Below are positions 1 to 45,997 of a stretch of 45,997 bases of DNA, one piece after another. Both the position numbers and the translations under genes were made by a program. The DNA comes from Herbiconiux sp. VKM Ac-1786. GTDB lineage: Bacteria > Actinomycetota > Actinomycetes > Actinomycetales > Microbacteriaceae. The stretch is from positions 1-45,997 of the forward strand of contig NZ_JADKSG010000003.1 in the NCBI RefSeq assembly GCF_015350805.1, written 5' to 3'. The notes below the pieces were generated by a model. That model did not search any database. It was not told where the DNA came from and was given only the letters and a program-made list of their open reading frames with translations. How positions within the stretch are numbered: position 1 is the stretch's first letter; each line of letters begins with the position of its first letter.

Positions 1-77
1 TCCTCGCCGGTGGCGGCGCCGGAGGCTTCCATCTGCATGATGGTGCCGGCGTATTGCACGACGTCTTCGGGGTCTTT
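1..77. repeat. terminal direct overlap, left copy (circular contig)
   Basis: Bases 1-77 are identical to bases 45921-45997. This is what an assembler leaves at the ends of a circular contig, with the overlap equal to a k-mer length. The reading frame of the coupling ATPase continues across the join without a stop, which supports circularity. The true replicon length would be 45,920 bp. Confidence 0.93.
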
Positions 78-1664
78 CGAGCGGCCGAAGATAAGTGCGG
101 CGCCGGAGGAGAGGGCGCGGCGTCGGGAGATCTCGTCGCGGGAGAGGCCGGCGACAGACTGGGCGGCGAGGATGAGGCCCATGCCGGCGCTGCGGGCCGT
201 CTCGAACAGGCTCGTGGCGGTATCGCCGGGGTCGGTGGTGCCGGTGACGAGCTGGGGGAACTCGTCGACGACGACGAGCGTGGGGGTCTTGTCGCGTCGC
301 TCGAGGCGGGTGGCGAGGTAGTTGCGGAGGTCGAGTAGCAGCAGGTCGCCCAGGCGCGCCTGGGTGTCGCTGATGGGGGAGAGGGGCACGATTCGGATGT
401 CGGCCTGCGGGTTGTCGTAGGACCATCCGTCGGGGCCGATCCACTGCTGCAGGGGGCGGAGTTCCACGAGCAGGCTGGAGAGTGCGCGTTCGCCGGCGGT
501 GGTGCCGTCGCGGTCGATCTTGTGCAGCACGATGCCGAGGTCGACGCGGTCGTCGATGAAGTTCTCCGGTCGGGTGAGGCGTTCCCGGAGGTCGTCGACG
601 CTGGTCAGCGGCGACGCCGTCTGCACGACCTGCAGCACGCCGCGGATCTCGTTGAGGTAATACTGGTTCGCGCCATCCGGGGGCGGCATGAGCCGCATCA
701 GCTTGGAGGTCACCTGGTCAGCGGTGCCGGTGAACAGGTTCCACGGTCCGCCGACTTCGGCGGTGCGGCCGAACGATCGGGCGATTGCCTGGAGCTTTTC
801 GGCGTCGGCGGGGTCGCCCTTGGCGTCGATGAACACGACCGGCCACCCGTACATCAGTGCGCACAGCATCAGGTCCGACAGCAGCACCGTCTTGCCGGTG
901 CCGGATTCGGCGATGAGCAGAGCGCGGACGCTGGCCGCGTCGGCGGGGAGCATCATCAGCTTGCCGTCCTCGTCGGTCCAGTCCCGCACCCGGCGCACGT
1001 CGTAGAACCGTTCTGCGAGGTTCTTGACCGTCGCCCGTGACACGAACCCGAACCCCTGCCGGCCGTGCGGGCCGGGCAGGGGAGCGGTGAGGGCTTTGTC
1101 GGAGGTGCTGGCGATGGCGCCGGTTTCCGCGTCGAGCTGCACACCCACCCGCTTCGCCGCGGCCGCGTCCGCGGCGCGCTTCCGGGCCTGCTCGATCTGG
1201 GTCTGCCGCAGCACGTCCGAGATCCGGCGCGTGCGCACGCGGCGGGCGATCCTGCGTCGGTGTGCCGACATCGCGACCGGGATCAGGAACACGCCGGAAG
1301 CGAGGTTGGCGATCGCCCACGGCAGGAAGGTCGGCAGGATCTGATCGCCCCAGTCGGGGGAGCTGCGGAACGCCTCGGCCTGGCCGGAACTGAACCAGCC
1401 GGCCAGCAGCACTACCTCGACCACGAGGAGCGCGGCGACGACGAGCACGCCCGCGGTGTTGAGGGCCCACCGCCAGGGCGAGACGATCCAGAACTGGGTC
1501 TTGGTCGCCACGATCTCACCCGACACTGCCACCACGATCAGCGGCACCAGGAGCGGCAGCAGAAGGAGTGCGAGCACGACTTTGAAGGCGAGTGCGACGA
1601 CCGCGGTGAGGGCGTCGCCGCCCGGGTCGCTCCGGGGATGATCGGTCTGTTGCGGGTTGCTCAT
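1..1664 (-). CDS. type IV coupling ATPase (VirD4/TraD/FtsK-like), N-terminal part of a gene split by the contig ends
   Basis: Start codon ATG at 1664, preceded by a Shine-Dalgarno-like GAAGGGGA. The frame runs leftward to base 1 and continues at 45920 down to a TAG stop at 45650, giving 644 residues in the closed circle. Hydrophobic segments lie at about residues 20-48, 70-92 and 113-135. A P-loop (AESGTGKT, about 252-259) and a Walker B (LVVVDEF, about 463-469) follow. This is the layout of a membrane-anchored DNA pump that hands plasmid DNA to the secretion channel. The upstream neighbour on the same strand is the replication-relaxation protein, and a conserved palindrome lies between them. 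The FtsK/TraD superfamily is clear; the exact subfamily (TcpA, TraD, VirD4) is inferred. Confidence 0.85.
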   Translation of the reverse strand, partial: MSNPQQTDHPRSDPGGDALTAVVALAFKVVLALLLLPLLVPLIVVAVSGEIVATKTQFWIVSPWRWALNTAGVLVVAALLVVEVVLLAGWFSSGQAEAFRSSPDWGDQILPTFLPWAIANLASGVFLIPVAMSAHRRRIARRVRTRRISDVLRQTQIEQARKRAADAAAAKRVGVQLDAETGAIASTSDKALTAPLPGPHGRQGFGFVSRATVKNLAERFYDVRRVRDWTDEDGKLMMLPADAASVRALLIAESGTGKTVLLSDLMLCALMYGWPVVFIDAKGDPADAEKLQAIARSFGRTAEVGGPWNLFTGTADQVTSKLMRLMPPPDGANQYYLNEIRGVLQVVQTASPLTSVDDLRERLTRPENFIDDRVDLGIVLHKIDRDGTTAGERALSSLLVELRPLQQWIGPDGWSYDNPQADIRIVPLSPISDTQARLGDLLLLDLRNYLATRLERRDKTPTLVVVDEFPQLVTGTTDPGDTATSLFETARSAGMGLILAAQSVAGLSRDEISRRRALSSGAALIFGRSKDPEDVVQYAGTIMQMEASGAATGE

Positions 1665-1705
1665 CCTCGTGTCCCCTTCATCGGGTCATCAATGCGTCGC
1701 TGGCG

Positions 1706-1723
1706 TTGACACCTAGGTGTCAA
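1706..1723. promoter_or_regulatory. conserved palindrome, copy 1 of 4
   Basis: TTGACACCTAGGTGTCAA is a perfect 18-bp palindrome, extending to 22 bp with the flanking C/G pairs. It contains the TGA stop of the replication-relaxation gene and lies 41 bases upstream of the coupling-ATPase start. Three more copies are at 29299, 37816 and 41398. There is no T-tract, so it is more likely an operator or other protein-binding site than an intrinsic terminator. Confidence 0.8.
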
Positions 1724-2424
1724 CGGTTCGAGCGGACGCCTTCCAGCTCGACGGCCACGGCCTGATCTGCGATCGTCTGCCAGGCCGCCGCGTCGTCCTT
1801 CGGCCACTGCCCTCGAGCATCCAGGAGGGGCAGCCACAGGAACCGGGTACGGAGCGACCCGAGGGCCCTGGTGTGTTCATCGGCGCCGGCCGCGCGCAGC
1901 GCCACCGGGGTGCCGAAGTAGATCACCCGGGCGAAGCCTTCGCGCTCGAGCCGCCGGGCGTGATCGTCGATGATCTTCCCGTACCGCGCGCCCGTCTTCG
2001 GCGTCAGCTCCACCTCCACCAGCTCGTGCACCCCATCCCTGATGGCGACACCGTCGGCCTGGTGATCGTTCCGGTTCTGGGGTTTCCGGTCGCGCTCCCA
2101 GGTGTAGCCGCGACACAGGAACCGGGCTGCGGCCGACGCCACCACGATCTCGTGCCGCGTCGTCTGCCGGTACAGATTCGGGGCCGCTTTCCCGGTCGCC
2201 TGATGCGTCGCCCACACGATCGACCCATCCCGGAATGTGAGCCGCTGCCGGTCGACCAAACCGACCTCAGCGACCCTCGCGACCCACTGCTGCGCCTTCC
2301 GCAAACTCACCGGCTCACCAGCACCCGACAAGCCTCCGAGCGCGAACCTGATCGCATCCATATCGCACAACCGGACCACGTCCAGCCAGGCCAACATCTG
2401 CTCGTCGCGCTCGGTCAACCGCAT
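1720..2424 (-). CDS. replication-relaxation family protein
   Basis: 234 residues from an ATG with AGGGGG upstream. The N-terminus (MRLTERDEQMLAWL) reads as a winged-helix opening, and the later part carries HEIVVASAAARFL, a polar loop, then ELVEVELTPKTGARYGKIID. This spacing matches the actinobacterial replication-relaxation (Replic_Relax) plasmid family as I remember it. These proteins sit beside coupling ATPases and are thought to act in plasmid replication or DNA processing for transfer, but the activity is poorly defined. No HUH relaxase (His-hydrophobe-His) motif is seen here. The coupling ATPase follows on the same strand, and the stop codon lies inside a conserved palindrome. With no other relaxase on the plasmid, this is the best candidate for an oriT-recognising protein, which is inference. 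Confidence 0.65.
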   Translation of the reverse strand: MRLTERDEQMLAWLDVVRLCDMDAIRFALGGLSGAGEPVSLRKAQQWVARVAEVGLVDRQRLTFRDGSIVWATHQATGKAAPNLYRQTTRHEIVVASAAARFLCRGYTWERDRKPQNRNDHQADGVAIRDGVHELVEVELTPKTGARYGKIIDDHARRLEREGFARVIYFGTPVALRAAGADEHTRALGSLRTRFLWLPLLDARGQWPKDDAAAWQTIADQAVAVELEGVRSNR

Positions 2425-2648
2425 ACAACCCCCTAGAGCCTTTCAATTCGACCCTACGTTGCACCCCCGACAAACGCTAGACCAAACACCCCCTAAACGA
2501 GTCACACCACGTAACCGCAGCATCACGCGCTCACTCTTCGATCTCAGCTCGCACACCCCACAAGCCATCATCTGAACAGTCAACAAATCACTACTCCACC
2601 ACCCCACCACTACCTATTCACTTTCACTCTCTCTTTTCTCTTTCTCTC

Positions 2649-2770
2649 TGTTTTCCCGCACCACTCCACCACCCCTATACTTCCCAACCTCCATCAAATC
2701 TGCATCGCTGAGTTGGGGGAGGTTGGGAAGCGGGCGGAGCCCGGGGGTGGTGGAGTGGTGCGGGAAAACA
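2649..2770. repeat. nested long inverted repeat in candidate origin
   Basis: The outer arms, 2649-2675 and 2744-2770, are perfectly complementary over 27 bases (they begin TGTTTTCCCGCACCAC). The inner arms, 2680-2692 and 2718-2730, are perfectly complementary over 13 bases (CTTCCCAACCTCC). Together they could fold into a large cruciform or hairpin with a loop of about 25 bases. Such structures occur at plasmid replication and transfer origins. Confidence 0.85.
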
Positions 2771-2780
2771 GGTTCTAACC

Positions 2781-2821
2781 GTTCGCTAAACTATTCGCGC
2801 TCGGTGAATAGTTTTACGAAC
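2781..2821. repeat. second inverted repeat with AATAGTTT arms
   Basis: The arms 2781-2796 and 2806-2821 match over 14 of 16 positions, with the perfect core AAACTATTC / GAATAGTTT. The AATAGTTT core recurs in the AT-rich region upstream of parA (38272 onward), which hints at a shared DNA-binding protein. Confidence 0.7.
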
Positions 2822-3087
2822 CGCCCTGCTGGGGGAGTGTGGCCGGCGCTGTCAGGCGGAGGCTCGGCATTCAGACGCCGCTCCCTGCACGATAGGCGCT
2901 CCGACGCCGGATGCAAACCCTTCATCGCACTGACCTCGAGCACCCGGCGCCGACGGTGAAGCAGATTCTTCTGCTGCAGCTCGACGTCGACGAACCTGGT
3001 CGCCTCCCACTTCATCCGATCGGCTCGCCAGCAGCCGGCGCCGACTGTCGGCGACGTACCTTGCAGCTGAGGTGAAAGCTCGTGCGC

Positions 3088-4272
3088 TCACTTGGCAGCT
3101 CCGCCCGGGTGCCGGCGAGCACGTTCCCACGCTTGCTGCTGTTCGTGCATGGCGGCGATCGCCTCGTCGATGGCCGCTTGATCGCGGGACGCCCACCGTG
3201 CTTCTTCGGCCTCGCGTTCGCGCCGGCGGGCCTCCAGCTCGGCCCGTGCCTGGATCGCTCGGAGCTGCGCTTCCTCGGCCGGCGTCGGCTCGTTCGGGTC
3301 GATCGCATTCTTGATCTGCCACCCCAGATACGCCACCGGATCACGCTGCCCGGCAGGCTCTGCGACGGTGAAGCCGGCACGCTTGTTGCCCGTGGCGAGT
3401 GCATCCATGAAGGCGTCGATCGTCCACCTGTCTGGGTCGATGTCGCAGCGCTCGAGCATCGCGCACACCTGACCGATATGCCGCCCATCCGCCAACCACC
3501 GCATCCGCGCCACCAGCCCTGCAGCAAACCGCTGCACACCAATCGACCTCGGCCGACCCGACCTCGCGAAACCGTGGCCGGTTGATCCTTTGGTCCTTGC
3601 TGGAGGGCGCGAAGCGTCCGACTCGCGCGCGCTTGCGCGCGTTGGTTTAACTTCTAAATCAGGAGCTTTAACACCAAGGCCACCCCTACGGGGTAGATGG
3701 ACATTTTCCACAGCCCACCGTTTCGGCATCGTCAGTGCACGCACCGACGCGGCCTTGATCTGCCGTCCCCCGTGGGCGCCCTGCGCGGCCTCACGCTCGG
3801 CCACAGTGAGGTAGCGGCCCTCCACGATCGATACGGCCAGCCCGAGCGCTTCCAGCAGCCCACGGGCGCGCTGCACGGTCTTCTTACACACACCCGTCAC
3901 CTCGGCCACCGTCTCGTGCGCGGTACTCACACCACGGCCCGTGTCGGCGTCGGCCGCGAGCATATCCGCATGCGCGATCCGCAGCAGCGTGTCCGGCGCG
4001 ATCGACACCCGCCGGCGCAGCTCCTCACCCTCCGGAGTGCGCAAAGCATCCATCACCGCATCGAACCAAGCGGCACCGCTCGTCCAGGCCGGCACAGCCG
4101 CATACGCCCCCGGAGGGGCCTCCAGGCTCCATGAGCCCGACCGCTTCGAACTCGTGCTTCCTGGGCCATCCTGAGGCCCCGAAATCGGGTCATCAAAGTG
4201 ATCTGACACGCCGACAGGCGTGTTTGCGCGCGAAAACGGGACAGCAAGTCCCACGTGAGGTACGATCGACAC
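3088..4272 (-). CDS. putative plasmid replication initiator (helix-turn-helix protein)
   Basis: 394 residues from a GTG at 4272. AAGGAG lies only 2 bases before this GTG, so a second GTG at 4254 may be the real start. The middle holds a clear helix-turn-helix-like stretch, VSTAHETVAEVTGVCKKTVQ, followed by RARGLLEALGLAVSIVEGRYLT, as in winged-helix replication initiators. The C-terminus is a long charged helix rich in Glu, Arg and Ala. Position next to the structured non-coding region and the lack of any other Rep candidate support the call. I do not recognise a specific Rep family, so the function rests on domain type and context. It could also be a transcription regulator. Confidence 0.5.
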   Translation of the reverse strand: MSIVPHVGLAVPFSRANTPVGVSDHFDDPISGPQDGPGSTSSKRSGSWSLEAPPGAYAAVPAWTSGAAWFDAVMDALRTPEGEELRRRVSIAPDTLLRIAHADMLAADADTGRGVSTAHETVAEVTGVCKKTVQRARGLLEALGLAVSIVEGRYLTVAEREAAQGAHGGRQIKAASVRALTMPKRWAVENVHLPRRGGLGVKAPDLEVKPTRASARESDASRPPARTKGSTGHGFARSGRPRSIGVQRFAAGLVARMRWLADGRHIGQVCAMLERCDIDPDRWTIDAFMDALATGNKRAGFTVAEPAGQRDPVAYLGWQIKNAIDPNEPTPAEEAQLRAIQARAELEARRREREAEEARWASRDQAAIDEAIAAMHEQQQAWERARRHPGGAAK

Positions 4273-4385
4273 GTCTCCTTGAAGACGCGGAAGAGCCTCC
4301 CGGCTCTACCGGGTTCTTGTACTGGGATTGCTCCTCACCTCGAAATGTCGCCAAACAGTTCGCGAGGTAGGGAGCCAGAGCTTCG

Positions 4386-4404
4386 GGCCCGCCTCCGGCG
4401 GGCC
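4386..4404. terminator. GC-rich hairpin, possible terminator
   Basis: GGCCCGCC TCC GGCGGGCC forms an 8-bp stem with a 3-base loop just beyond the stop (4412) of the ribbon-helix-helix gene. The tail on the plus side is TCTCTCGTT. On the minus side there is no U-run, so termination in that direction would be weak. Confidence 0.5.
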
Positions 4405-4411
4405 TCTCTCG

Positions 4412-4645
4412 TTAAGCCGAGTCGATAGGCAACTCCCCATCGCGTGGCAGTTCTTCGGGCCACCAGATCGGCAGGCCCTGGTCTGTGAGCTCCAAGTGGT
4501 CGACGACACGCTCGAAAAGCACGGCGGATGAGACGCCGGCGCGTTCGGCCACTGCGTCGAACTTTGCCTTGGAGGCGCGCTCCACTTCGTAACCCATGTT
4601 GACGGGATCGATCAGCGTCCCGCGAGGACGTCGTCTTGGAGCCAT
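4412..4645 (-). CDS. small ribbon-helix-helix-like regulator upstream of the hsd operon
   Basis: 77 residues when started at ATG 4645 (MAPRRRPRGTLIDPVNMGYE). A longer frame exists upstream but would read through the inverted repeat. A basic N-terminus, a short beta-like segment and an amphipathic helix (YEVERASKAKFDAVAERAG) followed by SSAVLFERVVDHLEL resemble ribbon-helix-helix DNA-binding proteins of the CopG/Arc type. An inverted repeat lies 7 bases upstream of the start and between this gene and the divergent hsdM, as expected for an autoregulator that may also control the restriction-modification operon. The fold is inferred from pattern, not from a strong motif. Confidence 0.6.
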   Translation of the reverse strand: MAPRRRPRGTLIDPVNMGYEVERASKAKFDAVAERAGVSSAVLFERVVDHLELTDQGLPIWWPEELPRDGELPIDSA

Positions 4646-4652
4646 GAGACGA

Positions 4653-4676
4653 CTTAACCCTGGCCCAAGGGTTAAG
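4653..4676. promoter_or_regulatory. inverted-repeat operator between the RHH gene and hsdM
   Basis: 9-bp arms CTTAACCCT and AGGGTTAAG with a 6-base spacer, immediately upstream of the 77-residue regulator gene. The site lies in the 158-base divergent region shared with hsdM and is probably the binding site of the adjacent regulator. Confidence 0.7.
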
Positions 4677-4803
4677 CTCCGGATTGCCGAAGGTGTGTCG
4701 AGAGAGAACCTGTAGTTAGTCCCCGAGTCAGGTGCTTCGTTGGGGCCGGTTGCATGTAACGTTCGTGATACAAGCAGCACGCAATAGTCAGGAACGAGCA
4801 GAC

Positions 4804-6762
4804 ATGGCAGATCCGTCAGCATCCAACGCGAGCACGACGACCGCCCGAATAGTCTGGGACACGGCGGACAAATTCCTGCGCAACGTGGTCGAAGAAGAAG
4901 ATTATGGCGACTACATCTTGCCCTTCACGGTACTTCGTCGACTTGAGTGCATGCTCGCCGATACAAAGGAGCAGGTGGCTCCGTTTGTCCGATCACTAGG
5001 CAAATTGCCTCCGCATCTCATCGACATCGCAGTCAAGGACAAGTTCGGTCTAACTTTTCACAACGTCTCACCGCTCAGCCTCGCGACCATCGCCTCGGTG
5101 GACGACAATGTCGAAAAGTCGCTGAAGAGCTACATTGCCGGATTTTCGAACAACGTCGCCGACGTCTGGGTCGCCTTCGACTTTGCGCGTCGTGCGAGCG
5201 TCCTTGCCGAAGCTAACCGCCTGCACGCTGTCGTTAAACACTTCTCGACGATTGATCTCTCGCCCTCAGGCCTTGCCAACACGGCAATGGGCGACGTCTT
5301 TGAGGATGTGATGTACCGGGCTTTCAACAAGAAGGGCAAGGCAGCGGGAAACTACTACACCCCGCGCGACGCAATCAGGCTCATGGTCGACGTCCTCATC
5401 ACGAACGACGACGACACCCTGGCAGGTGATAGCGCTCTGCGGTCGATCTACGACCCCACTGCGGGTTCTGGTGGCATGCTGCTCATCGCACAGGAAGCCC
5501 TCAAACGCATGAACAGCAAAATTGACGCGACTCTCTACGGGCAGGAACTCATGGCACCTGCCTTCGCGCTTGGAAAAGCCGACCTACTCATCCAGGGCGG
5601 CAGGCCCGACGCGATCAAGCGCGGCGATACGCTGCTTCACGACGAATACGAGGACCAGAGGTTCGACTACGTTCTGTCAAACCCGCCGTTCGGCACCAAA
5701 TGGGAGGTCCAAGAGCGGTCGGTAAAGGAACAGGCGAAGGTACACGGTTCTCGGTTCAGTCATGGCCTGCCAGGCGTTGCCGACGGCCAGATGCTGTTCC
5801 TCGCACACTGCGCGTCGAAGCTCGCACCGGCTTCAAAGAACGGCCAGGGTGGCCGAGCAGCGGTTGTCTCCAACGCTTCGCCGCTCTTCAACAGCGACAA
5901 GGGGCCAAACGCGATTCGTCAGTGGCTTTTCGACGAGGACCTCATCGACGCGATAATCGCGCTGCCTACCGAAATGTTCTACGGCACCGGGATCGCTACC
6001 TACGTCTGGATTCTAGATAAGAACAAGGACCCCCAGCGCGAACACAAGATCCAGCTCATCGATGGTTCGGCCCAGTGGGAGCCCATGCGCAAAAGCATGG
6101 GCTATAAGCGCCGCAAGATGAGCGAACGCAACCGGAACGTGGTTCTAGAGGCATACAAGGCATTTGACTACGCCGACCCGGCCATCTCGCGCATCCTGAC
6201 CAAGGAAGACTTCATGTTCCGCGATGTATCGGTCTTCAAGCAGGCTCGCCTGTCGACGAGATACGTCGAGGACGCCGTAAACGCTCTGCACTCGCGAAAG
6301 GACTTCACAAAAGCGCATGAACAGATCGTGCGCTCCCTCGCGCAGACCGCGATTGCATGGAACGACCTGCCTCAAACCTTCCTGAAGCTCGCGAAACAAA
6401 ACGGGCTAAAGGCCAGTATCGGCCTCGTCGACGCCGTTACGAACGCCATGGCCGTGGACGACGAGAACGCCCCCCTCGCAGTCGACCGTAAGGGGAATCC
6501 CGTCGTGGCCGAGGGATGGAAAATCACCGAACGCGTGCCGCTGAGCGAGGCCTTAGACGAGCACATGGAGCGCGAGGTACTGCCATTCGCGCCTGACGCG
6601 AAGTGGGACGAGTCGAATGCCAAGGCTGGCAACGAGATCCCCTTCACACAGATTTTCTATGTGCCCGAGGAGCCCCGCCCCCTTGCAGATATCGACGCCG
6701 ACGTACAGCAGATCATGGTTGAGCTCGGGGCGATGTTCCAGGCGGTGAAGGCCAGTGAATAG
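4804..6762 (+). CDS. hsdM: type I restriction-modification methyltransferase subunit
   Basis: 652 residues starting at ATG 4804, with AGGAACGAGC upstream; a longer upstream reading is less likely. The methyltransferase motifs are clear: the SAM-binding motif I DPTAGSGGMLL at about residues 217-227 and the catalytic motif IV NPPFG at about 293-297. The N-terminus (IVWDTADKFLRNVV) is the usual HsdM helical domain. It methylates adenine in the site chosen by HsdS, using S-adenosylmethionine. It overlaps hsdS by 8 bases, so M, S and R form one transcript. The length is somewhat longer than the roughly 500-residue EcoKI-type subunit, because of a C-terminal region beyond the catalytic core. Confidence 0.95.
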   Translation: MADPSASNASTTTARIVWDTADKFLRNVVEEEDYGDYILPFTVLRRLECMLADTKEQVAPFVRSLGKLPPHLIDIAVKDKFGLTFHNVSPLSLATIASVDDNVEKSLKSYIAGFSNNVADVWVAFDFARRASVLAEANRLHAVVKHFSTIDLSPSGLANTAMGDVFEDVMYRAFNKKGKAAGNYYTPRDAIRLMVDVLITNDDDTLAGDSALRSIYDPTAGSGGMLLIAQEALKRMNSKIDATLYGQELMAPAFALGKADLLIQGGRPDAIKRGDTLLHDEYEDQRFDYVLSNPPFGTKWEVQERSVKEQAKVHGSRFSHGLPGVADGQMLFLAHCASKLAPASKNGQGGRAAVVSNASPLFNSDKGPNAIRQWLFDEDLIDAIIALPTEMFYGTGIATYVWILDKNKDPQREHKIQLIDGSAQWEPMRKSMGYKRRKMSERNRNVVLEAYKAFDYADPAISRILTKEDFMFRDVSVFKQARLSTRYVEDAVNALHSRKDFTKAHEQIVRSLAQTAIAWNDLPQTFLKLAKQNGLKASIGLVDAVTNAMAVDDENAPLAVDRKGNPVVAEGWKITERVPLSEALDEHMEREVLPFAPDAKWDESNAKAGNEIPFTQIFYVPEEPRPLADIDADVQQIMVELGAMFQAVKASE

Positions 6763-7912
6763 AACCTCCCCCTTCTGGTCAGTTGCCTCCCTTAGATCCG
6801 AAATCGCTGAACCATCAGAGTTCCAGGTCTCGCTGGAGGACATGGTCTCTGGCACCGGACACCTCGTTGACGGAGAATTGTCACACTATGCGGCCAAGGG
6901 CACTCCGTTTTCAACCGGTGATGTCCTATTCGGCAAGCTGCGGCCGTACCTGGCGAAATACTGGCTCGCTGACCGCGCCGGTACGGCGGGCGGCGACATT
7001 CATGTCTACCGCCCCTCTCCAGGAGTTGAGCCGCGCTTTCTCAACTACGTCGTAGGTAGCCCCGATTTCGTGAAATACGCCGAAGCCGTTTCTAAAGGCA
7101 CCAAAATGCCCCGCGCCGAATGGATGGGACTTCGAAAGTTTCCCGTGACCAATTTCGATATTCAATCCCAGCGCGCCATCGCAGACTTCCTCGACCGTGA
7201 GACTGCCGAGATCGACGCGATGACTGCGAAGCTGGACGAGCTCGCAGAGCAGCTCTATGGTCGAAAACTGTCGGTCATTCAGCGCCAGACTCAATTCACG
7301 ACCATCGGCGAGCGATGGACGACGGTACCGACGGCACACTTGTTCGATTCGATTGGGAGTGGGACAACCCCAAAGGAGCGAGAGCACTACACCGACGACG
7401 AGGACGGCATCGCATGGGTCACGACCTCTGAGCTCCGGGAGAACGAGATCCTCGGATCCAACCAGCGCGTGACTCGAGCGGCGGTTGACGCAGTGTCATC
7501 GTTGAAGGTCCACCCGCGCGGGACGATCCTCATCGCGATGTACGGGGCCACGATCGGTCGCCTCGGCGTCCTTGGCGTTGACGCGACCGTGAATCAGGCG
7601 TGCTGTGCGTTCTCCGGTCCTCGTGGCATCGATCCTCGGTATTTTTACTACACGCTGTGGGGCCAGCGAGACGACATTATTCGACAGGCTGTCGGCGGCG
7701 GACAGCCCAACATCAGCCAAACGATTCTGCGGCGTTGGCGCGTTCCTCAGCCTCCAATGGATGAGCAGAAGCACGTCGTCACATATATAGACGAAGCCGC
7801 TGGCAGGATCGATGAGATGCTCGGCAAAGTCGCCGTCCTAAAAGAATTGCTAATCGAGCGCCGCGCCGCGCTCATCACCGACATGGTGACCGGCCGGAAG
7901 GAAGTTGCATGA
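6755..7912 (+). CDS. hsdS: type I restriction-modification specificity subunit
   Basis: 385 residues from a GTG inside the end of hsdM. There are two target-recognition domains, each followed by a conserved helical spacer. The first spacer is QRAIADFLDRETAEIDAM at about residue 144; the second, near the C-terminus, is EQKHVVTYIDEAAGRIDEM then LLIERRAALITDMVTG. These helices set the distance between the two half-sites and contact HsdM. The gene is full length with both domains intact. I see no partial hsdS copies or inverted repeats nearby, so specificity switching by recombination is not supported. Confidence 0.93.
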   Translation: MNRTSPFWSVASLRSEIAEPSEFQVSLEDMVSGTGHLVDGELSHYAAKGTPFSTGDVLFGKLRPYLAKYWLADRAGTAGGDIHVYRPSPGVEPRFLNYVVGSPDFVKYAEAVSKGTKMPRAEWMGLRKFPVTNFDIQSQRAIADFLDRETAEIDAMTAKLDELAEQLYGRKLSVIQRQTQFTTIGERWTTVPTAHLFDSIGSGTTPKEREHYTDDEDGIAWVTTSELRENEILGSNQRVTRAAVDAVSSLKVHPRGTILIAMYGATIGRLGVLGVDATVNQACCAFSGPRGIDPRYFYYTLWGQRDDIIRQAVGGGQPNISQTILRRWRVPQPPMDEQKHVVTYIDEAAGRIDEMLGKVAVLKELLIERRAALITDMVTGRKEVA

Positions 7913-10900
7913 GCGACGCTCAGCTGATGGAACTCGAGTTCGAACGCAACCTCTGCGAGGAGCTCGGCAGCCGAGGTTGGCTCTATGAGAATGATGGGAA
8001 GCCGACCGGTTGGGACATCGCGCTGGCCCTCGTTCCAGCAGATGTACTGCAGTGGCTCGCGACGCAGTACCCGGAGGAGTACGAGAAGGCCGTCCCGGTA
8101 GATCTCGTGAACAGCCAGCGCACGTCGGCCGAGCGCAATCTGCTCGAGCACCTGACTAGGGAGCTCGCCAAAGCGACAAAAATGGATCCAACCACGGGGC
8201 ATCCGGTAGGAGGCCTTCTAGGCGTGCTCCGCAAGGGTTTCACCTACGCCCAAGTGGGCCGCCCGGCCGCGAAGTTTGGCCCGATGATGGAGTTCCCGCC
8301 GGCTAACCCGAACCTCACGGAGGTCGTCGAGGCGTCTGAGGCCGTGCGGCTGAGGGTCTTACGCCAAGTGCGCTTCGATACCGCGACGAACGAGACCCTC
8401 GACGTCGTGCTACTGGCCAACGGCATACCTGTCGTCACAATGGAATTGAAGACCGACAACACTCAGTCGGTCAGGCATGCCATCCGCCAGTACAAAGATG
8501 ACCGCCGCCCCGGGAAAAACCGGGCGCTGCTGACTCCAGGGCGCGCTCTTGTGCACTTCGCCGTGTCCAACGACCTCGTTTATATGACAACGAAGCTCGC
8601 CGGCGAAGACACTGTGTTTCTGCCCTTCAACCAGGGCGAGAACGGCCATGAGGGCAACCCGCCGTCTAGCACCGGTTCGTCGACGAGCTACCTCTGGAGC
8701 GAGATTCTCGCACGCCCGATGTTCCTGCGGATCCTCAAAGACTTCGCGCTCTTCGAGCCGAGCAAGTCCGGCAAGAAAGAAAATGGGCGCCTAGTTTTCC
8801 CACGGTTTCATCAGCTGCGCGTTGTCGAACGCGTCGTGACAGACATTGAGAAAAACGGGCCAGGCGGGCGATATCTTGTGTGGCACTCCGCCGGCTCTGG
8901 CAAGACAAAGACCATCGCTTGGCTCAGCCACCGTCTAATCCGGCACATGAGCCCCGACTCGAAGTCGACGTTTGACTCGGTGATCGTCGTCACCGACCGG
9001 ACGGTGCTCGACGAGAACATCCGGCACGACATGAACCTTGTACAGTCCAGCAAGGGCCTCGTCGTCGCCGTGGGCGAGAAGTCCGGCGCCAAGTCGCCGC
9101 AGCTGAAAAAGGCTCTCGTCGAGGGCGACCACATCATCACGTGCACCCTGCAAACCTTCCCAGAGGTCATGAGGCTGATCGAGGACACCGAAGAATTGCG
9201 CGGTCGGCACTGGGCCGTGATCGCAGACGAAGCGCACTCATCCCAGACCGGATCCGCCGCGCACAAGTTGAAGGAACTGCTCGTTGACGTCGACCTCGAT
9301 CTCAACGAGGACATCAGCGCCGACGATCTGATGGCGGCCAAGGACTCTGCGATCGCTGCGTCGGCGAACATTACCTTCGTCGCACTCACGGCGACTCCGA
9401 AAGGGAAGACGCTGCGTCTTTTCGGCACCGAGCACAACGGGCGCTGGGAGGCGTTCGACACATACACGATGGCCCAGGCAATCGAAGAGGGCTTCATCCT
9501 CGACGTGCTGACTAACTACTCGACCTACGACATGTTTCTTCGGGTGAAGAACGCTCTAGAGTCCGAAAACGAGACCGAAATCCGTGTCAACACCGGCGAG
9601 GCCGTCTCGACGATCGTTCGTTACGCACGTCTACACCCGACGGCGATCGCGCAGAAAGTCCGCGTCGTCGTTGAGCACTTCCGTCGGAACGTCATGCATA
9701 TGCTCGACGGCGAAGCGAAGGCCATGGTCGTCACCGGAACTCGCATGGAAGCGTTCGGCTGGTCGCGGAAGATGGACGAGTACATCGCGGCACAGGGCTA
9801 CACCGACTTACACACGCTTGTAGCGTATTCGGGCTCGCTCACCGACCCGGACACCGGCGCAACCGTCACCGAAGTCTCGATCAACGGCCGCAGCGACGTT
9901 GAGAGGGCCTTCCGGGAGGAAGGCATATTCCAGGTCCTTATCGTCGCCAATAAGTTCCAGACCGGCTTCGACGAGCCGCGCCTGATGGCGATGTACGTCG
10001 ACAAAAAGCTTTCCGGTGTTGCGACCGTGCAGACCCTTTCGCGCCTCAACCGGATCTACCCGGGCAAGACATCTCCGATGGTGGTCGATTTCCAAAATTC
10101 GCCTGCTTCAATCGAAAAGGACTTCAAACTCTATTTCTCCGATGCTCACGTCGAAGGCGAGGTCGACCCGAACACCCTGTACACGATCGCTGACCGCCTC
10201 GACACGGCTGACCTATATACGGCCGATGAGATGAACGCGGTCGCCGACGCATATTTAAGTGAGGCTGGAGGAGAGGCGATCGCCAAGGCGCTCTCGCCAA
10301 TCAAAAATCGTTGGACTGGACAGGTACGCCAGGCTGTGCTGCGTAAAGACAAGGTCACGCGGGAGAAGCTCATCGCCTTTCGCGCGGACGTCATCGGCTA
10401 TCGCAACGCCTGGCAGTTTCTCAGCCAGATAGTCGACTACCAGGATCCCGACCTCCACCGCCGTGCAATCCTCACCTCGCTGCTAGCGCGGAATTTGCAC
10501 GTCGATGGTGATGACCGCGACGACAGCTATATGGAGGGTGTGCAGCTTTCGGGCGTCAAGCTCGTCCCGTCAACGATCGAGGAGGATCGCTCCCTGACCG
10601 AGGGCAGCGGCGAGGCAATCAAACTCCCCGACTTTGGGGGTGAATACGGCGGAGGTGCCCCTATGCCGGCGCGCGGGCCGCTCGACGAAGCGATCGATAA
10701 AGTCAATGAGATGTTCAAAGCCACAGGAGTGGACGTAAGCCCCGACAGCGTCTCGGGTTTCATTACGACGTTCTGGGGGATCCTCGACGCAAACAAAGAT
10801 GTCGTAGCGATGGCCAAGCACAATACTGTCGCCCAGCTCAAGGCGTCAGAGGGCTTTAGCACCGCCGTCGGCCTCGCTGTACTGAAGACGGTAAGTGAGG

Positions 10901-11034
10901 CGCAGGAGATCCAGTCCTACCTGACCGATCCCGCGTTCCTCGGCCAGATCGCTGAGATCGCAGCGGACGCGCTGCACGCTCAGCACAACGGCGAGACCGG
11001 TGCCGTCGGCGACACAGAGGGATCTGTGGCATGA
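7909..11034 (+). CDS. hsdR: type I restriction-modification endonuclease/translocase subunit
   Basis: 1041 residues, overlapping hsdS by 4 bases (ATGA). The N-terminal nuclease domain shows the PD-(D/E)XK element VTMELKTDNTQS at about 176-187, with a QY pair downstream. The superfamily 2 motor follows: P-loop SAGSGKTKT (about 327-335), DEAH (about 440) and TATPKG (about 490). These parts pump DNA toward the HsdS-bound site and cut at a distance when the site is unmethylated. The size is normal for HsdR. All key residues I looked for are present, so the system appears functional. Confidence 0.95.
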   Translation: MSDAQLMELEFERNLCEELGSRGWLYENDGKPTGWDIALALVPADVLQWLATQYPEEYEKAVPVDLVNSQRTSAERNLLEHLTRELAKATKMDPTTGHPVGGLLGVLRKGFTYAQVGRPAAKFGPMMEFPPANPNLTEVVEASEAVRLRVLRQVRFDTATNETLDVVLLANGIPVVTMELKTDNTQSVRHAIRQYKDDRRPGKNRALLTPGRALVHFAVSNDLVYMTTKLAGEDTVFLPFNQGENGHEGNPPSSTGSSTSYLWSEILARPMFLRILKDFALFEPSKSGKKENGRLVFPRFHQLRVVERVVTDIEKNGPGGRYLVWHSAGSGKTKTIAWLSHRLIRHMSPDSKSTFDSVIVVTDRTVLDENIRHDMNLVQSSKGLVVAVGEKSGAKSPQLKKALVEGDHIITCTLQTFPEVMRLIEDTEELRGRHWAVIADEAHSSQTGSAAHKLKELLVDVDLDLNEDISADDLMAAKDSAIAASANITFVALTATPKGKTLRLFGTEHNGRWEAFDTYTMAQAIEEGFILDVLTNYSTYDMFLRVKNALESENETEIRVNTGEAVSTIVRYARLHPTAIAQKVRVVVEHFRRNVMHMLDGEAKAMVVTGTRMEAFGWSRKMDEYIAAQGYTDLHTLVAYSGSLTDPDTGATVTEVSINGRSDVERAFREEGIFQVLIVANKFQTGFDEPRLMAMYVDKKLSGVATVQTLSRLNRIYPGKTSPMVVDFQNSPASIEKDFKLYFSDAHVEGEVDPNTLYTIADRLDTADLYTADEMNAVADAYLSEAGGEAIAKALSPIKNRWTGQVRQAVLRKDKVTREKLIAFRADVIGYRNAWQFLSQIVDYQDPDLHRRAILTSLLARNLHVDGDDRDDSYMEGVQLSGVKLVPSTIEEDRSLTEGSGEAIKLPDFGGEYGGGAPMPARGPLDEAIDKVNEMFKATGVDVSPDSVSGFITTFWGILDANKDVVAMAKHNTVAQLKASEGFSTAVGLAVLKTVSEAQEIQSYLTDPAFLGQIAEIAADALHAQHNGETGAVGDTEGSVA

Positions 11035-11297
11035 CCAAGGTCGATCAATCGAGTTTTGGCGGGATCATCCGTGAGGCACGTATAGGGAACGGCTGGTCCC
11101 AGACGGAACTGGGCGAGAGGTCGGGTCTGTCCCGCCCAACTATCGCTCGCGTTGAGGCGGACAGCGACGTCACGACCGCGACACTTTCGAAGATCGCCGA
11201 AGCATTGGGTCTCACGCTCGAGCTGAAGGGCTCTTCTAATGGGCACGCGACCGATTCCCGCAAACACGCGGATCCGGGGCTAGTCGAAGAAGCCTGA
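11031..11297 (+). CDS. XRE-family helix-turn-helix regulator at the end of the hsd operon
   Basis: 88 residues, overlapping hsdR by 4 bases. A helix-turn-helix of the Cro/C1 type is clear: SQTELGERSGLSRPTIARVE, followed by LSKIAEALGLTLELK. The start lies inside the hsdR stop region, so it is translated with the operon. It may tune hsd expression like a controller protein, or be an antitoxin-like fragment; no partner toxin is adjacent. The site it binds is unknown. Confidence 0.85.
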   Translation: MTKVDQSSFGGIIREARIGNGWSQTELGERSGLSRPTIARVEADSDVTTATLSKIAEALGLTLELKGSSNGHATDSRKHADPGLVEEA

Positions 11298-11502
11298 GGC
11301 TTGGGGCGATCCCGATAGCTGGTCCGCTTATCGCTGACCAACCTGTCTTAAAAAGCAAAAGATTTATGAGACGACCGGGGTGGGCCCGGCCGACCACTTA
11401 CCTACCGCGGAATCTCGGCACCGCTCGGTGTCTCACAAAGTCATCTCATGTATCTGCGTGTCTTAGGGCTGATCAAGAGGCTTTACGAGACATGATTGCG
11501 GC
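11298..11502. other. recombinase upstream region with candidate recombination sites
   Basis: About 205 bases without a gene. TGTCTCACAA at 11429-11438 and TACGAGACA at 11484-11492 form an inverted TGTCTC/GAGACA pair, and GTGTCTTAGGG lies near 11459. Related words recur downstream of the recombinase gene. These could be the sites bound by the adjacent serine recombinase. Confidence 0.5.
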
Positions 11503-12081
11503 ATGAGGCTTCTTGGCTACACACGTGTGAGCACCGCCGGCCAGGATCCGCAGCTCCAGATCGATTCACTCCTCTCTATAGGAGTGCAGAAACGGGACAT
11601 CTTCGCCGACGTCACGTCCGGCAGCAAGAACGCCGCATCACGACCGGGGATGCAGCGGCTCCTCGAGTACGCCGAGGCCGGCGACACCGTCGTCGTCTGG
11701 CGCGTCGACCGACTCGGACGTTCCCTGATCGATGTACTCAATACCGTGAACGGGCTCCGCGACGCGGACATCAACGTGCGATCCATCTCAGACGGGATCG
11801 ACCCAGCGACGTCGACGGGCCGCCTGATGCTCAACATGCTGGCCACCTTGGCCGAGTACGAGCGCGAGCTCATCGTCGAACGCGTCAACGCCGGCATCGC
11901 CGTCGCTCGAGAGGCCGGCACTCAGTTCGGACGCCCAAAGTCCGACCCCGCCGTCGTCGGCGAGAAACTCGCGATCGTCGCCACCGCTCGCGCCTCGGGA
12001 AAGACCGCGGCCGAGGCAGCGGAACTAGTCGGTTGGAGCCGGGCTACTCTCTACCGCCATCAAGGCGCCCAATCACGCTGA
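11503..12081 (+). CDS. serine recombinase (resolvase/invertase family)
   Basis: 192 residues. The N-terminal catalytic domain begins MRLLGYTRVSTAGQD, with the active-site serine at about residue 10, and has the conserved RVDRLGRSLIDVLN helix, the LMLNMLATLAEYERELI dimer helix and a C-terminal helix-turn-helix (KTAAEAAELVGWSRATLYRH). It is the length of Tn3/gamma-delta-type resolvases and Gin/Hin-type invertases. On a plasmid the usual job is resolving multimers or cointegrates. Related short repeats on both sides could be its sites. No transposase accompanies it. Confidence 0.92.
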   Translation: MRLLGYTRVSTAGQDPQLQIDSLLSIGVQKRDIFADVTSGSKNAASRPGMQRLLEYAEAGDTVVVWRVDRLGRSLIDVLNTVNGLRDADINVRSISDGIDPATSTGRLMLNMLATLAEYERELIVERVNAGIAVAREAGTQFGRPKSDPAVVGEKLAIVATARASGKTAAEAAELVGWSRATLYRHQGAQSR

Positions 12082-12384
12082 CCGTGGCGTCCTGTGTCTC
12101 ACAAGACTGCTAGAGCACGTGAACCGTCGCGGCAGCTTTGAAGACATAGCTGCGAGACGCCGCCGTCGCGCACTGGAGCCTTCCAGACGCTGCCCGCCAA
12201 GGCATTCACGAGACACTTCGCATCCTTAGGGTTACGAGACCGCATTTGAATGTGTGAACCTTATGGCCGCGGAATCTTCACAGCCAGGACTGGCGGCGGT
12301 TTATGCTCGGGTGACATTTCGTACCGCGGTACCGAGACGCACGAGGCCCTTCGCGAGACCTTGGGCGAGAGAAGGGTTAGACCG
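12082..12384. other. recombinase downstream region with repeat words
   Basis: About 300 bases without a convincing gene. It has TGTCTCACAA at 12095-12104, CACGAGACA at 12207-12215 and TACGAGAC at 12233-12240, and a CCTTAGGG word near 12223. These match words upstream of the recombinase gene, so the gene is bracketed by related sequences. Confidence 0.5.
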
Positions 12385-12567
12385 ATGGCAAAAAACAAAC
12401 TTGACGGGGTCACATTCAACAAGCTGATGGATGAGTTCGGCGAAGATGCCGCAGCCGAGACCCTCAATGATGTGAACGAAGGGAAAATACGAGCCGAGAC
12501 GGTCGAGAAGTACCTGTACACAGATGAAACTAAGGAAGATTACGCTGAGCGCCTACGCAGCGAATGA
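12385..12567 (+). CDS. small acidic protein of unknown function (60 aa)
   Basis: 60 residues from ATG 12385 with GAAGGG upstream. It is charged and helical by appearance (KLMDEFGEDAAAETLNDV). I do not recognise the family and see no membrane segment or cysteine motif. It is followed 33 bases later by another small gene on the same strand, so the two may be co-transcribed. Confidence 0.55.
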   Translation: MAKNKLDGVTFNKLMDEFGEDAAAETLNDVNEGKIRAETVEKYLYTDETKEDYAERLRSE

Positions 12568-12600
12568 TCGCGACAAGCGTCTTGAGCGAAATGGGTTGAG

Positions 12601-12816
12601 ATGAGTTTCAAGGTGATCATGACGTACTCGGACGGGGACCGAGAGGAGCTCGATGAGATCTTCGAAACTGAGAGCGAAGCCGAAGAGTACGGGCTAGAGC
12701 AGGTCAGCAACTTCGACACCGGCGGAGAAGTTCTCCATCTGTCGAATCCAGGAGACTACCCAGCGCCCGACGAAGGTGTAAAGGCCGACTACGAGGTGTT
12801 CGAAGTCGAAGACTGA
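12601..12816 (+). CDS. small acidic protein of unknown function (71 aa)
   Basis: 71 residues, strongly acidic. It begins MSFKVIMTYSDGDREELDEI and continues with FETESEAEEYGLEQV. The strand-loop-strand-helix pattern resembles small phage or plasmid proteins of unknown role. It is preceded by GAAATGGGTTGAG rather than a strong ribosome site. Convergent with the gene ending at 12840. Its function is not known to me. Confidence 0.6.
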   Translation: MSFKVIMTYSDGDREELDEIFETESEAEEYGLEQVSNFDTGGEVLHLSNPGDYPAPDEGVKADYEVFEVED

Positions 12817-12839
12817 TGCCGCCAGCGAAGGCTCGTTCG

Positions 12840-13124
12840 CTACAGAGCGATCCCTATGGACGAGAACGCTCGCTTCAGCACCTTCTTCGGGCCACCCACA
12901 ACGAAGAAGATAGGTCGCCCGCTATCGTCGACGAGCGCACCCTCATCGCTTCGCGCACGCACCTCGACCACCGCAGTGGGATCGAACGCCTTCGACTCCA
13001 TCCGAGCCGATGCCACTCGAGCCGAAGTAATCTCCACAACCGCGGCACCGGCCTCGTCTTCGAGAATGATTCGTGGAGTCCCCTGAATTGTTGCAGCGAC
13101 GAGAGACAGTTGCGTCGCCTTCAT
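12840..13124 (-). CDS. hypothetical protein (94 aa)
   Basis: 94 residues if started at ATG 13124, which has GAAAGGTAG at good spacing. An in-frame GTG at 13226 would add 34 residues (VSNEPTDAEVAVYAAAARTR) and also has a GAAGG upstream, so the start is open. The sequence alternates short hydrophobic strands (PRIILEDEAGAAVVEIT, RPIFFVVGGPKKVLKRAF), suggesting a small beta-rich domain. No family recognised. Confidence 0.5.
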   Translation of the reverse strand: MKATQLSLVAATIQGTPRIILEDEAGAAVVEITSARVASARMESKAFDPTAVVEVRARSDEGALVDDSGRPIFFVVGGPKKVLKRAFSSIGIAL

Positions 13125-13368
13125 GCTGCTACCTTTCGGCGCTAACGGACCGTCAGCGAATATCACGCGAGTGCGAGCAGCGGCCGCATACACCGCCACC
13201 TCAGCATCAGTCGGTTCGTTAGACACGCATCGCCTTCCACTTTGTTTTGCATCATCAAGAGTCCTCGAGCCCACCGAGCTCTGTCGCGCGGCGCGTAGAC
13301 GTATCTTTGACTGCTCTGCCCATACAGGCCGGCACCCCCACCCATATACTGCATCACGAGGGGGCGTC

Positions 13369-13554
13369 ATGGCGAAGAATACGGGCGAGGGCAAGCGGGT
13401 GGGGATCGTGAAAGACCGCTACCAGAAGAAGAACACCCGCACAGGCCTCTGGGATAAATACGACAAGCGTGGAAACTACGTCGGGACGAAGAAGACCGGC
13501 GGCCCTTTCAAGAGCATAATTCGCCTCATCGGCCGCAACCCACGGCGTTCCTAG
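13369..13554 (+). CDS. small basic protein of unknown function (61 aa)
   Basis: 61 residues, very basic (MAKNTGEGKRVGIVKDRYQK). It has a repeated aromatic-glycine-lysine pattern (GLWDKYDKRGNYVGTKK) and a C-terminal IIRLIGRNPRR. The charge suggests nucleic-acid binding, but there is no recognised domain. It starts with ATG after CACGAGGGGGC. The next gene downstream, a nuclease, begins 118 bases later. Confidence 0.5.
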   Translation: MAKNTGEGKRVGIVKDRYQKKNTRTGLWDKYDKRGNYVGTKKTGGPFKSIIRLIGRNPRRS

Positions 13555-13672
13555 TCACCGACATTCGAATGACTTCTGCTCCCCATTCGCCTTCCCGGGG
13601 CGGGGCTACGCCGATGCGTGGGGTCTTGATGATTGAACTGCGCACCGACACCATCAGCACCGAGTCCATCTG

Positions 13673-14761
13673 ATGGGCATCGAAATGGGCCTCTGGCGAG
13701 CAGACGGCGACGCTCTGACTCGCATTGTGCCCACGGCAGTGGGCTTGGAAGCACAGCTCGAGTCTTACATCGAATCGGACCCCGCCATCTTGGGCGAGTC
13801 CATGCTCGTCATCGGACGACAGGTCCCCACCGCACACGGCGGCTACATCGACCTCCTCGCGATCGACGAGACCGCGGCAGTCCATGTGATCGAGCTAAAG
13901 CGCGACAAGACGCCCCGGGATGTGACTGCTCAGGCGCTGGACTATGGGTCCTGGGTCGCAACGCTTGGCCGCGCCGAGATTCTTGGCATCTTTGCGAACT
14001 ACCAGCCAGGCGTCGCGCTAGAAGAAGCCTTTGACACACAGTTTGGCGGCATTCTGCCGGAAGACGTCAATGCTACTCAAGTCCTAACGATCGTCGCGGC
14101 GTCTGTCGACGCCGCGACCGAACGCATCGTCCGATTTCTGAATGAAGACTTTGGGGTCCCCATCAATGTCGTCTTCTTCCGCCACTTCCACGACAACGGC
14201 TCCTCCTATTTGGCCCGAACATGGCTTGTAGAGCACGACGCAAAAGCGTCTACTGCCACGACGACCTCCCGCCGTACGAAATCTCGCGAGTCCTGGAATG
14301 GACAGGATTGGTACGTGTCGTTCGGAGAGTCTCACGACGGCCGTCAGTGGGCTGACGCCGCAACCTATGGATTCGTTTCTGGTGGAGGAGACAAATGGTT
14401 CTCGCGGACACTCAAGAACCTCACGCCCGGGTCTCGGATCTTCGCCTGCATACCCAAAGTTGGATACGTTGGCGTCGGCAGCGTCTTGGGAGAAGCGAAG
14501 AGATTCGATCAGACCACAGTCCTCGGCGGCGGCGCTGAGGTGCCCTTGAGTTCCTTACCGTTGCGAGGCAACTACCGGCGCGATGGCGACGAGGATGATG
14601 ACATAGCTGAGTGGGCTGTCCCAGTCGAATGGACACACACCGTTCCGCGTGACCAAGGCTTCTGGAAGCCCGGAATGTTCGCCAATCAGAACACCGCCGC
14701 AAAGATGCGGAACCAGTTCACTATCGACCAGGTTTCAGAGGCCTTCGGTCTCGACGCTTAG
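13673..14761 (+). CDS. NucS/PD-(D/E)XK-like nuclease with C-terminal PUA/EVE-like domain
   Basis: 362 residues (an alternative ATG is at residue 5). The N-terminal half resembles the NucS/DUF91 nuclease domain: GYIDLLAID with Asp60, then VIELKRDK with Glu74 and Lys76, the PD-(D/E)XK catalytic pattern. After a Thr/Ser/Arg linker at about 190-207, the C-terminal part (WNGQDWYVSFGE, then ATYGFVSGGG and YVGVGSVLG) resembles PUA-superfamily domains such as EVE or YTH, which bind modified bases. The fusion suggests a modification-dependent restriction enzyme, although it may instead be a repair nuclease. Its stop overlaps by 4 bases the stop of a convergent GIY-YIG nuclease gene. The nuclease half is fairly clear and the C-terminal assignment is inference. 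Confidence 0.7.
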   Translation: MGIEMGLWRADGDALTRIVPTAVGLEAQLESYIESDPAILGESMLVIGRQVPTAHGGYIDLLAIDETAAVHVIELKRDKTPRDVTAQALDYGSWVATLGRAEILGIFANYQPGVALEEAFDTQFGGILPEDVNATQVLTIVAASVDAATERIVRFLNEDFGVPINVVFFRHFHDNGSSYLARTWLVEHDAKASTATTTSRRTKSRESWNGQDWYVSFGESHDGRQWADAATYGFVSGGGDKWFSRTLKNLTPGSRIFACIPKVGYVGVGSVLGEAKRFDQTTVLGGGAEVPLSSLPLRGNYRRDGDEDDDIAEWAVPVEWTHTVPRDQGFWKPGMFANQNTAAKMRNQFTIDQVSEAFGLDA

Positions 14762-15495
14762 TTTGAAGTGGATTGGGCACTAGTTCGAACTAGCGTTGCT
14801 CTGACATGAGCCACCTGAGCTGCGGTAAGCGGATCCCAACGCGCCGCCTTCTCATGCTCCGGGAACGCAGCGCGAAGAACCCTTCGCACCGCATTGCCGC
14901 CATCCGCGATTCCCAGCTCTCGAGTCAGAGAGGCGACCGTTAGCACCCTCGCCCCTGCAGGGCCCGATTCTGCGTCCCGGTATTCGGTCGACGGTAGAGA
15001 GGCGCGAGAGCGTTGAACTGATGCTCGAAGTGCGACACGGTTCCAGATTCCGTATGGCGTGAGGATGCCTACCGCTGCATCTTCGAGTTCAAGAGCCTCC
15101 GCTTGCGTCGCGCACGTCGCCCAGCGGATCTCGACGTCTAGCCAACGAATCGCGTCCTGCGCCCATACGGACGCTCGGGCCGGCCGACCTTCGCGTACCG
15201 CATCGACGTGCGACTCGATGAACCCAGCATCTGCGAGTGCCCGGTCGAGTGCAGCTTCGCCGAATCCGCTCACCGCACCCTTGCCTCGCCGGTAAATAGA
15301 GAGCCGACCCCTGAGGCCCTGGCCCCTTCGCTCGCCGGCCATACCGACGTACACAATCGCACCGTCACGTGTCCGCATCTGGTAAACGCCTGGCGTCAGT
15401 GGTGCGGTGAGCGCCGCCGTCTCGAAAGGCTCCCAACTAGACCACGCCACGAGACCATCGACGGCGAAGTACGCGTCATCCCGATTAGCAATCAC
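14758..15495 (-). CDS. GIY-YIG nuclease family protein
   Basis: 245 residues from a GTG at 15495; there is no strong ribosome site, so the start is uncertain. The GIY-YIG core is present as GVYQMRTRDGAIVYVGMAG (GVY at 36-38, YVG at 49-51), followed by an Arg-rich helix GQGLRGRLSIYRR. Later, EALELEDAAVGILTPYG carries the acidic residues expected in the metal site. The C-terminal 60 residues look helical and may bind DNA. Such stand-alone GIY-YIG proteins occur in repair, homing and restriction. The tail-to-tail overlap with the NucS-like gene suggests one small DNA-processing or defence island. Confidence 0.8.
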   Translation of the reverse strand: MIANRDDAYFAVDGLVAWSSWEPFETAALTAPLTPGVYQMRTRDGAIVYVGMAGERRGQGLRGRLSIYRRGKGAVSGFGEAALDRALADAGFIESHVDAVREGRPARASVWAQDAIRWLDVEIRWATCATQAEALELEDAAVGILTPYGIWNRVALRASVQRSRASLPSTEYRDAESGPAGARVLTVASLTRELGIADGGNAVRRVLRAAFPEHEKAARWDPLTAAQVAHVRATLVRTSAQSTSN

Positions 15496-15694
15496 ATGAA
15501 CATGATGGCGGAAACGCGTGCTCAGCGAGACTCAGCGTCGTCTCGATAGACGTCGGTCGCCGGGACTCCAAATCGGACTAGGCAACTGAGACGCGTCGTT
15601 CAGCGCGTCGAGTAGTTCACATGCGGTGGCCGGTACCCGATCCCCTAACGAGACGGGCCTGAGGCATTCTGAGGAGGACCACAAGGTCATTCAT
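15496..15694. other. intergenic, nothing recognised
   Basis: About 200 bases between the GIY-YIG gene and a membrane-protein gene, both on the minus strand. I see no gene, strong hairpin or repeat. It marks the border between the defence region and the sugar cassette. Confidence 0.4.
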
Positions 15695-16087
15695 TTAGAC
15701 GAGAAATCCGAGTGCGGCGCCGACTAGGCCAAACCCTGCCGCCACAACGGCCAGTCCCTTTCCAGTGCGGTCAACCTTCTTGAAATCGGTGTCGTGCGCC
15801 AGGAACCGAAACGTTGTGGCGAGCAGACTTACGACAGATATCCAGATCGCGAATGTTCCCACATATGCAGTGAGATTGTGCCAGATCGCGAGTGGCCCGA
15901 TCCACATGTAGGCGACAACTGCTGCCGAAAGGACAGCGACGGTCACCAGCACATCATCGCCCTCGTTGCCGGTCGCAGGATGCTTCCCCTTGTCACCTAC
16001 CCACCGAATGATTCCATCGAGTACGGTCGGTTCAAGTTTTCTGTAGAAGCGCCCCACGCGCCCTACGACGCCACGCCAGAGGTTCAC
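15695..16087 (-). CDS. small membrane protein of unknown function (130 aa)
   Basis: 130 residues from a GTG with TTAGGAAA upstream. There are three probable membrane helices: VLVTVAVLSAAVVAYMWIG, YVGTFAIWISVVSLLATTF and GLAVVAAGFGLVGAALGFL. The N-terminus is amphipathic and basic. It starts 22 bases after the PfkB-like kinase stop on the same strand, so it may be the last gene of the GH65 operon. No family recognised. Confidence 0.6.
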   Translation of the reverse strand: MNLWRGVVGRVGRFYRKLEPTVLDGIIRWVGDKGKHPATGNEGDDVLVTVAVLSAAVVAYMWIGPLAIWHNLTAYVGTFAIWISVVSLLATTFRFLAHDTDFKKVDRTGKGLAVVAAGFGLVGAALGFLV

Positions 16088-16109
16088 TTTGCGTTTTTCC
16101 TAACGCTTG

Positions 16110-16958
16110 TCACGGCGCCAAGCTAGCAGTGGCGTTGCGCACATAGTTGATCGATTGAAATATTGATTGAAGGGCACTTTCATTCATCTGCTGAAGTTGG
16201 GTCCGCATGTCCCCATTCAATAAGCCATGCTCAGCCACAGAGTTGAGAAGCCATCCCATGGCCGGGTCGGACTTGCCAAGCGAGGTTGAGTCTGAGGGGA
16301 GCGGAACTGCGGATTCGATCAGGTGGTTCTTCGTGTAGGTCCTCCAGCCGGTAGGCAGGGTAACAATAACTACCGCTGCCCCCTGCTCGAGGAGTGTGGT
16401 GACTACCTGCTTTTCAGAGAGGTCAGGCCATAGCCATCCAAGCTCTTCATCAGTTAATTTGACGATATCGGCCAGCCGGGTGATCCGTCTTATGCGTTGT
16501 CTTGCATCAGACGCGTTCCGAATAAGCATGGGCCTGATGCCGGCCTCGAGAGAGATGATCGACCCGGGTCGGGCGCGCTCCAGCAGGGCCTCGACCCGCC
16601 AGGTTCCGGGGGGAAGCCAGGCAGCGATTGACCCCGTATGGACAGCATCGCTGCTCACAAGTGGGGCATCGTCCAGTGCCCAGGTGAGATCATGTTCGAC
16701 TTGATCAGCGTTCGCGGTCGTAGTGCTGGTTCTGGGTATGTCTGTGACGACAATTTTCACTCCAGCTTGAATCATCTGACTCCTGGCGAAATCACCACGA
16801 GCATCAGCCGCGAGGGCGGTCCGAAGGATGACTTGATGTCCAAGTTGTGCGAGATGCAAAGCAACATCCACCGGCCCAGAGGCGGGCGTCTCTGATGAAT
16901 TCGCCCCCGTCACGGCAACATCGATCAAGGTCTCACCGATCACGACGATGTTGGACAT
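16110..16958 (-). CDS. PfkB-family carbohydrate kinase-like protein, divergent active site
   Basis: 282 residues from ATG 16958, with AAAGGGG at good spacing. The overall PfkB pattern is present: NIVVIGETLIDVAVTG at the start, then LAQLGHQVILRTALAADARG, IVKLTDEELGWLWPDL in the middle and a C-terminal motif. The C-terminal signature, normally DTTGAGD, reads STSLGKSD here: the presumed catalytic Asp (231) is kept, but the GAG anion hole is GKS. The N-terminal glycine motif is also altered. It lies 27 bases downstream of the GH65 gene, so it may phosphorylate a product of that pathway, or be a sugar-binding pseudokinase. A second degenerate relative lies at 20468. Confidence 0.75.
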   Translation of the reverse strand: MSNIVVIGETLIDVAVTGANSSETPASGPVDVALHLAQLGHQVILRTALAADARGDFARSQMIQAGVKIVVTDIPRTSTTTANADQVEHDLTWALDDAPLVSSDAVHTGSIAAWLPPGTWRVEALLERARPGSIISLEAGIRPMLIRNASDARQRIRRITRLADIVKLTDEELGWLWPDLSEKQVVTTLLEQGAAVVIVTLPTGWRTYTKNHLIESAVPLPSDSTSLGKSDPAMGWLLNSVAEHGLLNGDMRTQLQQMNESALQSIFQSINYVRNATASLAP

Positions 16959-16985
16959 CTGCTTACCCCTTTCCCTCAACACCCG

Positions 16986-19487
16986 TTAGTTAGCGTGCTG
17001 AATCTGGTCCTCGTGCAAGGTGATGGTGGGTATCGACGCGGTGATGACTGACCCGTCTCCCCGGTGAGTGCCTTCGATGTCACTTGTCGTGGGCGCGCCT
17101 TGCAAGTCAGGTCTGTCGTCCTGCAGGGAGACCTCTGCAGGCATCCCTGGATAAACGGTGATCGCCTCAGCTCGGACTCTGAGCTTCACTTCCGCCCCGT
17201 CCTCGAGAGCGAATGAGACCGACCCTTGGCGGATTTGCACGCGCATCCGGCTCCCTCTCGTCGTGATTCGAAAAGTCAACGATTCCCATCCCTCCGGTAG
17301 GCGGGGATCGAACGAAAGCGATCCTGCGTGGTCGCGCATCCCCCCGAATCCGAAGACCAGCGCGCTCCACACCCCGCCAGTTGATGCCACATGAACCCCG
17401 TCAGCGGTGTTGTGATGTAGGTCTCCGAGATCAACAAATAGAGCCGCGCGGAAGTAGTCAAGGGCGAGGTCTCGGTACCCGACCTCTGCCGCAATAATGC
17501 TTTGGGTCGAAGCCGATAGCGTCGAATCTCCCGTGGTGAGTGCATCGTAATATTCGAAGTTGGCGCGCTTTTGTTCGGCAGAAAATTCGCTGCCTCGCAG
17601 AAACATGGCCAGCACGACGTCGGCTTGCTTGATTACCTGGAAGCGGTAAATCACCAGGGGATGAAAGTGCAGTAGCAGGGGACGCTTTGAGGCCGGCGTG
17701 TTCTCAAGGTCCCACAACTCCTTCTCCAGGAATTGCGCGTCCTGTGGGTGGATGCCAAGGTCTTCGTCGAAGGGAATATGCATCGCCTCCGCCGCCGCCT
17801 CCCACTCCTGAATCTCATCATCGTCGAGGTCTACCCGCTGAACCATCGAGGCATAAGCCTCTGGACACTCCTCCCGCAGTCGGCGGACCTGCCGCACTGC
17901 TGCTTGTAGGTTCGCGCGCGCCATAACGTTCGTGTAGAGGTTGTCGTTGACGACGGTTGTGTATTCGTCGGGGCCTGTTACTCCATGGATATGGAATGTC
18001 TGCGGCCCAGCACCTGGGCGCCGCCAAAACCCGAGGTCGGCCCACATGCGTGCTGTTTCTATCAGAATGTCGATGGCCCCGCGATTGAGAAAGTCGATGT
18101 CGCCGGTGGCGGAAACGTACTGCATCAGCGCGTGCGAGATGTCGGCGTCGATGTGGTACTGCGCCGTCCCGGCTGCATAGTAGGCCGACGACTCAAGACC
18201 GCTAATGGTGCGCCAGGGGAACAGGGCTCCGCGCTGGTTGAGTTCCGCAGCGCGTTCTCGGGCGGCGGGCAGCATGTTCTGTCGGAAACGGAGCGCATTA
18301 CGCGCAACGTGTGGCGACGTGTATGTAAGGAACGGCAGCACGTATATTTCGGTGTCCCAAAAGTAATGGCCGCCGTAGCCGGACCCCGAGACGCCTTTCG
18401 CAGCGATGCCACCCCCATCGGTTCGGGCAGTCGACTGCGCTAGCTGGTAAAGGTTCCAACGAATGGCTTGCTGCATTTCTGGTTGGCCGTCCACCGCGAC
18501 GTCGGCACGGTCCCAGAAATCAGCGAGCCAGTGTTTCTGCCGGGAGAAGACGTCCTGAATCGGACGGGCGTTGATTCGGTCCAAGGTGCGATTGCACCGG
18601 TCTGCCAGCTCTCGAACGGGCACACCGTTCGCCGAGTGATAAGTAATGGTCTTTGTGAGCTCGATGGGGGTTCCGGCCCGTGCTTGAACCTTAAAGAGGT
18701 GCTTTGCCTGGTCGTCCTCTATCTCACCGCGCTCCGTCCAGACATTCTCCGTCTGGAGGCCGTGATCGACTCCCACCGCCAACGTCATGCCTGAGTTGGC
18801 TGCCTGATATCCCAGCAGCTGTCTTGGGCCATCTGCGTGCTTGAGTCGCGGTTCCAGCACTCTTCGTGAGAACGCGGCAGCCTGCCTCGGGTCCTCGAGG
18901 AGCGCCTCGGCATGGGCAGCAGTCGCGTATTCGTCTTTCCAGTCTTGCCGGTTGAGGATCTGGCTGGAAAGAAGGACGGTTCCGGGGGCGTCGAGCATGG
19001 TGACCGTGTAGGTAACGACGGCGAGATGACGGTCTGTGAACGATACGAGCCGTTGCGTCCTAACGAGTACACGCTTGCCGGAGCTGGTGCGCCATTCGAT
19101 CTCCCGCGACAGCACACCGTCGTTGAAGTCCAGGCGACGGTGGTAGCGAAGGATCTCCGCCGTCGCGACGTCGAACGGTTCGTCGTCAACGTATAGCTCG
19201 ATTACCTTCGCGTCGGGAACATTGACAATCGTTTGGCCTACGCGCGCAAAGCCAAACGCCTCTTCAGCATGGCGAATGGTCCAAGTGTCATGGAATCCAT
19301 TGATGAAGGTCCCGTTCTGGTGGCCACCCCGCCCTTCCTCCGGCGCCCCCCTCATGCCGAAGTACCCATTGCCGATGGCGAACAACGTTTCTGTTCTACC
19401 CTCGATCGCGGTGTTCACAGATGACTCGACGAGAGCCCATTCCTCAATTGGGAACTGCCGGTGATCGAGGTAGTCAAGCAGGCCCAT
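16986..19487 (-). CDS. glycoside hydrolase family 65 disaccharide phosphorylase
   Basis: 833 residues, normal for the family. Motifs include AKGVSGSGYGGHYFWDTE at about 364-381 in the (alpha/alpha)6 barrel, FHIHGVTGPDEY with the catalytic Glu at about 508, and LLLHFHPLVIYRFQVIKQAD in the phosphate-side region. GH65 enzymes split alpha-glucosides such as maltose, trehalose, kojibiose, nigerose or glucosylglycerol with phosphate, giving beta-glucose 1-phosphate. The specificity cannot be read from these motifs. A LacI-type operator lies 35 bases upstream, and a PfkB-like gene follows. The beta-phosphoglucomutase that usually accompanies GH65 genes is absent, so the host must supply it. Confidence 0.92.
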   Translation of the reverse strand: MGLLDYLDHRQFPIEEWALVESSVNTAIEGRTETLFAIGNGYFGMRGAPEEGRGGHQNGTFINGFHDTWTIRHAEEAFGFARVGQTIVNVPDAKVIELYVDDEPFDVATAEILRYHRRLDFNDGVLSREIEWRTSSGKRVLVRTQRLVSFTDRHLAVVTYTVTMLDAPGTVLLSSQILNRQDWKDEYATAAHAEALLEDPRQAAAFSRRVLEPRLKHADGPRQLLGYQAANSGMTLAVGVDHGLQTENVWTERGEIEDDQAKHLFKVQARAGTPIELTKTITYHSANGVPVRELADRCNRTLDRINARPIQDVFSRQKHWLADFWDRADVAVDGQPEMQQAIRWNLYQLAQSTARTDGGGIAAKGVSGSGYGGHYFWDTEIYVLPFLTYTSPHVARNALRFRQNMLPAARERAAELNQRGALFPWRTISGLESSAYYAAGTAQYHIDADISHALMQYVSATGDIDFLNRGAIDILIETARMWADLGFWRRPGAGPQTFHIHGVTGPDEYTTVVNDNLYTNVMARANLQAAVRQVRRLREECPEAYASMVQRVDLDDDEIQEWEAAAEAMHIPFDEDLGIHPQDAQFLEKELWDLENTPASKRPLLLHFHPLVIYRFQVIKQADVVLAMFLRGSEFSAEQKRANFEYYDALTTGDSTLSASTQSIIAAEVGYRDLALDYFRAALFVDLGDLHHNTADGVHVASTGGVWSALVFGFGGMRDHAGSLSFDPRLPEGWESLTFRITTRGSRMRVQIRQGSVSFALEDGAEVKLRVRAEAITVYPGMPAEVSLQDDRPDLQGAPTTSDIEGTHRGDGSVITASIPTITLHEDQIQHAN

Positions 19488-19521
19488 ACGTAGGCGTCGC
19501 CTTTCGGATCAAACATGTAGC

Positions 19522-19535
19522 CGGGAACGTTCCCG
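19522..19535. promoter_or_regulatory. LacI-type operator 1 (GH65 operon)
   Basis: CGGGAACGTTCCCG, a perfect 14-bp palindrome, 35 bases upstream of the GH65 start. Identical palindromes occur at 19700 and 27107, and a near-copy at 28316 precedes the lacI gene itself. Confidence 0.9.
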
Positions 19536-19699
19536 TATTACTGCGATGGTAGTTGCTCTCGGCGATCACAGAAAGCCTCCGAGACGGTTCTTCTTGAGCA
19601 GCCGGACATTGAATTCAGAAGGGAGGTTGTCAGTGATTCATGCGATTCCCGCGAGAGGGTTGTCTCATCAAGGGCATCGGCCTACGATTGGGTATTTTA

Positions 19700-19713
19700 C
19701 GGGAACGTTCCCG
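19700..19713. promoter_or_regulatory. LacI-type operator 2 (mgtC-like operon)
   Basis: CGGGAACGTTCCCG directly upstream of the ribosome site of the MgtC-like gene and just after GGTATTTTAC, a possible -10 element. Repressor binding here would block that promoter. With operator 1 it brackets the divergent region between the two operons. Confidence 0.9.
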
Positions 19714-19731
19714 GTAGTTGGAGGCTCACGA

Positions 19732-20475
19732 ATGATGGACATCTTCGTCGTTCTCGACCTGACGTTGCGAGTTTTCATCGCGATCGCTCTCGGATCCGCA
19801 ATTGGGTTGGAGCGGCAGTGGCGACTACGCACCGCTGGCATCCGCACTAATGCCCTTGTATCAGCTGGCTCTGCTTTGTTCGTAATTGTGGGCGCAGTCG
19901 GGATCGAGGGGTCCAATGCCGATCCGACACGGGTTGCCGCACAGATCGTCAGTGGAATTGGCTTCCTCGGTGCCGGTGTCATCTTGCGGGATGGCGTCAA
20001 TATTCGAGGCCTGACGACGGCAGCTACGTTGTGGTGTGCCGCAGCCATTGGGTCTCTGGCTGGTGCAGGTCTGGAAGTCATGGCGTTCATTGGCGCGGTC
20101 GCGATCATCGCGACAAACACTTTGCTCCGCCCTTTGAGTCGCCACATCAGTAGGAGGGTAACGACCAAGGTGGATTCGGTCGACGCTCTCGATGAGGTCA
20201 ACCTCCCCACTGAGTACATGCTCGAAGTTGAAACGACTGAGAAGAGCGAACCTCGCGTGCGTGCGCTTGTTCTGCAGGCTGTTGACCGCCCCGAGTATGC
20301 CCTCCGCTCTCTAGATATTCGGCCATCGAAAAACAACGCACGAATAAAGGTGTTAGCGGGCGTATCGGCTCAAGATGCCGGCGATACCAACGGCCTGGAA
20401 CTTGCGGTGCAACGCATCAGTATGGATCCGAAGGTGACTTCAAGTCGGTGGTGGGCAACAGATTCCGATGATTGA
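19732..20475 (+). CDS. MgtC/SapB family membrane protein
   Basis: 247 residues from ATG 19732, with GGAGG 8 bases upstream; a longer in-frame start at 19546 would include the operator and is rejected. The N-terminal half has four or five membrane helices and the MgtC/SapB signature: RVFIAIALGSAIGLERQWR, RTAGIRTNALVSAGSALFV, then GIGFLGAGVILRDG and GLTTAATLWCAAAIG. The C-terminal about 100 residues form a soluble domain. MgtC proteins affect Mg or phosphate homeostasis and F-ATPase in other bacteria. Its place in a sugar regulon is unusual and may relate to phosphate balance, since phosphorolysis and phosphomonoesterases act in this cassette. Confidence 0.88.
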   Translation: MMDIFVVLDLTLRVFIAIALGSAIGLERQWRLRTAGIRTNALVSAGSALFVIVGAVGIEGSNADPTRVAAQIVSGIGFLGAGVILRDGVNIRGLTTAATLWCAAAIGSLAGAGLEVMAFIGAVAIIATNTLLRPLSRHISRRVTTKVDSVDALDEVNLPTEYMLEVETTEKSEPRVRALVLQAVDRPEYALRSLDIRPSKNNARIKVLAGVSAQDAGDTNGLELAVQRISMDPKVTSSRWWATDSDD

Positions 20476-21307
20476 CCAAAAGGTCGACGTCCTGGTCATC
20501 GGGGAGACGCTGATGATCGACCACGGCGACGGCGAGTCGGGTGGAGGCGCCGGCGCCCAGGTAGCCCGAGCGGCAGCCCTGCTCGGAAAGCAGGTCGGTC
20601 TGCTTACCTGTCTGAGCGAGGACAACCGAGGAAGAAGGCTCCGGTCATGGTTAGCGGACGCCGGGGTGCAGGTGCATCGATCCCTGATCTCCCACACACC
20701 GCGGGCCGAGTGGGGAAATGACATTGAAGCCTCCCCTGGCCCACAGGTATGGCGCTTCGCTGCGCGACGGTTACCCATGGCTGGGATCATCCACGTGACG
20801 AGCCTTCCAGCAGGCGTCTATCCCGCCAGTCACGATGTTCTGGGGCTATTCGCTGCGAACAAAGGAAAGTCCCTCCGTTCCGTCGCAATCCTGAGTCGCT
20901 ATCTTCTAGCACTCAGGAAAGAAGCGATCCTGACAATCATTGCTGCGTCAGACGTTGTAATAACAGACCGAGTCGCCCTCGAGTGGCTCTACCCGGACCG
21001 GGCCATCGAAGATGCAGTCGCGCTACTTCTGAACCACCGAGCTGGCATCGTGTTCGTTGTCGATCAATCGGCCGCATGGGTTTTCACCGAGAGTCTGTCG
21101 ATCCCGGTGCTGCTGCACGAGACCCAGCAGAAGCGCCGGGGGGTGCACCAGGAAGCTGTAATCGGCCATCTTCTCGACGAGATGATCACACGTGGTTTCA
21201 GCGCACAAGGCGGTCGGCGCGCCTTACTCACGGCCGACCCGAAAACACTGCGATCAATTCTGAAATGTTCGATCCGCGCGGCCGCAGCAGCTGTCACCAC
21301 AGGCTAG
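20468..21307 (+). CDS. degenerate PfkB-like protein, likely inactive as a kinase
   Basis: 279 residues, overlapping the MgtC-like gene by 8 bases. It shares a plan with the PfkB-like protein at 16110: VDVLVIGETLMID at the start, then VARAAALLGKQVGLLTCLSE and SDVVITDRVALEWLYPD. In the C-terminal motif the usual GAGDAF is GVHQEAVIGHLL, with Gln228 where the catalytic Asp belongs. The ATP-site glycines are also missing. It may have become a sugar-sensing or structural partner. Its stop overlaps by 4 bases the convergent stop of the mutarotase-like gene. Confidence 0.7.
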   Translation: MIDQKVDVLVIGETLMIDHGDGESGGGAGAQVARAAALLGKQVGLLTCLSEDNRGRRLRSWLADAGVQVHRSLISHTPRAEWGNDIEASPGPQVWRFAARRLPMAGIIHVTSLPAGVYPASHDVLGLFAANKGKSLRSVAILSRYLLALRKEAILTIIAASDVVITDRVALEWLYPDRAIEDAVALLLNHRAGIVFVVDQSAAWVFTESLSIPVLLHETQQKRRGVHQEAVIGHLLDEMITRGFSAQGGRRALLTADPKTLRSILKCSIRAAAAAVTTG

Positions 21308-22122
21308 AAATCGAAGTCGATGTGCCAGCGCGCAGACTGACCGGGTGCCAGCGTCCTCTCGATCATCGGTTCCCACGAGAAGGTTCGGTCGTTGCCCCAG
21401 ATCGGGAAATACGTCGGTGCATAACTAGCGGTAGCAGTGACTAGCCCAAGGCTCGGGTGCCGTTGGATGAGCACAAGGCTGTCGCTTCGTTCAAGGTCAA
21501 GCGCCTGGTAGTGGGCCCCTATCCATGGCCACCGTGAGCGATGGATGAATCCATCAGAGGAGAGAGCGAAACCGTCGTTGGCTGGCATGCCGACTGGGAT
21601 ATTGATTTTGACCAGCGCGTCCAACCCCGTGGGGAGTTGCGGGTAGAAGGGGTGCGGGAACCAGACGAACGAGAATCGATCGCTGCCGATGTTCTTCAGG
21701 GACGTCTCCGAACGAACAGTCCTTCCATTCAGTGAAACGCGACGTTTGAGGTCGAGAGCCCACCCCTCGAGGCTTTGACGAGTGGAGAAGGTGATGAAAG
21801 AGTCGTGGCGTTCGATGTGCCATTTGCAGCGTTCCAGGACTGTGCGCCGATCTGGTTCGCAGAGCCCGACCCCAACGATGAGTGATTTCAGGGGGGTCCC
21901 GCTGACAAGGGGCGCCAAGCTGAAAGAGTCAGGGATGCCCTGTCCATCGAATGGGTTGAACGTTTCGGGGTACGTGGGACCAGACATCAAAGGCCCGATC
22001 AGTGGGTCGGATACCTGGTAGATGTATCCGCCGCTGCAGTACCGCGTTCCCAACAGGTCCTGATGGTGTTTTGGATCGAGTACGTCAACAGTGAGCTGAT
22101 CGTTGGAGAGGTTTAACATCAT
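21304..22122 (-). CDS. galactose-mutarotase-like (aldose 1-epimerase superfamily) protein
   Basis: 272 residues from ATG 22122 (or 22119), with AGAAGGA upstream. The beta-sandwich pattern of mutarotase-like proteins is visible: the mid-protein strands VRSETSLKNIGSDRFSFVWF then PHPFYP, and the end WEPMIERTLAPGQSARWHID. Members interconvert sugar anomers or bind sugars. It is the last gene of the ABC-phosphatase-phosphodiesterase series, 65 bases after the GDPD stop. The exact substrate is unknown, and the usual catalytic His/Glu pair could not be assigned with confidence. Confidence 0.7.
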   Translation of the reverse strand: MMLNLSNDQLTVDVLDPKHHQDLLGTRYCSGGYIYQVSDPLIGPLMSGPTYPETFNPFDGQGIPDSFSLAPLVSGTPLKSLIVGVGLCEPDRRTVLERCKWHIERHDSFITFSTRQSLEGWALDLKRRVSLNGRTVRSETSLKNIGSDRFSFVWFPHPFYPQLPTGLDALVKINIPVGMPANDGFALSSDGFIHRSRWPWIGAHYQALDLERSDSLVLIQRHPSLGLVTATASYAPTYFPIWGNDRTFSWEPMIERTLAPGQSARWHIDFDF

Positions 22123-22187
22123 CGGGTCCTTCTGAGTGGCCCTGCCCTCATTTTCACGTGCGTGACTACGAGGGTAGGGCCAACCCA

Positions 22188-22976
22188 TCAGCTGGAATGA
22201 GATGCCAGTAGAGCGCCGATTCGAGCGAAGTCCGGGAATCGCGCCGTGAATTCCGCACTCTCCTCAAGCAGGCGGCGCGCATATTCGGGAGCGTTGGAGG
22301 CGGAACTATCGACGTCCATCTCGAGGACTCGCCGAACATCGCCGGGCCCCTCAATCAGTGACGCGGCAACTAGGTAACCAGCGTCGTGAAGCTCGTCAAC
22401 GAGCGGACGGGTCACGATGGAGAGCGGGATCAGGATCGTAGAGACTCCGATCCTCTGTGCCTGCTCACGCCAGTTAGTGTCCAATTCTGGAACGTGGAGG
22501 CCCGTGCCGCGGGGGGCGCCCGACCACTCATCGGTGAAGTCAGCCAGAGAAAGGGGGTCAAAGCTCGTCACAAGGCAACGCGCCTGATCGCTCTCTGGGC
22601 GGCTCTGGAGGAATTGGGCCAGCGGCCTTGCCGCATTCGGCGCTTTGATCTCGACCTGGAGCAACACGGACGTCGCGTCGAGAGTCTCTTCGAAGGTGGG
22701 GATCTGCTCTCCGCCGCCGAGATCCACGGTTCGGAGTTCATCGAACGTCATCGTCTCGATCGGGGTGTGCAGGAAAGGAGTCGATACAGCTGCAGTTCGA
22801 TCGACCGTCCTGTCATGGAGGATGACGAGTTCACCGTCGCGAGTCACTTTGACGTCGAGCTCGATCTCGTCGACACCGACTCGCTCTGCTTCCGCGAACG
22901 ACGACAATGTGTTTTCAGGAGCTGTGGCCATGGTTCCTCTGTGGCCACAGAAAACGAACTGGCGAGCATCTGACAT
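22188..22976 (-). CDS. glycerophosphodiester phosphodiesterase
   Basis: 262 residues, with AAAGGAAAATCC before the ATG. The GDPD catalytic residues are in place: HRG with His12 and Arg13, PENT with Glu21, EIELD with Glu39 and Asp41, LHD with His54, then VEIKAP in the barrel. No signal peptide is seen, so it acts inside the cell. The family hydrolyses glycerophosphodiesters to glycerol 3-phosphate and an alcohol. Together with the importer and the phosphatase before it, this suggests the imported compound holds a phosphodiester bond. It is a single-domain enzyme of usual length. Confidence 0.93.
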   Translation of the reverse strand: MSDARQFVFCGHRGTMATAPENTLSSFAEAERVGVDEIELDVKVTRDGELVILHDRTVDRTAAVSTPFLHTPIETMTFDELRTVDLGGGEQIPTFEETLDATSVLLQVEIKAPNAARPLAQFLQSRPESDQARCLVTSFDPLSLADFTDEWSGAPRGTGLHVPELDTNWREQAQRIGVSTILIPLSIVTRPLVDELHDAGYLVAASLIEGPGDVRRVLEMDVDSSASNAPEYARRLLEESAEFTARFPDFARIGALLASHSS

Positions 22977-23027
22977 CTGGATTTTCCTTTGTGCTTGTGT
23001 GATGAGGTTGGGTCTTGCTCGTGGCGG

Positions 23028-23822
23028 TTAGACCAGGTGCGGGTGAAGTTCGTCGGCGAGCTCTGGGCTGGCGACAATAAGCAGTTCCGCGGACGCGCTA
23101 TCCGTCTGAGTGATCCTGATTTGGGCGCCAGCTTGCCGCGCAATCAGCGTTGCTGCGGCATAGTCCCAAATGGGGAGTCCGCGTTGGAAGTGACCGTCCG
23201 TACGGCCTTCGGCCACGCCACAGATTTCTAATGCTGCGGCGCCAACCAAACGAAAGTCACGAATCAACGGCATGAGCGTTGTTACGTCCTGCAGCACCCG
23301 AGGGCGCTTGGACAGGTCATACGGGATTCCGGTGGACACCAACGCCTTGTCAAGGGGCACTCCCGTGTTGACCTGCAAGACGTCGCCATTCAATCGGGCC
23401 GGCTCCCCCACTGCGGCGGTGTATTCCAGAGCAAGGGCTGGTGCAAAAACACAGCCGGCGATCGAAGTCCGGTCACCTTGTTCGTCGCTAATGGTTGCTG
23501 CGATGGAGACGGCATAGTAGGTGGAGCCGTAGAGGTAGTTGACCGTTCCGTCGATTGGGTCAACGATCCATGTGATCTCGCTGCCGGCGCCGATCTCGCC
23601 ACCTTCTTCCCCGAGGATGGCATCGCCCGGCCGTGCCTCCAGGAGTCGTTCGCGGATCAGGGTCTCGACCGCGGTATCTGCCTGCGTCACGATGTCGAGC
23701 TGGCTTGACTTGGTTGATGCGACACTAATTCCCGCGCTTCGCATTGTGGCGGCGAGCGCCCCCGCCTCGCGGGCGACGGCACGTGCGATGTCCAAGAGTT
23801 CGAGTGCTGTGGACTGAACCAT
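23028..23822 (-). CDS. inositol-monophosphatase family phosphatase
   Basis: 264 residues, with AGAAAGGAAC before the ATG. The metal-binding motifs of the family are all present: GEEGG at 71-75, WIVDPIDGTVNY with Asp88 and Asp91, and the late motif IWDYAAATLIARQAG. Members remove phosphate from inositol phosphate, histidinol phosphate, glycerol phosphates or related compounds using Mg. It starts 43 bases after the second permease gene, with GDPD following it. The likely role is to remove the phosphate left by the phosphodiesterase. The true substrate is not determined by sequence. Confidence 0.92.
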   Translation of the reverse strand: MVQSTALELLDIARAVAREAGALAATMRSAGISVASTKSSQLDIVTQADTAVETLIRERLLEARPGDAILGEEGGEIGAGSEITWIVDPIDGTVNYLYGSTYYAVSIAATISDEQGDRTSIAGCVFAPALALEYTAAVGEPARLNGDVLQVNTGVPLDKALVSTGIPYDLSKRPRVLQDVTTLMPLIRDFRLVGAAALEICGVAEGRTDGHFQRGLPIWDYAAATLIARQAGAQIRITQTDSASAELLIVASPELADELHPHLV

Positions 23823-23865
23823 TGCAGTTCCTTTCTGGTCCCTGTTTAGGACGATGCCGCGAGGG

Positions 23866-24687
23866 CTATTTGAGACCGCTCCGCGCCACGCTCGCGATGA
23901 ACCGTTTCTGGAGGATGAGGAAGATGACCACCATGGGAAGCGCCGCTAGAACGCCTGCCGACATAAGAACGTTCCAGTCCGTGGTGTAGGCGCCTCGAAG
24001 CAATGCCAATCCAGGGCCGAGCGTCAGTTTGTCGACGGATCGGTTGACGACGATCGGCCAGAGAAGTTCTTTCCACTCTGAGAGCACGGTGAGCAGTGCG
24101 ACGGTGATGATTCCGCTTCGAGCAATCGGAACGACGATCGTCATCAGGATTCGCAGGTGGGAAGATCCGTCCATGCGAGCCGCCTCGACCAACTCGCGGG
24201 GGATGCCACGGAAGAACTGGTACATCAAAAAGACTGCGAAGACATCGAAGATTGACGGCAGAATCAGCGCGACGATTGTGTCGGTGAGTTTCAGCGAGGA
24301 AATGATCGCGTAGTTCGGGATGATGAAGATGTCGCCGGGCACCATGATCAAGGTCAAGATGACGACCAGGATGACTCGAGAGCCGCGGACTTTGATGATC
24401 GCGAGGGCGTAGGCCGCGAGCGTGGCAACCACCAGCGTCCCGGCTACTCGGCCAGCCGATGCCAGAACGGTGTTCCAGAGCAGCGTGAAGAACGGGATAC
24501 GGGTGAAGACTTCTCCGACGCCATCCAGAGTTGCGGGAGCTGGAATCGGGTTCGGCGGGACCTTCAAAGTCTGACCTGTGGTCATCAGCGCAGTCGAGAT
24601 CATCCACGCAAACGGGGCCAGGATGACCGCTCCCACCACGATAATCAGAACGTATACCCACCAGCGGGGGCGATTGTGAACGAGCAT
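23866..24687 (-). CDS. ABC sugar transporter permease, MalG/UgpE type
   Basis: 273 residues with six probable membrane helices. The EAA loop that contacts the ATPase is EAARMDGSSHLRILMTIVVP at about 190. It is the second permease of a carbohydrate importer (CUT1 class) and overlaps the first permease gene by one base. No ATP-binding subunit is encoded on the plasmid; such importers in Actinobacteria often share a chromosomal MsiK-type ATPase. Confidence 0.93.
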   Translation of the reverse strand: MLVHNRPRWWVYVLIIVVGAVILAPFAWMISTALMTTGQTLKVPPNPIPAPATLDGVGEVFTRIPFFTLLWNTVLASAGRVAGTLVVATLAAYALAIIKVRGSRVILVVILTLIMVPGDIFIIPNYAIISSLKLTDTIVALILPSIFDVFAVFLMYQFFRGIPRELVEAARMDGSSHLRILMTIVVPIARSGIITVALLTVLSEWKELLWPIVVNRSVDKLTLGPGLALLRGAYTTDWNVLMSAGVLAALPMVVIFLILQKRFIASVARSGLK

Positions 24688-25649
24688 CAGCCGTCCTCTC
24701 CATAGTGCACGAAGCGGCGCTGAAGCCGGAACATGATGACCGATACCGCGAGGATGAGGACGAAGAGCACCATCGAAACCGCGGATGCGTACCCTCTGTC
24801 GCCGGTGTTAAGGAACGCCAGTTGGTAGTAGTAGTAGACGGCCGTGAGGCCGAACTTGGCGGACGCAGGAAGCTCCGGTGGAAGCAGAATGTAGACAACA
24901 TCGAAGAGCTTCAGCGTGCTGATGGTCGTCGTCAAAATTACGAAGAACAGCGACGGGCTCAGGAGCGGAAGCGTGATTGAGAAGAATCGTCGGATCGGCC
25001 CGGCACCATCGATCGACGCCGCTTCGTATACGTCCGAGGGGATGTCCTGAATCCCTGCGTAGAGAATGATCGTCGGAACGCTGAAGGACAGAAAGACGAC
25101 GATAACGGTGACCACGACGGTGACTCCAGTGGCGCTGCCGAACCAGCTGACCGGTGAGCCTCCGAGGCCACGTATGGTCGCGTTGAGGATGCCGTACTGG
25201 GTCTGGAAGATCCAACCGAACAGCAAGATTGCAGCGGTGGGTAGGGCAACAGCGGGAAGAAACACGATCGCGCGGAATGCGGATGAACCCCGCACCTTCT
25301 GCTGCATAAGGACGGCGCACAGGAGAGCGACGATCACCACCCCCGGCACGATGAACAGTGCGAACTTGAATGTATTTGCCAGCGCGACGCCGAGCTGGTC
25401 GTCGGCGAAAAGACGAGCGTAGTTGTCGAGGCCCGCAAACTTTGGGGGGCCGAAGGCGCCCGCGTCGTTTAGTGAGAGCCAGACGTTGTATCCGAATCCG
25501 TAGAAGCGGAACACGAGTAGTCCGATCACCAGCGGAAGCAGGAACAGAATGGCTGTTCGTGCATCCCGCCGGCCGAGCCGGCGTCGGGAGGACCGACGCC
25601 GGCTCAGCTTGGCGCCCTCGGGGCGCGAGATGGTAGTGGTTTGCGTCAC
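24687..25649 (-). CDS. ABC sugar transporter permease, MalF/UgpA type
   Basis: 320 residues with a basic cytoplasmic N-terminus and six helices. The EAA loop reads YEAASIDGAGPIRRFFSITL. The C-terminal part (LFDVVYILLP, then TAVYYYYQLAF) resembles UgpA and MalF-type permeases. It overlaps the binding-protein gene by 4 bases. The resemblance to glycerophosphate importers is only general, but it fits the phosphodiesterase next door. Confidence 0.93.
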   Translation of the reverse strand: MTQTTTISRPEGAKLSRRRSSRRRLGRRDARTAILFLLPLVIGLLVFRFYGFGYNVWLSLNDAGAFGPPKFAGLDNYARLFADDQLGVALANTFKFALFIVPGVVIVALLCAVLMQQKVRGSSAFRAIVFLPAVALPTAAILLFGWIFQTQYGILNATIRGLGGSPVSWFGSATGVTVVVTVIVVFLSFSVPTIILYAGIQDIPSDVYEAASIDGAGPIRRFFSITLPLLSPSLFFVILTTTISTLKLFDVVYILLPPELPASAKFGLTAVYYYYQLAFLNTGDRGYASAVSMVLFVLILAVSVIMFRLQRRFVHYGEDG

Positions 25650-26941
25650 TTGAACGAGTCCGTCAGGAGAGTGTCGATCTTCGCTTCGACGTCTTCGGCG
25701 GAAATGTTTCCGGCGTAGTAGTCGCCGACGGCGCTTTCGATCTGGGGGAAGTTGGCGCGGGTGGGAGGGAACTGCGTCGTGGTGCGGAGGTAGCTCTCGC
25801 TCATCATCGGCTTGAAGGCGTCCTCAAGCCCCTCGAGGGAGCTGTTCGCTTCGTAGTACGCCGCCTGTACGTCGGGCGCCACGTTGGCGGCGGGGCTTGC
25901 CCCGCCTTCGACGTGAAGTTTGGCGCCTTCGTCCGAGGTCAGGAACTTGATGAGCTTCCAAGCAGCATCCTTCTGCTTGGAGTTGGCGTTCATGACGTAG
26001 GAAAGGCCGTTGGTGTCCGTTGCGTGCGAATCGTTGATCGCGGGCTGGGGAACGACGTGCAAGGTGCCGGCGGGCAGGTCAGCCTTCGACAGAAGCGAGA
26101 GCTGATACGAAGGGATCTTCGCCATAGCGATCGTGCCCGACGTGAGCGAGGACGCGGCGTTGAAGTCGGTGGAGTCAGCGACGGCCGGAATCAATCCGTC
26201 GTCTTGCAGGCTCTTGATCTTCTCGAGCGCTTCGGTAGCCTCCGGGGATGAAACGGTGCCCTTCTGATCCTCAACGACGGTGCCGCCAAGCTGGTGAATG
26301 ATGCTGGCGACGCCATTGTTGAATGTGTAGGTGTAGAACATCGGGTAGTCGGTGGGAGCAGTCTGCTTCTCCTTGACCTCGCCGGCAATTCGAACCATGT
26401 CGTCCCACGTCCAGTCGGTTGTGGGGAGGTCCGTCACACCGAGCTTGTTGAACACATCCGTGTTGTAGACGACGCTCCACACATCCTGGTCCTTCGGCAT
26501 GCCGTATTGCTTGCCGTCGATGTTGTAGAGATCGACGAGCTTCTTCGGATATGCGTCAAGGGAGACGCCGTCCTTCTCGATGTACTCGTCAAGCGGCTCG
26601 ATGGCGCCACCTTCGATGTAGACCGGGGCTTTGGAGCTCTGCCACATCACGTCGGGCCCCTCGCCGGCGCCGAGCGACGCATCGAGCTTGGTGTAGTACT
26701 GGTCCTCCGGCAGCTGCTCAAGGTTGACCTTGATATCTGGGTTCTCGGCTTCGAAGCCATCAACCGCCTTCTGCACACCCGCCTTCTGGGCGGGGTCCCA
26801 GATCGCGAGGCTCAGGGTAGCGGCGCCATCAGTGCTGGATGAGCCAGACGTGTCAGAGCTGCAGGCGGCAATACCGGCTACGAGAGCCGTGCCGGCCACG
26901 ACAGCCAGGATGGAGCGTCGGGCGCGCTTGTGCAAGATCAT
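25646..26941 (-). CDS. ABC sugar-binding lipoprotein
   Basis: 431 residues with a textbook AAAGGAG ribosome site. A lipoprotein signal peptide is clear: the basic MILHKRARRS, a hydrophobic stretch, then the lipobox GIAAC with the modified Cys at 27. The mature part has the family-1 binding-protein pattern (FEAENPDIKVNLEQLP, ASLGAGEGPDVMW, AWKLIKFLTSDEGAKLHVEG). It catches the substrate outside the membrane for the two permeases. It is the first gene of the six-gene series running to 21304, behind LacI-type operator 3. Confidence 0.95.
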   Translation of the reverse strand: MILHKRARRSILAVVAGTALVAGIAACSSDTSGSSSTDGAATLSLAIWDPAQKAGVQKAVDGFEAENPDIKVNLEQLPEDQYYTKLDASLGAGEGPDVMWQSSKAPVYIEGGAIEPLDEYIEKDGVSLDAYPKKLVDLYNIDGKQYGMPKDQDVWSVVYNTDVFNKLGVTDLPTTDWTWDDMVRIAGEVKEKQTAPTDYPMFYTYTFNNGVASIIHQLGGTVVEDQKGTVSSPEATEALEKIKSLQDDGLIPAVADSTDFNAASSLTSGTIAMAKIPSYQLSLLSKADLPAGTLHVVPQPAINDSHATDTNGLSYVMNANSKQKDAAWKLIKFLTSDEGAKLHVEGGASPAANVAPDVQAAYYEANSSLEGLEDAFKPMMSESYLRTTTQFPPTRANFPQIESAVGDYYAGNISAEDVEAKIDTLLTDSFK

Positions 26942-27251
26942 TGAGATCTCCTTTGATCAACTGTGTGAGTTGGTCCTCGCCCGCAGGACGCGGGGCAAAG
27001 ACATAACCGAGGGCTGATTTACCGTGGGCCCATCGATGGCCTGACGAGTCTCAAAACAGGAAAAAGGAGTCCTTCTTCCATGTCTTGATCTCGCTTTCCA
27101 GCTTGGCGGGAACGTTCCCGGTTATGAGCATCATGCTACACACGCCTTCGAAGCGTTGGCAAGATAAATCGGCGAGTACCAGAGAGGGTTCACCCGGCGG
27201 ACATCGGCCGGTCACCTCCCGTCCGCGCGACTTCGGGGTGAAACCTTGGAG
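26942..27251. promoter_or_regulatory. promoter region of the ABC/phosphodiesterase operon
   Basis: 310 bases between the lacI stop and the binding-protein start. They contain the LacI-type operator at 27107 and an untranslated leader of up to about 165 bases downstream of it. I see no gene, and I could not assign -35 and -10 boxes with confidence. Confidence 0.6.
27107..27120. promoter_or_regulatory. LacI-type operator 3 (ABC importer operon)
   Basis: CGGGAACGTTCCCG, identical to operators 1 and 2, in the region upstream of the sugar-binding lipoprotein gene. It links uptake to the GH65 and MgtC-like operons. Confidence 0.9.
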
Positions 27252-28277
27252 CTACCGGTTGGCGCGGATTCTCGGAGGAGCTGCGGTGCGGCCGGGCACC
27301 ACGACACCAGGAATCGCCGTCCTCATTTCGGAGGGCGCCCCCTTCTCAATCCATTCCACGAGACGATCCACCGCTGCAGCACCAATCTCCTCAATTGGTT
27401 GGTGGAAGCTGGTAAACCCGAATAACGGCGCGGCTAGGTAGCCGAAGGCGTCGTAGCCGGTGACTGACAATTGTTCCGGGACGGGGATCTGACGCACGCG
27501 CAGTTCTTCAAGAACATTGACCATCGCAACATCTGTCGGGCACATCAACGCGGTGATATCGGGGTCAGCCAAAGCGGTTACGACTGCCGAGCCCACGGGC
27601 CCTCGGTATGAATCAAGCTCGATTACTCGAACGCTCACCTGCTGGTCTCGAAGCGTTCGAATCATCGCGTTGCCGCGAGCATTCTGGCTGGCCGAATCGG
27701 CCTCCGAGACCAGTAGGACAGCAACTGTGTGATGTCCCAAACGCGCAACATATTCGGCAATTCGTGAACCACCATCGTCCTCGTCGCAGTGGACACTGAC
27801 CATGCCTTCTGCGTATTCCGCCCTGCCAGCGACAACGATGGGGACCCGGTCGACGTAGCCTACGAGATCTTCGCCGGGGAGCTGTGCAGAACAGACGATG
27901 AGACCATCCACACGGAGAGCGATGAGAGAACGTAGGGCATTTTGAGCATCCTCAGCGGTTAACTCATCCACTCCCGTGACCGTAACCAACTCATACCCGA
28001 GTTGGCCGGCGCGCCGCTGCATTGCGGCTTGTAAGTATCCGTAAAACTGAATCGTGGTGTCTCGTAAGACCACGCCAAGAGTGTTCGTTCGCTGCGATAC
28101 CAAACCTCTCGCCATGGCGTTTGGTACGTAGCCCAGGCGGCCAGCAACGGCGCGCACTCGATCCACGGTCTCAGGACTCACATCATCCTGTCCCAGTAGA
28201 GCCCGAGAAACCGCAGACTTCGACACCCCCGCTTCCCGAGCGACATCGATAATCGTCGGCGCTTTTGTCCTTGCCAC
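27252..28277 (-). CDS. LacI-family transcription repressor of the sugar regulon
   Basis: 341 residues from a GTG, with AGGGG upstream. The helix-turn-helix is textbook: TIIDVAREAGVSKSAVSRAL, then VSPETVDRVRAVAGRLGYVPN and the hinge ARGLVSQRTNTLGVVLRD. The periplasmic-binding-like effector domain follows (GYELVTVTGVDELTAEDAQN, PEQLSVTGYDAFGYLAAP). An operator near-copy 39 bases upstream indicates autoregulation. Three perfect operators elsewhere on the plasmid define its likely regulon. The inducer is presumably the imported sugar or a breakdown product. Confidence 0.95.
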   Translation of the reverse strand: MARTKAPTIIDVAREAGVSKSAVSRALLGQDDVSPETVDRVRAVAGRLGYVPNAMARGLVSQRTNTLGVVLRDTTIQFYGYLQAAMQRRAGQLGYELVTVTGVDELTAEDAQNALRSLIALRVDGLIVCSAQLPGEDLVGYVDRVPIVVAGRAEYAEGMVSVHCDEDDGGSRIAEYVARLGHHTVAVLLVSEADSASQNARGNAMIRTLRDQQVSVRVIELDSYRGPVGSAVVTALADPDITALMCPTDVAMVNVLEELRVRQIPVPEQLSVTGYDAFGYLAAPLFGFTSFHQPIEEIGAAAVDRLVEWIEKGAPSEMRTAIPGVVVPGRTAAPPRIRANR

Positions 28278-28315
28278 ACCAACCCCTGTCGTGTCCGACG
28301 CACAAAAGTACTTGC

Positions 28316-28328
28316 TGGGAACGTTCCA
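28316..28328. promoter_or_regulatory. LacI-type operator 4 (lacI autoregulation)
   Basis: TGGGAACGTTCCA, with perfect core GGAACGTTCC at 28318-28327. It is one mismatch pair away from the other three operators and lies 39 bases upstream of the lacI start. A weaker match is typical of autoregulatory sites. Confidence 0.85.
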
Positions 28329-28442
28329 CGAACGATCGTATCTCTTGCCAATCGGCCTTGCGTTCTACTGTCCTCTCATTGTGCTGATGACGGCCCATTC
28401 CACGGCGCCCGTTTTCGTTCCGGAGGTCACCCTTGCGAGCGC

Positions 28443-28574
28443 TCACGCCAACTCGCGGAGCCGCGGTGCGAGGTCTTTTTCGAAGAGCTCGAGGAATCGT
28501 CGCTGGTCCTGTCAGGGTGCGTGGAATACAAGGTGTTTCAGTCCGGCGTCTACGTACTTTTCGACTTCAGCAAC
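28443..28574 (-). pseudogene. remnant of a flavin/F420-dependent (LLM-class) oxidoreductase, C-terminus
   Basis: On the minus strand the frame reads VAEVEKYVDAGLKHLVFHAP, a TGA stop, then QDQRRFLELFEKDLAPRLRE and a final stop. This matches the C-terminal end of LLM-class luciferase-like oxidoreductases, where Gly normally occupies the stop position (GGA to TGA). There is no start and no upstream portion, so only the last 43 or so codons remain. It abuts a second gene fragment, marking an old deletion or recombination point. Confidence 0.7.
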
Positions 28575-28579
28575 CAATC

Positions 28580-28726
28580 TTCCCCGAGAACACTGCGAGC
28601 CTCGCCCTTCACGAGCGGGATGGCTTTCGCCGCATCGGCACCCGCGAACGCGTCGCCTTGATGACCTACGGCCCGTGGGCAGACAAGTGGCGAGACACCA
28701 TCCTCATCGAACGCCGCTCCGCGTAG
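28580..28726 (+). pseudogene. remnant of a GNAT acetyltransferase, C-terminus
   Basis: The plus-strand frame FPENTASLALHERDGFRRIG continues to MTYGPWADKWRDTILIERRS before a stop. This is the typical end of phosphinothricin-type GNAT N-acetyltransferases. The N-terminal acetyl-CoA site is missing and the sequence before 28580 belongs to a different fragment. It is a truncated relic and not expected to be active. Confidence 0.75.
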
Positions 28727-28782
28727 GAGTAGATACGCCAGAGGCCTGCAGGACTGTCGGTTCGGCGCCGTATTCTCGGGGT

Positions 28783-29004
28783 GTGCTCTACATTGCCCGT
28801 GGCATCGAGGATGACCATTACTGGGTCGTTCAGGAGCTCGATGGCGCCCTGGTGGAGACGCCGTGGCGGGTCGAGCGGGAGGCGGGTAGTTATCGCCTGA
28901 GCCACGCGGACGACAGCCGCGAGACAGCTCGAGGGTTTGCGCTAGGCGAATTCACAACACCGGAATCCGCAGTTGAGGCGCTGCGACGCCTGCTGCAGCT
29001 CTGA
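28783..29004 (+). CDS. hypothetical protein (73 aa)
   Basis: 73 residues from a GTG at 28783 (VLYIARGIEDDHYWVVQELD). It has a short beta-rich first half and a C-terminal helix FTTPESAVEALRRLLQL. The ribosome site is weak (CTCGGGG) and the start is a guess. No family recognised. It lies between the decayed gene fragments and the end of the secretion operon. Confidence 0.45.
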   Translation: MLYIARGIEDDHYWVVQELDGALVETPWRVEREAGSYRLSHADDSRETARGFALGEFTTPESAVEALRRLLQL

Positions 29005-29068
29005 CGTCGAGACGTCTCGTTCTCTCCAAGAGCTGCCGCGCGCGATGCGCTTGCCCTCGACGGCATGG

Positions 29069-29272
29069 CTAGTTGGTGGGGTCGTTCCCGATCGCGCCGG
29101 TTGGTCCGCGGCGGTTGTCTCGGTCGCGTGCTTCGAGCCAGAGCTGGTGCCGGCGGAGTGCGCTCTGCACGGCGGATCGGATGACCCAGTGGAGTGCGAG
29201 GATCAGGATGGCTGCGAGCACGAGGTAGGTGAGCAGGCTGGTGAGGATGCCGGGCCAGGGGCTGGAGATCAC
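29069..29272 (-). CDS. small single-pass membrane protein at the end of the secretion operon
   Basis: 67 residues from a GTG with AAAGAAG upstream. One strong membrane helix (ILTSLLTYLVLAAILILALH) is followed by a basic tail rich in Arg. It follows the peptidoglycan-hydrolase gene on the same strand, after the second conserved palindrome. The role is unknown; a small accessory or entry-exclusion-like protein is possible. Confidence 0.6.
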   Translation of the reverse strand: MISSPWPGILTSLLTYLVLAAILILALHWVIRSAVQSALRRHQLWLEARDRDNRRGPTGAIGNDPTN

Positions 29273-29298
29273 GGGGGCTTCTTTCTGCTCGAGATTGG

Positions 29299-29316
29299 TT
29301 GACGCCTAGGTGTCAA
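29299..29316. promoter_or_regulatory. conserved palindrome, copy 2 of 4
   Basis: TTGACGCCTAGGTGTCAA, one substitution from the perfect palindrome, with GG/CC flanks that extend the symmetry. The TGA stop of the peptidoglycan-hydrolase gene lies inside it, at the same offset as the stop codon in copy 1. Confidence 0.8.
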
Positions 29317-30398
29317 CCGGCGGTGAGGGTGCCGTCGGTGAATCCGACATCGATGTGGAGGTGGTTGCAGGTGTCGTCGAACTGCGTGAAGTGAGTGGTG
29401 CCGATCGTCGTTCCGGCCTCCGAGCGACACAAGATTTGACCCACTCGGGCGCCGTCGGGCATGACGGGGTCGAGGGCGGTGATGAGGCGGATGGAGTTCC
29501 CGTCGGCGCCGGTGAGTGATTGCCCGTTGAGCCTGTAGAAGTCGACGGCGAGGCCGCCACCGTCGAAGTAGTGCGATGACGCGGTCCCGGCGCCTTCGAT
29601 TTGGCCGGTGCATTTGCGGTTGATGTCGGAGACGCCGACCTGGTCGAAGACCTGGAGGGCAAGGACGAGTACTTGGAGGATGCGGACGTCGACACCGCAG
29701 TCGGGCACGTTCTGGCCTTGGGCGATCCACCGAATTTCTTTGATGTGGTCGGGGGTGGAGCCGATGAGCCGACCTTGGTCGGCCGCGTCGACGAGCTGCT
29801 GCGCGAGCTGTTTTGCGTCACCACCGATGGCGCAGGCTCCCGCGCCTCCGGTGGAGATCAGTCCGTGTACGATCTCGGTCGCGGGGGCGTAGAAGGGCGT
29901 GTAGTAGTACGGATCGAGGTTGATCTGCACGGCGTTCGCCGCCAAGGTCGGCTCCATCGTTTCCCACCCGGGCACCCCCATGAGGCGGGTGAAGAACGCG
30001 GTCGCGGCCTTGAACGGGTCCATCCGATCGGCGAGTGGCCCGTAGCCGCGTTCTTGCTGCTGGAACAGCCCGACGGAGTCGGCGATGGTCCCGTCGGGGT
30101 TGATGGCGTTGTCGCCGTGGTCGAGGTTCCGGAGAGTTGATTCTCCGATCGCGGTCATCACCCCGATCGTTTGCGCCTGTGTGGGGAGTTGGAGCTCGGC
30201 GGCCGCGTTCATGATCTGCGCTGCGTTCTCGAGCTGTTCTCCGGAGAACCCGGCGATGGATTGGCTGCCGGCGGCGCCGGTATCGACGACCCCGCTGCCG
30301 CATCCGGCGCGGGCGTCGGGTGCCATGCCGAACAGCACCGCGGTGGTCGTGAGGGCGACGACGGTGGCGGCGGCGATCACCGGTAGTTTCCAGCCCAT
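29313..30398 (-). CDS. secreted peptidoglycan hydrolase of the transfer apparatus
   Basis: 361 residues from ATG 30398, with AGGGATAA upstream; this start lies 4 bases beyond the VirB4-like stop. A signal peptide or membrane anchor covers residues 1-31. The first domain (TIGVMTAIGESTLRNLDHGD, then DSVGLFQQQERGYG) resembles lysozyme/transglycosylase-like domains of Gram-positive conjugation systems. The second domain has the SSHYFDGGGLAVDFY and CNHLHID patterns of M15-type peptidases that bind zinc. It probably opens the cell wall so the secretion channel can cross. It is coupled tightly to the ATPase gene before it. Confidence 0.8.
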   Translation of the reverse strand: MGWKLPVIAAATVVALTTTAVLFGMAPDARAGCGSGVVDTGAAGSQSIAGFSGEQLENAAQIMNAAAELQLPTQAQTIGVMTAIGESTLRNLDHGDNAINPDGTIADSVGLFQQQERGYGPLADRMDPFKAATAFFTRLMGVPGWETMEPTLAANAVQINLDPYYYTPFYAPATEIVHGLISTGGAGACAIGGDAKQLAQQLVDAADQGRLIGSTPDHIKEIRWIAQGQNVPDCGVDVRILQVLVLALQVFDQVGVSDINRKCTGQIEGAGTASSHYFDGGGLAVDFYRLNGQSLTGADGNSIRLITALDPVMPDGARVGQILCRSEAGTTIGTTHFTQFDDTCNHLHIDVGFTDGTLTAG

Positions 30399-30402
30399 CT
30401 GG

Positions 30403-31899
30403 TTATCCCTGGATGCCGGCTGCGGCTTTGAATGCTTCGTCAGTGTCGGTGATCTGCGTCTCCCACGGCGACCGGATGTGCTGCACCAACGTCTCCGGCC
30501 GGGAGGCGTATTTGAAGATGTGGTGCCCGTCTGCGAGGCGCTCGATCTGCTGCGCGGTGTCGGTCCCGAACGCGAACGTGCGCGCCGCCCAGAGCGCGTC
30601 TTCACGGAGCGTCTGCCGGTGCACGTGAACGGTTTGGGCTTCCTGGATCATCGCCATGCCGGGCGAACCGGGCGGGATGTCGGTGCCTTTGTGGAACACG
30701 AACACGTTCGACAGGCCGAGCCCGCGGGAGAGTTTCTGGTTCGAGCGGGCGAGCTGGGCGGAGGGGCCGGCGGCGATGTGCCAGCCCTCTTCGTAGATGC
30801 AGTTCGTCGCCCAACCGCGATCTTCGCGGAGGCGGCCGAGGAGCCACATGTGACCGATCGCCATCACGGCCGGCACCGCCGGCCCCTGGTCCGGGAGCTG
30901 CGAGATGTCGAACACGGTCAGCTTGCCCCGAAGGTCAACGTTCTTCGACGTCTCGCCGTCGAGGAGCCCGCCGTAGTCCTGCAGCAGCGTGTTGAGCGTG
31001 AACCGTACCGACAGCCCGGCCTGGTGCAAGGCATCGATCGCCTGCGGTGACAGACCCGCGTAGTCGTCCATGTCGGCGACCCGGGAGAGGTTCGGCAGGA
31101 CATCCGCCAGTGTCGGCGTGCGGCCCTCTTGGTGCTCGGCGACCGTGCGGCGGAGGGCGGCCCGGAGGGCTTCTTCCTCCCATTCGTTGAGCGCCTGATC
31201 TTCGCGGGCGAGGCGGGCGACGACGTTGAGCAGCTGCATCTGGCCGACCATGCCGGTGCCGCGGCTGATCATGGGGTCGAGGAGGTTGAGGCGGGTGCCG
31301 GAGCCGTCGACGGCGAACTTGATCGGCTCGTGCCCATATGCCCGTGCCAGCTCGCCGTATTCGCCCTCTCCCCCGCGATCTTTCTTGTCGAACGTGCACG
31401 CCCGCCGCTTGTTCAGCAGCAGCGGCCGGATGACATAGACGGTCTTCGTCAGGGACGATTTGCCGGAGCCGACGTCGCCGATCACGACGACGTTGGGGCT
31501 CGAGACAAGCCGGGGGGATGCGTTGTAGGCGGTGACGGGGTCGTGGGCGATCATCGTGCGCGAGAGCACGTCACGGCCGATCACCACCCCGTTGGTGCCG
31601 GTCGGTGCGCCGATGATCGCCGTGTTGAGGATTTCAGCCTGCCGGGTCGACGTCGGGGCGCCCGGCAGCGCGGGCGCGTAAAGACCGCGGCGGGCCGCGC
31701 TGAGCTTGGTGCGGAGCCGCGTCCCGGGCATCGTCCAGGGCACGATCTCGCGCGCCTCGCCGGTGGCTTCGTCGACCTGAGCAGCCGTCTCGACGGGCGG
31801 TGCGAATGCGCGCAGCACCGGCATCGTGTGCCACGCCTTCGCGGCCTCTTTGCTTTCGGCTTTCCGGTGCTTGTCGGTGTCTGCGGCGTGTGCGCTCAC
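30403..31899 (-). CDS. VirB4-like type IV secretion ATPase
   Basis: 498 residues from a GTG at 31899 that overlaps the preceding stop (GTGA). The P-loop is GDVGSGKSS at 141-149 after NVVVI, with a Walker B near LTVFDISQL. Typical VirB4/TraE elements follow: NCIYEEGWHIAAG, then SRGLGLSNVFVFHKGTDI, and a C-terminal RPETLVQHIRSPWE. It powers assembly or substrate transfer through the channel. The N-terminal non-ATPase part usual in VirB4 appears to be carried by the SCO6880-type protein encoded just before it. Confidence 0.9.
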   Translation of the reverse strand: MSAHAADTDKHRKAESKEAAKAWHTMPVLRAFAPPVETAAQVDEATGEAREIVPWTMPGTRLRTKLSAARRGLYAPALPGAPTSTRQAEILNTAIIGAPTGTNGVVIGRDVLSRTMIAHDPVTAYNASPRLVSSPNVVVIGDVGSGKSSLTKTVYVIRPLLLNKRRACTFDKKDRGGEGEYGELARAYGHEPIKFAVDGSGTRLNLLDPMISRGTGMVGQMQLLNVVARLAREDQALNEWEEEALRAALRRTVAEHQEGRTPTLADVLPNLSRVADMDDYAGLSPQAIDALHQAGLSVRFTLNTLLQDYGGLLDGETSKNVDLRGKLTVFDISQLPDQGPAVPAVMAIGHMWLLGRLREDRGWATNCIYEEGWHIAAGPSAQLARSNQKLSRGLGLSNVFVFHKGTDIPPGSPGMAMIQEAQTVHVHRQTLREDALWAARTFAFGTDTAQQIERLADGHHIFKYASRPETLVQHIRSPWETQITDTDEAFKAAAGIQG

Positions 31900-33545
31900 A
31901 GCGCCTCCCTCTCGCTCTTGCCCGCGAGGGCGTTGATGAACCTGGACCCGAACGATGACCGGCCCGGGGTGAGGCCGCGGCCGATCGGCCAGGTCGTGCC
32001 GGATGCGGCCGCCTGGTAGGAGTCCTGCCACTCCAGCCGCTCGATTCCGAGCCCGGTCGCGCATGTCTCCTCGAGCGCGCGGGAGGCGCGCATGAGTGCG
32101 TCCCGGTCCCGTTCGGAGATCGTCACGTAGCCGACCCAGGCGCCGCCGTGGTGAGGCGACCCGTGGGCGAGATCGAGCGCCCGCCGGCGAGCTGCGGACA
32201 GGTTGGCTCCGGTTTCGTCGTTCTCGACGCGGCCCTTCTGGGCATCGTCGAGCCGGTCGGCGCGGTCGCGAGTGACGTCCTTCGCTGTCGCGGCCTTCGC
32301 CTCGCCCTTGGGCACCAGGTGCAAGTGGAACGAGAGAGTTCGGATGAATCGGATGTCGGACCCGGTGAGCAGGTCGAGCGCCCAGAGCTGGCCGCGGGCG
32401 CCCATTGCCATGTTCTCCGACCGGATCGCGGCCGTACGGTGCCACCACTGCACTGGGGTGCCCATGATCGGATCGACGCCGTCGACGATCTGCGCGGAGA
32501 ACTCATCGTGCGACGCGACACCGAGACGGGCCGGGTCGACACCTTTCACGAGGTCGATAGGTCGGGATGGGTTCTGCTGGTGCAGTATCACCGCGGCCAG
32601 GCGGCGTGCGGTGAGCACGTCGACGTGGCCGACGCGGGCCTCGGTGAGGCCGCGGAGCGTCGAGGCGATCTCCTGCCGCATCAACCCGCGCCAGCCGTCG
32701 CGGCCCTCGCCGTACTTCGCGGCCGCGTCATGGAAGGCGGTCGTGATCGGCCAAGAGACGGTGAAGAAGTGCCGCTGCACCATCGCGTCTTCGCTGTTGA
32801 GGCGCAGCACGTTCTCGTAGGAGCGCACGGCCTCGGCGGGTGCGTCCGGGTCGAGGGAGCTGAGCACCCAGAACTCCTGCATCGCCGAATCCGCCGGCAA
32901 CACCCGCGTAGTCATCTGCACGTCACTGACCAGGTTCATTGGCGTTGCCCGAGACGCCAGGAACAGACCGAACGCCTCAGCCGCGCGGCGGAGCTTCGCG
33001 GACGACTCTGACCCGGATACCTGCCCGGTCGCGGTAAACGTGACCGACAGGTACGGCTGCTCGCCGAGTGGGGCGTGCCAGGCGATGCCGGGTTCGTTGT
33101 GGCCGCATTGCAGCCAGCCCATGCCGTCGGCGCCGTCCGGGTGGCTTCGCATGATCGTGAGCTGCCGGGCGGCCTCCCACTTCTCGGTGCGGCCGCGGGC
33201 CTGTGCTGCGGCTTGTTCGCGCTGATCCCACTCGGCGACGTCGAAGGGCTCGAATGCGTCGGTTCCGGTGTTCACCCGAGCCCGCCACCGTGCCCGGCGG
33301 GTGCGCCGGTCGAGGATCGACCCGCGGTGCGTGCGCTGGGTCAGGAAGAACACCACCAGGCCCACGCCGAGCCCGAGCGCGAGGCCCCAGATGCCGAGGA
33401 TGGGTGTGAGGACGAGCATGGCGAGGAACGCGCCGAGGAGGCCCACGATGCGGGTTTTGGAGACGGTTCCGCCGAAGAACGAGCGGTGCCCGCTCTCGCC
33501 GCCGATGTGGCGGGCGGCATCGCTGTGGAGTTGTTCCGTGGTCAC
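31896..33545 (-). CDS. SCO6880-family secretion protein (split VirB3/VirB4 N-terminal-like)
   Basis: 549 residues. Two adjacent hydrophobic helices at about 33-70 (IVGLLGAFLAMLVLTPILG, GLALGLGVGLVVFFLTQ) resemble PrgI/VirB3 anchors. A large soluble part follows with WDQREQAAAQARGRTEKWEA and HLHLVPKGEA. This layout matches the actinobacterial SCO6880 family found beside VirB4-like ATPases. It overlaps the VirB6-like gene before it and the ATPase gene after it by 4 bases each. The role is inferred as the membrane-anchoring partner of the ATPase. Confidence 0.85.
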   Translation of the reverse strand: MTTEQLHSDAARHIGGESGHRSFFGGTVSKTRIVGLLGAFLAMLVLTPILGIWGLALGLGVGLVVFFLTQRTHRGSILDRRTRRARWRARVNTGTDAFEPFDVAEWDQREQAAAQARGRTEKWEAARQLTIMRSHPDGADGMGWLQCGHNEPGIAWHAPLGEQPYLSVTFTATGQVSGSESSAKLRRAAEAFGLFLASRATPMNLVSDVQMTTRVLPADSAMQEFWVLSSLDPDAPAEAVRSYENVLRLNSEDAMVQRHFFTVSWPITTAFHDAAAKYGEGRDGWRGLMRQEIASTLRGLTEARVGHVDVLTARRLAAVILHQQNPSRPIDLVKGVDPARLGVASHDEFSAQIVDGVDPIMGTPVQWWHRTAAIRSENMAMGARGQLWALDLLTGSDIRFIRTLSFHLHLVPKGEAKAATAKDVTRDRADRLDDAQKGRVENDETGANLSAARRRALDLAHGSPHHGGAWVGYVTISERDRDALMRASRALEETCATGLGIERLEWQDSYQAAASGTTWPIGRGLTPGRSSFGSRFINALAGKSEREAL

Positions 33546-34909
33546 TGGCCGGCTCCTTCGTCATCCATCGTGTCCACCGCCTGTTGCGCGGCCGCGTCGG
33601 TGTACTCGATCGCCTTCTCCCCGACCTTCGCTCCCGCCGCCATCGCCCCTGCAGCCACCAGCGTCGGGACACCGATCACGGCGCCGACGCCCGTGGCGGA
33701 CTCCCCGGCGCCGGCTGCAGCAGTTCCCGCGGCGATGCCTTCACCTGCCCCGGCCACACCCGCGCCAGCTCCTCCAGCGGCGCCGCCGCCAGCTCCTGCG
33801 ACTCCGATGCTGGCTCGCTGGGCGGCCGCCGCGCCGAGCCCTCCGCCACCGGCGCTCGAGACGGGTACCTCATCCATAACCCCGGGTGCTGCCTGTGACT
33901 CGCTCGTCGGGCTCGCCTGTTGCGTGGCTTCGGGGTGCTGCTTCTCAGTGACGGAGGTGAGCTTGTCCGAGCCCCACGAGCCGGGGTCTTTCCCGGCACC
34001 GTTGCTGCCGCCAGTGCCCAACGGGATCACGGGCGCGAAGCTCTTCAACAGCAGCGGAGAGAACGCGGCGATGAACAGCGCAATCACGGCGACGATGAGA
34101 CCAACAAGGGACTGCAGGGAGGCGTTGTTGCCGAAGGTGTTCACGCTCGAACCCATCATCTGGAACGCGACCCCCAGCAGCAGGAACAGCAGCGGGTGGG
34201 CGGCGAGGATGCCGACCCAGAGGCCGATGACGCGCATTCCGAATCGGCGGTGGTTCTCGTCGATGATCCACACGATGCCCAACGGCACGATGACGCCCAT
34301 GAAGTACAGCGCGACGAGCTGCACGATCAGGATGCACAGCACCAGCAGCAGGCCGATGAGCATGAGAATCATCAAGATCGCGGCGACGGGCACCCCGCCG
34401 GCCATGCCGACCGGGTCGGCTTCGTCGAGCATCGTCTGGAATCCGCTGATGGTGTCGTCGATGCTGCCGGTGATGCCCCAGCTCATGAACACGCTCGAGA
34501 GCGAGTGGAAGAAGTTCACCAGCAGCAAGCCGATCAACGGCCCAAACATCGCCCCGCCGAGGAACAGTGGCGTGTAAAGGCCCAGGGACTCGGCCAACGC
34601 CCGGCCCGACTGCTGGCCGCGTGCTGTGCGTACGAGCTGCATGAGGAGAATGACGACCATCACGAGGATCGCCGTCGCAAACGAAATCGCATAGGCACTC
34701 AGGAACCAGTCGACGGACAGGTCGGGCAGCGTCGCCGACGTCAACGCTGGCAGAAGGTCATTGGCGAGGCTCTTCGATGCGTCCCGCATCGCCTCGAACG
34801 TCTTGCCCCACGGGTCTTGGAAGAACCCGAGTACCTGGCCGCCCCCGTTGATAATGTCCCCGATACCGTCTGAAGCGCACTCGAACGGGTTCGTGCATTC
34901 CGGCTCCAT
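33542..34909 (-). CDS. VirB6/TrbL-like multi-pass membrane channel protein
   Basis: 455 residues from ATG 34909 with a perfect AGGAGG. After a short extracytoplasmic N-terminus with two cysteines, six or more membrane helices span about 65-300 (AISFATAILVMVVILLMQLV, GLLLVLCILIVQLVALYFMG, LVGLIVAVIALFIAAFSPLL). A long low-complexity Ala/Gly-rich tail follows from about 320 to the end. VirB6-like proteins form the inner-membrane part of type IV channels. Overlaps at both ends (4 bases) place it firmly in the operon. Confidence 0.85.
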   Translation of the reverse strand: MEPECTNPFECASDGIGDIINGGGQVLGFFQDPWGKTFEAMRDASKSLANDLLPALTSATLPDLSVDWFLSAYAISFATAILVMVVILLMQLVRTARGQQSGRALAESLGLYTPLFLGGAMFGPLIGLLLVNFFHSLSSVFMSWGITGSIDDTISGFQTMLDEADPVGMAGGVPVAAILMILMLIGLLLVLCILIVQLVALYFMGVIVPLGIVWIIDENHRRFGMRVIGLWVGILAAHPLLFLLLGVAFQMMGSSVNTFGNNASLQSLVGLIVAVIALFIAAFSPLLLKSFAPVIPLGTGGSNGAGKDPGSWGSDKLTSVTEKQHPEATQQASPTSESQAAPGVMDEVPVSSAGGGGLGAAAAQRASIGVAGAGGGAAGGAGAGVAGAGEGIAAGTAAAGAGESATGVGAVIGVPTLVAAGAMAAGAKVGEKAIEYTDAAAQQAVDTMDDEGAGQ

Positions 34910-35595
34910 CAGCAACCTCCTGTGAAGGTCGTTCCGATCGAGTAGAGGTCTTGCGTCGTCCGCGAAAGAGATCCGCTCTCGAGCTTCCACGCACCGTCCT
35001 GCCACACGAGCACGAACGTCGACGCCGAGCGCAGTTGTGGACTCAGCTCCCCATCGATTACATAGCCCGATCCGACAGACACCTCAGCCCTGTCGGGCTC
35101 GGCTGATTCGACGTGCCAGACACCCGGCACAGTCGAGAGATAGAACGGCGTCCCGTCGGGCACGACTCCCCTCGACGGGTTCGGGTTCGCAGCCGCGGCT
35201 GCCGCGAGGTTCGCAAACTCGGGCGCAGCGGTCGAAGCAATCACCTCATCCGACACCTGGTTCGCTTCGTCCGCGCTCGGCCCCGGATACCGGAATGTCC
35301 ACCGAACCATCGATGCGGCCACCTCGACTGCCCCATTAGTCGTGTGCGGGGCTGACGCCTGTGCCGCGAGCAGCATCGCCGCGTCGCGCTCCGGCCCGCC
35401 GAGGCATCCTGTCGGTTCCTGGTCTGTCACGACCGTGGTGCTCGGCGTGGGGGTCGGCACGGGTGCGGCGTCGACCTGGTTGGTCGGTGCCGGCCGGAGG
35501 GCGATCACGAGCACGACGACCGCGGCCGCGATCACGGCGGCGCCGGCGAGGAACCAGGGCCAGATGCGGCGCGGTGGTCGTGCTTCGGTTCGCAT
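34909..35595 (-). CDS. VirB8/TcpC-like single-pass transfer protein
   Basis: 228 residues. There is a short basic N-terminus, one membrane helix (FLAGAAVIAAAVVVLVIAL), a Pro/Thr linker, then an extracytoplasmic domain of about 160 residues (VEVAASMVRWTFRYPG, then STFVLVWQDGAWKLESGSL). This is the NTF2-like layout of VirB8/TcpC proteins that join the channel components. The assignment rests on topology and operon position. It lies 3 bases after the pilin-like gene stop. Confidence 0.7.
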   Translation of the reverse strand: MRTEARPPRRIWPWFLAGAAVIAAAVVVLVIALRPAPTNQVDAAPVPTPTPSTTVVTDQEPTGCLGGPERDAAMLLAAQASAPHTTNGAVEVAASMVRWTFRYPGPSADEANQVSDEVIASTAAPEFANLAAAAAANPNPSRGVVPDGTPFYLSTVPGVWHVESAEPDRAEVSVGSGYVIDGELSPQLRSASTFVLVWQDGAWKLESGSLSRTTQDLYSIGTTFTGGC

Positions 35596-35598
35596 GGA

Positions 35599-35910
35599 TC
35601 AGCTCCCGAAGACGGCCAGGATCGCCCCCACGATGACTGCGAGAGCGGCGAGGATGCCGAGGGAGATTCCGGACACGAGTGCGCGGGTGCGGCTGGTCTT
35701 GTACTCCATCGGGTTGTTGCCGGCGGAAGCGGTCGCCATCGACGCAACGTTGACGATCAGGAACACGATCGCGGCAACGATCGCGAGGCCCCAGAGGCCA
35801 GCGAGGAGCTTCTGCCAGAGGGCGGTGAACTCGGCGCCGAAGATGGCGAAGTCCGGGATGATGCCGTCGATCGGGTTGTCGATCGCCAGCACGCGGGTCG
35901 TGAGGCTCAT
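35599..35910 (-). CDS. small two-helix membrane protein, VirB2/pilin-like
   Basis: 103 residues with two membrane helices (GLWGLAIVAAIVFLIVNVAS and LVSGISLGILAALAVIVGAI) separated by a polar loop. Its size and topology match VirB2-like or other small integral proteins at the head of actinobacterial type IV operons. There is no distinct signal peptide. GAAGGAGAC lies before the ATG. The function is inferred from position between the ParA-like and VirB8-like genes. Confidence 0.65.
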   Translation of the reverse strand: MSLTTRVLAIDNPIDGIIPDFAIFGAEFTALWQKLLAGLWGLAIVAAIVFLIVNVASMATASAGNNPMEYKTSRTRALVSGISLGILAALAVIVGAILAVFGS

Positions 35911-35927
35911 GATTGTCTCCTTCTGGC

Positions 35928-37304
35928 CTATTTGGTGTTCTTCTGGATGGTGTGGACGACGGCGGCCGCGGCCGCGGTGAATGCGGCCCGGGTGGCCGGG
36001 GATACCTTGCTCAGGGTGATCTGGCCGCGTTCGGCGATGTGGGGGTCGTAGGGGATGGTGAACACTCCCCCGACGCCGGCGCGGTCGATGATGTTGTCGA
36101 GTCGCGCCACGAGCTGCGGGTTCTCCGGGCGCCCGTCGACCAGCCGCACGATGATCGCCGTGTTCGCGAGCTGCGCGCCCTTCGGGCTCTCCGACCGCAA
36201 CCGGTCAAGCATCGCGACGGCCTCGAGCACGACGTCGGCCGAGTTCAGCACCGGCACGACAAGAGCATCCGTCGTTTCGATAGCACCGGAGAATGCGGAA
36301 CTGGTCGGCTGGTTCCCGGAGTCCATGACCCGGATGGCGTAGAACTCATCAATGACCCTCGCGGCCGAGACGACGTCGTCGTGGGTCAGCGGGGCACGGT
36401 TCCCGACGGAACCGATGATCGAGGCGTAACTGGTTTGCGGGGCGGTGTAGCCGGCGAGCTGGCCGGCGCTGCGGATGCCTTCCGCATCCCGCACCAGCTC
36501 GGCCACGCCTCGCGACGGGTTGCCCTCGGCGCGGAACGAAAGCGTTCCGCGGTCGTCAGAGACTTCGAGGACGGCGACCGACCCGCCTCGGATCGTGGCG
36601 AGCAACCCGCCGAGCACAATCGACGTGGGAGTCTTGCCGCTCGAGCCCTTCGGATTCGCGACGAGCACACCGACCGCCTCGGTGCCGACGAACTGCCGAA
36701 TCACCGTCTCCCACTGCCCGAGCTGCGCGGCCGCCTGGAGCTGCTGCTTCTCTGCCTCGCCCGGCTCCATCTTCAAACCAAGCCGGCTCATCAGGCCGCG
36801 CCATCCTTGGGTGGCCGTGGGCGCCTTCTCGATCGTGCTGATGACAGCCAGATCATCCAATGGTTCGGGCGCGAGCTCCGCCTGAAACTCCGCATCCGTG
36901 ATCGGTGCGGCGTGCGCACCGACAGCTCGCCCGGGCTCCTCGTTCACCTCCACTGCCGTCACCACCTCGGCCGGCAGTGAGGCAGGAGCGATCTCGGTTG
37001 CCACTCCCCCGCCGACGGCCCGCAGGCCCGCGGGCGGCGCCGAGTCCTCGACGTAGCCGGCGGCCTGGTAGGCCCCCGAGAAGTGGGATGTACGCGACTC
37101 AGCGACAGGTTCTGAACTCATCTTTGGGACTCCCAGTCTCATTTCGTGTGCATGAAAGTTGTAGCCAACCGGAAAGGCTGACCTACCGAACGTCGAATCT
37201 TGCGACTCACGACGCGTTGCCCGACCATCAGCTAGACGCTTCCTGACTCCCGCCCGCACATCACCAAAGCGCGGGATTGAGCCGATGTAACTCAGATCGC
37301 TCAT
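35928..37304 (-). CDS. ParA/MinD-like ATPase of the secretion operon
   Basis: 458 residues from ATG 37304 (GGGGGGTAGGTAAG upstream), or 397 from ATG 37121. The C-terminal half is a P-loop ATPase of the MinD/ParA type: VANPKGSSGKTPTSIVLGGL, then GGSVAVLEVSDDRGTL and YAIRVMDSGNQPTSSAFSG. The N-terminal half is long, acidic and probably disordered, like EspI-type ATPases of secretion systems. It is separate from the true partition ParA at 38386. It probably positions or primes the secretion apparatus. First gene of the leftward transfer operon; divergent from a winged-helix regulator at 37416. Confidence 0.8.
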   Translation of the reverse strand: MSDLSYIGSIPRFGDVRAGVRKRLADGRATRRESQDSTFGRSAFPVGYNFHAHEMRLGVPKMSSEPVAESRTSHFSGAYQAAGYVEDSAPPAGLRAVGGGVATEIAPASLPAEVVTAVEVNEEPGRAVGAHAAPITDAEFQAELAPEPLDDLAVISTIEKAPTATQGWRGLMSRLGLKMEPGEAEKQQLQAAAQLGQWETVIRQFVGTEAVGVLVANPKGSSGKTPTSIVLGGLLATIRGGSVAVLEVSDDRGTLSFRAEGNPSRGVAELVRDAEGIRSAGQLAGYTAPQTSYASIIGSVGNRAPLTHDDVVSAARVIDEFYAIRVMDSGNQPTSSAFSGAIETTDALVVPVLNSADVVLEAVAMLDRLRSESPKGAQLANTAIIVRLVDGRPENPQLVARLDNIIDRAGVGGVFTIPYDPHIAERGQITLSKVSPATRAAFTAAAAAVVHTIQKNTK

Positions 37305-37415
37305 GCTTACCTACCCCCCGAAGTGGTGACTTCTGACTAGGTTATGCCTACCTTGGGACATTAGACCTGAATTCCTTAGCTTGCATTTCAATTACAAGGT
37401 AAGAGAGCCGCTCTC
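37305..37415. promoter_or_regulatory. divergent promoter region of the transfer operon
   Basis: 111 bases between the ParA-like ATPase and the winged-helix regulator. TACCTTG at 37349-37355 and CAAGGTA at 37395-37401 are inverted copies. This is the natural place for control of the whole transfer operon by the adjacent regulator. Confidence 0.55.
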
Positions 37416-37796
37416 ATGAACGACGTCAAGCCCGACCTTTCAGGCCGCACAGCGGTCCGCCGGGCCCCGGGGCACAATGGAGCCATGCCGAGCCGTCGAG
37501 ACCCGACCGACATGCCCGAGCGAGCCGAGGTTGCGTATCGCTCGATTTCCGGCAGCTCTCGCATGATGACGCTTCGCTTCCTTCTCGACCACCCCAAGTC
37601 GACGGTGGCCGCGATCGCGGACGCGACAGGAGTGAGCCCCGCATCGGCGCGCGTCTCGCTCACGGATCTCGAAGAAGCCGGCTACGTCACCGCCGATGTC
37701 GAAGGCCAACGCAATGGCCGCACCGTCCGATACTCCGCCGATCGCGGAAAGTTCGTCGACGACCTCAGCCTGCTGTGGTCCTGGATGGTTCGCTGA
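37416..37796 (+). CDS. winged-helix (ArsR-like) transcription regulator
   Basis: 126 residues from ATG 37416, with AAGGTAAGAG upstream; ATG 37485 is an alternative. The winged-helix is clear: RMMTLRFLLDHPKSTVAAIA, then TGVSPASARVSLTDLEEAGY and a wing VEGQRNGRTVRYS. There is no metal-binding Cys cluster, so it is a wing-helix of the ArsR/MarR class with another signal. Divergent placement beside the transfer operon suggests that it controls conjugation genes. Conserved palindrome copy 3 lies 19 bases after its stop. Confidence 0.8.
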   Translation: MNDVKPDLSGRTAVRRAPGHNGAMPSRRDPTDMPERAEVAYRSISGSSRMMTLRFLLDHPKSTVAAIADATGVSPASARVSLTDLEEAGYVTADVEGQRNGRTVRYSADRGKFVDDLSLLWSWMVR

Positions 37797-37815
37797 CTCC
37801 GTCAGCTCGAGCTGA

Positions 37816-37833
37816 TTGACACCTACGTGTCAA
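37816..37833. promoter_or_regulatory. conserved palindrome, copy 3 of 4
   Basis: TTGACACCTACGTGTCAA, one substitution from the perfect palindrome. It lies downstream of the winged-helix regulator and at the upstream edge of the first nrdH leader. Confidence 0.75.
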
Positions 37834-37885
37834 CGCCACTCCCCCGCTGCGCGGTCGCCCCAATGCCAAGACCGGCCGCCACATC

Positions 37886-37982
37886 GTAGCTCGCTCCCGC
37901 CACTCCGTTCCGAACTTCTCGGACGCGCCCTGACGGGCTTATTTCGCCCGACAAGATCGGCACTGCGCGCCTCCCGCTCACT
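37886..37982 (+). ncRNA. conserved structured leader upstream of nrdH-like gene 1
   Basis: About 97 bases that match the leader of the second redoxin gene (43690-43788, minus strand) at roughly 89% identity, with 2 gap positions. They lie 52 bases upstream of the start codon. Possible stems: TCCGA/TCGGA around ACTTC, and GGGC which can pair either with the GCCC before it or with the GCCC after TTATTTC. The coding regions downstream are far less similar than the leaders. This is a candidate cis-regulatory RNA or protein-binding leader; it matches no riboswitch class that I know. Confidence 0.6.
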
Positions 37983-38034
37983 CTCGATGCTCTTGCCGGT
38001 TTTGGCATTTCAAAACGTCTGGGAGGAACAGATC

Positions 38035-38265
38035 ATGGTCACCGTTTACGGCCGAAGCGATTGCGCGCAGTGCACCGCCACGAAACGAACCCTCGAAATC
38101 AAAGAGGTCGAGCACGTGTACCTCGACGTCGAGCAATTCCCCGATGCGTGCGCCTACTTGCGCTCACTTGGTCACCAGCAGCTCCCCGTCGTGATCGCCG
38201 GGCCGGCTCATTGGTCAGGCTTCCGCCCCGACCTCATCGTGACTCTGGCGGTACACAGTCGTTGA
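38035..38265 (+). CDS. nrdH: NrdH-like glutaredoxin 1
   Basis: 76 residues from ATG 38035 with a strong GGGAGGAA. The redox motif CAQC lies at about 11-14 (YGRSDCAQCTATKRTLEIKE), and the C-terminal HWSGFRPDLI matches NrdH, which carries WSGFRP. NrdH proteins pass electrons from thioredoxin reductase to class Ib ribonucleotide reductase. No nrdI, nrdE or nrdF is on the plasmid, so it would serve host enzymes or a general disulfide role. A second copy lies at 43401. Confidence 0.9.
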   Translation: MVTVYGRSDCAQCTATKRTLEIKEVEHVYLDVEQFPDACAYLRSLGHQQLPVVIAGPAHWSGFRPDLIVTLAVHSR

Positions 38266-38385
38266 TAATGCAATAGTTTATTTGTTTCTAATAGTTCTCA
38301 TAAACTACTGGTTTGCAAGCCTTTAAAGTATTGTGTTGCTGCATTTTATTGCGTTACCATAAACGTAATATTTGGAGGAAGCGTC
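38266..38385. promoter_or_regulatory. AT-rich repeat region before parA (candidate centromere/operator)
   Basis: 120 AT-rich bases, in sharp contrast to the GC-rich plasmid. AATAGTTTA at 38272-38280, AATAGTTCT at 38290 and the inverted TAAACTA at 38301-38307 form repeated and inverted words. A strong TTTGGAGGAA ribosome site for parA ends the region. This is the usual position of a partition centromere and par promoter. Confidence 0.7.
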
Positions 38386-39264
38386 ATGCCGCACATCACG
38401 ACAATCGCGAACAACAAGGGCGGGGTGGGAAAGTCACACCTGACGGTGCAGCTCGCCGCGGCCCTTGCGCGACGAGGGTTGCGGGTCTTAGTGGTCGATC
38501 TCGACCCACAGGCGAATACGACTCGACGGCTCGGAATCGATATCGATCCGCAAAATGCGATCGTAACCATGTCCGAAGTCATCAAGTCCGGCGAGGACGG
38601 TGCGGGGGAGTCCGCAGTGCTTGCGTGCGGCTGGGTCGATAGCGAGGGCCAACCCACCTCGGAGTCAGAGCTAATCGATGTCCTGCCATCACGATATGAC
38701 CTCATCAATCGCGAATCCGAGGCGGCCGTTCTCGGTGCAGTGCGTCGCCTCCGAAGAGCGCTCACCGGGTGGATCGACGACTACGACGTCGTGCTCATTG
38801 ACACTCGGCCAGACCTCGGCCACCTGGTGCAGATGGCATTTGCTGCTGCCGACACCATCCTCATCCCGACTGACCCCGCCTACGACTCAATCGAAGCGGC
38901 GATCCGCGTGCGTGACTTCGTCGAGCGCCACGCTGTCGACCTCGTGAACCCGGATCTTCGCGTCGCCGGCGTCGTCGTCACTCGTCGCAAGCCGACAGCC
39001 GAACACGACTTTCAGATTCAAGGCATCGAGGAGCAGTTCGGCGACCTGGTGTGGAGCCTCAAAGGCCCCGTGCACTGGCCAGACGGGGGAGTAACGGTCA
39101 ATCCGGCGTACATCCCCGAATGGTCGCGGTTCACGGAAGCAGATGCCGCCGCGGCATCTCTGAGCTCTTACAACGATCGAAACTCACGCAAGACCGTTGC
39201 CCTGTATGACGCACTCGCGACACGATTCATCGACGAACTAGTCCCGACGGGAGCACGAGCATGA
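38386..39264 (+). CDS. parA: plasmid partition ATPase ParA
   Basis: 292 residues. The deviant Walker A is NNKGGVGKSHL at 9-19, followed by VLVVDLDPQANTTRRLG (Walker A' with the Asp) and VVLIDTRPDLGHLVQMAF (Walker B). ParA moves plasmid copies over the nucleoid when stimulated by its DNA-bound partner. It lacks the N-terminal DNA-binding domain of type Ia ParA, so it is type Ib-like. The ATG of the partner gene overlaps its stop by 4 bases. Confidence 0.95.
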   Translation: MPHITTIANNKGGVGKSHLTVQLAAALARRGLRVLVVDLDPQANTTRRLGIDIDPQNAIVTMSEVIKSGEDGAGESAVLACGWVDSEGQPTSESELIDVLPSRYDLINRESEAAVLGAVRRLRRALTGWIDDYDVVLIDTRPDLGHLVQMAFAAADTILIPTDPAYDSIEAAIRVRDFVERHAVDLVNPDLRVAGVVVTRRKPTAEHDFQIQGIEEQFGDLVWSLKGPVHWPDGGVTVNPAYIPEWSRFTEADAAAASLSSYNDRNSRKTVALYDALATRFIDELVPTGARA

Positions 39265-39695
39265 GCCAGCCCCAGCGGCGTCGCCCTGGAAGCGCGAGTC
39301 CGATCAAACTTGTGCCCACAGTCGAGCCGGTGCAAACGCCGACCGTGACGGTGCCCGAAGCGCCGGTGGAAGCGTCCGCAGTTGCGCCTCAGCCCGCTAA
39401 GCCGGCCGGGCGCGGGCCTGTCAAGTCGCCACCCGCGACCGCTCCAACTGCCACAAAAGACGCCGCCGACGTCAAGACACCGGTGACAGTGACCATCCAC
39501 CGATCAGTCAAGAAGACCGCCGAGACCGCCGTGCTGCGTACGGCGGGATTTCCGAACGGTTATCCCTCGTTCTCCGCACTTGTTGAAGGGGCCATCCAGC
39601 GCGAGCTGCAACGTCTTGCAGACGAGTACAACGGGGGAGAGGCGTTTACGCCTAACGGAGGAAGCTTCCGCCAGGGTCGACCGTTCAGCTCGTAG
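39261..39695 (+). CDS. parB: ParB-like centromere-binding partner
   Basis: 144 residues. The first 70 are a Pro/Ala/Thr-rich, probably disordered arm that may stimulate ParA. The C-terminal domain (VTIHRSVKKTAETAVLRTAG, then SFSALVEGAIQRELQRLADE) has the strand-helix-helix pattern of ribbon-helix-helix centromere-binding proteins. The end (FTPNGGSFRQGRP) is typical of actinobacterial plasmid ParB-like proteins. It is translationally coupled to parA. It probably binds the AT-rich repeats upstream. Confidence 0.85.
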   Translation: MSQPQRRRPGSASPIKLVPTVEPVQTPTVTVPEAPVEASAVAPQPAKPAGRGPVKSPPATAPTATKDAADVKTPVTVTIHRSVKKTAETAVLRTAGFPNGYPSFSALVEGAIQRELQRLADEYNGGEAFTPNGGSFRQGRPFSS

Positions 39696-39755
39696 GAGCG
39701 ATCGGCCCACATGCACTTGTATATTCGGTTCAACGCGTAAAGGGGGAGTCACACC

Positions 39756-40904
39756 GTGGCTGTGCGTGTTCCGGTAAGCCCAACGATGCTGACGTGGGCG
39801 CTTCAACGGTCCGGCATGCCGACAAGCAGCGCGCGCTATGAACAATTCTCCAAGTGGGCGGCCGGCGATGGGCAGCCGACCTTCAAACAGTTGGAGGGAT
39901 TCGCCCACGCCACACATACCCCCCTTGGCTACCTGTTCCTGCCGGAGCCACCTGAGGAACCCGTACCAATCCCGGACTTTCGGACGCTCGGCAATAACGC
40001 CATCAGTGCGCCGAGCCCCGATCTGCTCGACACAATCTACGAAGCGCAGAGACGCCAAGACTGGTTCCGCTCGTATGCGGCCGATCAGGGCCACGAGCCG
40101 TTCTCCTTTGTGGGCTCGGCCACGATCGACGACTCCCCGGCCGTTGTGGCCGACGAGATTCGTCGCATGCTCGACTTCGGGTTAGATCGGCGCGCACGCT
40201 TCTCCTCCTGGGAGGAGGCTCTGCGGCAACTAATCGACTCTGTAGAGCAGCTTGGCGTACTCGTCATGGTGTCCGGCATCGTTGGGAGCAATACCCACCG
40301 GATACTCGATCCCAACGAGTTCCGGGGATTTGCGCTCACCGACCCCCTGTCGTCTCTGGTTTTTGTGAACGGTGCGGATACGAAGTCTGCGCAGATATTC
40401 ACTCTCATCCATGAGCTGGCCCACATTTGGCTGGGCGAGACGGCGCTGTCGGACGCGCAGATGGCGAACCAGACTCAGAACGATCACGAGTTGTGGGCGA
40501 ACAACGTCGCCGCCGAGGTTCTAGTGCCGTCTAGCTCGATCAAGATCGACTATCGGCAAAACAGCGATCTCGGCGAGCTGCAGCGTCTAGCACGGCTCTA
40601 CAAGGTCAGCACTCTCGTCGTTCTGAAACGCATTTTCGATAACGGATTCCTCACTTGGGACGACTACCGCGCTCGCTATCAGACCGAGCTAGAACGACTG
40701 AAAGAGATCATTGCCTCACGAAAGGGAAGTGGCGGCGGTGACTACTACAACACCCAGCCTCTTCGGATCAGTCAGTCGTTCGCGCGGGCCGTGATTGTGG
40801 ACGCCCTAGAAGGTCGCACGCTGTATCGGGACGCCTTTAGTCTCCTGGGTGCCGCCAAGCGATCCACCTTTGAGGGCATGGCCAACAAGTTGGGGGTGGC
40901 GTGA
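39756..40904 (+). CDS. XRE / ImmA-IrrE metalloprotease-type antitoxin
   Basis: 382 residues from a GTG with AAGGGGGAG. The N-terminal part (TMLTWALQRSG, then FSKWAAGDGQPTFKQLEGFA) is a divergent XRE helix-turn-helix. The ImmA/IrrE domain has the zinc motif HELAH at 219-223 followed by IWLGE, with a further Glu in AAEVLVP. Proteins of this class act as antitoxins beside PIN-type toxins, or cleave repressors. It overlaps the DUF4411 gene by 4 bases, and together they form a type II-like stabilisation module. Confidence 0.9.
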   Translation: MAVRVPVSPTMLTWALQRSGMPTSSARYEQFSKWAAGDGQPTFKQLEGFAHATHTPLGYLFLPEPPEEPVPIPDFRTLGNNAISAPSPDLLDTIYEAQRRQDWFRSYAADQGHEPFSFVGSATIDDSPAVVADEIRRMLDFGLDRRARFSSWEEALRQLIDSVEQLGVLVMVSGIVGSNTHRILDPNEFRGFALTDPLSSLVFVNGADTKSAQIFTLIHELAHIWLGETALSDAQMANQTQNDHELWANNVAAEVLVPSSSIKIDYRQNSDLGELQRLARLYKVSTLVVLKRIFDNGFLTWDDYRARYQTELERLKEIIASRKGSGGGDYYNTQPLRISQSFARAVIVDALEGRTLYRDAFSLLGAAKRSTFEGMANKLGVA

Positions 40905-41386
40905 CGTATCTGCTCGACGCCAATATTTTCATTCAGTCGAATCAAGCGCATTACGGGCTGGACTTCGTGCCGGCCTTCTGGGATTGGCTCGACCGCTCCT
41001 TCAATGCTGGTCTGCTGAAAAGCATTCAACCCATCGGCACTGAGATCGCCGCCGGACAGGACGATCTCACGACCTGGGCGGCGGCTCGCTCGTCGATGTT
41101 CGTGCCGATGGATGCAGCGTGTGCTCCCAGCCTGCAAGCCCTTGCCACGTGGGCGAGCGCCGGGCATTTCACCGCTGCTGCTGTCACCGAGTTCCTGGGA
41201 GCGGCGGACTACGAGCTGGTCGCGTATGCGCACGCGCACAGTCTCACCGTCGTCACGATGGAGAAGTCGGAACCGCAACGACGCAACAAGGTCAAAATTC
41301 CAGATGCATGCATCGCACACGGCGTCGCTTGGAGGACTCCGTTCGAAATGCTGCGGCTCGAAAAAGCGTCCTTCGTCCTGCCGTAA
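40901..41386 (+). CDS. DUF4411 PIN-like toxin
   Basis: 161 residues starting inside the stop of the ImmA/IrrE gene. The PIN-domain pattern is MTYLLDANIFIQSNQ with Asp7, later IGTEIAAGQDDL with its acidic Glu, and KVKIPDACIAHGV with the late Asp. This family pairs with XRE-ImmA/IrrE proteins in predicted toxin-antitoxin systems and is expected to be an RNase. The acidic residues needed for metal binding are present, so it may be active. Confidence 0.85.
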   Translation: MTYLLDANIFIQSNQAHYGLDFVPAFWDWLDRSFNAGLLKSIQPIGTEIAAGQDDLTTWAAARSSMFVPMDAACAPSLQALATWASAGHFTAAAVTEFLGAADYELVAYAHAHSLTVVTMEKSEPQRRNKVKIPDACIAHGVAWRTPFEMLRLEKASFVLP

Positions 41387-41397
41387 CTCGAGCCGGG

Positions 41398-41415
41398 TTG
41401 ACACCTAGGTGTCAA
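41398..41415. promoter_or_regulatory. conserved palindrome, copy 4 of 4
   Basis: TTGACACCTAGGTGTCAA, identical to copy 1, with GG/CC flanks extending the symmetry to 22 bp. It lies in the 36-base gap between the convergent PIN toxin and HicB-like genes, so it cannot serve as a simple promoter operator there. Confidence 0.8.
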
Positions 41416-41422
41416 CCGAAGA

Positions 41423-41869
41423 TCAGTGTGAGAGCTGGCTGATTCGTTGAGCGGAGAGGCCGAGCGCGCGGGCGACGTCGGCTTGTGTGAGCCCGCTCTT
41501 TTTGAGGGTTTGCACTGCTTCGCGCCGAAGGCGCGCGGCCGCTGCTGCCGCTTCGCGGGAGTGCTCTTCGTTTTCGTTGGCTTCGGCCCACATCATGGCC
41601 GCGGCCTCGGGGAGCTCCACAGTCACCTCCACGGCGATCTCGTCGTCGTCGACGTCGAGCCAGACGGCGGCGAGGTCGCGGGCGGCCTGGTCAACGTCTT
41701 TCAATGCGACGGCACCGCCGATTGCGACGATGGTGGAGCCGTTGGGGCCGGTGGAGGTGAGTTCGGGAATCTCGATCGTCCACCACTTGCCGGCGTCGCG
41801 GTAGGCGCGTGCGTGGAGCGTGCGGGGTATCTGGCTGGTCTTCACATCAATTCCATTCACGAGGCGCAT
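41423..41869 (-). CDS. hicB: HicB-like antitoxin with XRE helix-turn-helix
   Basis: 148 residues. The N-terminal HicB-like domain is RTLHARAYRDAGKWWTIEIP with ELTSTGPNGSTIVAIGGAVA, followed by an Ala/Glu-rich helix and a C-terminal helix-turn-helix (LTQADVARALGLSAQRISQL). The antitoxin would bind HicA and repress the promoter. Its start lies 23 bases inside the end of the broken hicA frame. The gene is intact even though the toxin frame is shifted. Confidence 0.85.
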   Translation of the reverse strand: MRLVNGIDVKTSQIPRTLHARAYRDAGKWWTIEIPELTSTGPNGSTIVAIGGAVALKDVDQAARDLAAVWLDVDDDEIAVEVTVELPEAAAMMWAEANENEEHSREAAAAAARLRREAVQTLKKSGLTQADVARALGLSAQRISQLSH

Positions 41870-42055
41870 CCGGGAAAATCTGCTGAATCTGTCGCACCAC
41901 TCCGACCGAGACCTCGCCCTTGTGAGCGACGAGTGAGAAGATCATGCCGGATTCGGACGGTCCCCAGATTTCGTGGCTGCCCTTTGGCGTTTGAACTCCC
42001 AGCCCTTCGATCGCAGGAACTTGGTAACGTCCCGGTACTTCTGCGGCTTCGTCAT
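41847..42055 (-). pseudogene. hicA: HicA mRNA-interferase toxin gene with a single-base frameshift
   Basis: From ATG 42055 the frame reads MTKPQKYRDVTKFLRSKGWE then FKRQ, and shifts at the AAAGGG run near 41980-41985. In the next frame it continues KGSHEIWGPSESG, MIFSLVAHKGEVSVGVVRQI and QQIFPDAPREWN to a TGA at 41847. Adding one A in that run restores a 69-residue HicA with its catalytic His (GSHEIW). The total length of 209 bases is one short of a multiple of three. It is either a real inactivating deletion or a sequence error. Confidence 0.85.
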
Positions 42056-42064
42056 AACACTAGT

Positions 42065-42101
42065 CTAGTCCCCCTAGATAGTAAACATCAAGGGGGACTA
42101 G
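42065..42101. promoter_or_regulatory. inverted-repeat operator upstream of hicAB
   Basis: 11-bp perfect arms CTAGTCCCCCT (42065-42075) and AGGGGGACTAG (42091-42101), 10 bases upstream of the hicA start. The likely target of HicB autoregulation. Confidence 0.8.
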
Positions 42102-42107
42102 ATGTTT

Positions 42108-42314
42108 TCAGCTAGTTGGGTACAGGATCGCGTGGCCGATCAGGCCAACGATGAGAGGTCCGATGATGAGCAGCAGCCCGAGCGCGAATGCGGCAAGGGA
42201 TGCGCGGGCGATTCCGCGGCGGCCGCGGGCGCGGATCGGTAGCACGCGGGGGAGTACGAAGAGCACGGCGCCACAGGCGAAGACGGCAAAGCCCGCCGCC
42301 TGTAGCGCCTGCAT
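42108..42314 (-). CDS. small two-helix membrane protein (68 aa)
   Basis: 68 residues with two membrane helices (AAGFAVFACGAVLFVLPRV and FALGLLLIIGPLIVGLIGHA) joined by a basic loop. It starts 3 bases after the SprT-like gene stop, so the two are co-transcribed. The function is unknown. Confidence 0.6.
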   Translation of the reverse strand: MQALQAAGFAVFACGAVLFVLPRVLPIRARGRRGIARASLAAFALGLLLIIGPLIVGLIGHAILYPTS

Positions 42315-42317
42315 GGT

Positions 42318-42953
42318 TCACCCCTCGTCGTCCTCTGCTTCGAACTCAGCGTTGCACACACCGCAGACGATGGGGCCGACCTCGAACGTGGAGCGGCTGA
42401 CGCGGAGCTTCCGGCCGCATTCGCACACGGCGACCACACCGTTGTTGGTCTTCGTCTTGCCCGCACCTGCGATGTCGGTCAGGCGGTAGGCGACGATCGC
42501 GGCATCGAGAGCGTCGATGACGGCGCGGTAGCTGTGGGCCGTTTCGTCAGGTACGTCGGTGATCGACCAGCCGATCGAGGGGTCTTTGGTGAGGGTGAGC
42601 CCGAACTCTTCGCCGATGGCCTTGAAGCGGGTGTTGTGGAATCGGCCCTGACGGCTGGTGTCTTTGATCCCGCGGGCCTCGGCGGCCGCGTGGGCGGCTT
42701 CGTGGATGAGGGTGCCGAGCACGGCGCGGCCGCCGCGCTGGAGCCCTTCACCGCCCACCAGCAGCTCGTGCACGAGAGCGTCGCCGCGAGCCCAGCGGGA
42801 GGCGGCGAAGTGGCCGTAGGCCATGCCGCCGCGGCCGTTGCCGGATGCGAGGGTCACGACGACCTCGGGAACGTCTTCGTGACGTTCCTGGATCGCGGCC
42901 CAGGCTTCTTCGATCGCGGCCACGAGGGGCACGGTGATTGTTGTGGTGGTCAT
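42318..42953 (-). CDS. SprT-like zinc metalloprotease-type protein
   Basis: 211 residues from ATG 42953 with CAGGAGG. The metal motif HEAAHAAAEARG lies at about 87-98 inside VLGTLIHEAAHAAAEA, followed by the SprT element GRFHNTRFKAIGEEFG. A zinc ribbon sits near the C-terminus: VCECGRKL and later VCGVCNAEF. SprT-like proteins act on DNA-protein crosslinks in eukaryotes; plasmid and phage copies have no settled function. The start overlaps the upstream gene by 4 bases. Confidence 0.8.
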   Translation of the reverse strand: MTTTTITVPLVAAIEEAWAAIQERHEDVPEVVVTLASGNGRGGMAYGHFAASRWARGDALVHELLVGGEGLQRGGRAVLGTLIHEAAHAAAEARGIKDTSRQGRFHNTRFKAIGEEFGLTLTKDPSIGWSITDVPDETAHSYRAVIDALDAAIVAYRLTDIAGAGKTKTNNGVVAVCECGRKLRVSRSTFEVGPIVCGVCNAEFEAEDDEG

Positions 42954-43387
42954 CGTGCTGCCTCCTGGTCGTCGGTTCCGGGGTGGTGTGCGTCGCCCTC
43001 TTCGTCGCCTTCGGCGTGACGCTCGATCCACAAGGCGGCGGTGTCAATTGCTCCGGCTGCGCGGAGGAGGTCGGCGAGGGCGTCGACCTCGCCGCAGTTG
43101 AGGGTCGTGGCGACGTCGCCCGCGGTGTCCCAGGTGAACGCGGCCACGAATCGCTCGAGCACGGTCGTAGGGATGGGGGTGCTTTCGGTGACGGTGTAGC
43201 CGGAGAGGATGCCGTCGTGCATCAGGGCGAGTTCTTCGATAGTGGAGTTCATTGCGTCGTGCTGGTCGAAGGGGATGAGTCCGGAATCCCAGTTCTCGCC
43301 GTACTGGTGGTCGAGCCACTTCGAGGCAAGTTCGACATCGGTGGCGGCGGTGATCGTGGTTCCGTCGGGGGTGGTGAGTGTGAGCAT
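42950..43387 (-). CDS. hypothetical protein (145 aa)
   Basis: 145 residues, acidic, with AAAGGACG before the ATG. It has no cysteine motif or membrane helix. The sequence (MLTLTTPDGTTITAATDVEL, LASKWLDHQYGENWDSGLIP) looks like a small soluble domain. It is coupled to the SprT-like gene by a 4-base overlap and follows the NrdH-like gene by 13 bases, so the four genes 43643 to 42108 appear to be one transcript. Family not recognised. Confidence 0.65.
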   Translation of the reverse strand: MLTLTTPDGTTITAATDVELASKWLDHQYGENWDSGLIPFDQHDAMNSTIEELALMHDGILSGYTVTESTPIPTTVLERFVAAFTWDTAGDVATTLNCGEVDALADLLRAAGAIDTAALWIERHAEGDEEGDAHHPGTDDQEAAR

Positions 43388-43400
43388 GGCCGTCGTCCTT

Positions 43401-43643
43401 TCAGAGTGCGTCGATGCAGTCGGGGCGGAATCCGCACCAGCCGTCCCAGGTGCCGGTGACGATCACGACGGGGAGCTGCAGGTAGCCGAGTTCGCGTAGC
43501 AGCTCCTCGGCGCCGGGGGTCTGGTCGATGTCGACGGGCTTATAGGTGATGCCTTTGCGGTCGAGCGCGCGATACGTGGCGGTGCACTGCACGCAGCCCG
43601 GGCGGCTGTAGACGGCGACCCTCGTCGTGATGGTGATTGTCAT
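43401..43643 (-). CDS. nrdH: NrdH-like glutaredoxin 2
   Basis: 80 residues from ATG 43643 with GGAGAG upstream; a GTG at 43655 is in frame but less well placed. The redox motif is CVQC in VYSRPGCVQCTATYRALD, and the end WCGFRPDCIDAL matches the NrdH WSGFRP element with Cys in place of Ser. It differs clearly from the first copy in coding sequence but shares its leader. First gene of a leftward unit with the SprT-like gene. Confidence 0.9.
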   Translation of the reverse strand: MTITITTRVAVYSRPGCVQCTATYRALDRKGITYKPVDIDQTPGAEELLRELGYLQLPVVIVTGTWDGWCGFRPDCIDAL

Positions 43644-43689
43644 GGTGCTCTCCAAACTTTTTCTCGGGCCGAACCCTCACTTGCATGGC

Positions 43690-43788
43690 AGTGAGCGGGA
43701 GGCGCGCAGTGCCGGAGTTCTCGGGCGAAATAAGCCCCGCAAGGGGCGCGTCCGAGAAGTTCGGAACGGAGCGCCGGGAGCGAACTAC
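43690..43788 (-). ncRNA. conserved structured leader upstream of nrdH-like gene 2
   Basis: About 99 bases, 46 bases upstream of the redoxin start, matching 37886-37982 at about 89% identity. The changes include an added C on one side and an added G on the other side of the first stem (GCCCC/GGGGC here, GCCC/GGGC in the other copy), a compensatory pattern. This supports a folded RNA, but two copies are few. Confidence 0.6.
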
Positions 43789-43843
43789 CGTGTGAGCGAG
43801 GGTTTGGCCAGAGAGGGGCCGAGCGCAGCGGGAAGGAAACAGC

Positions 43844-43859
43844 GGCCGGCAGGCCGGCC
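43844..43859 (-). terminator. GC-rich hairpin after the gene at 43860
   Basis: Reading leftward, the palindromic stretch GGCCGGCCTGCCGGCC directly follows the TAA stop, then GCTGTTTCCTTCCC. It can form a 5-6 bp GC stem with a modest pyrimidine tail. Probable terminator between this gene and the nrdH leader. Confidence 0.5.
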
Positions 43860-44183
43860 TTATTTGCCTGGTCGGCCAGGCTTCGGGATCGTCACAGCGG
43901 AGCGCCAGACCCACGCCTGATGGGTGCCGCCGCCCTGGGTTTCCCACTCGACGAGCACCATCCGGTCGTTGTACGCGACCACCCGGCCGGCGACCTGGAC
44001 CGTCCACTCGGGGTAACGCACCCACGCGAGCACGCGGGGGGCTTCCTCAGCCGGCGGCTGCTGCACTGCCTCACCAGTGGACTTCTTCTCGTCTTCGGTC
44101 AGCGAGAGCGGTTTCGGGCGAACCAAGACCGCATTGATCGCCTTATTGGTCAGGTCAGACCCGTATCGGCGATTGGTTCCCAT
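43860..44183 (-). CDS. hypothetical protein (107 aa)
   Basis: 107 residues from ATG 44183, with CTGAGGGC upstream. The C-terminal half (WTVQVAGRVVAYNDRMVLVE, then THQAWVWRSAVTIPKP) is a small beta-barrel-like stretch of alternating hydrophobic residues. The N-terminal half is charged. Seen as a likely conserved plasmid gene, but I do not know the family. Divergent from the gene at 44288. Confidence 0.6.
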   Translation of the reverse strand: MGTNRRYGSDLTNKAINAVLVRPKPLSLTEDEKKSTGEAVQQPPAEEAPRVLAWVRYPEWTVQVAGRVVAYNDRMVLVEWETQGGGTHQAWVWRSAVTIPKPGRPGK

Positions 44184-44287
44184 GCCCTCAGATTAGAACA
44201 TACGTTCGAGCAAATGGATGCCAGTGGGGAAGCGAACCATCTCCCACAGATCGATGTTGGTGATGTCCGCGCAGATAGTCTTTCCGG

Positions 44288-44767
44288 ATGGCGCAGAAGG
44301 TTGAATCGACGGAGTGGGCCGTGCCCGCTGATCTTGTGACGGACGTTGCAAGTCCGGACGCCCTGTACCTGCTGCCTAGTTTGAGAGATTCCGCCGGCCG
44401 CCCTGCATACCGCCCTGAGAGCATGTTCATTCAGAAGGATGCGAGTAGCGGGGGGTTGAAGGTTGAGTATGCACTCAACGAGGAGGATCGCCGCTTCGTT
44501 GATCATTTCTCTGCGGACGTTTCAGAGATTGAATTATGGCTTGGGCTTATTGGACCTGTCACTGACGTATTTCTCTTCGGCCTGGGTTACATCATCGACG
44601 GAATTGTCAGACGCCGCGGCTCCAAGCGTGATGACGCCGACACGATTCCTCTCAAAATCCGAATCGCGAGTTTGAACCCGAAGACGGGAAAGATCAAGGG
44701 AGTTCGCGTCGAAGGTTCTGCGTCGGATGTGATGGAGGCCCTGCGCGAGCTTAAGGAAAAGCCGTGA
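44288..44767 (+). CDS. unknown protein, first gene of a two-gene unit (159 aa)
   Basis: 159 residues. A hydrophobic stretch lies at about 82-107 (LWLGLIGPVTDVFLFGLGYI) between a charged N-terminus and a soluble C-terminal part (PLKIRIASLNPKTGKIKGVR). It could associate with the membrane. It overlaps the next gene by 4 bases. Base composition is lower in GC than the transfer genes, suggesting separate acquisition. No family recognised. Confidence 0.65.
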   Translation: MAQKVESTEWAVPADLVTDVASPDALYLLPSLRDSAGRPAYRPESMFIQKDASSGGLKVEYALNEEDRRFVDHFSADVSEIELWLGLIGPVTDVFLFGLGYIIDGIVRRRGSKRDDADTIPLKIRIASLNPKTGKIKGVRVEGSASDVMEALRELKEKP

Positions 44768-45624
44768 CAGTTTTTTTCCGGCTTCTTGAAGCTGGGGCTG
44801 TACCGCCCGCAGGCGGGCCAGTGCGAGAGGAGTGGCTTCTGGAACGGGGCTGTCGCGCCCTCCAGACTGCCACTGAGGCACGCGATGACATTGCAAGAGC
44901 GCTACGCCTAGGGCCACTGCCCACCGAACGCTTTTTCGACGAGTTCATTATCGATCCGGTAGCCATGGAGGCGACTCGTCGGGATTGGGATCGGATTCGA
45001 TCAGAGCTGGACCCGATCGAGCTCACGAACCAGGAACAGCCTCTGGCGGAGGCGATCAAGCTAGCTCAGAGTGCGCTCAATTATCTTGAAGACAGCGAAT
45101 TTTCTGACGATGCCCATGTGCTAATTCATCGTCTTGCCCGGCTCAGAGCGGGTCTTTATGGATGCCAGCTTTGGGTTGAAAAGGGTGAGGTTTGGACGGA
45201 TTGCCCCGTGCGCATATCCCATATGCGCTGGGGTTTCTCTGTCGAAATGACTACTACCTGGAATTGCTCGATTTGCGACACCCGCTTTGACAGCTGCCTT
45301 CATGATCCAGACACGTACTACCAGGTCACTATCGGTCGGAAGAGCGGCATATGCACAGGCTGCTTCGAATCCGATTGTGATCATGAAATAGGCGAAACCT
45401 ACTTGGTCAAGCCGCGACCAGTAGCTAATTCGATATCCGACGGGGCAGTCGCGGTGGTCGAGCGCCCACGCTACCCAGATGCGCGCGCAGTCCGTGAAAC
45501 GCTCCCTATCGAACCGGGCAGCGAAGCCTTCGAACTCGCCACGCAGGGCGCTCTCTTTTGTGAACTATGTCTGTCGCCCTGCCCGGGCTGGACACCAATG
45601 CCATCACCATTCGAGGAAGAGTAG
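44764..45624 (+). CDS. unknown Cys/His-rich, probably zinc-binding protein (286 aa)
   Basis: 286 residues, coupled to the gene before it. The N-terminal half is helical. The C-terminal half has two metal-type clusters: C168-x2-C171-x6-C178-x-H180 (CSICDTRFDSCLH), and C197-x2-C200-x4-C205-x-H207 (CTGCFESDCDH), plus CELCLSPC near the end. The pattern CPVRISHMRWGFS before the first cluster recalls hypothetical proteins in plasmids and defence regions. No catalytic motif is seen. The two-gene unit sits between a divergent gene and the convergent coupling ATPase. Confidence 0.65.
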   Translation: MTVFFRLLEAGAVPPAGGPVREEWLLERGCRALQTATEARDDIARALRLGPLPTERFFDEFIIDPVAMEATRRDWDRIRSELDPIELTNQEQPLAEAIKLAQSALNYLEDSEFSDDAHVLIHRLARLRAGLYGCQLWVEKGEVWTDCPVRISHMRWGFSVEMTTTWNCSICDTRFDSCLHDPDTYYQVTIGRKSGICTGCFESDCDHEIGETYLVKPRPVANSISDGAVAVVERPRYPDARAVRETLPIEPGSEAFELATQGALFCELCLSPCPGWTPMPSPFEEE

Positions 45625-45649
45625 AGAATCGCTTTCAAGCGATGGCGAG

Positions 45650-45997
45650 CTATTTCTCCGGTTCACCTTCTGAGTCAGCTATCGCCTCAAGTTCGCGACT
45701 GGGGTCCTCGTCTGTCATCACCGACCCTGCAACGATGACCGTTGAATCTGTCCGCTGGAACTCTTCTACTCGATCGTGAGATGCAGCCATGCGTCGGGTA
45801 GGAAGCGCTCGGAATGGCGCAATTCCGCCGGCCTGGATGATCCAGAATGCTCCGTCGGCTGCTTCGCGGACATCCTGGGGCGGGACGAGGAAAGTGTGTT
45901 GGGCGCGTCCGGACTTCAATTCCTCGCCGGTGGCGGCGCCGGAGGCTTCCATCTGCATGATGGTGCCGGCGTATTGCACGACGTCTTCGGGGTCTTT
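45650..45997 (-). CDS. type IV coupling ATPase, C-terminal part (continues from base 1)
   Basis: This is the 3' end of the ATPase gene that starts at 1664. It joins in frame because 45921-45997 repeats 1-77. The segment codes for the region after Walker B, with the sequence DPEDVVQYAG followed by an acidic tail ending in EGEPEK, and stops with TAG at 45650. It is convergent with the Cys/His-rich gene ending at 45624, with 25 bases between the two stops. Confidence 0.85.
   Translation of the reverse strand, partial: KDPEDVVQYAGTIMQMEASGAATGEELKSGRAQHTFLVPPQDVREAADGAFWIIQAGGIAPFRALPTRRMAASHDRVEEFQRTDSTVIVAGSVMTDEDPSRELEAIADSEGEPEK
45921..45997. repeat. terminal direct overlap, right copy (circular contig)
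   Basis: Second copy of the 77-base end repeat, identical to bases 1-77. It should be removed once when the molecule is closed into a circle. Confidence 0.93.

Follow-up and report, generated by a model that had tools for sequence, protein, structure and literature searches.

Each of the two conserved leaders in the Herbiconiux window (the whole stretch of DNA analysed, 45,997 nucleotides) belongs to a family of long hairpins, and each copy is probably a single-stranded DNA (ssDNA) promoter of plasmid establishment genes, judging from sequence comparison. The element folds better on the template strand of the downstream gene than on the mRNA strand, and the template strand bears an invariant -10-like TAnnnT. 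Its anatomy is that of an ssDNA promoter like Frpo of the F plasmid, without sequence relation. No earlier description of the hairpin element was found in the literature searched.

Two hairpin leaders in the Herbiconiux window

The earlier note had described two similar leaders of about 98 nt, in opposite orientation, before nrdH-like genes. Both are present and about 88% identical (blastn against the own genome, query 11-113, E 9.6e-31), with inverted repeat pairs at 37924-37982/43690-43748 (59 nt, 86%) and 37880-37930/43744-43794 (51 nt, 90%). The conserved unit is about 160 nt long, extending to 37857-38017 and 43657-43817 and including a long outer stem. The stems quoted in the note were found in the sequence, and the redoxin genes do diverge more than their leaders, the NrdH-like proteins A and B being 49% identical over 72 compared residues. 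Against two NCBIfam NrdH models nrdH A gave E-values of 4.8e-24 and 7e-22, both under the curated cut-offs. A single covariance model, R1, fits copy A at 133.3 bits and copy B at 137.6 bits, both copies being among the 19 used to build it. A third R1 match in the window, 28504-28650, is weak (E 0.015) and was judged a chance match. The features are as follows.

37857..38017, minus strand: hairpin copy A, folding strand and template of nrdH A (R1 133.3 bits, E 1e-28)
37857..38017, minus strand: DNA fold of copy A, -37.2 kcal/mol, z -3.28
43657..43817, plus strand: hairpin copy B, folding strand and template of nrdH B (R1 137.6 bits, E 1.1e-29)
43657..43817, plus strand: DNA fold of copy B, -47.4 kcal/mol, z -5.51
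37883..37888, minus strand: TACGAT, -10-like TAnnnT of copy A (sequence; conserved column)
43786..43791, plus strand: TACCGT, -10-like TAnnnT of copy B (sequence; conserved column)
37906..37911, minus strand: GGAACG at -35 distance, 17-nt spacer, copy A (sequence; logo)
43763..43768, plus strand: GGAACG at -35 distance, copy B (sequence; logo)
37938..37947, minus strand: conserved apex GCGAAATAAG, copy A (pattern match; alignment)
43725..43734, plus strand: conserved apex GCGAAATAAG, copy B (pattern match)
37864..37876, plus strand: outer-stem arm 1 of copy A, pairing with 37995-38007 (sequence, fold)
37995..38007, plus strand: outer-stem arm 2 of copy A (sequence, fold)
38021..38026, plus strand: ribosome-binding site GGGAGG of nrdH A, ATG 8 nt on (sequence)
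43648..43653, minus strand: ribosome-binding site GGAGAG of nrdH B, ATG 4 nt on (sequence)
38035..38265, plus strand: nrdH A, NrdH-like glutaredoxin (ORF; NCBIfam NrdH models)
43401..43643, minus strand: nrdH B, NrdH-like glutaredoxin (ORF; Pfam Glutaredoxin 48.6 bits)
31896..33545, minus strand: SCO6880-family conjugation protein (NCBIfam NF042935 67.8 bits, cut-off 60)

The transfer cluster of the window, to which the SCO6880-family gene belongs, lies on the minus strand. The suggestion that the two copies could recombine and invert the 38-43.7 kb segment found no backing: the orientation of the alignable interior relative to its flanks is unchanged in four related contigs (L216, L217, L172 and L218/L219, the last valid only if the contig is circular).

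Distribution, covariation and downstream genes

The expectation of further copies of a structured, conserved leader was borne out. The covariance model matched 75 of 398 Microbacteriaceae genomes at E<=0.01 and 60 at E<=1e-5, representing 33 and 25 of the sampled genera, respectively; 50 of the matching genomes carry two or more copies (the counts at E<=1e-5 and that of multi-copy genomes were made by hand from the search rows). Four full-length copies are located on a single 32-kb plasmid (W03). A class-wide scan with the strict tip pattern returned 1 of 296, the own genome only. A phage origin was considered and rejected: copy B had no blastn match among 50,697 phage records, and none of the three IMG/VR contigs that carry a tip pattern matches R1 at E<=0.1.

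The nhmmer copy set excluded matches with E>0.01, L008/L009 (the window again) and an antisense window match. Twenty copies were used in the first fold tests and 19 in alignment A2 and model R1, from which the most divergent copy (L004:1157) was left out. Alignment A3 contains 112 matches, of which 111 exceed 110 nt and 106 are distinct copies of more than 150 nt. Covariation of the hairpin is very strong. A compensatory change was observed in 15 of 23 pairs among the 19 copies, and the covariation persisted in the larger alignment, where the score was 0.503 compared with 0.032-0.073 for slid-partner controls (108 distinct rows, 94.8% of cells paired).

The element is usually followed directly by a ribosome-binding site and start codon. 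The start codon is 13-27 nt beyond the element in 72 of 110 cases, while 13 picks do not lie beyond the end of the element and 25 lie 32-176 nt from it; the start picker allowed GTG and TTG and a loose ribosome-binding motif (109/110). The 106 downstream proteins, chosen automatically, include matches to ParB_N (18), glutaredoxin (14), DUF3846 (11), DprA (10), ArdC (9), DUF3560 (4) and SSB (3). The idea of a leader for redoxin genes thus holds for the 14 glutaredoxin matches, but most copies precede ParB, DUF3846, DprA, ArdC, DUF3560, SSB or unassigned genes, and because of these other genes a redoxin-specific regulon was dropped. Judged by gene class, the downstream genes (ParB, SSB, ArdC and others) are of the leading-region establishment type; the leading region of F also contains an SSB and a ParB/RepB/Spo0J protein.

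Folding strand and promoter-like motifs

Our starting hypothesis was a structured mRNA leader, and the earlier note had likewise proposed an RNA regulator. Such a cis-acting leader, whether riboswitch, attenuator, thermosensor or protein-binding site, would suit the covarying stems and the position next to a start codon and ribosome-binding site, and the mRNA strand does fold (over 20 copies its DNA z averages -3.0 and that of the template strand -4.2; one copy has the better z on the mRNA strand). We set it aside because the opposite strand is the better folder. With DNA parameters, 105 of the 106 copies fold better as template strand than as mRNA strand, and among the 68 non-redundant copies the advantage goes beyond what composition explains in 62 (Wilcoxon p 9e-12). 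The loops of the folding strand are purine-rich.

The wobble pairs were counted in a structure-free MAFFT alignment, preferred because the model-fitted alignment (224 template-strand G-T versus 14 A-C, 107 distinct copies) leans toward the model. In total, 158 G-T pairs occur on the template strand and 100 on the mRNA strand. Hand-added sums from the alignment rows give 112 versus 22 in the main stem, a neutral outer stem (39 versus 41) and the opposite lean at the tip, with 39 on the mRNA strand and 5 on the template strand. The tip thus speaks for an RNA leader and the main stem against it.

TAnnnT is invariant at one template-strand column (106/106 copies), whereas no mRNA-strand column has it in more than 25 of 106. 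The arm that carries it would act as non-template strand in transcription of the folded strand toward the gene. At -35 distance, with 17-nt spacing, stands the consensus GGnACG (ungapped logo, positions -23 to -18) in place of a canonical TTGACA-like box, which is absent. In the fold of L003:15976-16135, TAnnnT sits in a bulged helix adjoining an internal loop. The GCGAAATAAG apex, GGnACG, the 17 nt and TAnnnT form a distinct grammar of the element. The conserved promoter that an RNA leader would call for is missing upstream of the hairpin, where conservation amounts to 0.12-0.22 bits at each position and TAnnnT occurs in 3 of 68; nor is one pathway common to the downstream genes. Rfam 15 gave no match at E<=1 in 37400-44300 and none at gathering score in the whole window, in agreement with the remark that no described riboswitch class fits; six related loci yielded three tRNAs and nothing else. 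The element resembles Rfam structured leaders in its covariation and differs from them in lacking a family match and in its better-folding strand. On balance we regard an mRNA leader as unlikely.

Orientation, proposed function and known systems

If the hairpin is an ssDNA promoter, the template strand of the downstream gene would fold into a long imperfect hairpin when the plasmid enters the recipient single-stranded. The 3' arm would then serve as non-template strand, presenting TAnnnT as -10 box and GGnACG at -35 distance, and the internal loop adjoining the -10 would keep the start region partly open. RNA polymerase would travel from the apex to the hairpin base and on along the single strand, producing a short-leader mRNA for ParB-like, NrdH, ArdC, DprA, SSB and similar proteins ahead of second-strand synthesis. 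Once the DNA became double-stranded, the hairpin would be lost and the promoter switched off.

The orientation of the copies on contigs with a relaxase gene is consistent with such entry. Relaxase genes were searched for in 43 chosen sequence sets, and the element search was repeated on 26 for the tally. On 27 contigs, 77 of 79 full-length elements stand before a gene that has the same strand as a relaxase gene of that contig; 25 contigs are uniform, none is reversed and two are mixed (G030, G105). Seven more partial matches on these contigs agree with the co-orientation, as do partial matches on relaxase-bearing G117:C3, G360:C3 and G360:C1 (the last chromosome-sized). The mixed G321:C1 was not counted, since this contig is chromosome-sized and some 2.1 Mb separate the relaxase from the elements. 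The folding strand is presumed to be the one transferred, with the orientation of the relaxase gene, and not oriT, as guide; the co-orientation could instead stem from a conserved backbone. Copies in both orientations are present in the window, in further contigs of Herbiconiux type that have no recognised relaxase, and in contigs of G080, G143, G195 and G321, and one entering strand cannot serve both. A Replic_Relax relaxase was rejected as explanation of the mixed orientation: it matched in 1 of 17 sequence sets and in no Herbiconiux-type genome, the one match (G321) being about 2.1 Mb from the elements.

The same strand logic would apply to a single-strand conversion origin, at which the folded strand primes second-strand synthesis and is no gene promoter. 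Frpo is reportedly both promoter and strand-conversion priming site, going by the title of Masai and Arai 1997. Priming, however, needs neither four copies on the 32-kb plasmid W03 nor the short start-codon spacing, and a pure conversion origin seems improbable to us. Similarly low is the chance of a double-stranded site controlling an ordinary promoter, either an extruded cruciform or an imperfect inverted repeat to which a plasmid regulator binds. Regulon-like repetition upstream of several operons per plasmid would fit it, and it permits both orientations, as seen in the window; whole-length covariation with wobble pairs and loops is unexpected for a duplex, the mRNA strand has no conserved TAnnnT, and orientation is strict on most relaxase contigs. 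A structured RNA made from the template strand, antisense to the leader, would account for the better fold and purine-rich loops of that strand, but would probably need to begin within, or right at, the 5' end of many unrelated downstream genes and would seem to leave the short start-codon spacing without a role, which makes it very unlikely. A folded-strand recombination site like integron attC, between mobile gene cassettes, would share the folded strand and the repetition between genes and is hardly credible for an element tied to start codons and ribosome-binding sites.

The ssDNA promoter remains our preferred reading. Such promoters are so far known chiefly from plasmids of the E. coli type. 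PMC9849209 describes ssDNA-promoter experiments for F and ColIb-type plasmids. Like Frpo/ssi of F and ColIb-P9, the actinobacterial element is a hairpin (about 150 nt in the F Frpo2 fold, about 160 nt here) with a -10-like box in the stem and near-identical copies per plasmid (PMC9849209, PMC11541004). Both precede leading-region genes such as those for SSB and ParB-like proteins; these genes share the orientation of traM in F and of the relaxase gene in the actinobacterial plasmids. The two have no sequence relation, R1 finding no match at E<=0.1 in F 48-67 kb (L195). The actinobacterial element has GGnACG where Frpo/ssi has a TTGACA-like box, G+C-rich stems and a conserved GCGAAATAAG apex, and it occurs in actinobacterial hosts as a putative promoter. 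Its strand preference is marked, while the F Frpo2 block, folded as a control, is nearly strand-neutral (-50.8 for the template and -49.9 for the other strand, DNA parameters); therefore, one-strand folding bias is no hallmark of known ssDNA promoters.

In Gram-positive conjugative plasmids, the EGeRS of the pLS20 family are likewise conserved repeats before several establishment operons. PMC8708921 argues that EGeRS1 are not ssDNA promoters, being much longer, folding without a promoter and having the non-template strand as transferred strand; in the actinobacterial element the fold, the -10-like box and the presumed transferred strand agree. For a pneumococcal island, PMC11541004 reports no sequence significantly similar to Frpo.

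ssDNA promoters determine which genes of a conjugative plasmid are the first to be expressed after its arrival in a new host. We lean, by a narrow balance, toward actinobacterial plasmids having their own ssDNA-promoter family, of Frpo-independent origin and distinct grammar, which would drive a Gram-positive establishment regulon, with ParB-like, ArdC, DprA, NrdH and SSB proteins, from the entering strand. If so, either entering strand could activate an establishment gene in plasmids with both orientations. A covarying actinobacterial family would make direct testing of the Gram-positive ssDNA-promoter question possible, and the covariance model would serve as a marker of establishment genes and perhaps as a predictor of the transferred strand. 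The family would also single out uncharacterised early genes, namely DUF3846, DUF3560 and plasmid DprA and NrdH, as candidates for establishment or anti-defence functions. A sister class, which shares the tip on plasmids of Leifsonia and Curtobacterium and reaches those of Arthrobacter and Dietzia, speaks against the promoter reading in that it lacks TAnnnT at that place.

Conserved hairpin upstream of nrdH and other plasmid genes

The 45,997 bases of the window make up one complete contig of a four-contig, 3.89-Mb genome, and the closest relatives of its NrdH are found in Herbiconiux contigs. The genome is probably a Herbiconiux; the element coordinates in the Herbiconiux gentiana genome that contains locus L012 (G001) also coincide with those in a genome labelled as the same genus (G013). 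The two similar inverted leaders that an earlier note placed before the nrdH-like genes are real. They are 88% identical by blastn (E 9.6e-31), compared with 49% shared by the NrdH-like proteins behind them; the inverted arms measure 59 nt (86% complementary) and 51 nt (90% complementary). A length of about 98 bases had been proposed, whereas a single covariance model (R1, built from 19 copies) fits both and extends the conserved unit to approximately 160 nt. The segment between them does not appear to invert, contrary to what had been suggested.

Features of the window:
37857-38017, copy A of the element, leading nrdH A (133.3 bits with R1)
43657-43817, copy B of the element, leading nrdH B (137.6 bits with R1)
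minus strand, SCO6880-type conjugation protein

A third, weak R1 match on the minus strand at 28504-28650 (17.8 bits, E 0.015) is probably due to chance.

In a distant blastn search, copy A matched 10 plasmid records, by name nine of Microbacteriaceae and one of Arthrobacter; copy B matched no phage record. A local profile search revealed several plasmids with several copies each, in one orientation per plasmid stretch and with different genes downstream; on a Mycetocola plasmid they precede parB, dprA, DUF3846, and nrdH. R1 matched all 10 records or genomes that were re-searched, all picked for already holding copies. The covariance-model search recommended earlier yielded further copies: in an evenly drawn family sample, 75 of 398 genomes and 33 of 85 genera matched at E<=0.01; at E<=1e-5 the numbers were 60 and 25, respectively. 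An evenly drawn order sample gave 9 of 396 genomes at E<=0.001, six from the same family and three, weak and partial, from elsewhere. In the evenly drawn phylum sample of 396, only the window's own genome matched. These large scans used stricter filters, at which weak matches are lost.

The proteins encoded downstream, 106 of which were picked automatically and scanned with Pfam, comprised ParB_N (18), glutaredoxin (14), DUF3846 (11), DprA (10), ArdC N-terminal (9), M78 peptidase (8), DUF3560 (4), and SSB (3), the remainder being represented by a few each or lacking an assignment. The idea of a leader shared by redoxin genes thus holds for the glutaredoxin cases but not for the copies preceding the other families. 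Rfam contained no match for the element, in agreement with the view that it belongs to no known riboswitch class.

Folded strand and promoter-like boxes

RNAalifold on the strand opposite the downstream gene (19 copies) predicted 23 pairs, 15 with compensatory changes. Stem covariation persisted when 108 distinct copies were aligned, with 94.8% of cells paired and a score of 0.503, against 0.032-0.073 with partners slid and 0.148 for shuffles. The element is closed by a long outer stem of variable sequence (TGCCAAGACCGGC/GCCGGTTTTGGCA in copy A). The template strand of the downstream gene folded better than the mRNA strand in all of the first 20 copies, with RNA and DNA parameters alike (by z-score, one of the 20 favours the mRNA strand), and in 105 of 106 copies overall. 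With composition removed by shuffles, it was preferred in 62 of 68 non-redundant copies (p 9e-12). In an alignment made without structure, G-T pairs numbered 158 on the template strand versus 100 on the mRNA strand: 112 versus 22 in the main stem, 41 versus 39 in the outer stem, and 5 versus 39 at the tip. The tip count is contrary to the template-strand reading; it was given less weight because different tip sequences are mixed there.

TAnnnT, with three variable inner bases, occupies a single template-strand column in 106 of 106 copies; the best other column on either strand reaches 25. The DNA fold of one Mycetocola copy places it in the 3' arm, within a short bulged helix adjoining an internal loop. 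At the -35 distance, 17 nt before TAnnnT, the consensus of the 106 copies is not TTGACA but GGnACG (G 94, G 86, A 81, C 75, G 85). The sequence preceding the hairpin has no conserved promoter (0.12-0.22 bits per position, TAnnnT in 3 of 68), and 72 of 110 start codons lie 13-27 nt past the element. On the folded strand, RNA polymerase would travel from the apex toward the base and then enter the gene; in plain double-stranded DNA, the TAnnnT box would point away from the gene.

Likeness to Frpo and orientation relative to the relaxase

In Frpo/ssi elements, folding re-forms the -10 and -35 boxes, and leading genes are expressed from them early and transiently (PMC9849209, PMC11541004). We infer that the element described here works like Frpo. 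R1 had no match in F at 48-67 kb, and the element is not a sequence relative of Frpo. The strand preference also differs: in Frpo2 of F, our yardstick fold, the template strand is barely preferred (-50.8 versus -49.9, DNA parameters). In the open-access papers searched, PMC11541004, PMC9849209, PMC8708921, and PMC12826799 among them, we found neither a description of the element nor one of an ssDNA promoter from Actinobacteria.

The downstream gene set is similar to that of F's leading region, where genes for SSB, for a ParB/RepB/Spo0J protein, and for antirestriction all lie on the traM strand. PMC11541004 reports that, in the 300 leading-region families that occur most often, genes for anti-defence, methyltransferases, SSB, and toxin-antitoxin systems are oriented for T-strand transcription; according to the same paper, the usual place of relaxase genes is the lagging region. 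On the 27 contigs that encode a relaxase of PF08751 or PF03432, the gene led by the element shares the strand of the relaxase for 77 of 79 full-length elements, a count that shared backbone synteny may inflate; 25 contigs are uniform, none is reversed, and two are mixed. If relaxase genes enter last, the orientation of these genes would imply that the element-led genes have the entering strand as their template.

Both orientations occur in the window, on Herbiconiux plasmid NZ_CP053345, and on other contigs of the genus, and none of these Herbiconiux-type contigs carries a relaxase of the searched families. Contigs of four further genomes (G080, G143, G195, G321) are also mixed. Relative to the conjugation cluster, copy A has the opposite direction, which is also the arrangement on the relaxase plasmids inspected; copy B does not. 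Mixed plasmids may have an unrecognised relaxase or another entry route, or their copies may serve either strand.

Sister class and neighbouring features

Five loci (L209, L210, L211, L212, L213) form a sister class (E 1.3e-7 to 0.0045 with R1) that shares with R1 only the GCGAAATAAG-type apex and a nearby stem; the other stems and promoter-like boxes differ, and TAnnnT is absent from the corresponding place in all five. These loci belong to plasmids of Dietzia, Leifsonia, Curtobacterium, and a further Arthrobacter, on which the apex spans 35-45 nt. The genes that follow are either hypothetical or form operons containing parB, ssb or DUF3560 and nrdH, and the template strand was more stable in 5 of 5 loci folded.

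Locus L194, on a chromosome-sized contig of genome G228, has two weaker, divergent back-to-back copies (4238-4401, plus; 4536-4705, minus), with three tRNA genes some 1.5 kb away; this is perhaps an integrated element. Longer-leader copies (L006, L167, L168, L170) carry, after the hairpin and ahead of the start codon, an additional conserved stretch resembling CCCCGTAGT..ACCACGGG, which may fold into a separate hairpin.

Elsewhere in the window, near-identical, near-palindromic 18-mers at 37816-37833 and 41398-41415 (TTGACACCTACGTGTCAA and TTGACACCTAGGTGTCAA), each 11-20 nt 3' of a stop codon, are operator- or terminator-like. At 39756-41386, an M78/IrrE-type peptidase gene overlaps a DUF4411 gene by 4 nt, a pairing suggestive of a toxin-antitoxin or defence pair. 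The stretch 4732-11034 holds type I restriction-modification genes, HsdM and HsdS by Pfam, and after them a large ORF, a candidate HsdR.
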